Source of the DNA: Verrucomicrobiales bacterium
Lineage (GTDB): Bacteria; Verrucomicrobiota; Verrucomicrobiia; Verrucomicrobiales; DEV007
Assembly: GCA_002698785.1 (NCBI GenBank)
Contig: PAAG01000043.1
Location: 1 to 64,000, forward strand
DNA: 64,000 nucleotides
Direction: 5' to 3'
Shown one piece after another: positions 1 to 64,000 of this stretch. Position 1 is the stretch's first letter. Every line of letters begins with the position of its first letter. Made by a program: the position numbers and the translations under genes. The notes under the pieces were generated by a model, which saw nothing but the letters and a program-made list of their open reading frames with translations, had not been told where the DNA came from and ran no database searches.

Positions 1-320
1 AGGTGCCTTTCGCGCCAGCGGGCTCATACAATCATCGGAGGAATTACCTCAGGAAAATGATCGAGCCTCTGTGCCTTCCAGCCACTCACGGGTGTTGCAA
101 GCACCTGCGGGTTCTTCCAAAGACACTGCCATTTTTCTTCCCAACCTGTCACGCACGAGGTCGCCTAACCGACTTCATACATTCAATCATTTTCGTCTAA
201 CGCCTCCCTCGGCAGCGGCAGAATCTGCGACAGCCGAACCATCATTCCCTCCGATTGGTCCTTCGTAGCCGTGGCGAAGAACGGATCATTTTGAAAAACC
301 GACCAACAACCGGTGCAGGT
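1..320. other. No gene recognised left of the IS element
   Basis: Short open frames exist on the + strand here, but none has a recognisable domain, a plausible signal peptide or a good start context. The stretch could be the edge of a gene lying mostly outside the window, possibly interrupted by the insertion sequence that begins near 321. Nothing further can be supported. Confidence 0.4.
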
Positions 321-363
321 TCAGAACATAGGTAACACCGGTGGTTCAGAACATAGGTAACAC
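321..363. repeat. Left IS end, doubled terminal repeat
   Basis: Two identical direct copies of tcagaacataggtaacac (321-338 and 346-363) with a 25-bp period. This matches the arrangement at the other end in inverted orientation, and suggests two transposase-binding sites per end. Confidence 0.85.
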
Positions 364-399
364 TCTGGCGCGGGAAGCGAGCGAAAGCGAAGCTTCCCG

Positions 400-1647
400 A
401 TGCCGTGGAAAGAGACCTGTAAAATGGACCAACGAATCGAATTTGCGATGAAAGCGCTCACCACCGACAACTTCAGCGAACTCTGCAAAGCCTACGGCAT
501 CAGTCGCAGAGTGGGCTACAAGTGGCGGGAGCGCTTCGTAGCCGAAGGCATCTCCGGTATGCAGGAGCAGAGCCGCCGCCCCAACAGCCACGCCAACGAA
601 CTCTCCGAGGCCGCAGTCTGCGAAATCATCCGACTCAAACAAGCCCATCCCCACTGGGGGCCCCGCAAGATCCGCGAACTCTATCGTCGCAAGCATCCCG
701 GTGACACGCCCAGCGAGAGCTCCTTCAAACGTGTTCTCGAAAAAGCTGGCCTGACTCAACCCCGCAAACGCCGCCGAGCAGCCCAAAGCGGTCGTCTTGC
801 AGCCGGTCGCAAAGCCGAAGCTCCCAACGACATCTGGACCGTAGACTTCAAAGGCTGGTGGTTCGGAGGTCAAGACAAGAAGCGCGTCGAGCCCCTCACC
901 GTGCGCGACGAACACAGCCGAATGATCCTGGAACTTCGAGCCCTCGACAACGCCCGAACCGACACAGTGAAGAGCTGCTTTGAAGCCCTCTTTGAAAACC
1001 ACGGCTTGCCCCGAGCGATCCGTAGCGACAACGGGCCGCCCTTCGCCAGCACCAACGGCCTCCATGGATTGAGCCGCCTCTCCGCTTGGTGGCTGGCTCT
1101 CGGCATCGACCTTGAGCGAGGTCGCCCTGGTTGCCCCCAGGACAACGGAGCCCACGAACGCATGCATCGCGATATCAGCCGTGAACTGCAATCTCGCCGC
1201 ATCGGCCGCGACCAGGACGCCTTCGATCAATGGAGAGAAGAATACAATACCGAGCGGCCCCACGAAGCGATTGGGATGGCCGTTCCGGCGGAACGCTACA
1301 CGCCATCAGAGCAAAGCTATCAGGGCACCCCTGACGAGCTTGACTACGAGGGGCTTGAAACCCGCAAAGTTCACCGTCGTCGTGGAACCATTACCTACCA
1401 CAAAGAATCGATCATGCTCTCCACCTGCCTCGGCGGTTGGGAGGTAGGGCTGGGAGAATACACCGGTGACTTACAGGAAGTCTGGTTCGCCAACCTCCTG
1501 CTCGGTCACCTCGACACCGAAACCCTGGCATTTATCCCGTCCGATCCTACCCGGGAAACGGCGGCCAGCGTTGCTTCGCCCGACTCCGCTACGCTCCGTC
1601 GGACGAAGCAACGCAAATCGAAACTCAAACCCAAATCACAACACTGA
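400..1647 (+). CDS. IS481-family DDE transposase
   Basis: 415-residue transposase that would catalyse strand transfer of the surrounding element. An N-terminal helix-turn-helix (about residues 12-60, with the motif CKAYGISRRVGYKW) is followed by a second winged-helix-like segment around the HWGPRKI motif. A retroviral-type integrase core runs from about residue 140. The likely catalytic triad is D149 (in WTVDF), D210 (in RSDNGPPF) and E253 (in DNGAHERMH). The start MPWKETCKMDQR resembles the usual N-terminus of this family, so 400 is preferred over the ATG at 424. The frame is full length with no frameshift. A 35-residue tail after the core is rich in K, S and R. There are no other genes in the element. 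Family assignment is firm; activity is inference. Confidence 0.92.
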   Translation: MPWKETCKMDQRIEFAMKALTTDNFSELCKAYGISRRVGYKWRERFVAEGISGMQEQSRRPNSHANELSEAAVCEIIRLKQAHPHWGPRKIRELYRRKHPGDTPSESSFKRVLEKAGLTQPRKRRRAAQSGRLAAGRKAEAPNDIWTVDFKGWWFGGQDKKRVEPLTVRDEHSRMILELRALDNARTDTVKSCFEALFENHGLPRAIRSDNGPPFASTNGLHGLSRLSAWWLALGIDLERGRPGCPQDNGAHERMHRDISRELQSRRIGRDQDAFDQWREEYNTERPHEAIGMAVPAERYTPSEQSYQGTPDELDYEGLETRKVHRRRGTITYHKESIMLSTCLGGWEVGLGEYTGDLQEVWFANLLLGHLDTETLAFIPSDPTRETAASVASPDSATLRRTKQRKSKLKPKSQH

Positions 1648-1670
1648 ACCTGTAACCCTAAACACAAAAA

Positions 1671-1713
1671 GTGTTACCTATGTATTGACCCAAATGTGTT
1701 ACCTATGTTCTGA
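1671..1713. repeat. Right IS end, doubled terminal repeat
   Basis: Inverted counterparts of the left-end motif: gtgttacctatgtattga at 1671 (one mismatch) and gtgttacctatgttctga at 1696 (exact), again with a 25-bp period. Confidence 0.85.
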
Positions 1714-1733
1714 CTGCGCCCCGGCAAAGCCAC

Positions 1734-1775
1734 TCCTAACTCCTAACTCCTAACTCCTAACTCCTAACTCCTAAC
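1734..1775. repeat. Perfect heptamer array, 6 x tcctaac
   Basis: Six uninterrupted copies of the 7-mer tcctaac lie 20 bp beyond the right IS end and run into the 3' end of the minus-strand gene whose stop is at 1771. Degenerate relatives of the same unit occur at 49611-49645 and 49712-49732. The pattern resembles the heptanucleotide short tandem repeats known from cyanobacterial genomes. Confidence 0.9.
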
Positions 1776-2643
1776 AAAGCAACCGCAACCGCTTCTTCAA
1801 CTTGCGCACTTTCTTGGCAATTCTGCGTGCGGCCGACGCCTTACCAGCTCGCTTGAGCTTTTTCTGCCGCTTCTGGAGCTTCCTGATCTTGCGCTTCAAC
1901 TTCGCAATGGTCGCAGGGTTCGTCGGAACGAACTCAGGATACACAGTCGCCGTCATCGGTGGCGGAGACCCAAAACTCGTCGAGCTATCATTGAAGATCA
2001 GGCGCACGAACTCAACCGCATGCTCATCAGTCGCAGTATTGAACGCCCGCACCTGGACGAACCCCTTTGTCCTTGCCCCCTTATTGATCCGCGAATCTTG
2101 AAACGTCACCGGCACAAAACCAGTCACATCATTCGGCGTCCCGTTGTTCTGACCAACACTGTAGGAAAAAGCACCTCCCGCCACGGAGGCGATGTAACTA
2201 CTGACCGTAGAGCCAAACAAGCCCGACGCATACGCCGCAATCCCGAAGTCGTAGCCCACCAGAGCACTGGACGAAGAGTTGGAGCTGACCGGCTCAAACC
2301 GGCGACTCCCCACACGCAGCATTGTCCCAGTAAAGACCTGGTAATTGATGACGAAACTCTCACTCTTCGCAATATCGACGACCAAATCGAGCAAGTCGTC
2401 CTCCCCATCGCCAGTGATGTCCCGGTCGATATCATCAGTGAGAACCTCTCCGATAACCGAGGCACTGCTTCCCGTCAGCTCGATCTGCACTTGCCCTCCG
2501 CTGGCGCTGGTCGCCGCGCCGACTCCGACCGCAGCAGAAGAAACAGCCATCCATTTCCAGCGGTCTTTAGCCTCCACGGACGAAAACCCGTCGGCCTTCC
2601 CTGGCTTCACCATCTCGTCCCTATTTTCACGCTCCGTTTTCAT
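1771..2643 (-). CDS. Secreted protein with basic C-terminal tail
   Basis: About 290 residues. I do not recognise a catalytic family. A long polar N-terminus (KTERENRDEMVKPGK) precedes a hydrophobic segment (WMAVSSAAVGVGAATSASG), which looks like a signal peptide or anchor. The middle is beta-rich and Ser/Gly-rich (about residues 60-240). It ends in a strand pattern, GFVPVTF...GFVQVRAF...VEFVRLIFND, resembling ectodomains of PEP-CTERM-type exported proteins. The last 45 residues are almost all K, R, L, I and A in a two-helix pattern split by a RAGK turn. The same kind of tail occurs on the genes at 54637, 56319 and 63538. The open frame extends to a TTG at 2682, but the ATG at 2643 is preferred. 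It is divergent from the reductase at 2857. Function unknown; export is likely. Confidence 0.72.
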   Translation of the reverse strand: MKTERENRDEMVKPGKADGFSSVEAKDRWKWMAVSSAAVGVGAATSASGGQVQIELTGSSASVIGEVLTDDIDRDITGDGEDDLLDLVVDIAKSESFVINYQVFTGTMLRVGSRRFEPVSSNSSSSALVGYDFGIAAYASGLFGSTVSSYIASVAGGAFSYSVGQNNGTPNDVTGFVPVTFQDSRINKGARTKGFVQVRAFNTATDEHAVEFVRLIFNDSSTSFGSPPPMTATVYPEFVPTNPATIAKLKRKIRKLQKRQKKLKRAGKASAARRIAKKVRKLKKRLRLLC

Positions 2644-2856
2644 AGCAGGCTCAACGAAAGATTGTTTCAAACCTCCGGCCAACTAACTCTCCACATAGAC
2701 CAAACAACCACTGAAATCTACAGGGAATGTCAGCCAATATCGCCACTCGACCCAAGAACATTCGGTTCCTCGACTTTACTCGAAACCATCCCAGTCCGGC
2801 CGATTCATTCCCAAACCCTGTAAGGTTCCCAATCCTCGAAAGTCCAACCACAAGTC

Positions 2857-3780
2857 ATGGGGAAAACCATATACATACTCGGATGCGGAGCAGTCGGCTT
2901 TCCGCTGGCGGTCTACTTGTCCAAAGCGGGCCGCAATGTAGTAGCAGTTCGAACCAGTGCCCGAGGCAGCGTACCGCCTACAACAGACGTCACGATCCAC
3001 GATCCGACGGGTGCGGTGACCGCAGCCCTCCCGACGATCAACCTCAACAACCTGGATCGTGCCGAGGGACTCTTCATTGTATCAGCAAAGTCATACGCCA
3101 ACCCTTCGATCGCGGAAGCGCTTGTAAACCACCATTGCCAGGGCCCAGTGGTCCTTCTCCAGAACGGCATCGATGTGGAGTCCCCGTTTCTCAGGGCGGG
3201 ATGTAGAGACCTCTATCGATGTGTCGTGTATCTCACGAGTCAGTCGAAATCCGAAACCGAGTTTTCCTTTCGCTCCATCGCCATTTCCCCCATCGGGACA
3301 GTAAAGGGAGATGCACAGACATTGGAGGAATGTGTCAGGGAACTCCACACGGATTCATTCCCCTTTCGCGCCGAGGACAACATCGACAAGGCCGTCTGGA
3401 AAAAGGCAATCTGCAACGTCGTTTTCAACTCAGTCTGCCCTCTTCTCGAAGTCGACAACAGCGTATTTGCAAAGGATAAGGCTGCGGCCGACATCGCCCG
3501 CAACTTGGTGAGCGAATGCCTCACCCTGACAGAGCGACTCGGAATCGACCTCACTCAAGAAGAAGTGCTCGCGCAGATCATGACGATCAGCGAAAACTCG
3601 ACCCAGCTCATCTCTACCCTGCAGGACATCCGCGCAGGTCGAAAGACCGAGATCGACTCGCTCAACATCGCCATGGCAAATCTCGGAGCGACCCTCGATC
3701 CACCTGTAGCACTACCTCAGGTAGAGCTGCTGGGAAAGATGACATTGGAAAAGTCCGCCCTCTCAATGCGACAGGACTAA
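2857..3780 (+). CDS. Ketopantoate reductase family (PanE/ApbA) protein
   Basis: 307-residue NAD(P)H-dependent reductase of the 2-dehydropantoate 2-reductase family, which reduces ketopantoate to pantoate on the coenzyme A pathway. The N-terminus shows the Rossmann signature ILGCGAVGFPLAVYLSKAG. The C-terminal helical domain (from about residue 165) carries the typical VWKKAICNVVFNSVCPLLE segment with the Lys and Asn used for substrate binding. The closing SEN..Q..STLQDIRAGRKTEIDSLN contains the Glu/Ser region of the active site. Length matches the family. It stands alone without panB or panC, so it may be a paralogue acting on another 2-keto acid, and I withhold a symbol. The start has no strong ribosome binding site but matches the first Rossmann strand. 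Confidence 0.86.
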   Translation: MGKTIYILGCGAVGFPLAVYLSKAGRNVVAVRTSARGSVPPTTDVTIHDPTGAVTAALPTINLNNLDRAEGLFIVSAKSYANPSIAEALVNHHCQGPVVLLQNGIDVESPFLRAGCRDLYRCVVYLTSQSKSETEFSFRSIAISPIGTVKGDAQTLEECVRELHTDSFPFRAEDNIDKAVWKKAICNVVFNSVCPLLEVDNSVFAKDKAAADIARNLVSECLTLTERLGIDLTQEEVLAQIMTISENSTQLISTLQDIRAGRKTEIDSLNIAMANLGATLDPPVALPQVELLGKMTLEKSALSMRQD

Positions 3781-3789
3781 TCCAAAACC

Positions 3790-4365
3790 CTACACCAGAA
3801 CCGCGCTTCTCATGACGAGCAGCTCGGCAATCGCATCGATGAACTCATCCAGGTCACCAGGATTGCGACTCGTGATGAGATTATCATGAACCACAACGCT
3901 TTGGTCCACCACTTCAGCCCCGGCATTTTCAAGGTCCTCCCGCACCGACTCAAAAGAAGTCACCTTTCGGTCCTTCAGATCGATCGCGTTAACGAGGATC
4001 TGCGGTGCATGGCAGATAGCCGCAACGAGAAGCCCTTTCCGCTGAAACTGCTCCACAAACTCGAGCGCTTCCTCATCCGTTCGAAGCGTGTCAGGATTCA
4101 GCACCCCACCCGGAAGAATGAGAGCATCGTAGTCTTCGACATCCGCATCGGCGATACACAGGTCGACAGTGTGCTCCTCGCTCCAGTCGGCCTTTTCATC
4201 CGACCACGCGCGAACCTGGCTCTGATCATCCGGAGTAATGACTTCGACCATCGCGCCAGCCCGTTCGAGCTGATCGATCGGCTCAGTAAATTCCGTTTCT
4301 TCAAATCCATCGGTGACGAGGACCGCCACACGAATTCCATCTAGAGAAGGTAGTCTAAAATTCAT
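3790..4365 (-). CDS. DJ-1/PfpI family protein (YhbO-like)
   Basis: 191 residues from the ATG at 4365, which follows a ggggag-like ribosome binding site at very short spacing. The open frame continues upstream, but that extension lacks family similarity. DJ-1/PfpI proteins are stress-associated class-I amidotransferase-like hydrolases reported to act as deglycases, glyoxalases or proteases. Visible features are the strand ILTDGFEETEF-like start (RVAVLVTDGFEETEF) with the conserved Glu, the LILPGGVLNPDTLR loop and the nucleophile elbow AAICHAPQIL with Cys followed by His. The closing segment LITSRNPGDLDEFIDA is typical of PfpI/YhbO. It lies convergent with the reductase at 3780 and next to a YetF-like gene and a DUF2383 gene, a combination suggestive of stress response (inference). 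Confidence 0.9.
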   Translation of the reverse strand: MNFRLPSLDGIRVAVLVTDGFEETEFTEPIDQLERAGAMVEVITPDDQSQVRAWSDEKADWSEEHTVDLCIADADVEDYDALILPGGVLNPDTLRTDEEALEFVEQFQRKGLLVAAICHAPQILVNAIDLKDRKVTSFESVREDLENAGAEVVDQSVVVHDNLITSRNPGDLDEFIDAIAELLVMRSAVLV

Positions 4366-4530
4366 GCTCCCCGGTTGGCGCAACTTACCGGCCAACGAGA
4401 CCGCAAACAACAATCCCCTGACAATGAAAGAATTACAAAACCACCGAGCATCACAGCCCTCCAACCGATCAGGGACAAATGCAACCACGCCCTTGCATTT
4501 CGCTACCGAGCAAAGGCAGGGGCGAGAAGC

Positions 4531-5061
4531 TCACACCGTCTTCACGCCCTCCAGTATCGGGTCATCGATATCCCCGTATTTCAATTCCGCACTGTGGAGA
4601 ACAGTGACATCTCCCGTAGTTTCAAAAACAACCGCCGCAACTTCCTCAAAGCGGAACGCATTCGCCTCGCGCAGCTTCGACATGAGGTCGGACTTCGTCA
4701 CCCCCGTCGACTTCAGATTTTCCTCGATAATCTCACCATTCTTCATCAAGAGCACCGGATTATTATCGAGCAACTTCGTCGCTCCCGGAATGCGCTTTCG
4801 GAGATGTGCGACCACCCATTGCCCGAGAAAGAGAGCACACAGCGCCGCCAATCCCAACCCGAGAGCCGGGTCCGGCGTCGCGATAATCGAAGCGAACAGA
4901 GAACCCACCGCCACCGTCATCGCGAAATCGGCCGCAGACATTTTCGAAAAACTCCTCAGCCCGAAAATCCGACAATACACAATGATTGCCGCATAGACGA
5001 CAACCGCACTAACAAACATCCCCACAATACCAGGCGAACTAAACTCGAACCATTTACTCAT
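4531..5061 (-). CDS. YetF/DUF421-like membrane protein
   Basis: About 176 residues from the ATG at 5061. Three hydrophobic helices occupy roughly residues 10-90 (around FVSAVVVYAAIIVYCRIFG, DFAMTVAVGSLFASIIA and LGLAALCALFLGQWVVAHL). The RSFSKMSAADFAMTVAVGS segment is characteristic of the family. The soluble DUF421 domain follows (DNNPVLLMKNGEIIEENLKS...LMSKLREANAF...EVAAVVFETTGDVTVL). Bacillus YetF-type proteins are membrane proteins of uncertain role linked to spores and stress. The open frame reaches 5151, but the added N-terminus is not family-like. Convergent or antisense frames over this gene are shadows. Confidence 0.88.
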   Translation of the reverse strand: MSKWFEFSSPGIVGMFVSAVVVYAAIIVYCRIFGLRSFSKMSAADFAMTVAVGSLFASIIATPDPALGLGLAALCALFLGQWVVAHLRKRIPGATKLLDNNPVLLMKNGEIIEENLKSTGVTKSDLMSKLREANAFRFEEVAAVVFETTGDVTVLHSAELKYGDIDDPILEGVKTV

Positions 5062-5151
5062 ACACAAGGGAACGCGCTCCCCTCTCTTCTGGAGACATTT
5101 ATTCTCTCCCACCCCGCCTTTCGCGCTCACCACTACCCAGCAGGAACACAA

Positions 5152-5640
5152 ATGGCATCACCATTGCAAGAGAGTAGTTGCAAACGGCAGGCCGCCTGGC
5201 CTCGCAAACACTACGCATTGCCCAAAATGAGATCGCTACAGGAGTTCTTAAAGAATGGAGAGAGAAAAAGACAATCCCCTGATAACAAGGGAATTACCGC
5301 ACAACCATCTTCAGTGGACCAATCCACAGACCCCATAAAACAGAGCAATACCAACGCCAATCCCGACAATGCAGCGTGCAAGGCAGAACGCATCGAGGAC
5401 ACATGCGAAATGCTCGATTCAGCCACAGAGAAAGATTCCCGGCCCAAGACGAGCCAAGAGAAAAATGGCGTAATCGAGGCCACCGAAACCCTCCGAGACC
5501 AGCACGCCGAACACTACGAAATAAAGCCCGACGGCAGCGTCCGCTACTACTCGAAAAAGCTAGGGAAAGACGAAGTGGCCGTTTTTCTCAAAGACACCCA
5601 GAAGCCGAAGAAAAGGTCTGGACGCCGCTCCGTAGCCTGA
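5152..5640 (+). CDS. Hypothetical hydrophilic protein
   Basis: About 162 residues from the ATG at 5152; later ATGs at 5227 and about 5410 are also possible. I recognise no domain. The protein is hydrophilic and low in hydrophobic residues until the C-terminal segment HYEIKPDGSVRYYSKKLGKDE, which looks like genuine beta structure, and ends in a K/R-rich tail. It is followed 47 bp later by the DUF2383 gene on the same strand and may be co-transcribed. The first half, roughly to residue 90, could be non-coding leader, because a similar 45-bp sequence occurs outside coding context at about 4399. Coding status of the C-terminal half is likelier than of the N-terminal half. Confidence 0.45.
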   Translation: MASPLQESSCKRQAAWPRKHYALPKMRSLQEFLKNGERKRQSPDNKGITAQPSSVDQSTDPIKQSNTNANPDNAACKAERIEDTCEMLDSATEKDSRPKTSQEKNGVIEATETLRDQHAEHYEIKPDGSVRYYSKKLGKDEVAVFLKDTQKPKKRSGRRSVA

Positions 5641-5687
5641 CACAACCCTTTCACCCAACACAAATCCCAAGACTCCCCAACATCCCC

Positions 5688-6146
5688 ATGAGCACACCTA
5701 CCACTACCAAAACCACCGAATGCATCGAGGCGTGTAACACACTACTACTCCGCGAACGCTCCGCTGTCGCAGCCTATCAGTCCGCCGCCGACAAATTCCC
5801 CGGCCAGCCAATCTCTGGCGACCTCCAGACCATGTGCGAGACCCACCGCGACTCCGTCGACCTGCTCGAATCCAGCATACGCGAGATGGGTGGCGAGCCA
5901 GAAGTGGGTCCCGTCAACTGGGGCGTGCACGCCAACGCCATCCAGCAGACACCTCGCCTTTATGGATCCGAGTCCGCCGTCGAGAACCTCAAAAACTGCG
6001 AAAAGGACAACGAGAAAAGCTACGGCGACGTGCTCGAAAATCGAGCCCTCCTTCCCGAATCCGAGGCGCTGCTCAAGGACACACTTTTGCCCCGAGTGGT
6101 GAAACATATCAAAACTCTTGAACAAATCGAACAGTCCGCAAACTAA
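5688..6146 (+). CDS. DUF2383 (PA2169-type) four-helix-bundle protein
   Basis: 152 residues. The pattern CIEACNTLLLRERSAVAAYQSAADKF...CETHRDSVDLLESSIREMGG matches the DUF2383 ferritin-like helical family, in which a pair of long helices carries acidic and His residues. A second helical pair follows (NLKNCEKDNEKSYGDVLENRALL...TLLPRVVKHIKTLEQIEQS). Function of the family is unsettled; stress-related or metal-binding roles have been suggested from its ferritin-like fold. The ATG at 5688 is chosen because the upstream part of the open frame is a shadow of the preceding gene. No signal peptide. Likely cytoplasmic and possibly co-transcribed with the small genes on either side. Confidence 0.82.
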   Translation: MSTPTTTKTTECIEACNTLLLRERSAVAAYQSAADKFPGQPISGDLQTMCETHRDSVDLLESSIREMGGEPEVGPVNWGVHANAIQQTPRLYGSESAVENLKNCEKDNEKSYGDVLENRALLPESEALLKDTLLPRVVKHIKTLEQIEQSAN

Positions 6147-6206
6147 CCTCTATTGATTTCGGCACTGGCGTGCTTCCACCACACGCCGCCGCCGGGATTC
6201 CCTCCA

Positions 6207-6602
6207 ATGAAGACCAACGAGCCCACCGAAGACGCCAGTCCCAATAACGACTGGGAAACCCGCTGCGAAAACCTCGAAGAAGAGATCCGCAAGGATTTCC
6301 CCCGAGTCCCCTTCGAAGACATCAGCCCCATCTCTGCCAACGAAGCAGATGAAACCACGACAGACGACATTCCCAACATCACGGGCCTGACCCTCGTCTG
6401 CGACGAAGACCGAAACGACAAGAGCTCCCTCGTCGTCGATCACATCTCCGAATTCTCCGTAACCGAAGAAGAGATGATCGAAGCCGAAGCCAGCTTCGAG
6501 AACCTCGGTCGCCGCCTCAACAAAATCGCCTACGAACTCGACCTCTCCGTCTCCTCCGAACGCGCCCACCCCATGGCCATGGAGCTGGATGTAGAAAGGT
6601 GA
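6207..6602 (+). CDS. Hypothetical acidic protein
   Basis: 131 residues from the ATG at 6207 (MKTNEPTEDASPNNDWE). No family recognised. The protein is strongly acidic, with long runs of E and D and few aromatic residues. A helical segment near residues 85-115 (VTEEEMIEAEASFENLGRRLNKIAYEL) could be amphipathic. There is no signal peptide or membrane segment. It follows the DUF2383 gene by about 60 bp on the same strand and converges on the TIR gene, whose stop lies only 6 bp away. Codon use resembles the neighbours, so it is probably a real gene. Confidence 0.65.
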   Translation: MKTNEPTEDASPNNDWETRCENLEEEIRKDFPRVPFEDISPISANEADETTTDDIPNITGLTLVCDEDRNDKSSLVVDHISEFSVTEEEMIEAEASFENLGRRLNKIAYELDLSVSSERAHPMAMELDVER

Positions 6603-6608
6603 AGAGAG

Positions 6609-9600
6609 TTACGTGTCTAATTCCGATGCTTCACTTGGCAAATCATTGTAACCGAAACTTTCGCCAAATAAATTCGCCACCGACTCCAGTGCATCTTCCA
6701 CTCTTGGTCTTTCAACGGGTTTCTTGATTTGCCGAATCCCCAACGCCTTGGCCTGCTTGAGGAAAAGAAAAAGCTGCCCTTTGAAATCAACCGGTTCCCT
6801 GCGCATTTTCGAAAGCTTTCTCTCAATCTCTGCTAGAGCAATTTTTTCAGCTGCCCCAACACACACAGGCCACTTCAAAAACTCCGCCAACTCTTGAACA
6901 GACAGAGCACTGCAGTAACTCCTTAGGAACCCTAAGCGATAATCTTCAATCTCCGTTTCATACTCCGAAGCCACTGCATCGCCTTCGACTGATTGAGTCA
7001 GCATCTGCGAGACAGCAAAATTCGTCAGCTCTGCACTTCCTCCAAATCTTCGCGACAAGGTAGCAAGGGTAAAGGCCGCATCACTCAAAAAGACACGATC
7101 CCCTTCGAGGGAGAGTGACTCAGATGCTACCGCTTCCACCAGGTGAGTCATTACCTCATTTCTTACTGCGCTCCCCGATTTCTCAAGAAATCTATCCAGC
7201 CATTGCAGGCTCGAGTACGAAGCCCCTTCGATTCGATTAACACGCGCTCTTTCAAAATCAATAAAGCCGGTTGCTCCCTCAATGGCCAAACTCGCTGGAA
7301 TCTTATCAGCCAGAGAACCCAATGCATAGCGAACCGATCCATCTCCGCCTTTCAACTTCTGGATGAGAAAATGAACCTCAGCCTTCATTTCTCCAAACTC
7401 AAGAACCTGCCCCAACTCACCGATTGCCGCGGCGAAAGAACTGACAGTCAAATACTCCCTTTCCGACTGAACGGCTTCGAACAACACTTTCACGGCAGGC
7501 AAAGCGAAAGCACGAGATGGTTCTTCAGAAAGAAATTCCAACACATACTCAAGCCCTTGAATCGCTCTATGATTTTCGCTCATCTTCATTTCCGCCAACG
7601 CGATTTTGAGGAGATGTAGCCGATCCTCAAGACCGGCTTTTCTTCCCAGTCTCCCGACTAAGTCGGCGAGCGCATAGTTTTGATCATGGATCGACAGGGT
7701 TGCGGTATCGAAGCTCGAACGCGAAACACTCTCTATCGCAAACGCCGCAACAGCGTGAATGATTTTCGGTGGAGCAACTTCACATAACTCTAGCAAAGCA
7801 TCCATGTAGTAAACCAAGCTGTCTTCGTCTGTAACGTGCGGGATTTCATTGATCAAATTCCTGGCCACTTCCACATCCTCCTGATTTCGGATTTTCCACC
7901 CACTATCTACGAGTTCGGAGACAATAAAGGTTTTGGATTCCGTGTTTTCCGAATCAGCCAAATACTGAATAAGTTCGTCATGATTCTCTCCCTTTCGAAT
8001 CTCGATCAGCGACTTGTCCTTGTCAGACACGCCTTTGATCTGATCTATCGCCCAAGCGATATCCGTTCTGTCCTCCAATCCGAAGTCGCTCAAACGGGAC
8101 TCGAGAAAGCCAAGTGCTTTTGTCCTTTCAGATTCGGTCACGTATTCACTTAAATCAGCCAGCCCTTCCCCAGCCATGGTGACATCCTTCGCATCCAAAT
8201 CACCTTCCAGAGCAGTAAGTAGCATTTCGAAAAGTCGATTTGTGAACTCCGGTGTAGCTTCCAGCGTTCTCTCGCTCATCACCCAAGTGAGATTAACAAT
8301 TACATCGAGATGCTCAGAGGTCGAGAGAACGTCGAACACCGGCTTGATCCAGGTATACATTTCTTCATCGGGGATCGACTCGTCTACCAACAAGAGAGCC
8401 TGCTTGTATCCCTTTTGCTTCTCAGGCGAGTTGCCTGCCTCCTTCAAATCTGCCAGGATTCTCTTGTTCAACTCTATAGAATCGTCCGGCGTGAGAGGGA
8501 CATGCAATTGACTAAGAACATCGAAGAGGTCATCTGAAATATCATCGTCTGCTGTTTTTAATCTCTCCAATACAGCCTTCGCCATATCAAAGGCTTCCAC
8601 ATTGTCCAGCTCTTCACAGCAAGCCCAATAAATCCCCGAAACCACCGAGAAAAGCGAAGCGTTATACCCGTGATCTTCTACCAAATGTGGAAATACCACT
8701 CTCGCCATTTCCTTCTTGGAATCAGCATCAACGTGATCCATTAACGTGCGAAAGGAGACTAGAAATCGGCTTGAATACCTAGAGTCAAAGCCTGATGTCA
8801 GAAGGATACTGAGTAGGTCCACCGCTTCGATTCCTGCTTCAGATGGAGAGAGTTTCCGGCTCAAATTACCTATGGCTACAATTCGAGCCTCCAACGATAC
8901 AAACTCATTGCGATTGACGATATCCTGAGGTGATTCTCGAATCGATGTTTTAATCTGCGTAATAACCGGCTGCGTTGTCTCCGAATCCCATCCCTCACTA
9001 AGAACAATCAAAGCCCGATTGAGTTCTCCCAGTTCCTCCTCACTCAGGGGACTTGCGAGCCTCTCTGCAAATCCCCTCGCAACAACAACCTCGTTTTGTT
9101 GAAACTTAGAATAGAGATCGTAGTTGATCCCCATAGCCGCACGCTTTCCCCTTCCATTTCCACGGGCCGCACGGAGGAAGGTTGCGGTATCCGAAATCCA
9201 GAAATCCACTATCCCTTCCCGAACTCTATGGGAAGATTCTGGAAGCTCCGAGAGTTCCCATAACGCGCTCGTTTCGTCAGATGACGACGAGTCAGCGCCC
9301 GATACTCCAATCGTTCGCATAAAGAGAGTAACAAAAGCTTTCTCCGCTGCCTTTTTCTGCTGAGTTGCGGCATACCCCAACCATCCTGCCAGTATCGCCA
9401 AAGCAAGAAAAAGCATCGCGGTGGCAGCAAACCAATGAACCCGCTTTTCTTCCTGGCGAAGCAGGTTGAAAGATTCTCTTAATTCCTCCGTGACGTGAGG
9501 AGAAGGGCCGTGTAGTAGCGCTTCATCGATCTCATTGATCCGAAGCTTGTCGGCATTCAAAATATCAAGCAATGCACTGTCAGACTCCTTGGAAAAAGTG

Positions 9601-9995
9601 CTCTCAAACCCAATCGGAATTACCGCCCGCTTCAACTGAGTAAAATTTCTCACCTCCAAAAGAACGTATTCCGATTCCAATGATTTGGGAGTCGCTACCA
9701 CCACCAGGCGACTTGTCTTTCTTAATGCTCTTCTCCCCTGCTCGTTGATGCTTCCCCCTTTGACAAAGTCGCTTGAATCCAAAAAACAGTTAAATCCCGA
9801 ACTTTCCAACCGCCGATGCAACTCTACCGCGTAAGTCCTTCCATCATCCCATGCATAGGATATGAAATAATCATAACCAAACAGGCGGTCTGTAACCCTT
9901 CGGAACCATGAGAGCTTGACCTCAGGAGCGTAACTCTTCACTTTCTCTTCTTGTTCCTCTGGTATTGTCATTCTGGCATGCTTAGAAAAATTCAT
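6609..9995 (-). CDS. Membrane-anchored TIR-domain protein with long helical solenoid
   Basis: 1128 residues. The TIR domain spans about residues 38-160: YDYFISYAWDDG (BB-loop region follows), a FLDSSDF segment, and SLESEYVLLEV with E114 at the place of the catalytic glutamate of TIR NADases. A single hydrophobic helix (about 188-209, WFAATAMLFLALAILAGWLG) follows. The remaining 900 residues are almost entirely predicted helix with acidic repeats resembling HEAT/armadillo or TPR-like solenoids. Many bacterial TIR proteins act in abortive anti-phage defence by consuming NAD+ or making cADPR-like signals; others are virulence or scaffold proteins. Here the TIR would be cytoplasmic and tethered to the membrane, with the solenoid probably on the opposite face (or the reverse topology). 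No partner gene (SMODS, Argonaute, STING, Thoeris ThsA) is adjacent. Base composition appears more AT-rich than flanking genes, which suggests acquisition by transfer. Confidence 0.88.
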   Translation of the reverse strand: MNFSKHARMTIPEEQEEKVKSYAPEVKLSWFRRVTDRLFGYDYFISYAWDDGRTYAVELHRRLESSGFNCFLDSSDFVKGGSINEQGRRALRKTSRLVVVATPKSLESEYVLLEVRNFTQLKRAVIPIGFESTFSKESDSALLDILNADKLRINEIDEALLHGPSPHVTEELRESFNLLRQEEKRVHWFAATAMLFLALAILAGWLGYAATQQKKAAEKAFVTLFMRTIGVSGADSSSSDETSALWELSELPESSHRVREGIVDFWISDTATFLRAARGNGRGKRAAMGINYDLYSKFQQNEVVVARGFAERLASPLSEEELGELNRALIVLSEGWDSETTQPVITQIKTSIRESPQDIVNRNEFVSLEARIVAIGNLSRKLSPSEAGIEAVDLLSILLTSGFDSRYSSRFLVSFRTLMDHVDADSKKEMARVVFPHLVEDHGYNASLFSVVSGIYWACCEELDNVEAFDMAKAVLERLKTADDDISDDLFDVLSQLHVPLTPDDSIELNKRILADLKEAGNSPEKQKGYKQALLLVDESIPDEEMYTWIKPVFDVLSTSEHLDVIVNLTWVMSERTLEATPEFTNRLFEMLLTALEGDLDAKDVTMAGEGLADLSEYVTESERTKALGFLESRLSDFGLEDRTDIAWAIDQIKGVSDKDKSLIEIRKGENHDELIQYLADSENTESKTFIVSELVDSGWKIRNQEDVEVARNLINEIPHVTDEDSLVYYMDALLELCEVAPPKIIHAVAAFAIESVSRSSFDTATLSIHDQNYALADLVGRLGRKAGLEDRLHLLKIALAEMKMSENHRAIQGLEYVLEFLSEEPSRAFALPAVKVLFEAVQSEREYLTVSSFAAAIGELGQVLEFGEMKAEVHFLIQKLKGGDGSVRYALGSLADKIPASLAIEGATGFIDFERARVNRIEGASYSSLQWLDRFLEKSGSAVRNEVMTHLVEAVASESLSLEGDRVFLSDAAFTLATLSRRFGGSAELTNFAVSQMLTQSVEGDAVASEYETEIEDYRLGFLRSYCSALSVQELAEFLKWPVCVGAAEKIALAEIERKLSKMRREPVDFKGQLFLFLKQAKALGIRQIKKPVERPRVEDALESVANLFGESFGYNDLPSEASELDT

Positions 9996-10237
9996 TCCCC
10001 GTGAAAAGCAATATATTAAAAAATGCTCTCGTTTTCCCCAAGTAACTACCTACTACCTATTTCACTGAAAATTACAGTCCATCAGGTCAGAGGATGCCAA
10101 GAGTATCCTGCAAGCTCGCAAGTGGAAGCGCGATCCCGCATTACCATCGGGGGGCGAATGTGAAATGAAAACCACCTCACCCAGTATACGTAGTTACCCT
10201 TGCCACCGACCTTCCTTTGACGCAATACTAGGCGGCA

Positions 10238-10669
10238 ATGAAACGCCTCCACTACTGGATTCTGGCCGGCATTCCGGTAGTGATTTTCGCCACCTTCATT
10301 GTCCTGACGGCGGGCACCCGACTGTTACTCCCCGAATGGTGGGAAGCCATCGAGCCCGGAGTGACTCGGCAGGAAATTCACAGCTTGGTTCTGTTGTCAC
10401 AACTTCCTGACGATTCGATCGATCCTTTTTCCGAAAAAGCGGTAAGTCATGAAAAGTCAAAATGGCGTTTTTTCATGGATTCTGAGGCCCCATTTCAATC
10501 GGAAATTCTCTTCCGAAAAATTGGACTATGTCGCTGGCAGCAGAGGTTGCACTACGAAGACGATGTGTTGAAAAAAGTTGAGAAGCACTCCACTTTCGCC
10601 CTTCCAGACCGTGTTGTCATCTGGTACGACTACGCCTACTGGTGGGTTCGTCATTCCCTGGATTATTGA
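10238..10669 (+). CDS. Small BamE/SmpA-like single-pass membrane protein (paralogue 1)
   Basis: 143 residues. An N-terminal hydrophobic helix (YWILAGIPVVIFATFIVLTAG) is followed by LLPEWWEAIEPGVTRQEIHSL. The I/VEPGxTRxEV motif is the hallmark of the SmpA/OmlA/BamE-like fold, in which it forms the first turn of a small alpha-beta domain. Two more genes in the window (23816 and 24597) share the arrangement MK-helix-LPExWxxIExGMTRxxV, so this is a paralogous family. The lack of a lipobox Cys distinguishes them from BamE itself. Role unknown, probably periplasmic face of the inner membrane. The gene stands between the TIR gene and a lipoprotein gene on the opposite strand. Confidence 0.68.
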   Translation: MKRLHYWILAGIPVVIFATFIVLTAGTRLLLPEWWEAIEPGVTRQEIHSLVLLSQLPDDSIDPFSEKAVSHEKSKWRFFMDSEAPFQSEILFRKIGLCRWQQRLHYEDDVLKKVEKHSTFALPDRVVIWYDYAYWWVRHSLDY

Positions 10670-10696
10670 AGAGACTTTAGAGTTACAAGTAGAGCC

Positions 10697-11518
10697 TCAC
10701 TCCCGCAACAGCGCATCCACTTCGCCCTGTAGCTTTTGATACTCCTGCCGGGCGGAATTGAGTGCGTTTGTTAGTTGGGCCACGAGCGGCTCGGCGGCAC
10801 GGATTTGTTTCTCCAGCTCCTGCGCCTGCTGGCTGCGATTAACTACCGAGGTCTCCCCTCCGATTCTCTCAACACGCACGCCGTTGGTTCGCTGGTTCGA
10901 TTGCTGGGTACGGATGGTCTGTAGCTGTGATCGCAACGCATACAAAGTGCGGGACTGCTGGGCGAGATCGGATTCCATCGTTCGGATCCCCGTCAGCTGT
11001 GCATCCATCCGCTGACGAAGAACGGCCACTTGCTGCGCGATCTCGCGCTCGTTACGCTTCGTCGCAGGTGCGACCGATGGATCGGGGAGTTCCTCTTCCT
11101 CCTTCTTCGGGATCAGCTTCGACAGGAGAGACTTGTCCTCCTTCGGCGGTTTGTAATCAGCGACCCCAGCGGCAGGATCGTACCCCCAGCGCTCGCGGAC
11201 TTCATTCGGCACGTCGCTCCAGGGGACGAGTTCTTCCCCGCCCGCATGTCGTATCACGATCTCCTCATCCGTAATGTCGAGCACCTCAACAGTAGAGAAA
11301 ACCTGGGCACCCAGCGTCAGCGTGGCAAAGGTCTGACCGATGACACCCTCACGGATTTTCACGTAGGGACTGTCGGGCGTTTTCGGTGCGACCGTCTCGA
11401 GCTCGGGCTCACGCTCTTCGTTCTTTTCCGAAACGAGCTGTGGCTTCTCGCAACCGGCAAGAAAGATCGCAAAGCAGAACAGCCCGGCCCGTTTCAAAAT
11501 GGGAAGTGGATTGTCCAT
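10697..11518 (-). CDS. Lipoprotein with SHD1-like domain and coiled coil
   Basis: 273 residues. The signal sequence ends in a lipobox, FAIFLAGC (Cys about residue 23), so the mature protein should be lipid-anchored. A small beta domain (about 50-110, YVKIREGVIGQTFATL...VEVLDITDEEIVIRHAGGEELVPWSDVP) has the in-out pattern of SLA1-homology-like or SH3-like domains. A K/E/P-rich linker follows. The C-terminal part (about 150-273) is a long heptad coiled coil rich in Q, R and L (QQVAVLRQRMDAQLTGIRTMESDLAQQ). Likely a periplasmic scaffold. It is divergent from the membrane-protein gene at 11646. Confidence 0.75.
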   Translation of the reverse strand: MDNPLPILKRAGLFCFAIFLAGCEKPQLVSEKNEEREPELETVAPKTPDSPYVKIREGVIGQTFATLTLGAQVFSTVEVLDITDEEIVIRHAGGEELVPWSDVPNEVRERWGYDPAAGVADYKPPKEDKSLLSKLIPKKEEEELPDPSVAPATKRNEREIAQQVAVLRQRMDAQLTGIRTMESDLAQQSRTLYALRSQLQTIRTQQSNQRTNGVRVERIGGETSVVNRSQQAQELEKQIRAAEPLVAQLTNALNSARQEYQKLQGEVDALLRE

Positions 11519-11645
11519 GGGGGTATAGACTGGGTGGAATTTCTCCCCTTTGTATCATGCAACCGGGCAACATTGCAAGAGCCACTCACCGTAGTTGATA
11601 ATTGCTGGTCAGCAGCCCGTCCACTCTCTACAACAGGTTCCAACC

Positions 11646-12488
11646 ATGAAAACCGATGTCCGTCCTCCACTGCCGATCAGCATCGTTGGCGGGGTGCTTA
11701 TTTTCGCCGGTGTTGGCAGCCTTGTCGCGATGATCCTTTCTGCGATCCTCGGTGATTTCAGATTCGACATCGCCTTTGTCATGATCTTCGTCGGGCATGG
11801 CATCCTCATCGGTCGGCCTTCCTCACGAAAGTGGGGACTCGTCTGGGCGACACTGGCTGCCCTGGCCTTTCTCGGAATCGAAGTGATGGCGATCATCTCT
11901 TTCGTCACCCACGATGAGTCCGCAAAACGCTTCACGGAAGACGATCCCTACGCCTACGGAATCGTCGCATCGGTCGTTTTCGCCTTTTGTCTTGGCCTCT
12001 CGATCTACGGGCTGGTTGTGCTACTGAGAGAAAAATACAAAGACTGGTTCGCAGGCGAGCCGCGCCCTCCCGAAGTCGCAAAATGTATCGCGATCCCGGT
12101 TGCGATTGCAGCCATTCTGTCCACCTCTACCACGCGAATGTTACAACACGAGATAGGAAGGAAAATGCAACGGGCCTGGTTCCTTTCCACCGAGATCGTC
12201 CCCATCGATGCAGAGACAAACAAACCTCTCGAGAAAATCAGTTGGTCCCACCCTCAACCCGAGACGGTGGGAGATGCCAAATTTTCCATCACAACCTCCC
12301 CTGGAGAAAGCGACCGCCATTCCATGCGCTACGAGGGCATCGCATTCTACCCACGCGAAGTCACCCTCACGAAAGAAGGCTACGAAGACACAACGGTCAC
12401 CCTCGATCCATCATCCGAAGATGTGATCCGTGTGGCTATGGAAAAGATCCATGGAGAAACTAGCAAAAACGCCACTACACCACAATAG
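11646..12488 (+). CDS. Multi-pass membrane protein with PEGA-like tail
   Basis: About 280 residues from the ATG at 11646; an upstream extension of the frame to 11595 lacks support. Four hydrophobic helices lie roughly at residues 10-35, 42-60, 65-85 and 105-130, plus a fifth weaker one near 150 (IAIPVAIAAILSTS). The C-terminal portion contains a beta-rich PEGA-like segment (GIAFYPREVTLTKEGYEDTTVTLD) that should lie outside the cytoplasm. The next gene begins 8 bp after its stop, so the two are probably co-transcribed. Function unknown; perhaps a surface-exposed anchor. Confidence 0.65.
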   Translation: MKTDVRPPLPISIVGGVLIFAGVGSLVAMILSAILGDFRFDIAFVMIFVGHGILIGRPSSRKWGLVWATLAALAFLGIEVMAIISFVTHDESAKRFTEDDPYAYGIVASVVFAFCLGLSIYGLVVLLREKYKDWFAGEPRPPEVAKCIAIPVAIAAILSTSTTRMLQHEIGRKMQRAWFLSTEIVPIDAETNKPLEKISWSHPQPETVGDAKFSITTSPGESDRHSMRYEGIAFYPREVTLTKEGYEDTTVTLDPSSEDVIRVAMEKIHGETSKNATTPQ

Positions 12489-12496
12489 TATCCCCA

Positions 12497-12973
12497 GTGA
12501 AGATAACCCGCATCATCCTATGGTTCATTTGGGCCATGCTCCTTTCCGCATGGTTCCTCGATCTCGTCATCGCCCTTTTTGGTGAGGCAGAGCCACAAAC
12601 CATCGATCCTCATTTCGTGAAAGTCATGGCTATCGTCAGCATAGCCTTCCTGATCCTCGCCCTTGGACTACAAGCCTTTCTCTTTCAATACTTGCTCCAC
12701 CCATCTCGAGTTCAGGCTGACTCCGTCAAAGCAATCGTCATCACCGTCATCGGTTCGCTGGCGATCTGGGGCTTGACCAAAGCGGCCGAAATCAACGGCC
12801 TCGTTCTCTTCTTCCAGACCGCAAACCTGAAACTCTACCTCTGCTTCTGGACACCATCGCTTTTCGTAATGTTGATCCAGAATCCCTACGTCCTAAAACC
12901 CAGCGGCCTCCGGGCGAGAGCGCGAACTTCAGCCATCGACAAATCCCCGCCATTACCAAACCGCTCTAAGTAA
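12497..12973 (+). CDS. Small multi-pass membrane protein
   Basis: 158 residues, starting at GTG (VKITRIILWFIWAM). Four hydrophobic helices cover about residues 5-28, 42-68, 80-97 and 103-128, followed by a basic, Ser/Pro-rich C-terminus. It starts 8 bp after the preceding stop, and the two products may function together in the membrane. No family recognised. It converges on the giant minus-strand gene ending at 12998. Confidence 0.6.
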   Translation: MKITRIILWFIWAMLLSAWFLDLVIALFGEAEPQTIDPHFVKVMAIVSIAFLILALGLQAFLFQYLLHPSRVQADSVKAIVITVIGSLAIWGLTKAAEINGLVLFFQTANLKLYLCFWTPSLFVMLIQNPYVLKPSGLRARARTSAIDKSPPLPNRSK

Positions 12974-12997
12974 GGCGTGTTTTGAAACAGATCCCTC

Positions 12998-15900
12998 TTA
13001 CTTTGTTCTCAATTGGATACCGTTGAGATCCCTTTTTGTATCCATCAGGCTCGAAGTAGCCGTGATGCGAGATGAAAATTGCTTTTTCAAGTATTTGTAC
13101 TTTTTGATCTTTCGAGTTCCGCGACGAATGATTTTCTTCTTTCGTAGCCTCTTCTTGCTTGGAGTAATTCTGGCAGCGATACGGTATCCTGAATCACCAG
13201 GGATCATGTCTACAACCTGATGAGTTCCCGCCACGAGACCGGCGGCGATATTTCCGTCGTCACGATTCAAATACACGGTTTGGAAAAGCCGGTTTCCAGG
13301 CGTTGCACGCAAAGTGTATGAGTCTTGAATCTCGCTATCATTGGTGAGAGTAAACGTAGCGTGCACTGGTCGAGCCTTCTTCGAAACCAGCGATATCGTC
13401 TGCCCCTGCAATGTGTCGTAGATGCCGTCACCTACCCCGTTCACAAGAAGATCCGGTTGTATCTCGGGAACACCAGTCTCCTCGAAGTCGATCACGTAGC
13501 TCCCGTCTGAATCCGAGCTTGTAAGGAGGAGCGTGTAATCACCCGGAACGAGTGTCGCATTCAACTCGAAGTCCCCATTATCCGATGTCCCTTCGATCAC
13601 TTGGAACGCAGAATCTCCAGTCTTATATAACTCTCCGGATCCCCCGACCATGCCCGTCGAATGGACGCGAATCACAACGGGACTCGCGATGGTAAATGCG
13701 AACCTGTCACTGTCACCCGGGTGCAGATATCCAGTGACCTGTCCCGTTCCGTTCGAGAACACCAAGGGAGTCGCGCCCGGTATTGTGTCGGAATGAATGT
13801 CCAGATCAATCCTGCTATCAATCGAAACGGAAGCAGAACTCGCGTTCCCCGCGGTGTCAATTGCTGCAGCACCAGGTATTGAAATCGCCACAAATCCACC
13901 TTCGCCAGATGATTCAACCGATATGATGTAGGAAGCCGAACCGCCGAGAATCGAAACGCCTCCCACGAATGGTCCTGAGGTCACAACATCTCTACTATCA
14001 AACCCAGAAACAACCTCTGAAAACGAAGCGGCAAAACTGACTGGACCACTAACAGCCGGATCAATCTGCCCCAGAGCTCTTGAAATCGTCACTGTCGGCG
14101 GAGTCGTATCCACTACCAAGTTCACCGGAGAACTGGCGGTTGATTCATTCCCGGCAGCGTCGCAGGAACTAGCCGTGACAGTATAGCCTCCATCGGTGAG
14201 GCCAGAGGAGGTTATCATCCAAACTCCATCTCCTTGGACACTGCCCACCTCGAACGAGTTGGCATAAAGCTTCACAGAATGCGATTCCACCGAAGTGCCG
14301 GAAAAAGTGGGGGTAATGTCAGAGGTGATATTATCATCAGGAATATTTGAATCACTGCCCGCATCGAGATCAAGCCCCGTCGGTGCCGCCGGAGCAGTGA
14401 GATCGAGTTCAAAAACAAGAGGAGAACTCTCTTCTCCACCATCAGCGGCTGCAGTGATACTCTTTGTGCCTTCGGTGAGCAGAGCGGTCTCTATGGACCA
14501 CTTACCATCAATGCCCGCCACGCCGCTCCCCACCGATCCATCGGTTGACTCTATCAGCAAGATTTGAGCCCCGGGGCGGGAAATACCTGTGATCAAAGGA
14601 GTCGCTTCACTCGTAATATCGTCGGTTTGAGACTTGCCCGTGTCGCTATCACTCGAAAGGTCGAGCCCAGTAGGCGGCGACGGAATTAAATTGGGTTCAC
14701 CCGGCGTTGGTGATATTGGAATGAAGTTCTCATTTGTTCGTAATCCCCCTCTCCCATTTGGAAATCGCTGTAGAGAATGACCGCGTCCGTTCAAGAGGGA
14801 ATCTTCATCCAGCCGCAACTCGGTGGAATAGCTGTAAAGAAGCGATTGCAGCCCCGGACTGCCCTCTGTGAAGTTTTCTACGAACACTGCATCCAACAAC
14901 CCTTCTACGGTTGCAGGAGTTCCTTCGAGAAAATCTGCTCCATCGCCTTCGTAAAGAGCGACTCCCAATCCATTATCGGGAAGCATTCTATCGGGGAAAA
15001 TCAGCCCCACTCCTGACACATCACTATTCCCTATCAGAAAATATCCGTCTTCATCTGTCGAGTATCCATCAAGGTCTACGGTGTAAAAAGAAGTATTTGT
15101 ATCGCTATCGTAGAGCACCAAGCAGTGCCCATCCAAGCTGGTATTCCCTTGCCCCGCATCGTAGAGTTCGATAAATTCCAAAGAATCTGACTGCTGTGTA
15201 AATACATCAACCTCGTTGATGAACGCCGTAGGATCTTTTACTTCCACGGAGAGTTGGTATGCCCCAGTATTGGCCGCACCCTCACTCGTCACAAATATGA
15301 GATAATCCCCCGGAGGAAGGACTTCGACTATGAAGAAATTCGAGTCATCCTTCCCGCTCATATCGGCTTCCGGATCATTGACAACCGATCCCTCGTAAGT
15401 TGTCAAAACTCCGCGAGTATCGACTTCCCCCGTCGTTTTAATTTCGACAATTTTGGTCGAAGCTAATGTGAACGAGAATACGTCAGTATCGGCTGGATCG
15501 ATCCAGCCATCGACAACAGCCGCCCCGCTTGTAACATCAAGAGCGGTTGCCGATCCACCGTCACTACCGATACTGTCCAGGGTGACAGAATTTCCTACCA
15601 AGACCGGATCTAGGCTCATATTGCCTGCTAAATCCATCGCTGCCCCCGCATCGGCAGAAACAGAGATATGTCCTTCAGAAGCTGCCGCACTCACGTTGAT
15701 GAGAAACTCAGACGGACCGCCAGAAACAACATACGAACCCGCGCCCGTTCCTCCAATGCTAACTTTCGTCTCATCGAAGCCAAAAACTTCCTCACTGAAG
15801 ACAGCCGAAAACAGAATAGGCCCGCTCGAGACGGGGTCTCCCTGCCCCATTGACTTCTCAATAGTTAATTCGGGTGGGGTGGAATCAATTGTTACCGCGA

Positions 15901-18900
15901 CCACACCACTCGGATCGGACCAGTTTCCAGCAAGGTCGCTTGCAATTGCAGTGAACAGATATTCACCATCGAGGAGATCATAGGAAGTCAAGTTCCAAGC
16001 TCCATCAGAGGCCCCTTCGGCAACTCTGGCGTAGTCAGCAAAAAGAGAGATATTGGCGATCTCCGCAGTTCCTGAGAACCCAGGTGAATTATCTTTGGTC
16101 AGATTGTCATCGCTCAGCACACCGGTATCCGACTCCAAAATTGGAGAAGAAGGAGTCGCTGGCGGAACGGTATCTACAGCAACAGAAATGGGCTCACTCG
16201 GTGCACTACCATCGGAGGTTGCTGTTATTTCGTGAGTCCCGTCTTCCAGAGATTCTGTTTCGATTGTCCAAAACCCAGTCCGGTCCGCTACAGCACTTCC
16301 AATATTTCCTGCCAATGACGAAATAAGATTCACCGTTCCCCGTGGGTGACACAATCCGGTGATTGTTGGCGTTGAGATTCTCGTAACGTTGTCCTGTCTA
16401 CTTTCTCCTGTATCACTGTCTTCTGTGACGTCCAGTTGATACGGTGCCACAGGGATTCCATTTGGAAAGCCAGGCGTGGGAGGCAAAAGTTCGAAGATGC
16501 CTGTTTCGAATACTTCCCCGTCTATATCCGGAAACCTTTGAAAAGAGTGCGCCTCCGGAACCCCATAACGGGACTCATTAATTTGAGGTTGCCCTTCACT
16601 TATTAGAGTTAGCAATCCTACATCGGTCGATTGACCTGACGTTCCGTAAACAATTGCGTCTACCAAGTTCTCCGTGGTTACCGCTGTACCCGGCGGATAC
16701 GAAGCCGCATCCCCTTTGTAAATGGCGACAGCTCCCACATCGACCTCAAAGGATTCATTCGGTATCACCATGTCGACATTGGGAACCCCCGCGTTGCCAA
16801 TCACGAAATACCCATTTTCACCTCTCGACTGCCCCCCCAAATCAATTGCCAGGTAACTGGCATCCGTCTCTCCGTCATAAAACACTACCGTATACCCATC
16901 CAACGGGGCATGGGCGGAGCAGTCCGATGCGATCTCCAAGAATTCAAGATCTGTATCCTCACTCGTTGTAGGGTCGAACTCATTAATCTTAGGTGGCGGA
17001 ACAAGCGAAAGACTTCGCAAGTCTCGCCCACCTTCAGGATTAGCCGTGGTGAAAAGAAGCGTGTAACCAATCGATACTATGTCATCAGGCCAAGAACTTT
17101 CTGGCCCTGTAGCCACATCTTCGAGAAGGTATGTTCCATCCTCGCTACCGTCAGAAACCCACAACTCCGCCCCATTCACCCCATCCTTGGCCTGGAAATA
17201 CAGTTTGCAGTTTCCTTCCGCAGCTCCATGAGGGAGATTGGAGTCGTCGCCTGGATAGATATCTTTCGTCAAAGTAGTTCCCTCTTCGGTACCATCCGAA
17301 ACCCACATCTCGAATCCGTTAACTTCATCGTACGCGACAAAAAACAATCTACCTCCAACCTCCACAAAATTTTGCGGCAATGAATGATAATTGCCCGGAT
17401 TGATATCCTTTAGCATATGTGTACCGACTTCTGTCCCATCAGAAACCCAAAGCTCAAATCCGTGCGCCCCATCGTAGCCTTGAAAAAACAAGAGGTCCCC
17501 GACTTGAATAATAGGTTCAGCTCCATTAGTAAATGTGAATGCTGCGTTGACTTCATCCAATGGCAAGGTCCCGCCAGTCGTTCCGTCCGAAATCCAATAT
17601 TCCAAGGAACTCCCATCGTTCGCCCTGAAGTATAGTCGCCCACCGGCCGAGACAAGATCTCTCGCGAAAGATGATACTGGTCCGGGTCGAATGTCTTTTA
17701 CGATCTGCGTACCAAGAGGGGTTCCGTCCGTGCACCAAAGCTCGCCTCCATGAAGGTCGTCTCGCGCAAAAAAAAGTGCCTTTCTCCCTACCTTTACGCT
17801 CTGCTCAAAACCACTGTAGTTATTTCCCGGTGTAAAATCTTTTAGCATCGTCGTTCCGGCCTCCGTGCCATCCGAAATCCAAGACTCTCTTCCATGAACA
17901 TTGTCGTGGGCGGAAAACAATAACTTCCCCTCTACCTCTACAAAATATTCAATGGGCGTCCCGCCCATTCCTGGCCGAATGTCTTTTACCAAAACTGTAC
18001 CGGTTTCCGTGCCGTCGGTTGCCCAGAGTTCGTGTCCATGAACGCCATCATTGGCCACAAAAAAGAGTTTTCCTCCTGCTTCAGTAAATGATGTGCCTTC
18101 ATAATACCGATATCCCGAGCTTCCAGGACCTGGATAAATGTCTTTGAGTATGTGAGTCCCCTCAACTGTACCGTCCGAAACCCACGGTTCATGCCCATGA
18201 ATACCGTCATCAACTTCGAAGAAGACTCTTCCCTCGAAAACCGTCATCCTCCCGTTCAGAAGAGCAGATTCGTCTGAAGGATAAATGTCTTTTACTACCT
18301 TGGTGCCCTCAGGAGTTCCATCTGTGACCCACAGTTCTCTGTCGGTGTAACCTGAGATCCCTGAAAAGAAAAGCTTTCCCCCAACCATGATAAATTCTTC
18401 CGGCCATGTAAGTGGGTAATAAGGCCCGATCTCCTCGACTGCATGGGTTCCTTCTTCCGTGCCGTCTGAAACCCATAGTTGTATATCAATTCCATCAAGT
18501 GCACCGAAATACAGCAACCCATTCAGCACCCCAAACCCCTGAGGATTCGAGGTTGCTACTCCCGGATTAATATCTTTAACCAGTTCGGTTCCGCCTTCCG
18601 TACCATCGGTCTTCCAGACTTCGACTCCAGACTCTCCATCATTTGCCCGAAAAAAGACTATGTTAGCCACTCTGAACAAATCTGTAGGTGATCCATGGGA
18701 ATTACCCGCAAATATGTCCTTCACCAGTTGTGTTCCACTTTCCGTGCCATCTGAAACCCACAACTCCGTGCCATGCATACTATCCGTCGCCCGAAAATAG
18801 AGCTTCCCACCCATTTCAGTGAGATAAGACGGTGAAGAATCCGTGCTCCCCTGATAGATATCTGTGACTAGCACCGTTCCCGTCGCCGTTCCGTCCGAGA

Positions 18901-20620
18901 CCCACAATTCGTAACCATGATCAGGATGGCGAGCCACTAGAAAGAGTTTTCCACCTGCCTCTGCAACCTCGGTGATCAACGAATATCCACCTCCCGTGTA
19001 GATATCCTTCACCATGGAGGTTCCCTCATCCGTACCATCAGTTACCCAAAGTTCCTTGCCATTTGTACCATCTCTTGCACTGAAGAAGAGTTTCCCGTCG
19101 AACTCGATAAGATGCTCAGGAAGAGATGAACTAGAGCCGGGAAAAATGTCTTTCACCAGATAAGTTCCCTCTGAAGTTCCATCGGTTGCCCACAATTCAC
19201 TCCCATTTGGGCTATCACGCCCGACAAAGTAGAGCAGTCCCCCTGCTTCCGTGAGATTCGTGAAACTCCTCAAAGCATTGGGAATAATGTCGAAGAACGG
19301 CTCAGTACCTTCAGAAGTGCCATCAGACACCCACAATTCCCCATCTTCGGTGAAGAAAAGTTTATCATCGAATACCGTAAGAGTAGTCACATCCGACGAT
19401 TCGAGAGTCACATCTTTCAACAGTCGCGTGCCGGCAACAGTACCGTCTGAACACCAAATCTCTCGACCGAACGTTTTCGTTGAGGCATAGAAAAATACTT
19501 TTCCCTGAAACTCAACGAGGTCAGACGGGGAAGATGAATGAGAACTCGCGCTAAAATGGGCCAGTTCTGAGCTTATTTGGGGATCCACAGTTAGCGGGTA
19601 CTCTCGACCTCCCACGGCAACCACGAGGTCGAAAACGACGCTGTCCTTCTGAGACTCGTCATCAAATCTCCGCTCCATCCAGGAAGGCACAGTTGCCCCT
19701 GTGGAATCAAACACTTCTAGCTTTCCGTAGCTCCAGACCTCTCGGCCTTGGGCATCAGAAAATACAAGAGAATTCTTCCTTGGTCCCCCTCCTCTGTTTT
19801 CTTCACGCAACCGAGCAACTGCACCCTCGGTCTCAATCTCAATCCCCAGCCTCAGCTCTCTTCCCGAACCAGCTCCCGGGAGTGGGGCTTCGATTGTCCA
19901 CCCCTGCTCGAGGCCGTTTTCCCCATTGATATACCATTCGTAGATTCCTCCGCCTCTGGAATACTCCACACGGGTTGGATCTTCCACCTCTTGGATCTTT
20001 GGACGCCCAACTGAGCCGCGACCACCACTTCCGTGCCCGATGGACGCTAATTTCACGTGGACATCAGGTGCTCCGTAAGCACTCTCGATTCTCACACCTT
20101 TGGATTCAAAATCCGCGAAACTAGCATACATACCCTGCGCGGGATTCGGAGCCACGGTGTTTCCGTCATCATCTGTCCGAATCGCGAAGTCTGCCTCGTC
20201 CCATTTTCGATTCTCACCCCCAAAACTCTCAAACCTAGCCAGCACTCCTTCGGGTAAAAGGGCGTCCACGCCTTGTCCTCCCTCTTCGCTGGCCATCAAT
20301 GCCTGGAGCTGGCCGAATGCCTTCTCCTTCTGCTCGTTTGTGACCACCGGGTCGGGCTCCTCTTCGGACGACGAAACAATCTTTGCTGGGGGGAGCTGCG
20401 ATCTTGTCAGCGTTTCTCCCGGTAGCATCTCAGCTTCCACCGCCTCAGAACGAACGGTTGTCTCTGAAATTTTTGAAACCTCTCCGCTCCAGCGCCCTGG
20501 CCGCAAAATTACTCCGAAAACCAGCACCACGGCAAGGAGACCGACTCCGGCTCGACCGGCTGGGGTTTTCAAAAAGTCCATTAACAAAGAAGGAAGGAGA
20601 GCACTGATCCACTCGATCAA
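12998..20620 (-). CDS. Giant exported ELWxxDGT-repeat / Ig-like protein
   Basis: 2540 residues. The N-terminus has a hydrophobic anchor (GVGLLAVVLVFGVIL, about residues 27-42). Residues about 350-1205 contain 17 good and one degenerate ELWxxDGT repeat (TIGR04534-type, about 47 residues each, e.g. ELWVSDGTEEGT...KDIYPG), predicted to form beta-propellers. Two lamin-tail-like domains (starting near 1210 and 1800, INEFDP...LEFLEI and INEVDV...LEFIEL), each followed by Ig-like domains with SDTG...TPTITG motifs, come next. A PPC-like domain (near 2280, HPGDSDRFAFTI) leads to a C-terminal basic beta domain (about 2375-2540) shared with the genes at 47424, 57965 and 60806. Probably surface-exposed adhesion or matrix protein. 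The gene appears more AT-rich than most neighbours. No sorting signal of a known type. Confidence 0.88.
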   Translation of the reverse strand: MIEWISALLPSLLMDFLKTPAGRAGVGLLAVVLVFGVILRPGRWSGEVSKISETTVRSEAVEAEMLPGETLTRSQLPPAKIVSSSEEEPDPVVTNEQKEKAFGQLQALMASEEGGQGVDALLPEGVLARFESFGGENRKWDEADFAIRTDDDGNTVAPNPAQGMYASFADFESKGVRIESAYGAPDVHVKLASIGHGSGGRGSVGRPKIQEVEDPTRVEYSRGGGIYEWYINGENGLEQGWTIEAPLPGAGSGRELRLGIEIETEGAVARLREENRGGGPRKNSLVFSDAQGREVWSYGKLEVFDSTGATVPSWMERRFDDESQKDSVVFDLVVAVGGREYPLTVDPQISSELAHFSASSHSSSPSDLVEFQGKVFFYASTKTFGREIWCSDGTVAGTRLLKDVTLESSDVTTLTVFDDKLFFTEDGELWVSDGTSEGTEPFFDIIPNALRSFTNLTEAGGLLYFVGRDSPNGSELWATDGTSEGTYLVKDIFPGSSSSLPEHLIEFDGKLFFSARDGTNGKELWVTDGTDEGTSMVKDIYTGGGYSLITEVAEAGGKLFLVARHPDHGYELWVSDGTATGTVLVTDIYQGSTDSSPSYLTEMGGKLYFRATDSMHGTELWVSDGTESGTQLVKDIFAGNSHGSPTDLFRVANIVFFRANDGESGVEVWKTDGTEGGTELVKDINPGVATSNPQGFGVLNGLLYFGALDGIDIQLWVSDGTEEGTHAVEEIGPYYPLTWPEEFIMVGGKLFFSGISGYTDRELWVTDGTPEGTKVVKDIYPSDESALLNGRMTVFEGRVFFEVDDGIHGHEPWVSDGTVEGTHILKDIYPGPGSSGYRYYEGTSFTEAGGKLFFVANDGVHGHELWATDGTETGTVLVKDIRPGMGGTPIEYFVEVEGKLLFSAHDNVHGRESWISDGTEAGTTMLKDFTPGNNYSGFEQSVKVGRKALFFARDDLHGGELWCTDGTPLGTQIVKDIRPGPVSSFARDLVSAGGRLYFRANDGSSLEYWISDGTTGGTLPLDEVNAAFTFTNGAEPIIQVGDLLFFQGYDGAHGFELWVSDGTEVGTHMLKDINPGNYHSLPQNFVEVGGRLFFVAYDEVNGFEMWVSDGTEEGTTLTKDIYPGDDSNLPHGAAEGNCKLYFQAKDGVNGAELWVSDGSEDGTYLLEDVATGPESSWPDDIVSIGYTLLFTTANPEGGRDLRSLSLVPPPKINEFDPTTSEDTDLEFLEIASDCSAHAPLDGYTVVFYDGETDASYLAIDLGGQSRGENGYFVIGNAGVPNVDMVIPNESFEVDVGAVAIYKGDAASYPPGTAVTTENLVDAIVYGTSGQSTDVGLLTLISEGQPQINESRYGVPEAHSFQRFPDIDGEVFETGIFELLPPTPGFPNGIPVAPYQLDVTEDSDTGESRQDNVTRISTPTITGLCHPRGTVNLISSLAGNIGSAVADRTGFWTIETESLEDGTHEITATSDGSAPSEPISVAVDTVPPATPSSPILESDTGVLSDDNLTKDNSPGFSGTAEIANISLFADYARVAEGASDGAWNLTSYDLLDGEYLFTAIASDLAGNWSDPSGVVAVTIDSTPPELTIEKSMGQGDPVSSGPILFSAVFSEEVFGFDETKVSIGGTGAGSYVVSGGPSEFLINVSAAASEGHISVSADAGAAMDLAGNMSLDPVLVGNSVTLDSIGSDGGSATALDVTSGAAVVDGWIDPADTDVFSFTLASTKIVEIKTTGEVDTRGVLTTYEGSVVNDPEADMSGKDDSNFFIVEVLPPGDYLIFVTSEGAANTGAYQLSVEVKDPTAFINEVDVFTQQSDSLEFIELYDAGQGNTSLDGHCLVLYDSDTNTSFYTVDLDGYSTDEDGYFLIGNSDVSGVGLIFPDRMLPDNGLGVALYEGDGADFLEGTPATVEGLLDAVFVENFTEGSPGLQSLLYSYSTELRLDEDSLLNGRGHSLQRFPNGRGGLRTNENFIPISPTPGEPNLIPSPPTGLDLSSDSDTGKSQTDDITSEATPLITGISRPGAQILLIESTDGSVGSGVAGIDGKWSIETALLTEGTKSITAAADGGEESSPLVFELDLTAPAAPTGLDLDAGSDSNIPDDNITSDITPTFSGTSVESHSVKLYANSFEVGSVQGDGVWMITSSGLTDGGYTVTASSCDAAGNESTASSPVNLVVDTTPPTVTISRALGQIDPAVSGPVSFAASFSEVVSGFDSRDVVTSGPFVGGVSILGGSASYIISVESSGEGGFVAISIPGAAAIDTAGNASSASVSIDSRIDLDIHSDTIPGATPLVFSNGTGQVTGYLHPGDSDRFAFTIASPVVIRVHSTGMVGGSGELYKTGDSAFQVIEGTSDNGDFELNATLVPGDYTLLLTSSDSDGSYVIDFEETGVPEIQPDLLVNGVGDGIYDTLQGQTISLVSKKARPVHATFTLTNDSEIQDSYTLRATPGNRLFQTVYLNRDDGNIAAGLVAGTHQVVDMIPGDSGYRIAARITPSKKRLRKKKIIRRGTRKIKKYKYLKKQFSSRITATSSLMDTKRDLNGIQLRTK

Positions 20621-21040
20621 TCAGTTCCCCATGATAGACATACTCGCCGATGAGTCAACACGATCTACTGTGACAACCAACAGCTTGTTATAGTATATAA
20701 TACTCTTCCATAAGTCACATTCCTATACTTTCCCAACTCGCACGTCTTGTTGACCAATCGAACGAAGAGCAGAAAACACGGCCCCACCGCACAGCGTTCG
20801 ATTAGGAAACACTTCGTCCTCGTCAGACGACCCGTCGAAGCGCCACAAAAGCCCCCCCTTTGCCTCTGAGCCAGCAGTTCTCGATGAATCCGATCTGGCG
20901 GAGTAGAACAGTGTTTTCTCCATCGACGGGACGGCGAAAATTTGGTTTCCTTGTCACAAAGGCATTTTCCGGTTGTATACAACCTTGCAAACTGCCTGAT
21001 TTTTTGTCCAAAATACTGCCCCCCGGACCTAAGAGCATCG
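20621..21040. other. 420-bp intergenic region
   Basis: Region between the giant minus-strand gene and the first TDAELV gene. It should hold the promoters of both, but I cannot place convincing -35/-10 boxes. On the minus strand an open stretch (see 20723-20956) reads like a protein C-terminus; otherwise nothing is recognisable. Confidence 0.4.
20723..20956 (-). pseudogene. Possible gene remnant
   Basis: An open frame of about 77 codons immediately preceded in frame by a TGA. Its translation has protein-like composition, for example SEAKGGLLWRFDGSSDEDEV, and ends in RSIGQQDVRVGKV. It reads like the C-terminal end of a secreted or propeller protein that has lost its start. No family identified. 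It could equally be chance. Confidence 0.22.
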
Positions 21041-21421
21041 ATGACTGACGCCGAACTCGTACAACGCTTCTACGCGACCGACCCCACTCACGAGTTCCTG
21101 CCCTTTCGAGAGCAGGCGCATCGCTTTGCCAACTGGTCACGAGAAATCGGCGAGCCGGCCGAGATGAAGAAGCAGCGATTCCCTTTCTTCTCAGCGATTT
21201 CCTTCTGTCTGATCTATGCCGCGATCGACTTTTCCCTCTGTCATTTCACGCACCTTCCCGCGTATATCTGCACGCCGCTGAAAAGCACCGTCGTCGCAAT
21301 TGGGGTGACTGTCGTCATCCTGACTTTCTCCGGCACTCGCATTGTTCGGCGAAATAGGGGTGAAAGTAAGAAACGAAGGAGGCGCGACACGAGTCAATCG
21401 ACCTTTCCGCCATCAACCTGA
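21041..21421 (+). CDS. Small two-helix membrane protein, TDAELV family copy 1
   Basis: 126 residues from the ATG at 21041. The N-terminal 45 residues (MTDAELVQRFYATDPTHEF...QAHRFANWSREIGEPAEM) are soluble and match the neighbour at 21448 closely. Two hydrophobic helices follow (about 50-68 and 82-103). The C-terminus is very basic (RRNRGESKKRRRRDT). No known family recognised. The pair arose by tandem duplication (inference from shared N-terminal sequence and adjacency). Probable inner-membrane protein with its N-terminal domain in the cytoplasm. Confidence 0.7.
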   Translation: MTDAELVQRFYATDPTHEFLPFREQAHRFANWSREIGEPAEMKKQRFPFFSAISFCLIYAAIDFSLCHFTHLPAYICTPLKSTVVAIGVTVVILTFSGTRIVRRNRGESKKRRRRDTSQSTFPPST

Positions 21422-21447
21422 CTCCCGGTATAAGGGTGTCATCGTGT

Positions 21448-21777
21448 ATGACCGACGCAGAGCTAGTCAAAGCATTCTTCCGGCAGGATGCGGCCTACAC
21501 ATTCATGTCTTTCAAAGACCAGGCCCGTCTCTTTGCCGAATGGCGCGAAAGCATCGGCGAACCTGCCGAGATGAGGATGTGCTGGTTTCCATGGATCCCG
21601 TTCCTGGTATTCATGGTCCTACATGCCTCTCTACTCTACTGGGTTCGTGAGGTCGCGGATTTCTCCATCTGGACTGAGTTGATAATCCAATCTATCTCCT
21701 TGCTCACTGGCATTTTCGTACTAATCCGTTTCTTCCCACGGGGACGCATCGTGAGGAAAGAAAAGGAAGCGAGCTGA
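21448..21777 (+). CDS. Small two-helix membrane protein, TDAELV family copy 2
   Basis: 109 residues. The shared N-terminus MTDAELVKAFFRQDAAYTF...QARLFAEWRESIGEPAEM fixes the start at ATG 21448 by comparison with copy 1, although the frame continues up to a GTG at 21436. Two hydrophobic helices (about 50-68 and 75-98) are followed by a short basic tail (RIVRKEKEAS). It starts 26 bp after copy 1 ends, so co-transcription is likely. Function unknown. The IGEPAEM motif just before the first helix is the best-conserved stretch. Confidence 0.7.
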   Translation: MTDAELVKAFFRQDAAYTFMSFKDQARLFAEWRESIGEPAEMRMCWFPWIPFLVFMVLHASLLYWVREVADFSIWTELIIQSISLLTGIFVLIRFFPRGRIVRKEKEAS

Positions 21778-21788
21778 GTAACTGCTAA

Positions 21789-23576
21789 TCACTCCCCCGC
21801 CACCACCAAATAACCCGCCTCGACATACGCTTTCAGACCAGCCTGCTCAGCGACGGATGCGACGACCTCTGACAAGGAGACATTCGTGAGATGGAGGGTA
21901 ACAGGGTGTCGTCTAACGCTCCTTTGCTTCGAAACGTAAGTTCCCATTGCATCCTTGAATTCCCGGGACGGTTGGGAAGGATCGTCTCCGATCAAACCCG
22001 GTATCGTTGAAGGATCCACGCCCCCCGGCTCGAGCCTGATACGAACTCCTCTGTTCGCTATGCCCGACGCAGTGTCCAGCTCTCGCGAGCGCAGTTCCAG
22101 ATATTCCAGCACACGCTCCAGCGGAACCTTATCAAAGCGCACCGAGGGCAGCACAATCCGTGATGCCTTTTCCTCGATACGAGCCATTTCTCCTTCCACC
22201 CATTCATCTGGCCCACCGCTGTTCAGAGCATCGACAATCTCTTCGAGACGATCCAAACTGTAGTGCGCGTCCCGAGCGATCAGCGTGGAATCCTCTTCGT
22301 TGAAAACCAAACGAGAGCGTTTGTTATGCTGTTGAAAGCCCACCTTCCCGAAGAATATCTCCATAGGTGAACGTGTCGGTTCAGCCGACTGCCCATCCCC
22401 GAATGGATCGGCAGGTAGAAAGTGATCATCATCCTCCGACAGACTCAGCACATCAGGTCTCAGCCGATACGAACGAGTATACAGCGTTTCTTCTGTCTGT
22501 CCTGCGTGACCAATGGCCACTACCGGTGGATCGACCCGGTATCTCAGGTAGGCCAGAGCACACACATATCGCAGTGCCTCCGCCACCGGAACATTCTCCA
22601 GCCGGATCGTGATTTTCGCATCCAGAGGTGAGACGGGATCAATTTCCTCAAACTCGGCCGCAAATTCATCCACAAAATCCCTCCCAGGCTTCTCATATTC
22701 AGGAAGGTCGATTCGTATGCGCACACCTTTTTCTGCAGAGTTGTTCGGGGAGGTATCGTATTCGACGCTGTATCGCTGCAATGCTGCCACCGCTTCCCGA
22801 AACGGAAGGTCCTCAAACTCGACCGACGGAATGATGGTTTCCTTCAGCTTCGTCTCGATCGCATCGATCGCGGCGAGTCGAGCCTCTCGTTCATCTGCCG
22901 TCTCGCCCCCCAACTGATGGAACAAGAACTCCACGAGCAGCAACTGCTCCCGCACATTTTTCACCAGTAACTCTCCAGTATCTGGATACTCGACCAACGC
23001 AGCCTCCTCCGAGAACTCGATCCCCTGGGATTCGAGAGCTTCCCGAACGGTGCTCTCTTCCCCCTTCACCATCCTAACAAACTCCTCAGGCACATCATAC
23101 AGCCGCGTATACGGCGTTAGGTCATCAATCGTGTAATTCTGAACGATCAGCACATGCTCGTCTGTCACTACGTAGGCGGCATCAAGCTGAGCAGCGATGT
23201 AGTCCAGCACCTCTCGCAGACTGACATCCTCGAACTTAACCTTCACGCTGCGCCAGCTCCCTAGAGAACCTTCGAATCGAAATGAGACACCCGTTCCATC
23301 CTCCAGGTCATGGATAAAACTTTGCTCTTCCAGCCATTCGAAGGCCCTCTCGTAGTTCATGTCGTCGAAATCCACCTCTGGGAGACGGATCAAATCCAAC
23401 TTTCGCTCGATCGCTTCCCTACCCGGCGGAGGAAGAAATGTCGACGCCACCTGCTCTTTCACCCCGGCCTTGCCACCTTCCGCATTTTCTCCCCGCGGCT
23501 TCGACCGATCACAACCTGCCAAGGTGAGCATCACACCACCAATCACTACATATATCCACCATCGAAAACCGAACAT
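21789..23576 (-). CDS. Lipoprotein with three secretin-N0/STN-like repeats
   Basis: 595 residues. The signal peptide ends in LTLAGC with the lipid-modified Cys at 22. Three homologous units follow (about residues 45-195, 235-395 and 455-595). Each begins with LIRLPEVDFDDM-like, IIPSVEFEDLPFREAVAAL or IVLPSVRFDKVPLERVLEYL and ends with a VSLREVLDYIAAQLDAAYVV-like pattern. These resemble the STN/N0 domains that precede secretin channels, but there is no secretin pore domain. The gene at 46398 encodes a one-unit relative. It may bind proteins at the inner face of the outer membrane; the role is unknown. The last unit ends exactly at the C-terminus (KAYVEAGYLVVAGE). Confidence 0.78.
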   Translation of the reverse strand: MFGFRWWIYVVIGGVMLTLAGCDRSKPRGENAEGGKAGVKEQVASTFLPPPGREAIERKLDLIRLPEVDFDDMNYERAFEWLEEQSFIHDLEDGTGVSFRFEGSLGSWRSVKVKFEDVSLREVLDYIAAQLDAAYVVTDEHVLIVQNYTIDDLTPYTRLYDVPEEFVRMVKGEESTVREALESQGIEFSEEAALVEYPDTGELLVKNVREQLLLVEFLFHQLGGETADEREARLAAIDAIETKLKETIIPSVEFEDLPFREAVAALQRYSVEYDTSPNNSAEKGVRIRIDLPEYEKPGRDFVDEFAAEFEEIDPVSPLDAKITIRLENVPVAEALRYVCALAYLRYRVDPPVVAIGHAGQTEETLYTRSYRLRPDVLSLSEDDDHFLPADPFGDGQSAEPTRSPMEIFFGKVGFQQHNKRSRLVFNEEDSTLIARDAHYSLDRLEEIVDALNSGGPDEWVEGEMARIEEKASRIVLPSVRFDKVPLERVLEYLELRSRELDTASGIANRGVRIRLEPGGVDPSTIPGLIGDDPSQPSREFKDAMGTYVSKQRSVRRHPVTLHLTNVSLSEVVASVAEQAGLKAYVEAGYLVVAGE

Positions 23577-23815
23577 CTTTTCTGCCTACAGCAAAACCTA
23601 ACGCAATCGAATACGCAGAAGCAATGGAGAATATTTCAACACTCCAAAAGTACGATGAGGCTCCAGCCTCGTCCCCGGTAACTCGGACGAACGATCCTGA
23701 GACACCCGGCACTCCTAGCGTAGACAAATCAGGAGCTTTATCCTACCGAAGAAACAAATCACCCACAAAAGACCTCTCGCTCAATCGCCCCACATGAGCG
23801 ACCGTTCCCTATCCC

Positions 23816-24163
23816 ATGAAACGAAACCTCCCATGGATCGCTGCGGCTACCCCGTTCATTCTGATAGGAAGCTACATGCTGCTTACCCTTCCCTTCGACT
23901 ATCCTGAAGAATGGGATCGCATTGAGAAAGGCATGACACGAGAAGAAGTCTGCGAAGCTGTCAGCTTCCCCCTGGAAGAACTCCGGGAACTCGATCCCGC
24001 TTCAGATCCAACCCGGCTTTTCAGAGATCACCAGGTCGTCAAAAGAGGATTCCGAAAGTGGGTCCTCGTCCTCAAATTCACCGACGGAAAAGTCTCGGAA
24101 ATCACCATATTCAAACACGACCGGCACGAAGACTTTGGCCCCGAAGGTTCGCTTCTCCTCTAG
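23816..24163 (+). CDS. Small BamE/SmpA-like single-pass membrane protein (paralogue 2)
   Basis: 115 residues. An N-terminal helix (LPWIAAATPFILIGSYMLLTL) is followed by the family motif YPEEWDRIEKGMTREEVCEAV. It then has a beta-rich C-terminus (KWVLVLKFTDGKVSEITIF) of the kind seen in SmpA/OmlA domains. It is the shortest of three paralogues in the window (others at 10238 and 24597). No lipobox. Role unknown, possibly periplasmic. There is no strong ribosome binding site before the ATG; the start is supported by alignment with its paralogues. Confidence 0.68.
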   Translation: MKRNLPWIAAATPFILIGSYMLLTLPFDYPEEWDRIEKGMTREEVCEAVSFPLEELRELDPASDPTRLFRDHQVVKRGFRKWVLVLKFTDGKVSEITIFKHDRHEDFGPEGSLLL

Positions 24164-24332
24164 CCCCCGACGAAAAGCGCTCCCGGAGGGTAGTGAAGAA
24201 CGTGAGTTTTTCGTCGAACACAGCGATCACACAATGTAGACCCAAGCCCTCACGAAGAATCGTCACACCATCTTCGCCATTTTCTCTATATCTTTCTCGA
24301 CCGGCATTGGACATGCTGTCAGCATTTCCTCG

Positions 24333-24539
24333 ATGAAAATCGATCTCTACACCAAAGTCATTCTCACCGTCATCGCAGCCTGCCTTGTAGCGAATCTGTT
24401 TCGGGGGACGCCAATAATCGAAGAAGCTCAGGCGCAACAACCGGCGCAGAATGTTGTCTGGTTGGCTGGTTGGGTTGATAGAGGAGGCGGGAATCAAAAA
24501 TTTGATATTTTTCCACTGCCCACCCAATCCAAACAGTAG
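24333..24539 (+). CDS. Small single-helix protein of a widespread uncharacterised type
   Basis: 68 residues: MKIDLYTKVILTVIAACLVA, then a short linker ending in AQAQQPAQ and a hydrophobic C-terminal half. The opening YTKxxLTVIAxxL helix is a recurrent signature of small bacterial proteins of unknown function that end in an Ala/Gln-rich processing-like site. Probably an exported or membrane-anchored microprotein. It sits between two BamE-like paralogues on the same strand, though intergenic gaps of 58-170 bp make an operon uncertain. Confidence 0.6.
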   Translation: MKIDLYTKVILTVIAACLVANLFRGTPIIEEAQAQQPAQNVVWLAGWVDRGGGNQKFDIFPLPTQSKQ

Positions 24540-24596
24540 CAAATCAACATCCTGAGCACGCCCGACCGAAACCATACTTCCCAAAACCGAGGTGGA

Positions 24597-25019
24597 ATGA
24601 AACACCTCCTCGCATGGGCGGTGGGCGTCACCTTTGCCATACTCGTGGCTGGCTACCTGTGCCTCACCATCGGCACGAGCCTGTTTCTCCCCGAGGCATG
24701 GAAGAACGTCGAGCCTGGCATGACGCGTCACCAGGTCCGCTCGCAGATCCCGCTCGAGTGGGTCGACACCTGGCGGTGGTATACATCATTCCAGGAAGAA
24801 GACTATCCGAAAAAGCCCCCTTCCAACTGGATGGCCACGCCCGAGCCCAGCACCGTCCCAGGCAACTTCGACCTGCTCTCTGGAAAAATGGGCTTTCGCC
24901 TCTGGAACATGCGTATTGAATATACCAACGAAACCGTTTCGAATATCGAACACAGCTATACAGACCTCCACGATCGCTTACTCATGATCATACGCATGCG
25001 ATGGGGAGATTTGCGGTGA
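24597..25019 (+). CDS. Small BamE/SmpA-like single-pass membrane protein (paralogue 3)
   Basis: 140 residues. N-terminal helix (WAVGVTFAILVAGYLCLTIG) then SLFLPEAWKNVEPGMTRHQVRSQI, clearly the same family as the gene at 10238 (LLLPEWWEAIEPGVTRQEI), to which it is closer than to the copy at 23816. The C-terminal half contains GKMGFRLWNMRIEYTNETVSNIEHSY, aligned with GLCRWQQRLHYEDDVLKKVEKHS in paralogue 1. A gaggtgg-like ribosome binding site lies directly upstream of the ATG. Function unknown. Confidence 0.72.
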   Translation: MKHLLAWAVGVTFAILVAGYLCLTIGTSLFLPEAWKNVEPGMTRHQVRSQIPLEWVDTWRWYTSFQEEDYPKKPPSNWMATPEPSTVPGNFDLLSGKMGFRLWNMRIEYTNETVSNIEHSYTDLHDRLLMIIRMRWGDLR

Positions 25020-25074
25020 CGAATATGTATACGAATTTTCTGGAACGCACGTCTACACACAGTAGTCTCTCGCC

Positions 25075-26763
25075 ATGCGCTGGTGCCTCCCCTTTTTCCT
25101 CCTCATCGTCAGTATTGCTCAGCCTTCTCTGACGGCAGACTTCTCCTCCCTCGACGACTTTCTCTCGCAGGTGAAAGACGTCACCTACGAATGCTCCGTC
25201 CCCTCGAATGGCAGGATGAAGTTCCACGCCGACCACATCGAGATCCTAGACGTAAAAGGCAAAACCACGAGCAAAGTCCAGAACCTCACCTACGTCGAAC
25301 CCGGCCTCGCCCGCATCGATTACAAAAGCGGTAGCTCCGCGTGGATCGCCTTCTCCGACGACCTTGAGACTTTCGCCTTTACGAACGTGGAGACCTTTCT
25401 CCCCTTCACCGGCGTCCCCGCGGGGTCGACCTTTTCCCCAGCCGGACAGGGGGAAAACACGATTACTCTCGACGGACACGACACCGTTGGGAAAGCCATC
25501 ATCAAAGACAACACCATCGAGGTCTTCGGCACCGACGGTCGCAAGATCGCCGACCGCCCCGCCTTTCGCTTTCTCCCCCACGCCATTGGCTTCGTCGATG
25601 AGAACCAGAAGACCGGCTTCGTCCTGCTCTCACGCGAGAATGCTGGCGGCTGGTGGATGGAGCCCGGCAACTACCTCGGCTCCGGCGTCCGAACGGACAA
25701 AGGCGGCCTCTTTCAACTCAACCGACGCAGTCCCCTAAACGGGCTTCTCCAGCGAACCGTGCAGTTTCCGAAAATCCACCTCCGAGCTGGCAAAGAAGAC
25801 ATCGCCACCGCCCAGCAGGAGTATGCCATTTCGCTGCTCGAGAAATTCTTCGGCGAAAATGCCCTCAAGAAAATGGAGGGTTACAAAGAACTCGGCATGA
25901 TCCGCGCCTCTCACCTCGATCGCGAAGGCGCGGTGCCCCTCTATCGACGTCCCTATGAGATGGCGACCGAGCACCTCGACGCCAATCCTGACGAACAACT
26001 CAAATACATCCGCATCTACGGCGATGCACTCGCCGACGTGGGTGATTTCGAAAACGCCATCACCATTCTCGAAGAGGGCGTCCCTCTCCTCGAAAAAGTC
26101 GACAACAAGACCGAGCACTACCTTCTCCGCGAAGCCCTCGGCAAAGCCCATTTCGGAAATCGCGACTACCAGACCGCCATCAACCACTTTGAGGAAAAGG
26201 AGAAAATCGGTGAAGAAATGAACTACCTGGGAGTCGTCGCTATGGCCAATATCGAAATCGCCACCTGCCACCGTGCATCAGGAAACCTCGAAGCAGCCAC
26301 AGCCGCACTCGACCGGGCCATCGCCGCCCAGGAAAAACGAAAGCAGGAAAACCCCAAGGCAAACTACGACACTCACCGACTGGCCCTCGCCTGCGTCGCC
26401 TTCGAACGCTGGGACGACGCCCTCCGTTTTGCCCCCCTGACAAACCGCAAAAACTCCATCACCTACCAGGAGTATGCCCACCTTCTCGCGCTATGGAACA
26501 AAGGCGATACCGAAGCCGCCACGGCACTCGCGAAAAAATTCAACGCCCGCTTCGGAGACAACATGGACGACGAAGTCATCGTCCGGCGAGACATGGACAC
26601 CATGACCATCCGCCTCACCGAAGCCATCGCAAACCCATCACCCGAGACCGCCACGGCATTCGCCACCGAATGGGATAGCCAGAAAGAATCCCTGAAAAAC
26701 CGGCCCTTGGAGAACTACCTTTTCGCACTCGCGATCGTGAAGGCAAAAGAGTGGATGGAGTAG
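25075..26763 (+). CDS. Secreted TPR-repeat protein
   Basis: 562 residues. Signal peptide (LPFFLLIVSIAQPSLTA, cleavage near residue 21). Residues about 25-240 form a beta-rich N-terminal domain (VKDVTYECSVPSNGRMKFHADHIEIL...), perhaps a LolA-like or lipid-binding shape, but I cannot assign it. Residues about 255-545 are tetratricopeptide repeats, visible as GDALADVGDFENAITILEEG, LGKAHFGNRDYQTAINHFEEKE and ASGNLEAATAALDRAIAAQE. TPRs suggest protein-protein interaction in the periplasm. It lies 55 bp after the BamE-like gene on the same strand and converges on the LRR gene with an 11-bp gap. Confidence 0.75.
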   Translation: MRWCLPFFLLIVSIAQPSLTADFSSLDDFLSQVKDVTYECSVPSNGRMKFHADHIEILDVKGKTTSKVQNLTYVEPGLARIDYKSGSSAWIAFSDDLETFAFTNVETFLPFTGVPAGSTFSPAGQGENTITLDGHDTVGKAIIKDNTIEVFGTDGRKIADRPAFRFLPHAIGFVDENQKTGFVLLSRENAGGWWMEPGNYLGSGVRTDKGGLFQLNRRSPLNGLLQRTVQFPKIHLRAGKEDIATAQQEYAISLLEKFFGENALKKMEGYKELGMIRASHLDREGAVPLYRRPYEMATEHLDANPDEQLKYIRIYGDALADVGDFENAITILEEGVPLLEKVDNKTEHYLLREALGKAHFGNRDYQTAINHFEEKEKIGEEMNYLGVVAMANIEIATCHRASGNLEAATAALDRAIAAQEKRKQENPKANYDTHRLALACVAFERWDDALRFAPLTNRKNSITYQEYAHLLALWNKGDTEAATALAKKFNARFGDNMDDEVIVRRDMDTMTIRLTEAIANPSPETATAFATEWDSQKESLKNRPLENYLFALAIVKAKEWME

Positions 26764-26773
26764 TGGTGCTTTC

Positions 26774-28282
26774 TCAACACTCCACTACCACCCTGTCAAA
26801 ATCTCGCCTCATGAGATCTTCGCGGTGAATGAGAAACGTCGTCGCATAGTCGAGCTCCGGGTCGAACCACCCGCGTTTATCCCACCGGATGCTGAGCAGT
26901 TCGACCCACTCTTCGGGCAGCCCCTCGCGACTTTTCGATACCTTTCCGCTGACCGACTTCCCGTAGATAAACGGGGAATATCCATTGATCGCCTGCTGTC
27001 CTTCCCGGTAGCCCATCGCCTCGCGGAATTTCCCGTATCGCAACGCCTCTTCATCGGTGAGGCGGAACAGTTTTTCCGGCAGCGCCACCGAGTGGGAAAG
27101 CTCCATACGAATGGGTGACTTGGTAGGATGATCGTCGAGATCGAACGGGCGCCATCGCCGCGCCTTCACCCGTTGCAGATCTGCCCTCGGCCCTTCGTGA
27201 AACAGCACCCGCCCTTCTTTCGAATTGCTGGGATGGAGGAAAAACGACAGCAGTCCCTCCTGCGGCAGAAAAGAGTTCACCGCGGCGATTTCCCCCAGAT
27301 CGATCTGGCAGAGAAAGTGCCACGACTGCTTCCCCTCCTTGGGTAGTAGTGCCTTGTCAGGCAAATCCGGCTGCCCACAGAAGCGAGAATTCCCACACTC
27401 CTTCCGAGTGTCCGGCCCTGCAGGCGTCAGCACGATGGCCGATCGCACAGCAGACAGGATCTCATCTTTCCTCTCCTCTAACTGATACTCTACAATGGCC
27501 TCCCGCAGTGTGTCGAACTCGGTGTTTCCCTCCACCCATTTCAGCGCATCCTCATCGATATACACCACCGGATCACGATTGGAATACACGTAGCTCCAGC
27601 CCAAGAAGAGTGGAAAATATTGGACATCGATATCAAGAGACTCAGATTGCCAAAACTCTTCCAGTTCCTTGGGAAGGCTTTCAAATGGGTTATTCTTCAG
27701 GGATAGACTCCGCAACTGCCCATGCAACTTTCCGATCGAGGCAGGCATCGTCTTCAGACGATTGCCAAAGAGATAGAGCGAGCGCAATCCTTGCATGTCA
27801 CCAATCGCATCAGGCAGGACTTCGATGCAGTTGTCTGACATTGCAAGATATTGCAAGTCCACCAGTTCGAAAAATTCCTGCGGTAGAGTTCTCACCTCGT
27901 TACCCCTAATGGTAAGCATGCGAAGAGATTGCAGGAGATTTACCCAGGATGGAATCTCCACGATGCCATTCCAGTCCAGATCAAGGTAGTTCAAACGGGG
28001 AAGTTCACAAACGCTCTCCGGGACCGACTCCAACCCGCACTCATTCAAAGAAAGGGATTCCAGATTCCGCAGCCCCGGCAATAGTGGGAGTAGCTGTGAC
28101 ACATCACAGTGAGAAAGATACAACTCCTGTATCGTCGAGAACTCCGCGATACGAGCGAGCAACGCAGCATCGAGATCATACTCAATATTCAGACGATAGA
28201 CATCCCCTCCGAAATCGAGAGCATCCTCGACCGATTCGAAGCAAGGTTGCTCTCGTAAATCATTGCGTGAAAGTGGTTCCAT
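26774..28282 (-). CDS. Leucine-rich-repeat protein fused to DUF1963 domain
   Basis: 502 residues, no signal peptide. Residues about 45-225 contain seven to eight leucine-rich repeats of 23 residues (e.g. LRSLYLFGNRLKTMPASIGKL, ESLSLNECGLESVPESVCEL), of the short bacterial type. Residues about 275-500 match DUF1963 (YwqG-like): SRFCGQPDLPDKALLP, WHFLCQIDLGEI and LPQEGLLSFFL are diagnostic. DUF1963 proteins are uncharacterised cytoplasmic proteins frequently found in polymorphic-toxin and immunity neighbourhoods. The LRR half likely recognises a partner. No toxin gene is adjacent; an immunity-like role is only inference. Confidence 0.85.
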   Translation of the reverse strand: MEPLSRNDLREQPCFESVEDALDFGGDVYRLNIEYDLDAALLARIAEFSTIQELYLSHCDVSQLLPLLPGLRNLESLSLNECGLESVPESVCELPRLNYLDLDWNGIVEIPSWVNLLQSLRMLTIRGNEVRTLPQEFFELVDLQYLAMSDNCIEVLPDAIGDMQGLRSLYLFGNRLKTMPASIGKLHGQLRSLSLKNNPFESLPKELEEFWQSESLDIDVQYFPLFLGWSYVYSNRDPVVYIDEDALKWVEGNTEFDTLREAIVEYQLEERKDEILSAVRSAIVLTPAGPDTRKECGNSRFCGQPDLPDKALLPKEGKQSWHFLCQIDLGEIAAVNSFLPQEGLLSFFLHPSNSKEGRVLFHEGPRADLQRVKARRWRPFDLDDHPTKSPIRMELSHSVALPEKLFRLTDEEALRYGKFREAMGYREGQQAINGYSPFIYGKSVSGKVSKSREGLPEEWVELLSIRWDKRGWFDPELDYATTFLIHREDLMRRDFDRVVVEC

Positions 28283-28472
28283 CTACGGTAGAGGTAAATC
28301 AGGTCTCCGTTTTCCACCACAAAGTTGTTCAAAACGTAACGGCACAACACAGTTACCACACGTCACATATTCTCCTTACATATCCGGGAAGAACCGATGA
28401 CAGCCACCCCTCCCGAGAAGAAGGCGACACGCCGGGCCGTCTTGGCGTTGCGGCTTTTTGTTTCGCGTATCT

Positions 28473-28634
28473 ATGGGAGGAACCACACTCATCAAAAGCG
28501 GTTTTTCCGGCACCCACTTCGACCAGAGCACACCATTGGAAAAAGCGACCTTCCAGAACTGCACCTACACCGCAGACACCCAGTTCCCTCCCGACTTCGA
28601 TCCCGATGCGGTCGAGGGGTTAGGGTTGAAATAG
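28473..28634 (+). pseudogene. Pentapeptide-repeat protein fragment
   Basis: 53-codon open frame (MGGTTLIKSGFSGTHFD...) with the periodic F/L pattern of pentapeptide repeats: FSGTHFDQSTPLEKATFQNC, then the typical closing TQFPPDFDPDAVEGLGL. Intact proteins of this type are longer, so this looks like the surviving 3' end of a truncated gene; upstream of the ATG no in-frame repeats are seen. It converges on PhoX with a 21-bp gap. Confidence 0.5.
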
Positions 28635-28655
28635 TGTTTCAGAGGGAGATCTCGT

Positions 28656-30896
28656 TCACGAGCCAATTTTCCCACCGCCATCCTTTTCGATTACGATCAC
28701 CGAAGGCCGTGGTGGCATGGCTGAATCATCATTGTCGGGCCAACGCGTAGTAGGATTTTCAAAATTGCTTGTTTCGCCACGCTGTTCTTCACCGGGGTGC
28801 TGGATTGCCACAAACAAGGTCTCCTGATTAGGAGTCATCTCCGGCCCGCAGACTTCGGCACCACAGGGAGAACTGAGAAACTGGTGCGGCACACCCGCTT
28901 TCGGCCCGGAAATTGGGATCGCAAAGAGACCGTCGTTTTTCTCAATCGCCTTGGGAGCTCCGTCGGTCGATACCCACAGCGCACCACCCGGCCCAAAGCA
29001 AATATTGTCCGGACAGGCAAATGTACCGTCTTTCCCTGACTCCCCTTTCACAAAGATATCCCACGTGAACGACTTCGCCGCATGGTTTCCATTCTTCTCG
29101 GTGATTTCAATGATATGTCCCCCCGGATTACTGGGATAAGGATTTGCCGCGTTAATCTCTTCCTTACCATCAGTGTTCTTTGTCAGGACGACGTAGACCT
29201 TTCCATTCACGGGATTTGTTTCAATATCCTCGGGCCGATCCATCTGGGTTCCACCGACGAGTTTGGCGGCTTTCCTCGTGTCTACGAGAACGTCTGCGAT
29301 GTCGTGAATTCCTGCATTTTTTATTGCCGGGTGCTCCGGAGTCAGCGGCACCCATTTGCCCGTAGAATCGTCGTTGAAGACGGCAACGTAAAGAATGCCC
29401 TCGTCGAGAATGTCGTCTGCAGGCCGCGAACTGTCCTTCTCGAGCCGCTGGTGGCTGATGTATTTGTAAACACATTGGAACTCTTCATCGTCACCAGTGT
29501 ACATCACGACCTTTCCGCCCTTGTCGCCTTTCGGCTTGCCTTCGGCAAAAGTGCAGGCCTCGTGCTTAAGGCGCCCCAGCGAGGTCCGCTTCTTCGGGTG
29601 TGAGTCCGGGTCGAAAGGATCGACTTCGACGACCCACCCATATTTGAATGGTTCCTCGGGGTTCTTTGTTAGATTAAAACGTTCATCGTCCACCAGATAC
29701 CAATCTCGTTCGTAATTTTTCCGCTCCTTCCCAAACGAATAAGAACACACGTGAACCTCCCTTCGAGGATCGTCTGGCTCGAGAGAGTGGGCATAGACAA
29801 ATGCCTCCTGAAAATTCTCTTCCCCACTGAGAACTGTATTCCATGGTGTTTTCCCGGCAGCGCAGTTGGACATCGTTCCCCTTGCCGTCCGCCCTACCCA
29901 CGGGTGGAGAGCTGCCGGCCCGGTTATCACACTCTCAGTATTCGCGGTAATGCGGCGATTGTATTTGGAGTCCATGACCAATTGCCACTTTGGATCCGCC
30001 TCTTCCACACGCTTGATTTCGATGACTGACAAGCCTACCGAAGCCATCGTGACATTATTGTATTCTTCAAAGAGCGCCTTCTTTTCCTCGTCGGACATCC
30101 CGGCAAAGTGATCCTCATTCTTCCCCTCATCTTTTTCCTTCGGCGCCTCTTCAGATGGCTTCTTTCCCGGAGCCATAGTTCCTTTTGGAACGACCTTGTC
30201 AGGCTTTTCTTCTTTTTTCTCCTTCGGTGCCGATTCCTTTCCTTTGGCTGGCTTGGCCGCCTTCGGTTTCTCGGCTTTCGGCTTACCGGCATTGGCATTT
30301 CCCAGGTCCGGGACCGCAGCTCCACCTTTTGGACTCGGATTATTATCCGCTTTTTTCCTTTTCTCCTCAGCCTCCGGGGAAGGAGAAGGAATTGGCGGAC
30401 CATACTTCGCCACATACCATTCTCTCAATTCCGTATAATGCGGGAACATGAGTTCAGGATCGGGATACTCATGATTGACGGTGAGCAGCCCGTGGGTGGA
30501 AGAACCGTCAATGGGAAAAAACCCGACGAAATCGCAGTTGAATCCAAATCGCTTCTCTTGTTCCTCCGCAGTCTGCTTGGTCGGGTCAAACTCGCTCACC
30601 TTCGCCAAAATCGGGTCGCCCCACCGGATGAGCTCTTTGTACTCATAAGTGTTCGGTACCTGAAGCCCTTGAGCTTTCTCTTTGTCAGCTTTATCCGTGC
30701 TCTTCTTCAAGTTTACAGGGACGGAATCGACCGGCGTGAACCCTATCTCGAAAACCTCATCAGGGCATCGAGCTTCCTCCGACCAGCCACTACCAAGCCC
30801 TGCCCCACCCAGCAAAGCCATCCCTCCCGCCTTCAGGGCATTACGGCGTGCAAGGGAACGGTCGAGGATGTCGTCGAAGTATTCGCTGTTTTTCAT
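28656..30896 (-). CDS. PhoX-family alkaline phosphatase / DUF839 protein
   Basis: 746 residues. A Tat-like signal is visible: SLARRNALKAGGMALLGGAGLG with the twin Arg at 17-18, expected for this exported metalloenzyme. The core matches PhoX/DUF839: GFFPIDGSSTHGLLTVNHEY near residue 125, GRTARGTMSNCAAGKTPWNTVLSGEENF, HEACTFAEGKPKGDKGGKVVMYTGDDE and RPEDIETNPVNGKVYVVLT. PhoX enzymes hydrolyse phosphomonoesters in the periplasm using Ca and Fe cofactors. Unusually, residues about 170-265 form a Lys/Pro/Glu/Ala-rich low-complexity insertion between conserved blocks. No pho box was found upstream by eye. Whether this copy is a phosphatase or another DUF839 protein is not certain. Confidence 0.85.
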   Translation of the reverse strand: MKNSEYFDDILDRSLARRNALKAGGMALLGGAGLGSGWSEEARCPDEVFEIGFTPVDSVPVNLKKSTDKADKEKAQGLQVPNTYEYKELIRWGDPILAKVSEFDPTKQTAEEQEKRFGFNCDFVGFFPIDGSSTHGLLTVNHEYPDPELMFPHYTELREWYVAKYGPPIPSPSPEAEEKRKKADNNPSPKGGAAVPDLGNANAGKPKAEKPKAAKPAKGKESAPKEKKEEKPDKVVPKGTMAPGKKPSEEAPKEKDEGKNEDHFAGMSDEEKKALFEEYNNVTMASVGLSVIEIKRVEEADPKWQLVMDSKYNRRITANTESVITGPAALHPWVGRTARGTMSNCAAGKTPWNTVLSGEENFQEAFVYAHSLEPDDPRREVHVCSYSFGKERKNYERDWYLVDDERFNLTKNPEEPFKYGWVVEVDPFDPDSHPKKRTSLGRLKHEACTFAEGKPKGDKGGKVVMYTGDDEEFQCVYKYISHQRLEKDSSRPADDILDEGILYVAVFNDDSTGKWVPLTPEHPAIKNAGIHDIADVLVDTRKAAKLVGGTQMDRPEDIETNPVNGKVYVVLTKNTDGKEEINAANPYPSNPGGHIIEITEKNGNHAAKSFTWDIFVKGESGKDGTFACPDNICFGPGGALWVSTDGAPKAIEKNDGLFAIPISGPKAGVPHQFLSSPCGAEVCGPEMTPNQETLFVAIQHPGEEQRGETSNFENPTTRWPDNDDSAMPPRPSVIVIEKDGGGKIGS

Positions 30897-31032
30897 TGGG
30901 ATATAGGGAAAGTATCTCTACTACATAGAGAATCCATTCCTCGATATCAACCAAATCCATCCAACCGAATCTGGCGAAATCGTCACGGAACCAGTGCCCG
31001 CCGCAATTGGGAAATACCTCCCCCACTATCCC

Positions 31033-31635
31033 TCACTCCGTCCACACAATCGCCTTCGTCACCACATCGGTGAAATTCTCGATCACGAACTCGACCCGAT
31101 CTTTCTCTACCGGATACTTCTTCGCAAATCTCCCCGACACCAGGGCGGAAAATTCCCCGTCTGGTAGAGCCACGCTGATCGCTTTCTTGTATTCCCGGCC
31201 ACCCTCGTAGAGCGCGTCAGATTCCTTAAAATCAAAGCCGACGATCTGGGTATCTTTCCCTTTTGCCGGGATCGATATCTTGAAAACACTCTTTCCCTCG
31301 AGTTCATATTCGCAGATGAACTTGGCGTTTTCCGGGAGGCTGTATTCATACCACGTCCCTTTCTCCGCCTCTTTGGAGAGAATGGTGGCACCACTCATGC
31401 CCGAGCCATTCAGGAAATCCCGGTCTGCCTGGGACAGCTGGTTCATCTCCAACCGGATCAGTTGACCCTCTTTGGAGATCAATTCAACCTTTGTTCCCCG
31501 GTGAGAACGCAGCTTCGCGTTCACTTTGCTACCACTACTGGACGTCCACTCCCGATATTCCTCCTCGGCCGTCCCAAATCCGGAGATACATGCAACCACC
31601 AGAAACCACAGAAAGAAAGAGCCCACCTTTTTCAT
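31033..31635 (-). CDS. Secreted SHD1-domain protein, copy 1
   Basis: About 200 residues from the ATG at 31635 (MKKVGSFFLWFLVV); two upstream ATGs are possible. Signal peptide ends near GFGTAEEE. The SLA1-homology-1 (SHD1) domain lies at about residues 24-75 (YREWTSSSGSKVNAKLRS...LIRLEMNQLSQADRDFL). The C-terminal half (about 90-200, TWYEYSLPENAKFICEYELEGKSVFKISIPAKG) is a beta domain shared with the gene at 32557. SHD1 domains are common in secreted proteins of Planctomycetota/Verrucomicrobiota; their ligand is unknown. Orientation and similarity indicate a duplicated pair flanking the metalloprotease-like gene. Confidence 0.8.
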   Translation of the reverse strand: MKKVGSFFLWFLVVACISGFGTAEEEYREWTSSSGSKVNAKLRSHRGTKVELISKEGQLIRLEMNQLSQADRDFLNGSGMSGATILSKEAEKGTWYEYSLPENAKFICEYELEGKSVFKISIPAKGKDTQIVGFDFKESDALYEGGREYKKAISVALPDGEFSALVSGRFAKKYPVEKDRVEFVIENFTDVVTKAIVWTE

Positions 31636-31820
31636 GATCATGCTACAGAAGCAAAACCCGGTCCATCCCACACGGCAAGTAAATGAAATGTAAATATAGA
31701 TACCGATCGATGTAAAAACATCACACCATATACCTTCTGTTTCACCTCATCCGCCGCGCATCACGCTAATTGCTCGCAGCTAAGATCCAGTCGTGGCGGT
31801 AGGTGCTAAAGACGAACCTG

Positions 31821-32426
31821 CTAAACCTCCAAATGCTTCTGCGTAATTCGTCGCAGCGTGCACCACAATCTTTTCCATCGGGAGCTTTCACGAAACAGGT
31901 CCCATCGTTCAGGAGCGAACTCTTCAATGAGCCAATCTGGAAACTCCAAACCAGACCTACGTAGCTTTAAAAGAAACCGATTCTCCTCCGCCACGCAGAT
32001 CCGCTCGCATTGCTTCCAGTTCACATCTGTGTATGGAAACCCTCGACGCCTGAGCTCACCGTGAGTTGCTTCGTGGACTATCACACTGGCCACCTGAGCG
32101 GCTAAGGCGGCCTCGCTATCGACGAGATTGTAGTCTACATCCAGTTCAATCGAGCGGATCGCCGAACGGTATACTCCTCCCCCACTTCCGAATGGTGCGA
32201 CGTAATCGACGATCCAATCCGCAGAATTCGTCACTCGAAGATATCTTCGTGGATCATGATCACGAATCAACTGGAGAGCTCTTTCAACAGTTTCACAAAA
32301 GCGTGCACTACCGCCTGCGCTCGTGATCATCAGTCCATCACGCTCTGCCATTATATGTTTCGCATAGCTCGATAACAGGCATCGATTTGCAAAACCGGAA
32401 ACAACCTTTCTGAAAAAACGCAGCAC
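31821..32426 (-). CDS. HEATH-motif zincin-like protein
   Basis: 201 residues. VIVHEATHGEL places an HExxH zinc site at residues 118-122, with E148 in CVAEENRFLL a candidate third ligand. There is no convincing signal peptide; the N-terminus FRKVVSGFANRCLLSSYAKHI is only mildly hydrophobic. The rest is a mixed alpha-beta fold I do not recognise. The HExxH helix in a short protein suggests a small metallopeptidase or a catalytically inactive relative. It lies between two SHD1 genes on the same strand, with 150-190 bp gaps, so a shared role is possible but unproven. Confidence 0.6.
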   Translation of the reverse strand: MLRFFRKVVSGFANRCLLSSYAKHIMAERDGLMITSAGGSARFCETVERALQLIRDHDPRRYLRVTNSADWIVDYVAPFGSGGGVYRSAIRSIELDVDYNLVDSEAALAAQVASVIVHEATHGELRRRGFPYTDVNWKQCERICVAEENRFLLKLRRSGLEFPDWLIEEFAPERWDLFRESSRWKRLWCTLRRITQKHLEV

Positions 32427-32556
32427 CTAGGACTGTCGCCCGCCCCTACAAAAAGCCGCCTTACAAACTGCTGTCGAAATTATAGATCGGAGCCGCGTCT
32501 AGCATCCCCAGCACTTCGACATCGAATAAACGCCCTGCCACGAAAACCAGCAAGCC

Positions 32557-33168
32557 TCACCGACCGCCCTCGATCCAGATCACGCCCTTGGTTCCTACGA
32601 CAGTGTGATTCTCAATCACCAGATTGATCTTCCCCTCCGTAGCCGGATACTCACCACCGAACCGTCCCGAGGCCCACGATTCCATCCTGCCGTCAGCATC
32701 TGCGACACGGACCGGCTCACGGGTCGCCTGCGACGCTCTCGCCAGATCGTCCTTTTTCTCAAAATCGAAGCCCAGCACCAAGCTATCCGATCCCTCCGCC
32801 GGAATCGTGATCGTAAATTTCCCATCCGCCTGTAACTCATATTCGCAGACAAACTCACAATCCGGCGGCAGGCTGAATTCATACCACGAACCCTTCTTCG
32901 CCTGCCGGGAGAGAACGCCCACCCCTTCTGTCTGTATCCGTTTCAGATACTCGCGGTCATCTGCCGACAGCTGACTTGAATCCAGTTGAAGCAAATTTCC
33001 ATCCTTCGTGATCAACTCCACCCTCGTTCCGTTCAGCGAACGCAACCTCGCCACCAGAGTCGAGCCGCTCGTGGAAGTCCATTCCCGGAAATCCTCATCA
33101 CCCGTAGCAAAAGGAGAAACGACCCACAAAAGAACAAAGGCGACGAACCAGCGTATACGCACTTTCAT
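32557..33168 (-). CDS. Secreted SHD1-domain protein, copy 2
   Basis: 203 residues. Signal peptide (WFVAFVLLWVVSPFATG), then SHD1 (about 27-75, FREWTSTSGSTLVARLRS...LLQLDSSQLSADDREYL) and a C-terminal beta domain (SWYEFSLPPDCEFVCEYELQADGKFTITIPAEG) aligned throughout with copy 1 at 31033, at roughly half identical residues by eye. The Arg-Glu-Trp-Thr-Ser opening is shared with the SHD1 half of the pectate-lyase-like protein at 40454, where it reads RTWTSTDG. Function unknown; presumably periplasmic or outer surface. Confidence 0.8.
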   Translation of the reverse strand: MKVRIRWFVAFVLLWVVSPFATGDEDFREWTSTSGSTLVARLRSLNGTRVELITKDGNLLQLDSSQLSADDREYLKRIQTEGVGVLSRQAKKGSWYEFSLPPDCEFVCEYELQADGKFTITIPAEGSDSLVLGFDFEKKDDLARASQATREPVRVADADGRMESWASGRFGGEYPATEGKINLVIENHTVVGTKGVIWIEGGR

Positions 33169-33590
33169 ATAGGAAGACTATGCATAGAACTTTCCGTTGC
33201 CAAGCAAGAATGGCACTCCGTTATGGTCTCGATTTGTCGAGTAATGGCATGAAAAACCGTCTGGAGTAGGCTCCCACTCTTTGCGCCGTCGCAATGGTCC
33301 ACACGTAGGTCCGCCGAGAACTCTCTGTCATTTGCCTTCCTCGGACAACTCCTCCTTCTATCGTGCTCGAGCCAACCTCTCCGACCAGTTCCTCGACGAG
33401 GTCGAGTAAATGTGCGCCTTGAGCCTGAATCGGAACTCAGCTCTGTCGCTGGCGGAGGGTAGCCATCAGGCAGGCGTGCAAACGACCGTCCTGATTCCAG
33501 GGGCGGTCACAAGTTTTCAAGAGGATCCAACAAATTGACAGTAATGCTCGTAACTATTTCAATATCAGTCCAGTGGAACAGCCAGGGAAA
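33169..33590. other. Intergenic region without a clear gene
   Basis: About 420 bp. Short open frames are not protein-like over any length. A 28-codon stretch on the + strand around 33340-33420, ending in NLSDQFLDEVE, could be a broken gene end, but support is thin. The right part is AT-rich and presumably carries the 3' flank of the orphan pair at 33591-34486. Confidence 0.35.
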
Positions 33591-34085
33591 TTAGGTGATC
33601 TGCGCCCAATGCCATGTGTACTTCCAGAAATAGAAATAGTCATTGTGCGCGCCGTCGTAATTAGCATAAATAATAAAACTCTCCACACCGGACTTATTCG
33701 AGACCTGATCAATGAAATCACCGCTGAGATCCCACCCAAGGTAATAATCGTATTTACTGCAATCATAAGCCCTCTTGCTGTAGGTAGTAGTGATTGCGTT
33801 GCCACCGTATTTGGAGACCAATTCAGATAAATTATCACCATCGACAATGACTTTCTTAAAATTCAGGCTTCTGTTAGGGTTGGTTACGAAGTCAATCTCA
33901 AGACGGTGCCCGAATCCTTCGTAGTCCACATGAAATACCTTTCCTTCAGGAAACCACGTCATTATATCACACCAGTTTCCGGCACTTTCGACCGGTTTCG
34001 GTTGTGGCATTTTTGCCAGCTTCTCGATGTGTCGAGCGTCCTTGGGGTCGTTGCCCGTGGGTAAATTAATCAGAGTCTCAAACAT
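33591..34085 (-). CDS. AT-rich orphan protein, downstream gene of pair
   Basis: 164 residues; no domain recognised. Composition is rich in D, N, Y, F and W, especially the C-terminus (SKYDYYLGWDLSGDFIDQ...NYDGAHNDYFYFWKYTWHW). No signal peptide. It begins 11 bp after the stop of the upstream gene on the same strand, so the two form an operon. The pair is clearly more AT-rich than nearby genes, with different codon use, suggesting recent transfer. Aromatic- and Asp-rich composition is reminiscent of immunity or effector-associated proteins, but I have no family evidence. Confidence 0.55.
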   Translation of the reverse strand: MFETLINLPTGNDPKDARHIEKLAKMPQPKPVESAGNWCDIMTWFPEGKVFHVDYEGFGHRLEIDFVTNPNRSLNFKKVIVDGDNLSELVSKYGGNAITTTYSKRAYDCSKYDYYLGWDLSGDFIDQVSNKSGVESFIIYANYDGAHNDYFYFWKYTWHWAQIT

Positions 34086-34096
34086 AGCAGATTTGG

Positions 34097-34486
34097 TTAA
34101 CAGGGTAAAAAATAACAGAAAAAATGGGCGACATTCCCTTCGATCGTATCACAACTGACAGGCTTCACAGTATGCGCATCTACAGTCGTCGCGACAATCA
34201 ATGGTCTTTGACCCGAATTGACCGCTGCGAGGAATTTCTTCGCGATCGGCATGTCCACAGATTTCCACTGGCCGGTGACTTTCGGAAAATTTGAAATGTC
34301 GAGGTGAGTGATAGAACCGACCTTTTCTCCGCAACACGAAATATCCCATTCTACATCTGTCGAACCTGCGGCTTCAATGAAGTCTTCGGTGGAGGCTATT
34401 TCATTCATACAGGTTTCTCTAGACACATCATCAATACCCCCACCTGTAAGATCTTCACAGAATATAGGCAAGAATAATTTGTGCAT
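34097..34486 (-). CDS. AT-rich orphan protein, upstream gene of pair
   Basis: 129 residues with a high number of cysteines for its size (CEDLTGGG, ETCMNE, ISCCGEK, VSCDTIEG, FFCYFLPC). No signal peptide by eye, no domain recognised. The middle reads as an alpha-beta domain (DFIEAAGSTDVEWDISCCGEKVGSITHLDISNFPKVTGQW). It starts at 34486 and precedes the gene at 33591 by 11 bp. The AT-rich composition contrasts with the flanking genes. Possible redox- or metal-related small protein, or one half of a toxin-antitoxin-like pair (speculation). Confidence 0.5.
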   Translation of the reverse strand: MHKLFLPIFCEDLTGGGIDDVSRETCMNEIASTEDFIEAAGSTDVEWDISCCGEKVGSITHLDISNFPKVTGQWKSVDMPIAKKFLAAVNSGQRPLIVATTVDAHTVKPVSCDTIEGNVAHFFCYFLPC

Positions 34487-34814
34487 ATATTAAAAAATCG
34501 TATTTGCACATAGCGTGGCCGGTATCCGGGGGCGCCGAGTGAGGAGGCGTGCGAGTCACCCCGGCGAACGCGAAAAGAGATGAAATTCATAAAACGTCGG
34601 ATCTAGGAGCGGACCGTCCGGACGGAACCGGGGAGAACCGGGTCGCAGGCATCAGAATAAAGACCCAAACTCCACCAGTTCCTCACCTCGCCCAACGGCA
34701 AGCTCCGAGCAATTCTCCACCGTGATCGCACACTCAGTGCTTATCTTGCCAAGCGACAAACCACACAGCTACCAGTCAGTCCTTTCCCGCGCACATCCCG
34801 AGGGTGAGCCCTTC
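34487..34814. other. Intergenic region with short palindrome
   Basis: No gene-like frame. It presumably carries the promoter of the AT-rich pair on its left. A perfect 12-bp palindrome, ccgtccggacgg, lies at 34614-34625 in a GC-rich patch (aaccggggagaaccggg follows). Nothing else recognisable. Confidence 0.35.
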
Positions 34815-35195
34815 CTACACTCGCTCTGCCCAGTAGGTCTGCTTATGCGCCGAGGCCTCCATTTCCGCCACCATCAGCTCCGCGTCCTGCTCATTCAGAT
34901 TTCTCTCCACCACGTACCGCTGGCCATTGTCATCCTGACGCCACACCACCCAGTCCGTGATCTTCGCCTTTGGCAACACCGACCACCAGCCAAACTCATC
35001 CTCACCCCAGTGAACCCCCAGACGATGTGCCACCGACCGCAGCAGATCCAGTTCCGTAGCCTCCGTTTCCGGGTCGATCAACTCCCCGTCATGCAAGACG
35101 CCATTCGCATCGCGATACTCGATATCGACCGCCACCACGCGGCAACTAGGCATCCCCGGCCCGCCCAATCGATGGAAACAAGGTTCGTCTGTCAT
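34815..35195 (-). CDS. Hypothetical cytoplasmic protein
   Basis: 126 residues from the ATG at 35195; the frame extends to a TTG at 35255 with protein-like sequence (WAYPDGVRYRNYSQ), so the longer form is possible. No signal peptide and no membrane helix. It reads as a mixed alpha-beta protein: MPSCRVVAVDIEYRDANGVLHDGELIDPET...RYVVERNLNEQDAELMVAEMEASAHK. The last 40 residues, with alternating charged and aliphatic positions, look like a sensor- or antitoxin-like dimer helix, but no family is recognised. It stands alone, divergent from the next gene. Confidence 0.5.
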   Translation of the reverse strand: MTDEPCFHRLGGPGMPSCRVVAVDIEYRDANGVLHDGELIDPETEATELDLLRSVAHRLGVHWGEDEFGWWSVLPKAKITDWVVWRQDDNGQRYVVERNLNEQDAELMVAEMEASAHKQTYWAERV

Positions 35196-35366
35196 CTGTG
35201 AGTAATTACGGTATCGCACCCCGTCCGGATACGCCCAGATGGCGCAGCGCAGCAATCATCCCCCAATGCCAAAACTCGGTGTCCGTACTCAGCCAATACA
35301 TATCACACTACCTGAGATAGAAAAATCTCCTTGGCAATACCACTACAACAGGCGAGAAAAAGAACT

Positions 35367-36302
35367 ATGTATACCTCTCCCCTTCCCCGTCTCAGCACTG
35401 CAGCCATCACGCTATGCGCCTTTACACTCCCGATGCGCGGAGAAGACGCAAAGCAGAAATTCGACTGGCCCGCCCCAGCTCTCGTCGGCATTTCCGAAGT
35501 CGCCGAGAAAGACGGCAACCACGCCGAGATGTCCTACGCACTCGATGTGAAGACAGGAGACGACGGCATGTTCATCATTCGCATCACCGACTTCCAGTTC
35601 GACTCTTTCAATCACCAGCCTATCACCCCCGAGTTCGAACGCGCCCTACAGCCCGCCGTCGACGCCGTCGCATCCCTGCCTTCTTTCATCGTTGATCAAG
35701 AAGGCCATCTCATAGACATCACCAGCATCGACGCCCTGATCGACGAGACAGGGAAACTCCTGGACTCCACAGGCGATGGCAACACGGGCAGCGAAGCAGC
35801 CGAGGCTCTCAAAGACCCTGCGATGAAACAGATGCTCAATGCCGCGATCTCAGAATACTGGGTAGGCTGGGTCGGAGCCTGGGTCGACTACGGACTCGAT
35901 CCAGGCGAGTCCGCCGAAGAACAATTCAGCGAAGTCCTCGTCCCCAACCAGCCCGCCGTCACCGGGACACGCACCTACCAACACCTCGGCGAAACACCAG
36001 ACAAACCCGATCACATTCACCTCAAAATCGACTCCCACATCGGCGACCCGACCATGGTAGATGCCATTGGCGGCCTCATCTCCGGCATCGACAAAACCGG
36101 CAAAGCCAAAGAAGAAATCAACTCCCAGAAAATGCCGAACATAACCGTGGACGGCGGATTCGAGGTCAAGATCAACCCCACTACCCTGCGTCCCGCCTGG
36201 TCGCGGCGCTACAAGAACATCGAGATCAAGGGCCTGACCGAAGAAGAATCCGGCACTCGCACGGAATCACACGAATACACATTCCATTGGAAAACGGAAT
36301 AA
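35367..36302 (+). CDS. Hypothetical exported protein
   Basis: About 311 residues from the ATG at 35367. A signal peptide is likely (LSTAAITLCAFTLPMRGEDA, cleavage near residue 25). The rest is soluble, beta-rich and acidic: MSYALDVKTGDDGMFIIRITDFQFD..., a helical middle (LKDPAMKQMLNAAISEYWVGWVGAWVDYGLDPGES) and a C-terminal beta segment (IEIKGLTEEESGTRTESHEYTFHW). It resembles proteins that start with a DUF-type periplasmic domain but I cannot name one. The MITE-like element begins 45 bp after its stop. Confidence 0.6.
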   Translation: MYTSPLPRLSTAAITLCAFTLPMRGEDAKQKFDWPAPALVGISEVAEKDGNHAEMSYALDVKTGDDGMFIIRITDFQFDSFNHQPITPEFERALQPAVDAVASLPSFIVDQEGHLIDITSIDALIDETGKLLDSTGDGNTGSEAAEALKDPAMKQMLNAAISEYWVGWVGAWVDYGLDPGESAEEQFSEVLVPNQPAVTGTRTYQHLGETPDKPDHIHLKIDSHIGDPTMVDAIGGLISGIDKTGKAKEEINSQKMPNITVDGGFEVKINPTTLRPAWSRRYKNIEIKGLTEEESGTRTESHEYTFHWKTE

Positions 36303-36347
36303 CCATCGGCGCATACCGCACCGAACATCCAGAACAATGCTTCCCTA

Positions 36348-36559
36348 GGGTGTGTTCGAAAATCAGGGTGAGGCGTGACGCTAGCCATTGCCCGCCTCGC
36401 ACGGCGCTTCGAAGGAGCGGGGTTTCCCCCGCGACTGAGGAGCAACAAAGTGAGGTGGCGCAAGGGCCGGCGCTTCTCCGCGCATCCGCCCCGCTCGCGG
36501 GGCCTGATTTCTTAATAGATCGAAAAAATTCACGCCCATCCTGATTTTCGAACACACCC
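36348..36559. mobile_element. 212-bp MITE-like element
   Basis: Perfect 20-bp terminal inverted repeats, gggtgtgttcgaaaatcagg at 36348-36367 and its reverse complement at 36540-36559, extend imperfectly for another 10 bp (tgaggcgtga / tgggcgtga). The ends are flanked by TA on both sides (within CTAG), which could be a target duplication. The interior is non-coding and contains two short GC hairpins (gcggggtttccccc and cccgctcgcgggg). IS5- and IS630-like elements use such ends; no transposase for it is seen in the window. It lies between the end of the gene at 35367 and the small gene at 36569. Confidence 0.72.
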
Positions 36560-36568
36560 TAGTGAGAT

Positions 36569-36871
36569 TCAATAAGACGGAGGCGGCGTCCCTCCATCAG
36601 GCTCTAGGAAAATTCTCTGGGCGTTCCGCCTGACATCATTCGTCACATCAGGCAACTCCGAAAGCGCGTTCACCACAGTCACAGCGCGGAACTTCGTTCC
36701 GCCCTGGAAGAGCGGGTTTGGATGAAAAAGATCAAACACATCGCCGCGTTCATAGCGGGGAAATGGGGTTGAGCTTTTCCATTCAAAGAACTTCTCCTTC
36801 GTTTTCGAGCACCAGAACTCAAGAATGTATTCTATTTTTTCTTTCGATGATTTGGTCTTTCTCTGATTCAC
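36569..36871 (-). CDS. Hypothetical small protein
   Basis: 100 residues. IEYILEFWCSKTKEKFFEWKSSTPFPRYERGDVFDLFHP then GTKFRAVTVVNALSELPDVTNDVRRNAQRIFLEPDG. It reads like a small beta-barrel domain with alternating hydrophobic residues, without signal peptide or membrane segment. No family recognised. Its 3' end is 9 bp from the MITE-like element. Its composition is close to the average of the window. Confidence 0.5.
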   Translation of the reverse strand: MNQRKTKSSKEKIEYILEFWCSKTKEKFFEWKSSTPFPRYERGDVFDLFHPNPLFQGGTKFRAVTVVNALSELPDVTNDVRRNAQRIFLEPDGGTPPPSY

Positions 36872-37057
36872 AGTAGTAGCAGGTTCGCTTTTTATTTTTC
36901 ACTGGTACTCTGCTGGCGGCTGGAAAGATCTACGTCCACCGCGGGTATGTTGGTTCACCTTTTTTGACATTTTTCGCTCAAGAAACCGGCGCAATCCTCC
37001 CACCGTTACGCAGGAATGACACTCGCCGCTAGCTTGAGCCCCGCACGAATCCACTGA

Positions 37058-38353
37058 CTAGCTAAAAAGCCTGAGCGCATCCTCCGAGTTCGCTTTGATC
37101 CCGCGAACGAGACGATCAATCGTTTTACCAGACTTACCCAGTTCAGCGTTCATCTCTCGGCGAACATCATCACATCCGACTAACAAACGCTCAGCGATCA
37201 AACAAACGTGAGCAAAAACAAGATCGCGCTCGATCCCCCACTCCCTGGATGCGGTTTGCCATTGTCTCGGACCAATCTTCCACCACGCATACTCCCCTCC
37301 GATCTTCATCGCCATCCGCACCTTGCGCTCCTCCTTCGGGTTCTCATACGGGAGGTAAGACGAAAGATCATACAGAGGAGCAAGCCTCACCTGATGATCC
37401 CCAGCATGAAGGAATCCATAGTTCTTTGCATGAGCATCCGTTCCCTTGATCAGCCAGTTAAAAATCATCGCATCCAAAAACCGCAACTCATCCACCCGTG
37501 GTCGCCCCGATGAGTCCCGGATCAAAGAAAAAATGTCTTTCGCCGAAGAGCCGCCCTCTCTTTGATACTTGCTACGAGGTGAGATCCCGAGAGCCTGACA
37601 CATATCTTCCTGGTGCACCCTGAAAAGACTTCTCCCTTTCCACGTACGATCGAACCGCTCCACCACAATCACAGGTATCCCACCGACCGTATCAATTTTC
37701 GAAGAAGCAGCTGCAAGACCGATTCGTTTCGCCAGCCCAAGACAGAAATGCTCGTTCCGATCATAGTCCGCAAAATCACCCACATTCGGCTTCAGGATAT
37801 GCGTCGTGGGCGTCGCACCCTCGGGGATTCCCCATCGTTTATTAGATTCATCCCAATACAGGCCCATTTTCGGCTGTGCCCCGGCCAGGCTGAACTGCCC
37901 TCGGTCACCGATGCGGCGCATGGCCGAGTGATCATCCTTCAGTTCCTGGATCCTTTCACTCAACTCTTGCTCAGAGAGCCACACCACCTTCCGTCGCGCC
38001 TTGCTGCCCGCCCATCTTTCCGCCCTGTCAGGCACCACAAACTGCACCGCACCCGCACAATCTTCCCCCACAAACTCCAATAGCCGAAACGGGTTCCGAG
38101 GCGATAAATGGTGACGTCTTCCCCACCGCGCCAGCACCTCATCATTGTCAGGTAACAGCCCCTCAATAAAAGGTCGCACTACAGCATCGCGATGGAGCGG
38201 ATTCGCCATCGGCATCGAGAGAGACAGCGGAAAAGAATCCCTCAATGAGGTCCATTCCTCATCATACCGAAAACTGATCGAGTCCCTTCGCTCATCATAG
38301 GTGAGCTCCCCCATTCGGCGACCCTCGACTATCGCTAACAATCGCCTACTCAT
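37058..38353 (-). CDS. hipA: HipA-family serine/threonine kinase toxin
   Basis: 431 residues from the ATG at 38353, which overlaps the hipB stop by 8 bp, a translationally coupled arrangement typical of hipBA. The frame continues upstream inside hipB, so the ATG is supported by family alignment (MSRRLLAIVEGRRMGELTYD). HipA kinases phosphorylate targets such as glutamyl-tRNA synthetase and cause dormancy. Visible landmarks: FSLAGAQPKMGL with S155 corresponding to the autophosphorylated Ser150 region of E. coli HipA, THILKPN with K188 (ATP lysine), LIKGTDAHAKNYGFL with D306 (catalytic loop) and N311, and APLYDLSS with D329 (metal-binding). All key residues are present, so the kinase should be active. 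The C-terminal 90 residues are helical. Confidence 0.92.
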   Translation of the reverse strand: MSRRLLAIVEGRRMGELTYDERRDSISFRYDEEWTSLRDSFPLSLSMPMANPLHRDAVVRPFIEGLLPDNDEVLARWGRRHHLSPRNPFRLLEFVGEDCAGAVQFVVPDRAERWAGSKARRKVVWLSEQELSERIQELKDDHSAMRRIGDRGQFSLAGAQPKMGLYWDESNKRWGIPEGATPTTHILKPNVGDFADYDRNEHFCLGLAKRIGLAAASSKIDTVGGIPVIVVERFDRTWKGRSLFRVHQEDMCQALGISPRSKYQREGGSSAKDIFSLIRDSSGRPRVDELRFLDAMIFNWLIKGTDAHAKNYGFLHAGDHQVRLAPLYDLSSYLPYENPKEERKVRMAMKIGGEYAWWKIGPRQWQTASREWGIERDLVFAHVCLIAERLLVGCDDVRREMNAELGKSGKTIDRLVRGIKANSEDALRLFS

Positions 38354-38705
38354 CCTCGCCCTCAGCATCCGCCTTGCCACGAACCTTGCGCAGATACGAA
38401 TCCACGAACTCCTCTCCTTCCCTGACAAACGACTCACTCACACCAGGATCGAGAATATCGTCCAGATCGATCGTCGACACCGAATCCTTCTCCTCCCGCC
38501 CCTCTCCCACACGGATAAAAAGATCGAGCGCCTTCAGAGTGCGCAGAACCAGACCGATTTGGGCAGTCGGCTTCCCCCGCTCGAACTCCGAAATCCAGAG
38601 TGGGCGAACCCCTACCCGATCCGCAAGCGCCGCCTGCGTCCAGCCGAGCCTGTTTCGCTCACGCCGAATGAGCGCACCAAGCTCCTGCGGAGATTGTATC
38701 TTCAT
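38346..38705 (-). CDS. hipB: HipB-type antitoxin (XRE HTH)
   Basis: 119 residues. An XRE helix-turn-helix covers about residues 6-62 (LGALIRRERNRLGWTQAALADRVGVRPLWISEFERGKPTAQIGLVLRTLKAL). The C-terminal tail of about 50 acidic residues is longer than in E. coli HipB and ends in a KADAEGEDE stretch; it may bind the toxin. HipB represses its own operon by binding palindromes; three are seen upstream (38724-38791). It precedes and overlaps hipA. There is no ribosome binding site of note upstream of the ATG. Confidence 0.9.
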   Translation of the reverse strand: MKIQSPQELGALIRRERNRLGWTQAALADRVGVRPLWISEFERGKPTAQIGLVLRTLKALDLFIRVGEGREEKDSVSTIDLDDILDPGVSESFVREGEEFVDSYLRKVRGKADAEGEDE

Positions 38706-38723
38706 ACCGGGACAATACCCCTT

Positions 38724-38791
38724 TATGCGATCGCATACAATTTGTATTTTTATGCGAACACATAAACTGTTTTGCTTTATGCTATCGCATC
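38724..38791 (-). promoter_or_regulatory. Three phased operator-like palindromes upstream of hipBA
   Basis: tatgcgatcgcata (38724-38737, perfect), tatgcgaacacata (38751-38764, half-conserved) and tatgctatcgcatc (38778-38791, near-perfect) have centres exactly 27 bp apart, about 2.5 helical turns. They lie 19 to 86 bp upstream of the hipB ATG and have the form expected for HipB operators (E. coli HipB binds several spaced sites). They probably overlap the promoter, so the antitoxin-toxin complex would block RNA polymerase. No clear -35/-10 boxes were fixed. Confidence 0.8.
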
Positions 38792-38842
38792 AATTGAACA
38801 ACAACAAACTATTTTGATCAACCGATTCCACTTCAGCCCCCA

Positions 38843-38896
38843 CTACTCCCGCAGCTTCAAAAACTCCTTCCTTCCCTTCCAAAGCTGCCTTGCCAT
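38843..38896 (-). pseudogene. Duplicated 3' scar of the SGNH hydrolase gene
   Basis: Reading the minus strand gives MARQLWKGRKEFLKLRE then stop, closely matching EIAWKGRQEFLKLRE then stop at the end of the SGNH hydrolase (39445). Upstream in-frame sequence does not match. It looks like a duplicated and decayed 3' end lying on the other side of the gene at 38945, or a gene-conversion relic. Confidence 0.5.
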
Positions 38897-38944
38897 CACT
38901 CGACAGAATCGCTACCAGTAGAAACAAAGTAAAGACACTCTTCC

Positions 38945-39433
38945 ATGGGTTGCTTACATCTTCTCTTCCTCATCCCTCTGCTATCCCTCGGCTGGCTTCT
39001 GAGTTGGGTCCTCGACCCTATTCTTTTTCGCATCGCCACAAAAAAGAAATCTTTCGACTACCAAGGTCGCTGGACAGAAGGCAACGCAGGATTCGTTTAC
39101 GGTCAGTTTGGCGCAATCGCACCCGACGGATTCGAGGGCCCTATCGAAGTAACCATCTACTACTCTCACCTCCAGCACGCCAACTGGGGAAAAACCGTGA
39201 CCAGACAGTTCCGGCCAATCAGCGACTGGAAACACCTCTACGTCGCTTCTAAGAATGGAAAACAAGACTCCTATTTCTCCTACATCCCAGGAGAACAACT
39301 TCTCTGGATGGACAGAAACCGTGATTCTCCCGGGAAACTAGAAGGATGGTACGGCGGATGGTATCCCACCTCCGTGGGGAAGTGGAAAGTGAAAAAAGCC
39401 CCGACACTGCCTTCCCATTCTTCCAACCAGTAA
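38945..39433 (+). CDS. Small membrane-anchored protein
   Basis: 162 residues. An N-terminal hydrophobic helix (LHLLFLIPLLSLGWLLSWVL, residues about 4-24) with a possible anchor. The remainder is aromatic-rich beta sequence (FDYQGRWTEGNAGFVYGQFGAIAPDGFEGPIEVTIYYS, QFRPISDWKHLYVASKNGKQDSYFSYIPGEQLLWMDRN). No domain recognised. The C-terminus is basic and Ser-rich. It faces the SGNH hydrolase gene, with the two stops 11 bp apart, and is flanked on its 5' side by the scar at 38843. Confidence 0.6.
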   Translation: MGCLHLLFLIPLLSLGWLLSWVLDPILFRIATKKKSFDYQGRWTEGNAGFVYGQFGAIAPDGFEGPIEVTIYYSHLQHANWGKTVTRQFRPISDWKHLYVASKNGKQDSYFSYIPGEQLLWMDRNRDSPGKLEGWYGGWYPTSVGKWKVKKAPTLPSHSSNQ

Positions 39434-39444
39434 GCCCCTCCCCC

Positions 39445-40404
39445 TCACTCCCGCAGCTTCAAAAACTCCTGCCTGCCCTTCCACGCGATCTCCTGCAGCT
39501 CCTTCCGATCCTTCTCCGAAAACTTCCTCGTGATCGGATCGCCATCTCGATCCTTCGTCTTATCCGTGCCCTCCCAATACCGGATGTCCGTTACCGAATC
39601 GATCGGCAGCCCTACCGGACTCTCATCGAACAGCGCCGCATAAATCGCCAGCCCCGTCAGATACGAAAGAGTCTGGTTCAAATGCGCATCATTCACAAAT
39701 CGCAGCGTCAGATCTGGACGCTCCTGCTGGCACACCAGTGCAATCATCGACATTGGCGCCACCTCCGCCCCGATCTCATCCGCCAGCGCCGCGATCGCCT
39801 TTTCCTTTACCAAAATCGGTGCCGCATCTGGTGCTTCCGTTAGAGCCTTCGCATTCTGCGTATTCGGCGTCGTCTCATACAGGATCACCCGCGCGCCCTG
39901 CGCCTTTGCCAACTCCGCGAACTTCGGCGCATACTCCATATACAGAGAATCCGCCCCCTCCAGATCGTCCCGATACGATTGCAAAACCACCACATCCCAC
40001 TTCTCCCGGCGCTTCTCCAGATTCTTCAACAGCTCCCGCTGGTTCCCTATCGCCGACTTCGCATACTTCTTCAGCGGATCCTTTTCCTCGATCTTCTCCA
40101 GCTCCGCAATCGACGCCTCGATCTCCTCCGCCGTCACCTTGTATTGATTCACCACATTCTGCGTAAACAGATTCCAATGATCCACCGGACGCCGCCCCCC
40201 ATAGATCACCTGAGTTTGTGAAAATGTCAGGCCCGGCTGCCCCGCCTCCGCCATCTTCTTCACCGTCTCCGCCAGATTATGCCGCGCCGTATAGCTGTTC
40301 CCGATAAAAAGAACCTTCAGCTCCTTCTCCTCCGAATGAAGAGACGAGAAACCAAACAAAACCATCAAGAAAAGAAAAAGCCGAACCAGGGACGTTTTTT
40401 GCAT
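39445..40404 (-). CDS. Exported SGNH-family hydrolase
   Basis: 319 residues. Signal peptide LVRLFLFLMVLFGFSSLHS (cleavage near residue 24). Block I of SGNH/GDSL hydrolases is FIGNSYT with the likely catalytic Ser37; the family Gly appears in VIYGG, and block V is NDAHLN with D239 and H241. SGNH enzymes act as esterases, lipases or carbohydrate deacetylases; the substrate here is unknown. A helical insert around residues 85-135 (KVTAEEIEASIAELEKIEEK) separates blocks. It converges on the gene at 38945, with the two stops 11 bp apart. Confidence 0.82.
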   Translation of the reverse strand: MQKTSLVRLFLFLMVLFGFSSLHSEEKELKVLFIGNSYTARHNLAETVKKMAEAGQPGLTFSQTQVIYGGRRPVDHWNLFTQNVVNQYKVTAEEIEASIAELEKIEEKDPLKKYAKSAIGNQRELLKNLEKRREKWDVVVLQSYRDDLEGADSLYMEYAPKFAELAKAQGARVILYETTPNTQNAKALTEAPDAAPILVKEKAIAALADEIGAEVAPMSMIALVCQQERPDLTLRFVNDAHLNQTLSYLTGLAIYAALFDESPVGLPIDSVTDIRYWEGTDKTKDRDGDPITRKFSEKDRKELQEIAWKGRQEFLKLRE

Positions 40405-40453
40405 GCCTTTCTTCTAGGACAAACGCAGCCACTTGTCGACTCACGAGAACAAG

Positions 40454-41908
40454 TCACTCACCCCCGGAAAAACGCACCCGCCGCTGCGCATGATAAATAT
40501 TCGACGGATAAAGCCGGTCCGGATCGATTTCCTCGAACCACGGCCGTCCCGCCACCTGGTCATTCGGGAGTCGTCCCTCCCAGCCGACAAAAAGCGTCTT
40601 CATCTCATCCGCCAACATCGGATGATCGACCCACGACTCCTTCTTCGGCAGCATTAAATCCTTCCCTTTTACATTCCAGAAAACCCCACCCGAGCACGCA
40701 CCATAGAAATTATTCCGCCACACCAGGCTCCCCTCACCCGCATCGATCTCAGTGAAAAGGATATTCGGAATATTATCCTCTTGCGTGTGATAGTCAAAAT
40801 GCAGGTTCGGCCCCCGGCAATTCGAATACACACAATGATTCGTCCCTCCGTTCACCCCCAACTCATGATGAAACCGATTCTCAAACACGATCGAGTCCGC
40901 CACACACCAGGAAGAGCCATCTCCAAAATTGATCGCATGATGCCCTGACACACCCTCATTGTCCTCGAACGAACTTGCACTGGCCCGTCCGTCCGAACTT
41001 GTGAAAAGCACATCCTCGATTGTGATATACCTCCCATTATTCACCAGTATCCCGCAGTCCACATCCGTCAGGGTCACATTGCGCACCCACCCGTGCTCCA
41101 CGTCGCGGAAAAAAATTCCATTATATCCCTTCTCCTTCCAGTGCACATCATACTGACCTCCATTCCCCCGGATCGTCAGATTCTCCACCCCGACCTCACT
41201 ACTATCCTGGAACCAGAGAAAACCACCCGACCATGACCACTGCGTGGTCGGCCGGCCATTCCCCGTCGTCTGGGGCCAGGGATGAATATCCTCCAGCCCC
41301 GTCCCCAGCAGCAGAGTCACACCCTCACGACTTTCTCCCCGCAGCACATACTGACTCTTCGACAGTGGCTTCACCCACTTATCCACCATCTCACTTACCC
41401 CGATCCAGTCCATCAACAGATACGTCCCATTCGGGATCAAAACCGCCTTCTTTTCACCACACTCCGCGATCGCCTTTTGAAAAGCAGCCGTATCATCCGT
41501 CGCGCCATCCCCGACCGCACCGAAGTCCCTGACACTCACCCCTACCTCCCATTCCGGAAAATCATTTCTCCCCTCATGATACCCCGCCGTGGAAAAATCG
41601 ATCAACGTCCCGTCCTCCTTGTTCCACGCCTCGCCATCCCTCCCCCAAACCTTGGAAAACACAGCGTCACTCGGAGGTGCCTCTGGCTGCTCCCTCACCC
41701 AACTACGATCCCCTTCCGACAATCGCTCCAGCGGAATCTCGATCACACCCCCGTCGCCCCGTTTCACAAACACCGAATCGCCCTCCGCCCTGACAAAATC
41801 ACCTTCCAGCTGTCTGCCATCCGTTGAAGTCCACGTCCGAGATTCACCCGGAGATACGAACAAAACCCACACAAGAACAAGATAGAAAGCAATACGAGCA
41901 CTCATCAT
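40454..41908 (-). CDS. Secreted SHD1 - pectate-lyase-like beta-helix fusion
   Basis: 484 residues, signal peptide near residues 3-22 (ARIAFYLVLVWVLFVSP). The N-terminal SHD1 domain (about 24-70, RTWTSTDGRQLEGDFVRAEGDSVFVKRGDGGVIEIPLERL) is fused to a Pectate_lyase_3-type right-handed beta-helix (from about 128, VSVRDFGAVGDGATDDTAAFQKAIAECG, with many G-N-V-F-T-D turns further on). Such beta-helices cleave or bind acidic polysaccharides or tail-fibre-like targets; no catalytic residues can be fixed from sequence alone. The SHD1 unit may anchor the enzyme. The start among three adjacent candidate codons is uncertain. Confidence 0.85.
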   Translation of the reverse strand: MMSARIAFYLVLVWVLFVSPGESRTWTSTDGRQLEGDFVRAEGDSVFVKRGDGGVIEIPLERLSEGDRSWVREQPEAPPSDAVFSKVWGRDGEAWNKEDGTLIDFSTAGYHEGRNDFPEWEVGVSVRDFGAVGDGATDDTAAFQKAIAECGEKKAVLIPNGTYLLMDWIGVSEMVDKWVKPLSKSQYVLRGESREGVTLLLGTGLEDIHPWPQTTGNGRPTTQWSWSGGFLWFQDSSEVGVENLTIRGNGGQYDVHWKEKGYNGIFFRDVEHGWVRNVTLTDVDCGILVNNGRYITIEDVLFTSSDGRASASSFEDNEGVSGHHAINFGDGSSWCVADSIVFENRFHHELGVNGGTNHCVYSNCRGPNLHFDYHTQEDNIPNILFTEIDAGEGSLVWRNNFYGACSGGVFWNVKGKDLMLPKKESWVDHPMLADEMKTLFVGWEGRLPNDQVAGRPWFEEIDPDRLYPSNIYHAQRRVRFSGGE

Positions 41909-42054
41909 CAGCAAACGACAGGGATTTCAAATCGGCCATCAAATAAAGCCGACAGCTATCTGCAACCCATTGAATCAGAGAGCATTTCAATATACCAGAA
42001 AATATGTCCGTCGCCCAGACAGCTGCGAATCTCACCGAAAACACCAGCCGCACA

Positions 42055-42384
42055 CTACCCCTCCGCCGCCTTCTCCTCATCAACCGGAAACACCCACAGC
42101 ACAAAATACCAGACCAGCATATAAACAAACAACACCTCGAAAGACTCCGGCGCCTGCCCCATTCGGTTCTCCATCACCGAGCAGACAACCCAGAAAAGAG
42201 AAAACAAAAGCCCCAGCCGCCACAGCGAAAACATTCTCGACTCAAACGCCCACATCCCAAACGCCACCGCCGGGATCATACAAAGCATCCACCGCCAACT
42301 CTCGAGATCGAGCACATCCGCCAGCCACACTCCACCCAGGGAGAGCGACAGAAAACCGGAAAGCTTGGCGAGGTAGGTGAGCAT
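42055..42384 (-). CDS. Small membrane protein
   Basis: 109 residues, three to four hydrophobic helices (SLSLGGVWLADVLD, WRWMLCMIPAVAFGMWAF, LLFSLFWVVCSVM and FVYMLVWYFVLWVF), ending in an acidic tail (PVDEEKAAEG). It begins 8 bp after the stop of the gene at 42393 on the same strand, so the two are probably co-transcribed. Family unknown; the gene may be a membrane partner of the large transglutaminase-like protein. Confidence 0.6.
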   Translation of the reverse strand: MLTYLAKLSGFLSLSLGGVWLADVLDLESWRWMLCMIPAVAFGMWAFESRMFSLWRLGLLFSLFWVVCSVMENRMGQAPESFEVLFVYMLVWYFVLWVFPVDEEKAAEG

Positions 42385-42392
42385 CGTAAAAG

Positions 42393-45300
42393 CTACTCTT
42401 TCTCCTCATCCTTCGCCAGCTCATTGACGAGAGCAAAGAACTCATCTTTCTTCTTCGGAAACGCCTCCGACGCCAGTCCTAGCAACACCACGGCCAACTC
42501 GGTCCCATCCTCATGCCAGCGAGCATATTCAATCTGCGTATTGAGCTTACTGCGAACCACGTTCTTGAGTTTCTTCGGCTTCGCTTCGCTCAATTTATCA
42601 ATATTTCCTTTAAAGCGTTTCGGAACTCGTTCCCATGGCTCATAATAATCCCATTCGTCATCAAGATAAGACTCATCACCGAGATTGAGTTCATCCCTGA
42701 CAAGAACCCATTGCTCCCACCATGAAGCGGATTTCGCCCACCATGCGAGAGATGCCTTCTTTTTCTTGGCGATCTTCTTCGCGATTCGAAACGACGAGCC
42801 TGGAAAATCTTCGCCGTCTTCCAACTTCGATATCTCTTTAAATTTCTTCCAACCCTTCTCGTATTCGCCCTGCACGAGTCTCAGATAGGCCACCCGAACC
42901 ATCGCGTCTGCTGCGTCATAATCATCGCCTACAGTCTCCAGCTTTCCTAAAGCATCAATAAAACCTTCCAAATCTCCTGCGTCGCTCTTATAATCGCAAA
43001 TCTCGTAGATAGCCCGGGACGCAAGCGTCTCATCGCCTTCCACCACCCCCAGCAAATAGCTTTCGGCCGCACCCACACCCGCTCGCCTCTCGATCGTATC
43101 TGCCCGCGCAATCACTGCATCGTCGCCATCTGTATATTCGCTTTCCGGCCCCACCCTCCAGAGATCGAGGACCAGGTCCAGCAATGCCTCCACATGCTCC
43201 GGCGGTGTGGCAGCATCCTCTTCCGTCAGCCATTCTTCTCCCACCGAGTGCAAATACTCAGCTCTCTCAACAAAGTCGGGCTGCGGTCCATAGTCGACCA
43301 TTCCCCGAAGAGTGTAGCGAAACTCGACATCTGAGGTTTCACCTTCTACCGACCAGCAATCGTCAGCACTTTCAATGTAGTCATCTCCCTCGAGCTTCTT
43401 CAAATCCGGCCACGGATTCTCCTCAAGAAACGCGACCAACTTCTCGTGGAGCGGCACCACGTCATCCAGATTCGACATCGTCTTGTCGAGGACCTCACGA
43501 TCAAACTCCTCCTCAAATTCCTCCAGTCCCGGTATTTCATCAATGGCGGCCACGACCATACGCGCCTTTTCTTGATGGCCGTACATGACCAGTGTTTCCG
43601 GCACACCAGCAAGAGCTGTCACGATCATTTCCTTCCTCTCCGGGAACTTTTCGAAAAGCACTTCGACATCACTCAAGAACACCGCCTCTGATGCACCCTC
43701 CAGTCGAGCCGAAGCATCGAGATACAATAGCGGAGCGACAAACCAATAGTCCACTGGCAAAAGCTGATTCTCCATCGCCAGAAGAGACAACTCTTTACAA
43801 CGAGCGGGATCTTCCTCCGAAATGATCGGAGCGAGCAGAATCGCTGCACTCTGCTTGATTACGGCGGGCACGCTGTCACGAGCAAGCAGCCCCTCACACA
43901 TCTCCTTCGTCAGTTCTCGTTCATTCGTGTCACTGAGAACGCTCGCCAGCAGAAGTTCGCCCGATGCGATTTTTTCCTCATCGACTTTTCCTTCGTAATC
44001 ATCCATCACCGAGCGCACATCAGCGATGATCTTTTCATGATCAGCATTCTCGAAGGTCTGGAAGTAGCGAGAAATGATCGAAACCAGCCGAGAACGGAAA
44101 TCCGCACTGTCCTCCCCAGCATACAACTCACCCATCCTCTCATAGGCCACCTCCCGGCTTTCATGATCTGAGAGAAAAGGATAATCCAGATCGAAAGGAA
44201 AATAGTGCTGAACTAGAGCCTCGTATCCTTCCGCAGTTGGCATCTTCGGCATCGTACCAGGGTCAAACACCCAGTCCGCATCCATATCTGGCTCCCGCTT
44301 GATGAGCGCCGGGGTCGTCAGCCAGGAGATCTGGCTCCTCACCGCATCCGCGAGATCATTGAAGGCAGATACACCATACTCATGTTGAGTCCGCGAAAGC
44401 AGCAACGATCCCTCCAGCACCGAATCCTCGACAACCCACTCGGCCTCGATCTCATATCCTTCTCCCGACTCATACAGGTCACCGGGAAAATCAAGAACCT
44501 CCCACCCTTTCGGCAACTGAACCCGCGTGGAGAAATCGACCTCGATCGGCAATGCCTGGAAAGGCATTGTCCGCCTCCCCTTTTTACCCACTACAGTAAG
44601 AGCGAACTGATTCGCCGGGAGCGACATCCTCGCAGTCTTCTCCGAAAGCTCTAACCGATCCAGATTCTGCACCGCGTAAAACCTCCAATGAAAAGGAACA
44701 TCCGTCTCATCATCCGTAGGCGAAACTTCTTCACAATCCACGACTTTGATTCCCTGAACATAGTTAAACAAACCCTGCACCGAAGCCTCTAGTCGCTCAC
44801 CGCGATCCAAATCCTGAAAATGTTTTTGCACCAGGTACCCATTAATTCCCGAAATACGAACATCGAACCACCCGGCGAACCCTCCCATGGGTTCCAACCG
44901 CAAATCAGAGGTCATTGTGACCTTCGAAGCCTCAACCTTCGGAGCCGTTCCCCATTCCAACTCTCCCTTTTCATTGACGATGAGAACTTCCTTCTCGCTA
45001 CTACTCAGAACCATCTTCCCAAAAGGGACACCCTCCAGCGTGGGATCACAGTAGACCGGCTCGTCCGCGTCTGAAAAATCCACCGCCAGAATCGCGTGAT
45101 CGAAAAGAGACATCGACGCGATTTTCTTATCCACCTTCCCCGGTATGGACGAGTTCAGGAGTACCATCCGGGAATCAATTCCACGCTCCTTCAAAAGCAG
45201 ACGCAGCAGGTTCGATTTGTCCTTACAGTCTCCATACCCCGTCTCCAGCACATCAGCTGGAGCACGTGGCTGGTATGCACCATCGCCAAACTCCAACCCT

Positions 45301-46268
45301 GTATAGCGAATCTCGTTGGTCACAAACTCATACAGGTTCGCAGCGATCTCTTCAGGAGTATCGCCCTCCGCTTCAGATGCCTTTTTCTTAAGATTGGCAT
45401 CAAGGCCACCCGACTCCTTCACCAGCCCGGCGAACCAGCTACCCAGCAATTCCCAACCATCACTCAAACCGACACGTAATAGCGGCCCGCTCTGCCACGG
45501 AGACGGAGCCCCCACGCCAGGATTCGCCGCAGGAATCGATTTCTTCGACCATACGAATCGATGGGTCCCATCATCCTTCGTCGACTCCTCAAACTGCAGG
45601 CTCGCACTCTTCTGCTTCCATTCGAGCTTCTTCGCAATATTCGACCCACATTCGACGACCATCATTTTACTTCGGATCGAATCCAGATAGTGCCAGAGTG
45701 AAGATGACGACCAATAGCCTTCCGTGATCGGCTCACTTTCGATCACGAGCACTACTTCGATACACGCCCCCTCACTGATCTGCGGAAAAACGATCTTCAA
45801 CTCCTTGCGATCGTCGAAGAGGTTCTCACTCCGAGACTTGCCCTCTTCGATAAAGATCCCCTTATCCTCCACAGGAACCGTCCGCCCGTCCTCCATGTGA
45901 GTCTGCGCCCGAACCACATGAAGCGTATCGCGAGTCGGTCGGAAGTAATTCCCAAACGCAGCAAACTCCTCTTTGCCCGATTCTTTTAACAGTCGCTCAA
46001 TGCGATGCCTTACGATCACCGCACTGCCGTCGTCTCGAATGTAGCGATAAAGGTGATCCACGAGAAACTCAGATTCCCTTTCCTGCCCACTCGACTCCGC
46101 AGGAACAGTCGGAAGGCTCATCGCCTCCTCAAACGAAATCAACTCACCCTCAAATCGTTCCCACTCTTGCGGCGGAGTTCGGGAGATCTCATCTTGGGAT
46201 ACCAGACAAAAAGGAAGCCACAGACAAATTAGAGAAACCGCAAACCGCATAGATAAAGAGAAGTGCAT
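42393..46268 (-). CDS. Exported DUF3857/transglutaminase-like protein with long helical C-terminal region
   Basis: 1291 residues. Signal peptide (FAVSLICLWLPFCLVSQ). An N-terminal DUF3857-like domain (about 60-290, VDHLYRYIRDDGSAVIVRHRIERLL...) precedes a transglutaminase-like domain whose cysteine-protease triad is C348 (GYGDCKDKSNLL), H391 (LFDHAILAVD) and D408 (YCDPTLEG). The remaining roughly 700 residues are helix-rich and acidic, perhaps solenoid (AKEMCEGLLARDSVPAVIKQ...). Transglutaminase-like proteins of this type sit in the envelope and are often coupled to secretion or assembly; the reaction is not known for this one. Lies between the lipoprotein at 46398 and the small membrane protein at 42055. 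Confidence 0.85.
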   Translation of the reverse strand: MHFSLSMRFAVSLICLWLPFCLVSQDEISRTPPQEWERFEGELISFEEAMSLPTVPAESSGQERESEFLVDHLYRYIRDDGSAVIVRHRIERLLKESGKEEFAAFGNYFRPTRDTLHVVRAQTHMEDGRTVPVEDKGIFIEEGKSRSENLFDDRKELKIVFPQISEGACIEVVLVIESEPITEGYWSSSSLWHYLDSIRSKMMVVECGSNIAKKLEWKQKSASLQFEESTKDDGTHRFVWSKKSIPAANPGVGAPSPWQSGPLLRVGLSDGWELLGSWFAGLVKESGGLDANLKKKASEAEGDTPEEIAANLYEFVTNEIRYTGLEFGDGAYQPRAPADVLETGYGDCKDKSNLLRLLLKERGIDSRMVLLNSSIPGKVDKKIASMSLFDHAILAVDFSDADEPVYCDPTLEGVPFGKMVLSSSEKEVLIVNEKGELEWGTAPKVEASKVTMTSDLRLEPMGGFAGWFDVRISGINGYLVQKHFQDLDRGERLEASVQGLFNYVQGIKVVDCEEVSPTDDETDVPFHWRFYAVQNLDRLELSEKTARMSLPANQFALTVVGKKGRRTMPFQALPIEVDFSTRVQLPKGWEVLDFPGDLYESGEGYEIEAEWVVEDSVLEGSLLLSRTQHEYGVSAFNDLADAVRSQISWLTTPALIKREPDMDADWVFDPGTMPKMPTAEGYEALVQHYFPFDLDYPFLSDHESREVAYERMGELYAGEDSADFRSRLVSIISRYFQTFENADHEKIIADVRSVMDDYEGKVDEEKIASGELLLASVLSDTNERELTKEMCEGLLARDSVPAVIKQSAAILLAPIISEEDPARCKELSLLAMENQLLPVDYWFVAPLLYLDASARLEGASEAVFLSDVEVLFEKFPERKEMIVTALAGVPETLVMYGHQEKARMVVAAIDEIPGLEEFEEEFDREVLDKTMSNLDDVVPLHEKLVAFLEENPWPDLKKLEGDDYIESADDCWSVEGETSDVEFRYTLRGMVDYGPQPDFVERAEYLHSVGEEWLTEEDAATPPEHVEALLDLVLDLWRVGPESEYTDGDDAVIARADTIERRAGVGAAESYLLGVVEGDETLASRAIYEICDYKSDAGDLEGFIDALGKLETVGDDYDAADAMVRVAYLRLVQGEYEKGWKKFKEISKLEDGEDFPGSSFRIAKKIAKKKKASLAWWAKSASWWEQWVLVRDELNLGDESYLDDEWDYYEPWERVPKRFKGNIDKLSEAKPKKLKNVVRSKLNTQIEYARWHEDGTELAVVLLGLASEAFPKKKDEFFALVNELAKDEEKE

Positions 46269-46397
46269 AAGGAACAGGCCAGATCGTTGAAGAAACTCAC
46301 TACCATAGCAAGACGAAACCAGCGAAAATCTGATCTATTTACAGCAAGACACCAAGCACACATCTATGAAGCCTATTTCCAGAGACAACGCCAAAAA

Positions 46398-47177
46398 TCA
46401 CTCACCCTTCACCTTCTCCAATTCCGCCTTCAAAGCCTCATTCTCACTGGCGAGTTTCTCAATCGACTCTCGCAACCCCGACAAAGTGTCGACTTCCGAC
46501 GGAAAACACACTAACGGAACCATGTCGCGCAATTCCTGGATCTTCTGACGTTCCATTTCTGCTGTCTCACGGAACTTGTCTAAGATTTCCGCGACTTCTT
46601 TCTCCACCACACTCCGTTTCGCTTTTACGCTATCGATCTCGGCCAGCAATTCCCCTTTCCGTTTCTCAAAATCAGCCTGCAAACTCTCGATTTCCGCCGC
46701 ATCCTCCTCCAGTTCCCTTTCCAGCCCCATCAGCTCAGACACACCCACGTGGTGGATGACCAGATCCCCATTCGCGACAAACTCCGCCGAGACCGGGTAG
46801 CCAGTCGCCTGCATCACTTTTCCCAGGGCATCCGCCACCGATATATTCGAACGATTCAGGATGACCCGCACATCCTCAACCCCATCAGAGTTCTTCGATT
46901 CGGGATCAAAATGGAAAGAAGGCAACACCGCCTTCTGCCCTTCCGGCGTTTGCCGCTCGATAAACTCCCAGTAATCCGGATTCACAGCGACAAACCGATC
47001 CAGCAGATACTCCACTGCGTCCCTCAGGCGTAAATCATCGATCTCCACCTTCGGTAGGATTGCCCGTTCCGCCAGAGTTCGAACCTCTTCCTTACTTTCA
47101 ACAGGCCCCACCGTTTCCTCCGAACATCCCAGAAGAAAACAAAATACTATCATGGAAAAAACGCAAAACCACCTCAC
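46398..47177 (-). CDS. Lipoprotein with one N0-like unit and coiled coil
   Basis: 259 residues. Lipobox FCFLLGC (Cys about 18). One secretin-N0-like unit (about residues 40-150, ILPKVEIDDLRLRDAVEYLLDRF...ISVADALGKVMQATGYPVSAEFVANGDLVIHH) corresponds to one of the three units in the protein at 21789. The C-terminal half (about 165-259) is a charged coiled coil (LERELEEDAAEIESLQADFEKRKGELLAEIDSVKAKRSVVEKEV). Likely periplasmic. No pore domain. It lies immediately upstream of the DUF3857 gene on the same strand, with a 129-bp gap. Confidence 0.72.
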   Translation of the reverse strand: MRWFCVFSMIVFCFLLGCSEETVGPVESKEEVRTLAERAILPKVEIDDLRLRDAVEYLLDRFVAVNPDYWEFIERQTPEGQKAVLPSFHFDPESKNSDGVEDVRVILNRSNISVADALGKVMQATGYPVSAEFVANGDLVIHHVGVSELMGLERELEEDAAEIESLQADFEKRKGELLAEIDSVKAKRSVVEKEVAEILDKFRETAEMERQKIQELRDMVPLVCFPSEVDTLSGLRESIEKLASENEALKAELEKVKGE

Positions 47178-47423
47178 AACCGCAAGAATACCAGCCCCAT
47201 CTAAATGACGCGATATCTTTTTACGCTACTGAGATTGACGCCAATTCTCCCCAAGATTCTATCTATATCGATACTTGAAATTTAGTCCTAACTACTATAC
47301 AAGCACCCGACCCTCCTCACGCATGAGACAAGGGCGCTCATTTGCATATTGCAAGCATGCGGCTCAGAACCGGTGGCTCGCAACTGAAACCCTTCCCTTA
47401 AACAACCACTTTCCACGTATCAA

Positions 47424-48971
47424 ATGGCCAGCGCACACCGATTCCTGCCTTTACTTCTCGCGGCCTTGTCTTCAGCTGCCATCTTATATTCCCAAAAGGC
47501 CTCAGCCCAGCACCCTGGCCGAATCCACACCCTCTACGGGAGCGACACACAGGGATTCTCTGGAGATGGCGGCCCGGCTGCAGATGCATTATTTAGTTCT
47601 ATACGCTCCATCACAATGAACGCTGACGGAGATCTTTTTCTGCTCGACAGATTCAATTATCGGATCAGAAAAATTGATGCTGCGACAAAGATTGTCACAA
47701 CCATAGCGGGAAACGGAGCCAACGCCTCAACAGGCGACGGCGGCCTTGCTACCGAGGCATCAATCCAAGCCAGCAGTTCCATAGCCTGTGATTCCGCCGG
47801 AAACATCTATTTCACAGAAACAACCAATCACATCATCCGCCGAATCCTCGTTTCAACCGGAATCATAGAAACGTTCGCCGGCACTGGTTCATCAGGATTT
47901 AGCGGCGACAACGGCGACCGCCTGTCGGCACAATTCAACGAACCGACGTACATTGCATTCGACTCGGACGACAACCTGTATGTGACTGATTTCAGAAACG
48001 ATCGTATCCGCCGAATCGCCGAGAGCACTGGTATCTGCACGACTATCGCAGGTGGATCGGAAAGCACCACATTTCTCGGAGACGGCGGATTAGCGATCGA
48101 CTCCCGTTTTAACTCACCCGACCACCTCCATATTGACACGAGTGACAATATTTTCTTTTCTACATTGAATAGGGTAGTGAAGATCGATGCCGCAACATCG
48201 CTGATTCACACGATCGTCGGCACAGGGGAAATCTCATTCAACGGAAACGGGCTACGCGGGGCAGCAACAAATATTCGCCCTTCCGGGATCGCAACCGGGC
48301 CAGACGGCGCTATTTTCATTAGCGATTACAACCGACTACGAAGATACGACCCAACAGCAGATCGGGTATTCATCTACGCGGGAACTATGGCTCCGGGAAA
48401 TTTCAGAGAAGGAGCCGTCGGAACCTCCACGGCACTGGATTCCGTCCTACGAAAAGTACTTGTGATGCCACGCGGGGAGATACTTTTCTCACACAGTTCG
48501 ACTATCAAATCCATCACATCGAATGGCCCAGCTCCGACACATCGAGCGAATTGCGCAGTCGGGAGAAACTCCGTCAGATTAATTGGATTCAATAAAGTTA
48601 ACCGCACCGGAAGGAAACAAACATACGAATCCTACATAAAAAGGAAGAAGAATACGCGGTATTGCTACTTCGCACTGCGAAACGACTCACATGCTAACAA
48701 TGCCATACTAGCACGCTACAAACTAAAGAACAGGAGATTCAAATTGGTTGTTCGCGACGACTTTTTTCAATCCAGCAACAGCCCTGTTTCTCGACGAGGT
48801 AATTCGAACGTCTTCGATATCGACCCAGGAGCAAAAAAGATTTTTTATATGCTGGTAAAGCCAAAGTTTAAAAAAAGGAAGAGGGAAAAAACAGCCATTC
48901 TTACATTCCGCGCAACCTCCCTCCTAAACAGCAGAGCTTCCGACACAGCCAAAGCAGTTTTCTATTACTAG
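47424..48971 (+). CDS. Secreted NHL-repeat propeller with C-terminal basic domain
   Basis: 515 residues. Signal peptide (FLPLLLAALSSAAILYSQ). Residues about 30-355 contain five to six NHL-type repeats (GPAADALFSSIRSITMNADGDLFLLDRFNYRIRKID, with the pattern NRIRKI-T-IAGNG repeated), forming a beta-propeller. The C-terminal 150 residues (about 365-515) belong to the same basic beta domain as the proteins at 12998, 57965 and 60806: they share the TGxGQ/RKQ turn, the alternating Lys and the RATSLLNSRASDTAKA ending. Likely surface-exposed. Flanked by the lipoprotein at 46398 (divergent) and the terminase-like pair. Confidence 0.8.
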   Translation: MASAHRFLPLLLAALSSAAILYSQKASAQHPGRIHTLYGSDTQGFSGDGGPAADALFSSIRSITMNADGDLFLLDRFNYRIRKIDAATKIVTTIAGNGANASTGDGGLATEASIQASSSIACDSAGNIYFTETTNHIIRRILVSTGIIETFAGTGSSGFSGDNGDRLSAQFNEPTYIAFDSDDNLYVTDFRNDRIRRIAESTGICTTIAGGSESTTFLGDGGLAIDSRFNSPDHLHIDTSDNIFFSTLNRVVKIDAATSLIHTIVGTGEISFNGNGLRGAATNIRPSGIATGPDGAIFISDYNRLRRYDPTADRVFIYAGTMAPGNFREGAVGTSTALDSVLRKVLVMPRGEILFSHSSTIKSITSNGPAPTHRANCAVGRNSVRLIGFNKVNRTGRKQTYESYIKRKKNTRYCYFALRNDSHANNAILARYKLKNRRFKLVVRDDFFQSSNSPVSRRGNSNVFDIDPGAKKIFYMLVKPKFKKRKREKTAILTFRATSLLNSRASDTAKAVFYY

Positions 48972-49030
48972 TTCGTCGCCGCTCAACCCAAGGAGAATTA
49001 ACCCCTCTCGACCCACCACCTCCCGCCTCG

Positions 49031-49050
49031 ACATAACATTTTTGTTATGT
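49031..49050 (+). promoter_or_regulatory. Perfect inverted repeat before the small gene at 49063
   Basis: acataaca-tttt-tgttatgt forms an 8-bp perfect inverted repeat 12 bp before the ATG at 49063, followed by an aagg ribosome-binding-like sequence. It could be an operator for a DNA-binding protein or a small translational hairpin. The symmetry is exact. Confidence 0.7.
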
Positions 49051-49062
49051 TAGAATACAAGG

Positions 49063-49299
49063 ATGCAAACCGACAGCATCCTTCACACGTGGTCGCGTGA
49101 GCGGCTCGTCACCGAGCTCGGCAAAGTCGTCGAGAATCCCGATTCCAAACCCTCCGAGATCATCGCCGCCTGTCGCGAGATCTCACGTCTCGTAGGGCAC
49201 TCCGAAAAGCCCGAGGACCCACCCGAGCCACGCGACACCCTCCGCGACTTCATCAAACGCGTCCGCAACGGCGAAACCCCTGACTTACCAACAGAATGA
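49063..49299 (+). CDS. Small helical protein, possible terminase small-subunit-like
   Basis: 78 residues, all-helical and charged: SILHTWSRERLVTELGKVVENPDSKPSEIIAACREISRLVGHSEKPEDPPEPRDTLRDFIKRVRNGETPDLPTE. The N-terminal half with SKPSEIIAACREISRLVG has the look of the helix-turn-helix domain that opens many phage terminase small subunits, and the gene precedes a terminase large-subunit-like gene by about 530 bp. The match is weak and the protein is short, so a DNA-binding regulator is equally possible. A perfect inverted repeat lies just upstream. Confidence 0.5.
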   Translation: MQTDSILHTWSRERLVTELGKVVENPDSKPSEIIAACREISRLVGHSEKPEDPPEPRDTLRDFIKRVRNGETPDLPTE

Positions 49300-49446
49300 T
49301 GGGAAAACCCCGAAAATGATAGGCAAGTAATCGCTCACTCAAAAACACCCAATCCGCCTACCATAAACACCTTACAAAGAATCAACACCCACAAAACACC
49401 GAAAAATGACCAAAAACGCGATCCCCTATCATTTCCCATCATTTTG
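49298..49446. repeat. Imperfect inverted repeat flanking a 100-bp segment
   Basis: Left aatgatgggaaa...aatgatagg (49294-49322) and right cctatcatttcccatcatt (49426-49444) are inverted copies, interrupted on the left by eight extra bases. The enclosed segment of about 100 bp is AT-rich and has no gene. Could be a relic of a small insertion or an attenuator. Confidence 0.45.
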
Positions 49447-49456
49447 AAAATACTCC

Positions 49457-49488
49457 TTCCGCCTTGGCGGAACCCCGCGACCGCGGGG
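49457..49488. repeat. Two adjacent perfect hairpins
   Basis: ttccgccttggcggaa (49457-49472) and ccccgcgaccgcgggg (49473-49488) are two contiguous perfect stem-loops with 7-bp stems and 2-base loops. Both are strong at the RNA level. No T-run follows directly, so neither is a standard terminator. They lie midway between the small gene at 49063 and the terminase-like gene. Confidence 0.75.
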
Positions 49489-49610
49489 CGATCATTTTGG
49501 CGAAGCCTCTTTATCTTACTCTTGCTCTTTATCTTTTTCTCATCACCAACCAACGCCCAATCCAATCCTACTCATTCTCTCACCACCCACCAACGCCGAA
49601 CCAACCCCAT

Positions 49611-49732
49611 TCTAACTCCCAGCTCCTAACTTCTAACTCCTAATCCCCCTCATTCTCTCTCCCCCCTTGAACGTTGAGCGTTAAAAGTTCGACGTTGAAC
49701 GTTCCTCCCCTTCTAACTCCCAGTTCCTAACT
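49611..49732. repeat. Degenerate cctaact heptamer arrays
   Basis: Array one: tctaact-cccagct-cctaact-tctaact-cctaatc (49611-49645). Array two: tctaact-cccagtt-cctaact (49712-49732). Both keep a strict 7-base register and are related to the perfect tcctaac array at 1734-1775. The 49667-49701 array of a different unit lies between them. Confidence 0.75.
49667..49701. repeat. Second heptamer family, ttgaacg
   Basis: ttgaacg-ttgagcg-ttaaaag-ttcgacg-ttgaacg: five units with strict 7-base spacing and scattered substitutions, unrelated in sequence to the cctaact arrays beside it. Confidence 0.7.
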
Positions 49733-49773
49733 ACTACCTCCAGAAGCCCAGTGCCTTCTCCAGACACGTTAAA

Positions 49774-49805
49774 ACTGATTACTGATCACAGATTACCGAT
49801 CACAG
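49774..49805. repeat. Third heptamer family, actgatt
   Basis: actgatt-actgatc-acagatt-accgatc-acag: four and a half 7-base units, ending 22 bp before the start of the terminase-like gene. Confidence 0.7.
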
Positions 49806-49827
49806 CGCCGCAGGCGCTTCCCTCCCC

Positions 49828-51327
49828 ATGAAATCCCAACTCACCCGCCTCCAAACCCTCTACCATTGCCGCGAAGAAGGCACTGGCAAACCCATCCCCT
49901 TCGTTCCCCGCCCCGAGCAGGAAACCATCTTCCAACACCTCATCGATCGCCCTAACGAACCCGCCTACATCATCAAATCCCGGCGCCTCGGACTCTCCAC
50001 CGGCATCAACCTCTTCCAGGTCGACAGCGCCTGCTGGCACCGTGGCTGGACCGGAATGCTCATTGACCGCACCCAGGAAGACGCCTCCCGAAAAATGGCC
50101 GACCAGATCCGCTTCGGATTCGAAAACATGGATCCCGAAGTCCGCACCCAATACCAGATCGTCCGCCAGTCCGACCGTGAGCTGCGCCTCCGCCTCGCCG
50201 ACGAGAACAAACCCGAAGCCTCCACCATCTACGCCGGAGTCTCCGCCCGTGGGGGCGACTTCTCCCTGCTCCACGTTTCCGAGATGGGCCCCATCGCCGC
50301 ACGCGACGACGCCCGCGCCAAAGAAATTGTCAACGGTGCCTTCCCCGCCGCCAGCCGAGGCAGCACCGTCGTGGAAACCACCTGGATGGGAGGCAAAACC
50401 GGACGCCTCTGGGACCTCATTGACCCCATCCTCCACAAAGATCCCAACGCCCCCGGCACCATCTACTTCTTCCCCTGGCACGCCGACCCCGAAGCCATCG
50501 AAATGCAAGGCATGGTCACCGCCGAGATCGAAGACTACTTCCGGAAATTGGAGGATCGGTTAGGCAAACGATTCGATCCCGAGCAGAAAAAATGGTATGC
50601 CGCCAAGCGCGTCCGCCATCGCCACGAAGTCGTTCGCGAATACCCCTCCACCCTCGAAGAAGCCCTCTCTTCCCCCGTCGAGGGCGCCATCTACGCCTCC
50701 TACCTCGACCAGGCCATGACCGATGGGCGCATCACCGACTTCCCCATTGATCGCTCCGCCCTCGTCCATACCGCGTGGGACCTCGGCTCCCCCTTCAACA
50801 CCGTCACCTGGTATTTCCAGATCATCGGGCGCGAGATACTCATCATCGACGTCGACCTCGAGCTCAACATCACCCTTACCGATCGCGTCTCCCGCATCCT
50901 CTCGAAGGGGTATCCGTTAGGCACCCATCTTCTCCCTCACGATGCCACCGCCACTGCGACCAGCGGAAAAAGCGTCCAGCAGGATCTTCAGGAAGCCGGC
51001 CTTTCCAACACCCGCGTCGTCCCCCGCACCCAGAACGTCTGGATCGGGATCAACGCCACCGAAGAAGCCTTTCCCCGCATGCGCTTCCACGCCACCAACT
51101 GCGCCACCGGAATCGACCGATTGCAGAACTACCGCGTCACCAACGAATCCCGCACTGGCCTCGCCGTCGAGACACCCGTCCACGACCGCAACTCCCACGC
51201 CGCCGACGCCCTCCGCATCATGATGGAAGGCATGGAATCCGGCCTCGCCGGAAAATCCCACCACACCGGCACCCGCCGCTCCGTCCGTAAAGCCCGCGTC
51301 ATGCGTGGGTATGGGGGTGTGCGGTGA
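49828..51327 (+). CDS. Terminase large-subunit-like ATPase/nuclease
   Basis: 499 residues with the two-domain layout of phage terminase large subunits. The ATPase domain has a Walker-A-like KSRRLGLST (residues 50-58, a deviant P-loop of the kind found in T4-type terminases) and a Walker-B-like LLHVSEMGPI with E152. The RNase-H-like nuclease domain has Asp residues in HTAWDLG (D318), LPHDATAT (D372) and a final HAADALRIMMEG. Phage terminases cut and package DNA into heads. No portal, head, protease or tail gene is found nearby, so this is an isolated gene: either a decayed prophage or a domesticated copy. Intact, about normal length for the family. Confidence 0.8.
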   Translation: MKSQLTRLQTLYHCREEGTGKPIPFVPRPEQETIFQHLIDRPNEPAYIIKSRRLGLSTGINLFQVDSACWHRGWTGMLIDRTQEDASRKMADQIRFGFENMDPEVRTQYQIVRQSDRELRLRLADENKPEASTIYAGVSARGGDFSLLHVSEMGPIAARDDARAKEIVNGAFPAASRGSTVVETTWMGGKTGRLWDLIDPILHKDPNAPGTIYFFPWHADPEAIEMQGMVTAEIEDYFRKLEDRLGKRFDPEQKKWYAAKRVRHRHEVVREYPSTLEEALSSPVEGAIYASYLDQAMTDGRITDFPIDRSALVHTAWDLGSPFNTVTWYFQIIGREILIIDVDLELNITLTDRVSRILSKGYPLGTHLLPHDATATATSGKSVQQDLQEAGLSNTRVVPRTQNVWIGINATEEAFPRMRFHATNCATGIDRLQNYRVTNESRTGLAVETPVHDRNSHAADALRIMMEGMESGLAGKSHHTGTRRSVRKARVMRGYGGVR

Positions 51328-51575
51328 AATATTTAAGAATCTTTTCTCGAAAACAAAAAGTATTCGAGCAAAATTCATTCGTAATCGTCTCAACAAATCT
51401 ACAACATACGAAATTTCGAAGCCAAATGAATGAAATTAATAGAATTATCATCATCATTAAGCGAAATTACCCACATATTCGAATGCAGCGATCTCACTCC
51501 ATTTCAAATTAAGATTTATCTCATTGTTGATTTCAAAGCATTTGATTTTCAATAGCTCCTAAATATCTTGACTCG
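51328..51575. other. AT-rich spacer between terminase-like gene and TIGR04255 cassette
   Basis: About 250 bp of strongly AT-rich sequence with no gene-like frame. It marks a sharp change of base composition from the terminase-like gene and presumably carries the promoter for the cassette that begins at 51576. I cannot fix promoter boxes. Confidence 0.5.
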
Positions 51576-52361
51576 ATGACTTCAACTCCAGGCTTCGCAA
51601 ATCCTCCTGTTACAGAGGTTGCAATCGGAGTGTTCTTTGACCTCATTCCAGATTTGGTAAACGGGCATTTTGGCCAATTTTGGGAACGCCACAAAGATGA
51701 TTGGCCAACCTCTCGCGACGCGAGAGTCCTACCTTACCAATTGGAGCAGTTCGATGATTCTCCGGTTTTTGGGCAGTTGAATTTGCACTTCTCCCAGGAT
51801 CCTGAAGTTAGATTCCAGTTTCTGGACATTTCAGAAACTCGCATTTTGCAGCTACAAAAAACAGCGTTCATCTACAATTGGAGAAAGGCAGAGGAAGACT
51901 ACCCTCGTTTCCATGTTCTGAATGATGAATTCACAAACTGGTACACCAAATTTCAAGCGTTCGCACAAGATCGGAACCTCTCGCTATCTTCACCGCGCCA
52001 ATGGGAAGTTACTTACGTAAATTCCATTCCCAAAGGTGTGCTTTGGGAAAGTGTGCAAGATTGGGAAAGCGTGCTTTGTGGTCCCTTTTTGTTTCCGGAT
52101 CCCTCGTACAAAATGAAACTTGAATCCGTTGTCTCAAATTGGAGCTATGTAATTGGCGAAAATGACGGCCGCCTGCGTGCGAGCGTTTCTCATGCAAAAG
52201 ATGCAGAACCAGAGACTTTGACTATCAAACTTTCAACAAGAGGACCGATCAAGACATCAGTCGAAGATGGTTTAAAGATCGGTCACAACGCGATCGTAAC
52301 CTTTTTCAAAGACATCACTTCCGGAAAAGCTCACTCATACTGGGAACTAGAAGATGAATAG
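51576..52361 (+). CDS. TIGR04255-family protein
   Basis: 261 residues. The N-terminus NPPVTEVAIGVFFDLIPDLVNGHFGQFWERHKDDWP matches the characteristic opening of the sporadically distributed TIGR04255 family, and FIYNWRKAEEDYPRF is the second family landmark. These proteins are beta-alpha proteins of unknown biochemistry, found patchily in genomic islands, often with a small partner. No signal peptide. It overlaps the next gene by 8 bp, indicating translational coupling. The gene is clearly AT-rich relative to neighbours, consistent with transfer. Context suggests a stress or conflict role (inference). Confidence 0.82.
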   Translation: MTSTPGFANPPVTEVAIGVFFDLIPDLVNGHFGQFWERHKDDWPTSRDARVLPYQLEQFDDSPVFGQLNLHFSQDPEVRFQFLDISETRILQLQKTAFIYNWRKAEEDYPRFHVLNDEFTNWYTKFQAFAQDRNLSLSSPRQWEVTYVNSIPKGVLWESVQDWESVLCGPFLFPDPSYKMKLESVVSNWSYVIGENDGRLRASVSHAKDAEPETLTIKLSTRGPIKTSVEDGLKIGHNAIVTFFKDITSGKAHSYWELEDE

Positions 52362-52776
52362 CATAGGCTCAACCATATCTCCTCTCCAATTGTCAGAAAC
52401 CGAAGAGGACTCAATAATTTCTCACTTGGGATTCGAATCAACTGAGAAAACTTGGCGTGCTCGATTCCTAGATATCCAAACTTCAATCCGGAAAGAGATA
52501 TTCGAAGACGCGCGCCCTACCCAAGAGGCAATTCAAGCATTGCTTTCTATCTTTAAATCAGTCCAACAAACAGATTGGAAAATGAGGCCTCCTACATCAA
52601 TCTCTTTGGATGGGGATGGAGGGTTCACGATCGAGTTCAATCTAGGCCCGGGCTCTTCAGACATTATCGAGGCAACAAGTGAAGGGGAAATAGAGTCAAT
52701 CTCTATACGAAACGGAAAAGTTCGATCTCGAAAGCCTTTGGCTACTGTCACCACAACAGTCTCCAAATTCGCTTAA
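52354..52776 (+). CDS. Partner protein of TIGR04255 cassette
   Basis: 140 residues, no family recognised. It starts 8 bp inside the TIGR04255 gene. The N-terminal half is helical (LSETEEDSIISHLGFESTEKTWRARFLDIQTSIRKEIF), the C-terminal half beta-rich (PTSISLDGDGGFTIEFNLGPGSSDIIEATSEGEIESISIRNGK). The combination resembles small helix-beta proteins that cofold with a larger partner. AT-rich like its neighbours. Confidence 0.65.
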   Translation: MNSIGSTISPLQLSETEEDSIISHLGFESTEKTWRARFLDIQTSIRKEIFEDARPTQEAIQALLSIFKSVQQTDWKMRPPTSISLDGDGGFTIEFNLGPGSSDIIEATSEGEIESISIRNGKVRSRKPLATVTTTVSKFA

Positions 52777-52813
52777 CCAAATCAGTACGAGCAAACTTCT
52801 TCAAGATTCGACA

Positions 52814-53209
52814 ATGAGGTCCATTTTGAGAAGAATGCTATATACCCGAAATTATTATAACTCGGAGACAAACCACGTCGAACTCAATGCTTTTCGTCCC
52901 GAAAAGCATGATACAGACGGAGTTTCTGTTTCATTCAAACCACCCAGAACAGATGAACAGGAAGGTCTTTCCGGACGAAATCCTGGTGGATACGAAGTTG
53001 CAACAATCCCAGAGAAGGCTCTTGAGTCACATCAGATTTCAGTCAGAGAAGATCCGACTCCCGAAAATCCTGCACATGCCATTATCCCCGAGCTGCGATA
53101 CGAAAATAGACGGTCGGACAGGGCTTACGAATTGATGAAGGCTCTCTCTGACGCTGTAACCGAAGTCACAGGGCCATATTTTCCAGAGAAAGAGAGTTCA
53201 CGAGGTTGA
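52814..53209 (+). CDS. Third protein of TIGR04255 cassette
   Basis: 131 residues. The pattern LYTRNYYNSETNHVELNAFRP...VSVSFKPPRTDEQEGLS...YEVATIPEKALESHQISVREDPTPENPAHAIIPEL recalls small island-encoded proteins with the layout surface strand, GVSV strand, DP..PAHA. Name and function unknown. It starts 37 bp after the second gene; its end overlaps the open frame of the metalloprotease-like gene, so co-transcription with that gene is possible. AT-rich. Confidence 0.6.
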   Translation: MRSILRRMLYTRNYYNSETNHVELNAFRPEKHDTDGVSVSFKPPRTDEQEGLSGRNPGGYEVATIPEKALESHQISVREDPTPENPAHAIIPELRYENRRSDRAYELMKALSDAVTEVTGPYFPEKESSRG

Positions 53210-53250
53210 CCGTGAATTTATTGATGCAATACGAGAAAAGTATCCGCATC

Positions 53251-53886
53251 ATGACGGCAGCCCCCACAATGCCCCACCGCACCAACAACCGCAAAACCAC
53301 GCCCAAGGTCAAAAACGGCGTGGTCCAGACGAAGAACCGCCAGCAGGTCACGCGGCTGAACGGACTCGCCGTGGGCATTGATAAATCGGGAGGTCGGCAG
53401 GTGCTCACCAAAGACGATGCCTGGAAATTTCTCCGCCTCATCCCCGACTGGAAACGCGTCTCGACCGACCTCGATCTCATCTATCTCTCAGGCACGGTAG
53501 CCGAATACGAAGACGGATACTACGAGTATCCTAGTTGGCCAACCATCACACTCAACTCATGGGAGGATGACCTATCAGCCCTCATTCTGGATGAAGAATA
53601 CGTCCGCCTGCACCGACCTCTGCTCAACAGGCTAGGTGTAGAAATCACCACGGGCGAACACGGCATCACCAAACTCCAGTTCAACGAAGACAACGCCCGC
53701 GCCTGGCAGCTTCTCCATATTTTTCTGCACGAGTTAGGACATCACCATTACCGCATCAAGCACGGCCGCGACCGCAGCGCCGGCTCCGAGAAATACGCCG
53801 AAGGCTACGCCTTCAAGATGGAAAAGAAAGTCTGGCGTCGCTACTGCGAAGCCTTCGACTTCCACCCTCCCGGCAGTCCGTTTTGA
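53251..53886 (+). CDS. HELGH zincin-like protein
   Basis: About 211 residues from the ATG at 53251; earlier starts (TTG 53206, GTG 53212, ATG 53224) and a later ATG at 53269 are possible. IFLHELGHHHYR gives an HExxH zinc site at 160-164, with E178-E183 region (SEKYAEGYAF) a candidate for the third ligand. The N-terminal part is basic (MPHRTNNRKTTPKVKNG). There is no signal peptide. Composition changes abruptly to GC-rich just upstream, so the AT-rich cassette ends here. It overlaps nothing downstream; the next gene starts 9 bp later. Confidence 0.65.
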   Translation: MTAAPTMPHRTNNRKTTPKVKNGVVQTKNRQQVTRLNGLAVGIDKSGGRQVLTKDDAWKFLRLIPDWKRVSTDLDLIYLSGTVAEYEDGYYEYPSWPTITLNSWEDDLSALILDEEYVRLHRPLLNRLGVEITTGEHGITKLQFNEDNARAWQLLHIFLHELGHHHYRIKHGRDRSAGSEKYAEGYAFKMEKKVWRRYCEAFDFHPPGSPF

Positions 53887-53895
53887 GTTCCCCCC

Positions 53896-54468
53896 ATGAA
53901 ACCCCTCTACCCCATTCTCCTATCCCTCCTCCTCGCCCCATCCCTCTACGCCGACGTCCCGTGGACGATCGACGAATGGGAAGAACGCTGGCAATCCATC
54001 GACGAGAGCGTGGAAAAGAAACACCTCGGTGACCGCGACATCGGCGGCGATGAAATTGGCGGCACCTACTCGGCACGGAGCTACATGGTCGAGCTGTCCA
54101 AGACGGAAGATCGATCCATCACCGCAGCGATCCGCCTCGTCGCAGTTCCGTCCGTCGGCGAGATCATGGAGTATTCCTTCATGATCATGGAAAACGATGC
54201 AGAGGGAAATCCGTTACTCCCCCCGGCGTCACCTTCTCACCAACCCACCGCAGAGGAAATCAGCCAGACACTCGAACTCCTGAGCGGCGAAGCAATCAAA
54301 GACATCAGCGAGCTTGAGAAACTCCCCGTCTCAGAAGAAGAGCTCGGCGTGGTCGAAGGAAAGGAAACCAAAGAGGTTCGCCGCCTCACGGAGAACGCCG
54401 TCCTCATCATCCACCACGTCCTTTACTCCGATATGGTTCGTTTCGAAATCCGAAAGAAAGCGCGCTGA
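53896..54468 (+). CDS. Secreted hypothetical protein
   Basis: 190 residues. Signal peptide (LYPILLSLLLAPSLYA, cleavage near residue 19). The mature part is acidic and alpha-beta (WTIDEWEERWQSIDESVEKKHLGDRDIGGDEIGGTYSARSYMVELSKTEDRS) with a final beta element (NAVLIIHHVLYSDMVRFEIRKKAR). No domain recognised. It starts 9 bp after the HELGH gene and is probably co-transcribed with it. Confidence 0.6.
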   Translation: MKPLYPILLSLLLAPSLYADVPWTIDEWEERWQSIDESVEKKHLGDRDIGGDEIGGTYSARSYMVELSKTEDRSITAAIRLVAVPSVGEIMEYSFMIMENDAEGNPLLPPASPSHQPTAEEISQTLELLSGEAIKDISELEKLPVSEEELGVVEGKETKEVRRLTENAVLIIHHVLYSDMVRFEIRKKAR

Positions 54469-54636
54469 ATTCTCATGCTAACACGGCCCCTAAAAAGAGT
54501 GCATTTTGCACAACTTTGCAGAATGCACCGCTCTCGAAAAAGATTTCTGTTAGTTTTTGGAATTTTCTTGAAATTCATTCGTCTTTCGGGAGCTAGTTAG
54601 GGTAGAGAGTGTTCTCTCTCCTCCTTCCATCCTTCT

Positions 54637-56130
54637 ATGAAATCCATCCTAGCCCGCCTCGGAACGGCTTCTTGTCTTCTGCTCTCATTCACCATCGCGC
54701 CCGTAAACGCTCACGACCTCGTCTCCGCGGATGACGACGAAGCGCAGGGTACTGAAAATGCATTCAAACCCACTGTATCAGGCAGTGGGCGCTACGTGGT
54801 GTTTCATACCGAGGCTAGCCTGTTGCCTGAGGACGACAATCTCTTCCGCGATGTTTACTGGAGAGACCGCGAGACCCGAGAACTCCGACTAATTTCCCAG
54901 AATGCGGAGGGAGAGGCCGGGAATGGGGACTCTAACGACGCAGTGATTTCTGCGAACGGCGCATTTGTTGCATTCCAGTCCACTGCCAGAAACTTCGTCG
55001 ACGACGATCCAGGTGCCCTGATTGACATTTTCGTCTGCGAGATTGCGACCGGGGAAATCACGATGATTTCCCGATCGCCATCTGGCGAGAGAGGCAACGG
55101 GAGTTCCACCGACCCCTCGATCTCGTACGATGGCTCGATGGTGGCGTTTCAATCCGCAGCAACCAACTTATCCCCACTGGACACTATGCCTGATTCCGAT
55201 ATCTACGCCAGGAGCCGCACCGATGATAGCTCGATTGTACTGGTCTCGCGCAACGCCTCGGACGCCCCTGGTAATAGCGCCGAAATTCAGGCCGTCATAT
55301 CGGGAGATGGAGAGTATGTGGCATTCACCTCATTTTCTGACAATCTGCTCGCCGACGATCCTGACACCGATAGAGATGTCTACCTCTTCCGCCTCGACAC
55401 CGGAACTCTGGAGCTGGTCTCTTACGACAGCACGAATACCGTCTCAGGCAACGGACTGAGCCAGAATCCCTCTCTCAACGAATCAGGAAGGGTTGTAGTC
55501 TTTTACTCCACAGGGACGAACCTTTCGGGAGACGACAACGACGCGTTAAACGACGTGTTCATTCGCTACATGGATGCGATGGCGCCAGAAAACATCCTGG
55601 TATCGGTGAATAACGAGAAAGAAAAATCAAACCTTACTTCCGTTAGCGGTCCCCTCTCATTATCCTCCGACGGGCAGTTTGTGGCATTTCGCTCGCAGGG
55701 AACGAACATGGGGGCCAGCAACGCAAATGCTGGTTTCTCAGCCTATCACATTTACTTGCGGGATGTGGCTGTTGAGAAAACCATCTTGATGAACGATGTC
55801 ACCGGAGGTGCAGATGATAGCTCGGATGATGTCACCATCTCAGCTGACGGGGAAACCGTCGTCTACGAATCAGACGCGACCAACCTCGTGAACTTCGACT
55901 ACAACGGATCGACCACCGACGTCTTCGCTTCACCGGGTCGGGACTTCACCTTCGACCGCGAGGCTCGAGCCGCCGCCATCCAGAAAGCGATACTGCGCGC
56001 GAAGCTCACCAAGAAACTCCGGAAATTTAAGAAGAAGCTCCGCAAAGTCCGCCGTGCGAAAAAAGCGGCCCGCGTCAAAGCCTTCAAAAAGAAGATCAGG
56101 AAAGTGAAGAAGCAGCTGCGGTCCTTGTAA
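54637..56130 (+). CDS. Secreted PD40/TolB-like propeller with basic tail
   Basis: 497 residues. Signal peptide (LARLGTASCLLLSFTIAPVNA). Residues about 35-440 carry repeats of PD40/WD40-like type (VSGSGRYVVFHTEASLLPEDDN...VYWRDRETRELRLIS, VISANGAFVAFQSTARNFVDDD...), i.e. a TolB-like beta-propeller. The C-terminal 45 residues are a very basic two-helix tail (KLTKKLRKFKKKLRKVRRAKKAARVKAFKKKIRKVKKQLRSL-type pattern, only K, R, L, V, F, A, S). Its paralogue at 56319 has the same architecture. Probably cell-surface or matrix associated. Confidence 0.82.
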   Translation: MKSILARLGTASCLLLSFTIAPVNAHDLVSADDDEAQGTENAFKPTVSGSGRYVVFHTEASLLPEDDNLFRDVYWRDRETRELRLISQNAEGEAGNGDSNDAVISANGAFVAFQSTARNFVDDDPGALIDIFVCEIATGEITMISRSPSGERGNGSSTDPSISYDGSMVAFQSAATNLSPLDTMPDSDIYARSRTDDSSIVLVSRNASDAPGNSAEIQAVISGDGEYVAFTSFSDNLLADDPDTDRDVYLFRLDTGTLELVSYDSTNTVSGNGLSQNPSLNESGRVVVFYSTGTNLSGDDNDALNDVFIRYMDAMAPENILVSVNNEKEKSNLTSVSGPLSLSSDGQFVAFRSQGTNMGASNANAGFSAYHIYLRDVAVEKTILMNDVTGGADDSSDDVTISADGETVVYESDATNLVNFDYNGSTTDVFASPGRDFTFDREARAAAIQKAILRAKLTKKLRKFKKKLRKVRRAKKAARVKAFKKKIRKVKKQLRSL

Positions 56131-56225
56131 ATGGATCAGGCTCGATAAAGCCATAATTTTCATAGAACCCTTGCGTTCTCTTCTATGGTAATTATAATAG
56201 AGCGTCTTCCGCCTTCGTTTCGGTA

Positions 56226-56267
56226 GCCGGGTGACAGTCACGATGTGCCCCTGTCACACCCGGCTTT
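56226..56267 (+). terminator. Terminator-like hairpin after the first propeller gene
   Basis: gccgggtgacag...ctgtcacacccggc forms a GC-rich stem with a short bulge, followed by ttt. It lies 95 bp after the stop at 56130 and would end that transcript. A weaker stem, catagaa...ttctatg at 56161-56187, precedes it. Confidence 0.55.
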
Positions 56268-56318
56268 CTCGTAGCAAAAGCAAGAAAGAAAACAACAACA
56301 CCGACCACACAACACCTC

Positions 56319-57785
56319 ATGATCCCCTCCCCTTCCTTCGCCAGGAATGGCCTCCTGGCAGCCACGCTATTGCTTAGTTTCGGCCTGTCACAGGCAGCCG
56401 ACCGAATCTCTCAAGATGCCAACGGAACGGCTGGCAATGGCCCCTCAGCCGCCAACGACGTCACGCCAGACGGAAAATTCGCCGTTTTTACCAGTGATGC
56501 TTCCAATCTCGTCGGTCTCGATGATGACAATGGATTATCCGACGTCTTCGTCTACGAGCGCGCCACCGGAGAACTCACGCTGGTCGCCACCAACGACGTC
56601 GGAGAGCAAACAGCAGCAGCCTCAAGCTCCGGCTCGATTTCCAACGACGGCCTCGTCGTTGCCTTCCAAGCGATCGCCACCGACCTCGTTAGCGGCGAAG
56701 ACGACGATGGCTTTGTCGATATCTATGTGAAGAACCTCGAAGACAACTCCATCGAGTTGGCCTCCCTCGCGGACGACCCCATGAATGAGCCGAATGCCGA
56801 CTGTCTCCTCCTCGGTCTTTCTGGGAATGGAAAATTCGTCCTCTTCGCTTCGGTAGCCGACAACCTTGTCGACGATGACGACAATATGATGCTCGACCTT
56901 TTCGTCCGCGATCTCGATGGCGAAACGACCACTCGCGTTTCGGTGGCCGACGGTGGCGCCGAACTTACCGGCACTGGTCCTAGCTGGGGATCAATCTCTG
57001 ACGACGGGACACTCGTCGTCTTCGCGACGGACAGCGCCAATGTCGTCACGGATGACTTCAATACTTTCTCAGACGTATTTCTGCACTCCGTAGGCTCCGT
57101 TCCAGCGAGCACAGTGCGCATTTCCATGGACTTTAATGACGAAGAGACCAATGGGGATTCCAACAACCCGGTCATCGCCGGGAATGGTCTCTATGTCGCA
57201 TTTGACTCCGACGCATCCGATCTCGTCGATGGAGATGCGAATGATGCTCGCGACGTCTTTATCTACGACATTTTCAACGACCAGACACAGATCGTATCGC
57301 TCACCACGAATCGGAGCCAGGTTGACCAACCGAGTTCCTTTCCCACCATCTCCGGCAATGGTCGCTTCGTGGGTTTCACATCGGCGTCCCCAGACTTTGA
57401 TAACCGTTACTCCGGATCGGGTTTAGAAGGTTTCTACAAAGACCTTCAGACGAACAGCGTCGAGCTTGCGAACATCACCAAAAACAACCAGCAGGGAAAT
57501 GGAGCCGCCAGCATTCCTCTCGTATCCTCGAATGGTGCCCTTGTTTTCACCAGCAACTCCACCAATCTCGTCAACGGCGGCGGTGGAAGTGAAACGCACG
57601 CCTTTTACACCAAGCCCAAGACACCAAAGATCGTCGTAAACCAGGCACTCAAGGCTGCCTTCAAAAAGAAGATCAAAAAGGCGAAATTCGCCCTCCGCAA
57701 AGCCAAGCGGGCCGGTAAGAAAGCACGAGTGAAAAAGCTCAAGCGCAAGATCCGGACCCTTCGCAAGAGGATGAAAAAAATCTGA
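56319..57785 (+). CDS. Secreted PD40/TolB-like propeller with basic tail, paralogue 2
   Basis: 488 residues. Signal peptide (GLLAATLLLSFGLSQAA). Residues about 30-440 carry the same PD40-like repeats as the gene at 54637 (e.g. VTPDGKFAVFTSDASNLVGLDDDNGLSDVFVYER, then SGNGKFVLFASVADNLVDDDDN). Last 45 residues are the basic tail (KKKIKKAKFALRKAKRAGKKARVKKLKRKIRTLRKRMKKI-type). The pair arose by duplication (inference). No sorting signal of known kind; the tail could anchor the protein to anionic surface polymers. Confidence 0.82.
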   Translation: MIPSPSFARNGLLAATLLLSFGLSQAADRISQDANGTAGNGPSAANDVTPDGKFAVFTSDASNLVGLDDDNGLSDVFVYERATGELTLVATNDVGEQTAAASSSGSISNDGLVVAFQAIATDLVSGEDDDGFVDIYVKNLEDNSIELASLADDPMNEPNADCLLLGLSGNGKFVLFASVADNLVDDDDNMMLDLFVRDLDGETTTRVSVADGGAELTGTGPSWGSISDDGTLVVFATDSANVVTDDFNTFSDVFLHSVGSVPASTVRISMDFNDEETNGDSNNPVIAGNGLYVAFDSDASDLVDGDANDARDVFIYDIFNDQTQIVSLTTNRSQVDQPSSFPTISGNGRFVGFTSASPDFDNRYSGSGLEGFYKDLQTNSVELANITKNNQQGNGAASIPLVSSNGALVFTSNSTNLVNGGGGSETHAFYTKPKTPKIVVNQALKAAFKKKIKKAKFALRKAKRAGKKARVKKLKRKIRTLRKRMKKI

Positions 57786-57810
57786 ACGAACCGATAGAAC
57801 TTCCCCAACA

Positions 57811-57846
57811 GCCGCCCTTGCCACTTAAGCAGGGGCGGCTTTTTTC
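57811..57846 (+). terminator. Rho-independent terminator
   Basis: gccgcccttgc-cacttaa-gcaggggcggc followed by tttttt: strong GC stem, 26 bp after the stop of the propeller gene at 57785. Expected to end that transcript. The next gene at 57965 must have its own promoter. Confidence 0.8.
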
Positions 57847-57964
57847 TGTACGGGAATCTTTTTCCTGTAACAAAGCGCCGACGATTTCGAGGGAAGTAGA
57901 TGGGAAAGTTTTCCCCTCCGGCAATAGAACTGCTTAGCCGGAACTTATACGCGTCTACTACCCG

Positions 57965-60664
57965 ATGAAACTCTCCATCCCCTGCTTCGTTTTTACGGCT
58001 CTTCTCGCCGGGCTTTTCTCCATCGCCTCCGCCGCTCCCGGCGAACTCGTCGTGGGGATCAAGATCGCCGACAACACCAACGGACTCGGCGACCTGAACG
58101 ACGTCGATAATTTCGGCAGCTCGATCACCGATATCGGCGACCTTGACGGGGACGGAATTCCCGACCTCGCGGTAGGTGCCGCCAGCGACTCGACGAACGG
58201 ACTGTCCAAAGGAGCGGTTTACATCCTTTTCCTCAACTCCAACGGCACCGTCAAGAGCCAGACAAAAATCGCTGACAACACCGGTGGATTCGGCACTCTT
58301 TCCAATGGGGACCAGTTCGGCACTTCCTGCGCGGCACCAGGAGACATCGATGGCGATGGCGTCCAGGATCTTATCGTCGGAGCTTCGACTGATGATACCG
58401 GGGGAGCAAATCGCGGTGCCGCCTACGTGCTGTTCCTCAATACTAACGGAACTGTCAAAGCCCAGACCAAGCTGGCCCACAACACCGGGGGATTCGGACC
58501 TCTCAACGATAACGACTTCTTCGGCGCATCCTGCACCTCCCTCGGCGACCTGAACAACGACGACATCTCCGAAGTCGTCATCGGCGCCAAGGGAGACGAT
58601 ACCGGTGGCGCCGCGAGAGGTGCCGCCTACGTCCTTTTCCTGACGAACAGCGGAACCGTGATCGGCACCACCAAGCTCGCAAACGCTTCGGAGGGGGCCC
58701 CCACTTTTGCCGATCTCGACAACTTTGGATCGTCCTGTGCACCGCTGGAAGATTTGAATGGTGACGGAATTCCCGAGGTGATCATCGGTGCCGAGGGAGA
58801 CAGCACTGGTGGCATTGCCAGGGGTGCGGTTTACATCCTCTTTCTGAATCTCGATGGCTCCGTGCAAAGTTCGGTAAAAATCGCAAACGGGGTAAATGGA
58901 TTCGGAACCCTTTCTGACCTCGATCTTTTCGGCTCGTCCTGCACCAGCATGGGCGACATCGACGGCGATGGCATTCCAGACATTGCGGTGGGTTCCAAGT
59001 TCGACAGCACCACAGGGCAGAGCCGAGGTGCGCTCCATATCATTTTCCTCAATCAGGATGGAACCGTGAAATCCAGCGTCGAGATCGACGACACCAGTCC
59101 TGCCCTGGCACTCAACAACGACGACTTTTTCGGTTCAGCCGTTATCCGCCTCGACGACGGTGGCGAAAGCGGCCTTCCTTTCGTCATGGTCGGCGTGCCG
59201 GGTGAAAACACGAACGGCTCCAATCGCGGTGCAATTTTTCTGCTCGCGTTAGGAGATCTCCCCATCACGGTGACAACGACCGTAGACGAACTCGATGCCA
59301 CCTCTGCCGACGGCACTGGCGTATCCCTCCGCGAAGCGATCCGCGACGCCAAGGCCACGGGTGAATTCCGCACCATCCTTTTCGATTCATCACTGAATGG
59401 CGAGACCATCCGCCTCAGCGGCAGCGGCCTGGTGTTGGACGATATGGAGGTGCATATTTCCGGTGTGGGCCTGCCTGATGGAATTACGATCTCGGGTGAG
59501 AACACATTTCGCCCCTTCCTCGTAGACAATGTATCGAGCGTCACATTCGAATGTCTCACGATCGCGAACGGACGGAGGGAAAACAATCCCGGAGGAGGTC
59601 TCGCAATAAATTCCAGCGTCGCGAAGGCCATCATCAAAGACACCGCATTTCTGAATTGTACCGTGGATGCAGAGTCCGGCGGCGCTATCGCCAACGCCGG
59701 CACACTCATCGTGGAGCGTTGCACTTTCCTGAACAACACTGCCGAAGCAGGTGGAGCGATCATCCATGAAGGACCGACCGCAAAGATGAGGATCACGAAC
59801 TCGAGCTTTTTCAACAACACCGCGATTTCAGGCGTCGGGGGTGCCATCTTCAATGCCACCACGACACAGACCGATATCAACTTCACCACCTTCTCCGGGA
59901 ACCTGGCAGCATCAGACGGCTCCGCCCTCTTTGTCGAAAACAGCATCGTGATTCTGCAGAACTGCCTCCTCACCGATGACAACATCATCGAAAGAGATGG
60001 AATGGCTGTCGTCGTGGAATTCAACGTCCTGACCGTGCCCGACGAAGATCTCGCACCGCTCGGAGACTTCGGAGGAAAAACCCTGACACGACCACTCCTC
60101 CCGACTTCTACCGCGAAAAATGCAGGGACCTTTTCTCCCCTTCCCGCCTTCGACCAGAACGGTCTCGCTCGCAATCGCAACGGAGGCACCGATCCCGGAG
60201 CCGCCGAAGCCATCGAATCTGCCGACGTCCAGCCCGACAACCTCATCGGCCAGAAACTCGGCAAGCAGAAAGGCAACAACATCTTCAACACCAACGGCGC
60301 TGGCCAGAGGATTAACGTAAAGCTCAAGGGAAAGAAGAAGGCCAAGTCCGTCTTCACCGTCCAGAACGACGGCATCATCCCCGACAACATTTCCGTGCGC
60401 AGCAACAAGCCTAACCGACGCACACTAAAGTTCAAAGCCTTCCAGCTCACCGGCGGGCGGGCGAATGTGACCGGCTCACTCATCCGTGGTCGCCTCACCC
60501 TTTCCAATCTCGACCCCGGCTCGACCGTCCTGTTTCGCACCACCTTTCAGCGCAAAACGCTCGACAAGAAAGCCCGCGGCAAACTGCGTTTCACTTCCAC
60601 TTCCTCCCTCTTCGGCGTCCGCGACACCGTGCAAGCACGGGTGAAGTCGTTGCGGGACAAGTAA
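57965..60664 (+). CDS. Secreted FG-GAP propeller / beta-helix / basic beta-domain protein
   Basis: 899 residues. Signal peptide (FVFTALLAGLFSIASAA). About 28-420: six FG-GAP repeats with DxDxDG calcium loops (DNFGSS...DLDGDGIPDLAVG and so on), an integrin-like propeller. About 425-740: a CSLREA-type start (DATSADGTGVSLREAIRDA) and right-handed beta-helix with a choice-of-anchor Q-like end (APLGDFGGKTLTRPLLPTSTAKNAG, then DQNGLARNRNGGTDPGAAEA). From about 754 (QPDNLIGQKLGKQKGNNIFNTNGAGQ) to the end is the basic beta domain shared with the genes at 12998, 47424 and 60806, ending KKARGKLRFTSTSSLF. Close paralogue of the gene at 60806. Confidence 0.87.
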   Translation: MKLSIPCFVFTALLAGLFSIASAAPGELVVGIKIADNTNGLGDLNDVDNFGSSITDIGDLDGDGIPDLAVGAASDSTNGLSKGAVYILFLNSNGTVKSQTKIADNTGGFGTLSNGDQFGTSCAAPGDIDGDGVQDLIVGASTDDTGGANRGAAYVLFLNTNGTVKAQTKLAHNTGGFGPLNDNDFFGASCTSLGDLNNDDISEVVIGAKGDDTGGAARGAAYVLFLTNSGTVIGTTKLANASEGAPTFADLDNFGSSCAPLEDLNGDGIPEVIIGAEGDSTGGIARGAVYILFLNLDGSVQSSVKIANGVNGFGTLSDLDLFGSSCTSMGDIDGDGIPDIAVGSKFDSTTGQSRGALHIIFLNQDGTVKSSVEIDDTSPALALNNDDFFGSAVIRLDDGGESGLPFVMVGVPGENTNGSNRGAIFLLALGDLPITVTTTVDELDATSADGTGVSLREAIRDAKATGEFRTILFDSSLNGETIRLSGSGLVLDDMEVHISGVGLPDGITISGENTFRPFLVDNVSSVTFECLTIANGRRENNPGGGLAINSSVAKAIIKDTAFLNCTVDAESGGAIANAGTLIVERCTFLNNTAEAGGAIIHEGPTAKMRITNSSFFNNTAISGVGGAIFNATTTQTDINFTTFSGNLAASDGSALFVENSIVILQNCLLTDDNIIERDGMAVVVEFNVLTVPDEDLAPLGDFGGKTLTRPLLPTSTAKNAGTFSPLPAFDQNGLARNRNGGTDPGAAEAIESADVQPDNLIGQKLGKQKGNNIFNTNGAGQRINVKLKGKKKAKSVFTVQNDGIIPDNISVRSNKPNRRTLKFKAFQLTGGRANVTGSLIRGRLTLSNLDPGSTVLFRTTFQRKTLDKKARGKLRFTSTSSLFGVRDTVQARVKSLRDK

Positions 60665-60805
60665 ATGTGCAGGTCCCGAGAAAAGAGCTTTCTTTACGCG
60701 CAGAACACCGCTACTAAGGGCCACCGGTAGGAGAACAGCGGGAAAAATCCCGTCACTTTTCTCCCCTTCGGTATTACTCCAGACTACCTTTAGGACCCGC
60801 TTGTC

Positions 60806-63523
60806 ATGTTCATTCGTCGCTTTACCGCTCTTACTACCGGTCTGCTGGCCGCCCACTTTTGCTGGCTTCTCTCTCCCACAATCACCGCCGCGCCGGGCGA
60901 TGTGGATTCCTTCGTGAAAATCGCCGATGGCGTAGGCGGTTTCACCGGCGGCCCACTCCCCGTCAATAATGCGTTTGGGAGATCGACTACCAATATCGGA
61001 GATCTCAACGGCGACGGAATTCCCGAGCTCGCCGTTGGCGCCTTCAACGACACCAGCGGTGGCGCTCTGTATATCCTCTTCCTCAAAGCGGATGGGACTG
61101 TGAAATCTCAGACCAAGATCGCCAGCGACACCTCAGGTCTCGGCACACTCGCGAACGGAGATTCTTTCGGCATGTCCTCCGCTGCACTTGGCGATTTCAA
61201 TGGAGATGGCATTCCCGATATCGCAGTCGGTGCACCGGGCGACGACACAGGGGGCAGCGGACGTGGCGCTATCTACATTCTCTCTTTGAACACAAACGGA
61301 ACGGTAAAATCCCAGGAAAAAATCGCCGACAATACCGGCGGATTCGGCACACTCGTAGACGGGGATAGCTTCGGAAACTCCTGTGCTTCTCTGGGCGATC
61401 TCGACGGGGACGGCATTTCCGATCTCGCCATCGGAGCCAATGTGGAAGACACAGGCGGTAGCGGAAGAGGTGCTGTCTTCATTGCCTTTCTCAACGCCGA
61501 CGGAACCGTCAAATCCCAGACCAAGCTCGCACACAATACGAACGGACTTGGCTCGCTCGCAGACGGAGACAACTTCGGATTTTCCTGTGCAAACCTCGGC
61601 GATCTGAATGGTGACGGAATTCCCGAACTCGGTGTCGGCGCCCACCAGGATGCCACCGGAGGAACGAGAAGAGGTGCCCTCTACGTGCTCTTCCTCGATA
61701 CTGACGGAACTGTCGAGTCTCAGACCAAGATCGCGGACAATACAAGCGGCTTCGGCACCCTTGTGGATTTCGACGTTTTCGGATCTTCCTGTACCTCACT
61801 AGGCGATCTCGACGGAGACGGAATCCCTGAAGTCGGCGTCGGGGCATTGGACGACGGTACGGGAGGTCTCGGGAGAGGAGCGCTTTACGTACTCTTTCTC
61901 AACACAGATGGGAAGGTCCGAGCCCAGAACAAAATCGCGAGTGATCCCGTCGATTTCGATGCACTCGCAGACTACGATAGCTTCGGCTCCTCCTGTGCTG
62001 CCCTCGGCGATCTCGACGGAGACTGCATTCCCGAAATCGCCGTCGGTGCTACCAGAATCGACACCCCAGTGAATAATAATCAAGGCGGCCTCTTCATCCT
62101 TTCCATCGGCGATCCCCCTATCACAGTCACCACGCTGGAGGACGAAGACGACGCTACCTCCACCGATGGCACCGGTATCTCCCTGCGCGAAGCCGTCAGC
62201 GACGCCGAGGACGCCGGCGAATTCCGCACCATTAATTTCGATCCCTCTCTCAACGGGAAAACGATTGTTCTCGGCGGAATGGAGATCCCGATCATCGACC
62301 AGGATGTCAAGGTCACCGGAAAAGGTCTTTCCAAGGGCATCGCTATTTCCGGAAACAATCAGTCCCGCATATTCCACATCCAAGGCACTTCCCAGGCGAC
62401 GCTGGAATGTCTGGAGATATTGGATGGTTACGACGATTCCTTCAGCGGCGGCGGGGTGATCGTTACCAATAGCAATACCCGAGCCGTCATCGATCAATGC
62501 TACATTCACGACTGCAGTACCGACGCAGGCGGGGGTGGCGCCGTTGTTTGTAACACGAAACTTTTCGTAAGAAACTCCACCTTTCAGAACAACGCCGGTC
62601 CCCTCGGAGGTGCCCTTCTCTCAGCGGGAATTGCTTCGGATCTCACCGTAGAAAATTCCACATTCGTCGGAAATATGTCGATCACCATGGGCGCCGCCGA
62701 CGGTGCAGCGATCGCCAATATTTCGGACGCCACGAGCACGGTGAAACGCTCCACCTTCATCAGCAACACCGCAGAGAAAGCTAGCTCCTACACCGTCTAT
62801 TCCGCCAGCGGCCCCATCCACGTGGAGAACTGTGCCTTTGCCGACAGCGAGACCAGCGTGGGCGTCGAGTCCTCAGGCTCCTTTACCGAGTCTGACAACT
62901 TCGACCTCGCTCTCTCCGACTTCGCCGACCTCGGATACTACGGCGAAAAAACCCTGACACAGCCACTTCTACCGGATTCGACCGCGAAGAACATGGCCGC
63001 CTACACTCCCCTCCCCATTACCGACCAGAATGGGTTTTCTCGCATCCGCAATGGCGGTCCAGACCCCGGTGCAGCCGAGGCCATCGAAACAACCGACTAC
63101 CAGCCCGATAACCTCATCGGCGAAAAGAGAGGAAAGCAAAAAGGCAACAACATCTACAACACCACAGGCGCGGGACAGAAGGTGAAGGTAAAACTCCAGG
63201 GCCGGAAGAAATTCAAGACCTTCATGACCGTTCAGAACGACGGCGAAGTCCCGGACACCATCACCCTGCGCAGCAACAAGCCTAACAAGCGCACCCTGAA
63301 ACTGAAGGTTCGCCAGATTGGCGGCGGTAACGTCACTGCAGTCCTTCGCACCGGGCTCACCCTTCCCACTCTCGCCCCCGGCCAGTCCGTCTCTTTCAAA
63401 GCCGACTACAAGCGCAAGTCGAAGACCAAGAAAGCACGCGGCAAACTCCGTTTCACTTCGACTTCGTCGCTTTTCGGAAAAGCCGACACCGCCATGGCGA
63501 AGATCAAGTCGCTGCGGGATTGA
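60806..63523 (+). CDS. Secreted FG-GAP propeller / beta-helix / basic beta-domain protein, paralogue 2
   Basis: 905 residues. Signal peptide (FTALTTGLLAAHFCWLLSPTITA). Same order as the gene at 57965: six FG-GAP repeats (28-425, e.g. DSFGNSCASLGDLDGDGISDLAIGA), a CSLREA-type start (DATSTDGTGISLREAVSDA) and beta-helix to a choice-of-anchor Q-like end (LGYYGEKTLTQPLLPDSTAKNM, DQNGFSRIRNGGPDPGAAEAIE), then the basic beta domain from about 763 (QPDNLIGEKRGKQKGNNIYNTTGAGQKV...FTSTSSLFGKADTAMAKIKSL). It is a recent duplicate, with overall similarity high enough to align by eye. Likely binds something on the cell surface. Confidence 0.87.
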   Translation: MFIRRFTALTTGLLAAHFCWLLSPTITAAPGDVDSFVKIADGVGGFTGGPLPVNNAFGRSTTNIGDLNGDGIPELAVGAFNDTSGGALYILFLKADGTVKSQTKIASDTSGLGTLANGDSFGMSSAALGDFNGDGIPDIAVGAPGDDTGGSGRGAIYILSLNTNGTVKSQEKIADNTGGFGTLVDGDSFGNSCASLGDLDGDGISDLAIGANVEDTGGSGRGAVFIAFLNADGTVKSQTKLAHNTNGLGSLADGDNFGFSCANLGDLNGDGIPELGVGAHQDATGGTRRGALYVLFLDTDGTVESQTKIADNTSGFGTLVDFDVFGSSCTSLGDLDGDGIPEVGVGALDDGTGGLGRGALYVLFLNTDGKVRAQNKIASDPVDFDALADYDSFGSSCAALGDLDGDCIPEIAVGATRIDTPVNNNQGGLFILSIGDPPITVTTLEDEDDATSTDGTGISLREAVSDAEDAGEFRTINFDPSLNGKTIVLGGMEIPIIDQDVKVTGKGLSKGIAISGNNQSRIFHIQGTSQATLECLEILDGYDDSFSGGGVIVTNSNTRAVIDQCYIHDCSTDAGGGGAVVCNTKLFVRNSTFQNNAGPLGGALLSAGIASDLTVENSTFVGNMSITMGAADGAAIANISDATSTVKRSTFISNTAEKASSYTVYSASGPIHVENCAFADSETSVGVESSGSFTESDNFDLALSDFADLGYYGEKTLTQPLLPDSTAKNMAAYTPLPITDQNGFSRIRNGGPDPGAAEAIETTDYQPDNLIGEKRGKQKGNNIYNTTGAGQKVKVKLQGRKKFKTFMTVQNDGEVPDTITLRSNKPNKRTLKLKVRQIGGGNVTAVLRTGLTLPTLAPGQSVSFKADYKRKSKTKKARGKLRFTSTSSLFGKADTAMAKIKSLRD

Positions 63524-63537
63524 CGTAACCGTTCCCT

Positions 63538-64000
63538 CTACAGAGCTCGAAGCGCGGCCTGGAATCGCTTGAGCTTTCTTCTCGCCTTCTTGATGCCGCG
63601 GCGGTCGCCTTTTCGCTTGGCGATGCGGATTTTTCTTTTTTCCGCCCTGATCTTTGCCCGCAACGTCGCAATCCTTCTCGAAACGTCTACCCCTTCCACC
63701 GATCCAATGTCGGGGTTCGGCCCGTCGAACCGGGTCAACTCCCGCTGATCGAATGCGAGGCCGAAGCTGTCGTCGATACCGCCATCCACGGCCGGGCTTC
63801 CAAAAATAGGAATGTGTGTCAGGGTCGGCCCTCCATTGTCCCGCAATGGTGAGAGCATTGGATTGTTGAATCCGACAATATTCCCCTTCACGCCATTGGT
63901 ATAGCCACCGCCGACACCGATGAGGTTGTTACCACCACTATCGATGGCTATGCTGGCGATGTCACCCGGAACGCCGTCAACGATGTTCCCCGAGAGAATG
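63538..64000 (-). CDS. Partial beta-helix protein with choice-of-anchor Q domain and basic tail
   Basis: 5' end lies beyond the window; 154 codons visible. The visible part begins inside beta-helix turns (GNIVDGVPGDIASIAIDSGGNNLIGVGGG). It passes through a choice-of-anchor Q-type motif (LSPLRDNGGPTLTHIPIFGSPAVDGG...FDGPNPDIGSVEG) and ends in the basic two-helix tail (TLRAKIRAEKRKIRIAKRKGDRRGIKKARRKLKRFQAALRAL pattern). It therefore joins the same anchor-type domain as the proteins at 57965 and 60806 to a different C-terminal module. Convergent with the gene ending at 63523. Confidence 0.8.
   Translation of the reverse strand, partial: ILSGNIVDGVPGDIASIAIDSGGNNLIGVGGGYTNGVKGNIVGFNNPMLSPLRDNGGPTLTHIPIFGSPAVDGGIDDSFGLAFDQRELTRFDGPNPDIGSVEGVDVSRRIATLRAKIRAEKRKIRIAKRKGDRRGIKKARRKLKRFQAALRAL

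Follow-up and report, generated by a model that had tools for sequence, protein, structure and literature searches.

A basic helical hairpin at the C-terminus of many exported proteins in a genus of Verrucomicrobiales

Many exported proteins in a genus of Verrucomicrobiales end in a short, strongly basic module that is predicted to fold as a hairpin of two helices. Judged by its sequences, the hairpin is a real domain family. It is found at the C-terminus of several kinds of protein, and on one of these it exchanges with an unrelated basic domain, which is predicted to be mostly β-sheet. We propose that the module may hold exported proteins at the bacterial surface by charge, and weigh this below against a role as a sorting signal and against other explanations.

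The tails in the window

The window analysed here is a stretch of 64,000 nucleotides, positions 1–64000 of contig 46 of genome G000 (7.0 Mb, 60 contigs). A preliminary description of this DNA had noted basic tails on four exported proteins, and that observation is confirmed: all four genes end in a K/R-rich two-helix tail. The four proteins share one C-terminal module of approximately 46 residues, consisting of a helix, a short turn and a helix, its final 45 residues carrying a net charge of +19 to +25. The tails end zero or one residue before the stop codon, in line with the two residues originally given.

Two of the genes are on the forward strand and encode propeller-like exported proteins. 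The first (54637–56130, 497 residues, PD40 match with E 1.7e-7) has its hairpin at 55975–56127, reaching the stop, and the second (56319–57785, 488 residues) has it at 57630–57782. The other two are on the reverse strand. The gene at 1771–2682 encodes a protein of 303 residues, probably exported, in which a long n-region followed by the hydrophobic stretch WKWMAVSSAAVGVGAATSA can be recognised by eye; its hairpin (1774–1926) has one extra Cys ahead of the stop. The gene at 63538–64000 encodes a choice-of-anchor Q protein with the hairpin at 63541–63693. Its 5′ part lies beyond the window, and the complete frame, present in locus L033, has 461 codons from stop to stop and a start that, judged by eye, resembles a signal peptide.

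The four bodies had been described as unrelated or only distantly related. They are of differing kinds, but the products of the 54637 and 56319 genes form one propeller-like family (29% identical), so that the four tails sit on three kinds of body. Two neighbouring genes on the forward strand end differently. That at 57965–60664 encodes an exported protein with FG-GAP and choice-of-anchor Q regions, and that at 60806–63523 is its paralogue; both have the same alternative basic all-β C-terminal domain, at 60230–60652 and 63101–63514 respectively.

Sequence pattern and predicted fold of the hairpin

The pattern was derived from an alignment of 75 tails, these being matches near a seen stop in frames of at least 120 residues. 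The length of the module, first put at about 45 residues, is better given as about 46 and is fixed, with internal gaps in two of the 75 tails. Hydrophobic core positions follow one another at intervals of 4-3-4-3 in helix one and 3-4-3-4-3 in helix two, each core column being 87–100% hydrophobic, which gives a heptad a/d core of L, I, V and A. The outer columns are mostly K or R in varying mixture, a few of them preferring S, Q or A, and D and E together make up no more than 4% of any column apart from three (7, 9 and 14%), the last of which is in the turn. Since the mixture of K and R varies and acidic residues are scarce in the outer columns, it is the positive charge that is conserved and not one particular letter. 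An Ala stands ahead of the turn in 92% of the tails, and a final Leu is present in 91% of 58 rows. The fixed length, this Ala and the final Leu represent more order than charge alone needs, a point that speaks against retention by charge.

The median helical hydrophobic moments are 1.43 and 1.54, about twice those of shuffled tails (0.70 and 0.69). For the four window tails, that of the 56319 gene among them, AlphaFold2 places helices at residues 2–28 and 31–50 with a mean pLDDT of 93, and the predicted structure is an antiparallel hairpin. Designed helical hairpins head the PDB matches found by sequence (7tbo, E 3.7e-5), and a Foldseek search with the hairpin model gave no matches at E ≤0.001. 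Net charge over the last 52 residues has a median of +19 and a range of +10 to +28. Genome G015 has tails of lower charge, +11 to +16 over their last 45 residues.

Residue order and selection

A test model was built from 23 tails of G000 and scored on 53 tails from other genomes. All 53 scored 17.2–66.7 bits (median 39.6), above every one of 1060 composition-preserving shuffles (maximum 9.1); as these tails had been gathered with wider models, the test demonstrates the weight of order over composition and is not an independent discovery. Reversed tails, in which the helical period is kept, reached at most 23.1 bits (median 11.2). When paralogous G000 tails are compared, fourfold sites are identical in 483 of 1726 cases (0.28, with about 0.30 expected by chance) and Lys codons agree at 0.54, which is also the chance value. 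With synonymous sites at chance level while the protein pattern stays, the DNA of the tails has drifted to saturation and the pattern has been kept. By these comparisons, the tail pattern reflects selection and not composition.

In 180 kb of G000 that had not been chosen for tails, 127 ORFs were called, and in none of them do the last 45 residues reach a net charge of +15. Ends of at least +8 occur in this unselected DNA in 3 of 38 exported ORFs versus 4 of 59 others, so that basic ends are no general mark of export there, which again speaks against retention. Among 323 called G000 ORFs, part of them in DNA chosen for tails, ends of at least +10 are found in 19 of 109 exported ORFs, compared with 9 of 145 that are soluble and non-exported; these classes come from crude signal-peptide rules and a simple calling script, for which some starts or strands are wrong (e.g. 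349–1263 and 49789–50508). Seven of the nine non-exported ORFs carry a hairpin or β end when inspected by eye.

Distribution of the hairpin

A search of G000 with a single tail found 17 places, and an alignment of 18 tails found 28 places up to E 1. The frames read there are mostly exported, differing proteins whose stop codon lies close to the end of the match or coincides with it; a few are short orphan frames or weak matches. For the genus, a search model (A4) was made from 39 of 46 collected tails, leaving out the seven most divergent. Run against 33 genomes at E ≤0.001, it gave 82 matches in nine of them: 24 in G000, 20 in G001, 16 in G005, 9 in G025, 8 in G015, 2 in G012 and one each in G008, G028 and G010. 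Five genomes carry 8 to 24 matches each.

The preliminary description had asked whether the tail always sits at the extreme C-terminus, and this is borne out by the frames of all 82 matches: 75 matches end 0–5 residues from the stop, and 78 no more than 10. The four exceptions are matches internal to two G001 proteins and one G010 protein, and a G000 tail that ends 18 residues before the stop. C-terminal copies are present in 8 of the 33 genomes, the count for G001 then being 18.

In a sample of 387 genomes from the phylum, matches were found in G000 and, as three single foreign matches, in the 386 other genomes; scoring covered part of the first-look candidates (17 of 31 in G000), and the absence is thus a little weaker than this tally. 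Two of the foreign matches, in G053 and G046, are internal. The third is a C-terminal hairpin that starts with DNSA and is near-neutral to acidic; it and one relative are found in G360 and G256, on one protein in each of these genomes, both of which belong to one distant family. Two more matches near G360 are internal. This look-alike is of similar shape and not basic. A spread of the tail beyond the genus, for which the preliminary description had proposed a search, was not found in these 386 other genomes of the phylum, apart from the single near-neutral look-alike.

Carrier proteins and the alternative C-terminal domain

The bodies that carry the hairpin include PD40-type propellers, choice-of-anchor Q domains, FG-GAP repeats and delta-60/DUF5122 propellers, the choice-of-anchor Q domain being directly N-terminal of the hairpin in several cases. 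Three of the ten G000 carriers scanned (the complete 63538 gene included) match nothing in Pfam or NCBIfam at E 0.001. That the tails are on exported proteins holds for most carriers: of the 67 frames whose 5′ end is complete, 52 satisfy a simple signal-peptide rule and 15 fail it, two of the latter showing a signal at a later start. Of 67 carrier bodies, 63 have a net negative charge. Such acidity is common in G000, with median charges per 100 residues of −4.4 for exported and −3.9 for non-exported soluble ORFs, so the charge of the carrier bodies is nothing special.

Within the genus, homologues of the 56319 body have one of two C-termini, the hairpin or an unrelated basic all-β domain, the latter being the one that also closes the 57965 and 60806 genes. 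The β domains have a net charge of +7 to +34, with a median of +22 (12 rows). Among 30 choice-of-anchor Q loci that were read, the β domain forms the C-terminus in ten and the hairpin in five, one of the five being cut by the end of its contig; two loci have a third type of basic end, two have other ends, and in 11 the end lies outside the available DNA. A tree of 18 propeller bodies, 14 with the hairpin and four with the β domain, needs three changes of label, at least two of them required by branches with good support. Placing all β proteins in one clade is rejected (AU p 0.0005), and one of these proteins is nested in a well supported hairpin group, although long branches leave the details of the tree unsure. 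On this phylogenetic evidence, exchange of hairpin and β domain on one body family is shown.

Matches to the β domain number 61 in G000 and 334 over 15 of the 33 genus genomes. Its C-terminal position was checked in the propeller and choice-of-anchor Q rows that were read and in the window genes. In the phylum sample of 387 genomes none was found outside G000 among the part of the candidates that was scored (10 of 95 in G000, 10 or fewer in some others). In the two window proteins scanned, the domain matches no named Pfam or NCBIfam family. The AlphaFold model of the module is poor (pLDDT 55.6), and for this reason its fold is described here only as mostly β. The β domain is present in seven of the eight hairpin genomes versus 8 of the 25 others (Fisher p 0.012, with kinship between genomes ignored).

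Sorting motifs, exosortase and known families

The tail had been described as different from the known C-terminal sorting signals, and the comparisons made here agree. Neither a PEP motif in the last 80 residues nor an LPxTG-like motif is found in any of 76 tails. No membrane helix is seen in the tail, where the highest 15-residue hydropathy mean is 0.89; over the last 90 residues this mean exceeds 1.6 in 1 of 76. There is no conserved cysteine, any Cys within the last 60 residues occurring in 5 of 76, and the hairpin lacks the combination of features that marks MYXO-CTERM (an invariant cysteine, a transmembrane helix and an arginine-rich end). No T9SS C-terminal model is among the Pfam and NCBIfam matches listed for the tails, in lists of up to 25 families, or for the window proteins.

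The same holds for described families. Among the matches listed for 25 tails, the best E value is 0.00074 for Pfam, from DUF1771 with four members matched, and 0.0049 for NCBIfam, where one member matched. In the one member with cut-offs given, every listed match stays below its own. DUF1090 (YqjC, PF06476) matches weakly in 7 of the 25 tails, the best at E 0.0033 and 17.9 bits where the cut-off is 24.4, and Snf7 in 12 (best E 0.0095; 12.6 bits against 27.3 in one member). Among the papers listed in searches of open-licence PubMed Central, none describes such a tail, judged by titles and the opening parts of abstracts.

The preliminary description had asked whether a specific processing gene accompanies the tail. 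For exosortase, the only machine profiled, this was not upheld. PF09721 is present in 18 of the 33 genus genomes and is commoner in those with the hairpin (7 of 8) than in those without (11 of 25), yet it was not found in G025, which is 93% complete and has nine tails. G025 speaks against exosortase as an obligatory partner, and the enzyme seems neither needed nor sufficient for the tails. PEP-CTERM (PF07589) is not a mutually exclusive alternative, as G001 and G015 have both kinds of end; in G000, G005 and G025 no PEP-CTERM match is over the cut-off.

Possible function of the hairpin

We hypothesise that the tail is an exchangeable C-terminal retention module, which holds exported proteins on anionic polymers of the surface or matrix by charge. 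An N-terminal signal peptide would export the protein, and the last 46 residues would fold as two helices and a turn, with the L, I, V and A residues at positions a and d forming the core and mostly K and R on the outside. Beyond the inner membrane the polycationic hairpin would stay attached to the protein, uncleaved, and may bind lipopolysaccharide, acidic exopolysaccharide or capsule, or extracellular DNA, so that the body is kept at the cell surface or in the matrix instead of drifting off. The all-β basic domain might do the same job on sister proteins. The conservation of shape, place and charge, together with replacement by a basic domain of another fold, points to retention by charge, and it is the exchange with a second basic module that favours this reading. 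What these proteins most simply have in common is a positively charged C-terminus on an exported, mostly acidic body. We consider it a plausible proposal that could about equally well prove wrong. The interpretation in the preliminary description, which mentioned both polymer binding and sorting or anchoring, is overall partly supported.

The main rival is that the tail is a sorting or secretion signal, read by a dedicated outer-membrane machine for export or attachment, which may also read the β domain and may cleave. We regard this as rather unlikely, although a C-terminal module that has many copies per genome, many bodies and a narrow lineage also fits a sorting signal, and so does the replacement of the hairpin by another C-terminal domain within one body family. 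The co-occurrence of hairpin and β domain (7/8 against 8/25, Fisher p 0.012, kinship again ignored) and the frequency of exosortase in hairpin genomes (7/8 against 11/25) point the same way. The higher frequency of exosortase also speaks against retention, as do the less basic tails of G015 and the similarly shaped hairpin of G360 and G256 that is not basic. A signal of this kind is harder to reconcile with a tail that has no cleavage-like motif and no membrane helix, and in which K and R swap freely; exosortase, the only machine profiled, is moreover not strictly linked to it (18/33 genomes, none found in G025). A doubtful but more far-reaching version is a surface-sorting system of the genus's own, in which hairpin and β domain are exchangeable and one undescribed receptor or export machine reads both, on as many as some 85 exported proteins in one genome (24 + 61 matches in G000). 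If true, one machine reading both modules would be a more striking result than retention by charge.

The remaining explanations are less probable than either retention or sorting. The hairpins could be assembly modules that dock on a neighbouring protein's acidic body, or on a partner hairpin that is itself acidic, and in this way build up a protein layer or matrix. The negative charge of 63 of the 67 bodies would suit this, and the heptad core might also pack into bundles, but hairpins of like charge repel, and acidic bodies are usual in G000; it seems to us improbable. It is more improbable still that the tail is released and then works as an antimicrobial peptide or by binding DNA or RNA. 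Its composition and helix-turn-helix shape resemble cationic peptides (cathelicidin-6, E 0.5, not significant), but none of the cleavage-type motifs sought was found ahead of the tail, which is moreover attached to many differing bodies. That the tails are merely lysine-rich, low-complexity ends with no common function can hardly be credited. Low-complexity composition does ease weak matches, and internal matches of that kind occur three times in the genus and twice in the phylum, but order carries the score (53 of 53 tails above the 1060 shuffles), and only three foreign matches arose in 386 other genomes of the phylum.

Comparison with known systems

The hairpin belongs to the general kind of C-terminal homology domain, being C-terminal, on many bodies, multi-copy and patchy in distribution. 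PEP-CTERM is a short C-terminal homology domain on many exported proteins, with a signature motif, a transmembrane helix and a basic cluster (PMC1569441), and MYXO-CTERM is similarly described as having a signature motif, transmembrane helix and basic cluster (PMC11980579). The hairpin differs from both, as there described, in that it has none of the motifs tested and no membrane helix, and in that the entire module is basic. Its likeness to PEP-CTERM, MYXO-CTERM and GlyGly-CTERM lies in the extreme C-terminal place, the many exported bodies, the several to dozens of copies per genome and the patchy lineage. GlyGly-CTERM is a C-terminal sorting tag of the same general kind. In type IX secretion, several types of C-terminal domain are found on various bodies and the signal is a β-domain; the genus resembles it in having more than one type of C-terminal domain across various bodies.

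The closest parallels in mode of action may be the GW modules of InlB, which bind lipoteichoic acid, and the lysine-rich end of mycobacterial HBHA. Both would work like the hairpin in being non-covalent, basic and C-terminal, although folds and phyla differ. Two-helix hairpins are also found in ESCRT-III (Snf7/CHMP3) and RAP, with Foldseek TM scores (by query) of 0.92 for CHMP3 and 0.81 for an LDL-receptor/RAP entry, but the fold is generic and kinship is not significant by Foldseek. CHMP3 binds anionic membranes and RAP binds acidic receptor modules, in each case via lysines. The helices of DUF1090, by contrast, are rich in acidic residues, whereas the hairpin tail is basic.

The Gram-negative C-terminal tags compared here use a motif and a membrane helix or, in type IX secretion, a β-domain. 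A cationic hairpin on dozens of exported proteins, with no motif of that sort, would, if the proposal is right, be another route of surface retention. Surface proteins of poorly known bacteria could then be recognised by it during annotation, and it might serve as a small portable tag.

A second C-terminal domain

Some exported proteins of the window end not in the basic two-helix hairpin tail but in a larger domain of around 142 residues, which is mostly β and, like the hairpin, basic. It forms the ends of the genes at 57965-60664 and 60806-63523 (both forward strand), at 60230-60652 and 63101-63514 respectively, and alignment also places it at the ends of 47424-48968 (forward) and 13001-20620 (reverse). 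Scans of two window proteins against Pfam and NCBIfam gave no family that names it. The domain has 61 matches in G000, the genome containing the window, and 334 across the genus, in 15 of the 33 genomes; there were no matches outside G000 in the phylum sample (387 genomes, not all candidates scored).

Other kinds of end also occur. The choice-of-anchor Q proteins L151 and L178 (G000 contigs C49 and C6) carry a third type of basic end, resembling neither hairpin nor β domain. The β-domain protein L156 (G020 C13) has an additional terminal tail rich in lysine, proline and alanine.

Features of the hairpin tails

Among tailed proteins, 1771-2682 of the window and loci L022, L023 and L032 have, as judged by eye, an unusually long n-region preceding the hydrophobic part of the signal. 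Hairpin tails lacking a normal exported body, in frames of 49–110 residues, occur at four places (G000 C9:38317-38445 and C46:97077-97223, G005 C66:15145 and G012 C15:1937), and are perhaps gene remnants. The first lies directly behind an apparent response-regulator gene, again judged by eye.

Comparison with known systems

G000 has two matches to exosortase (PF09721; C2:33492 and C3:201932) and none to PEP-CTERM above the Pfam cut-off; the exosortase substrates there may bear a tag that no existing model covers. L242 (G360) and L243 (G256), which belong to a distant family within this phylum, are long acidic repeat proteins with a C-terminal hairpin of the same length and with the same DNSA start, but one that is not basic.
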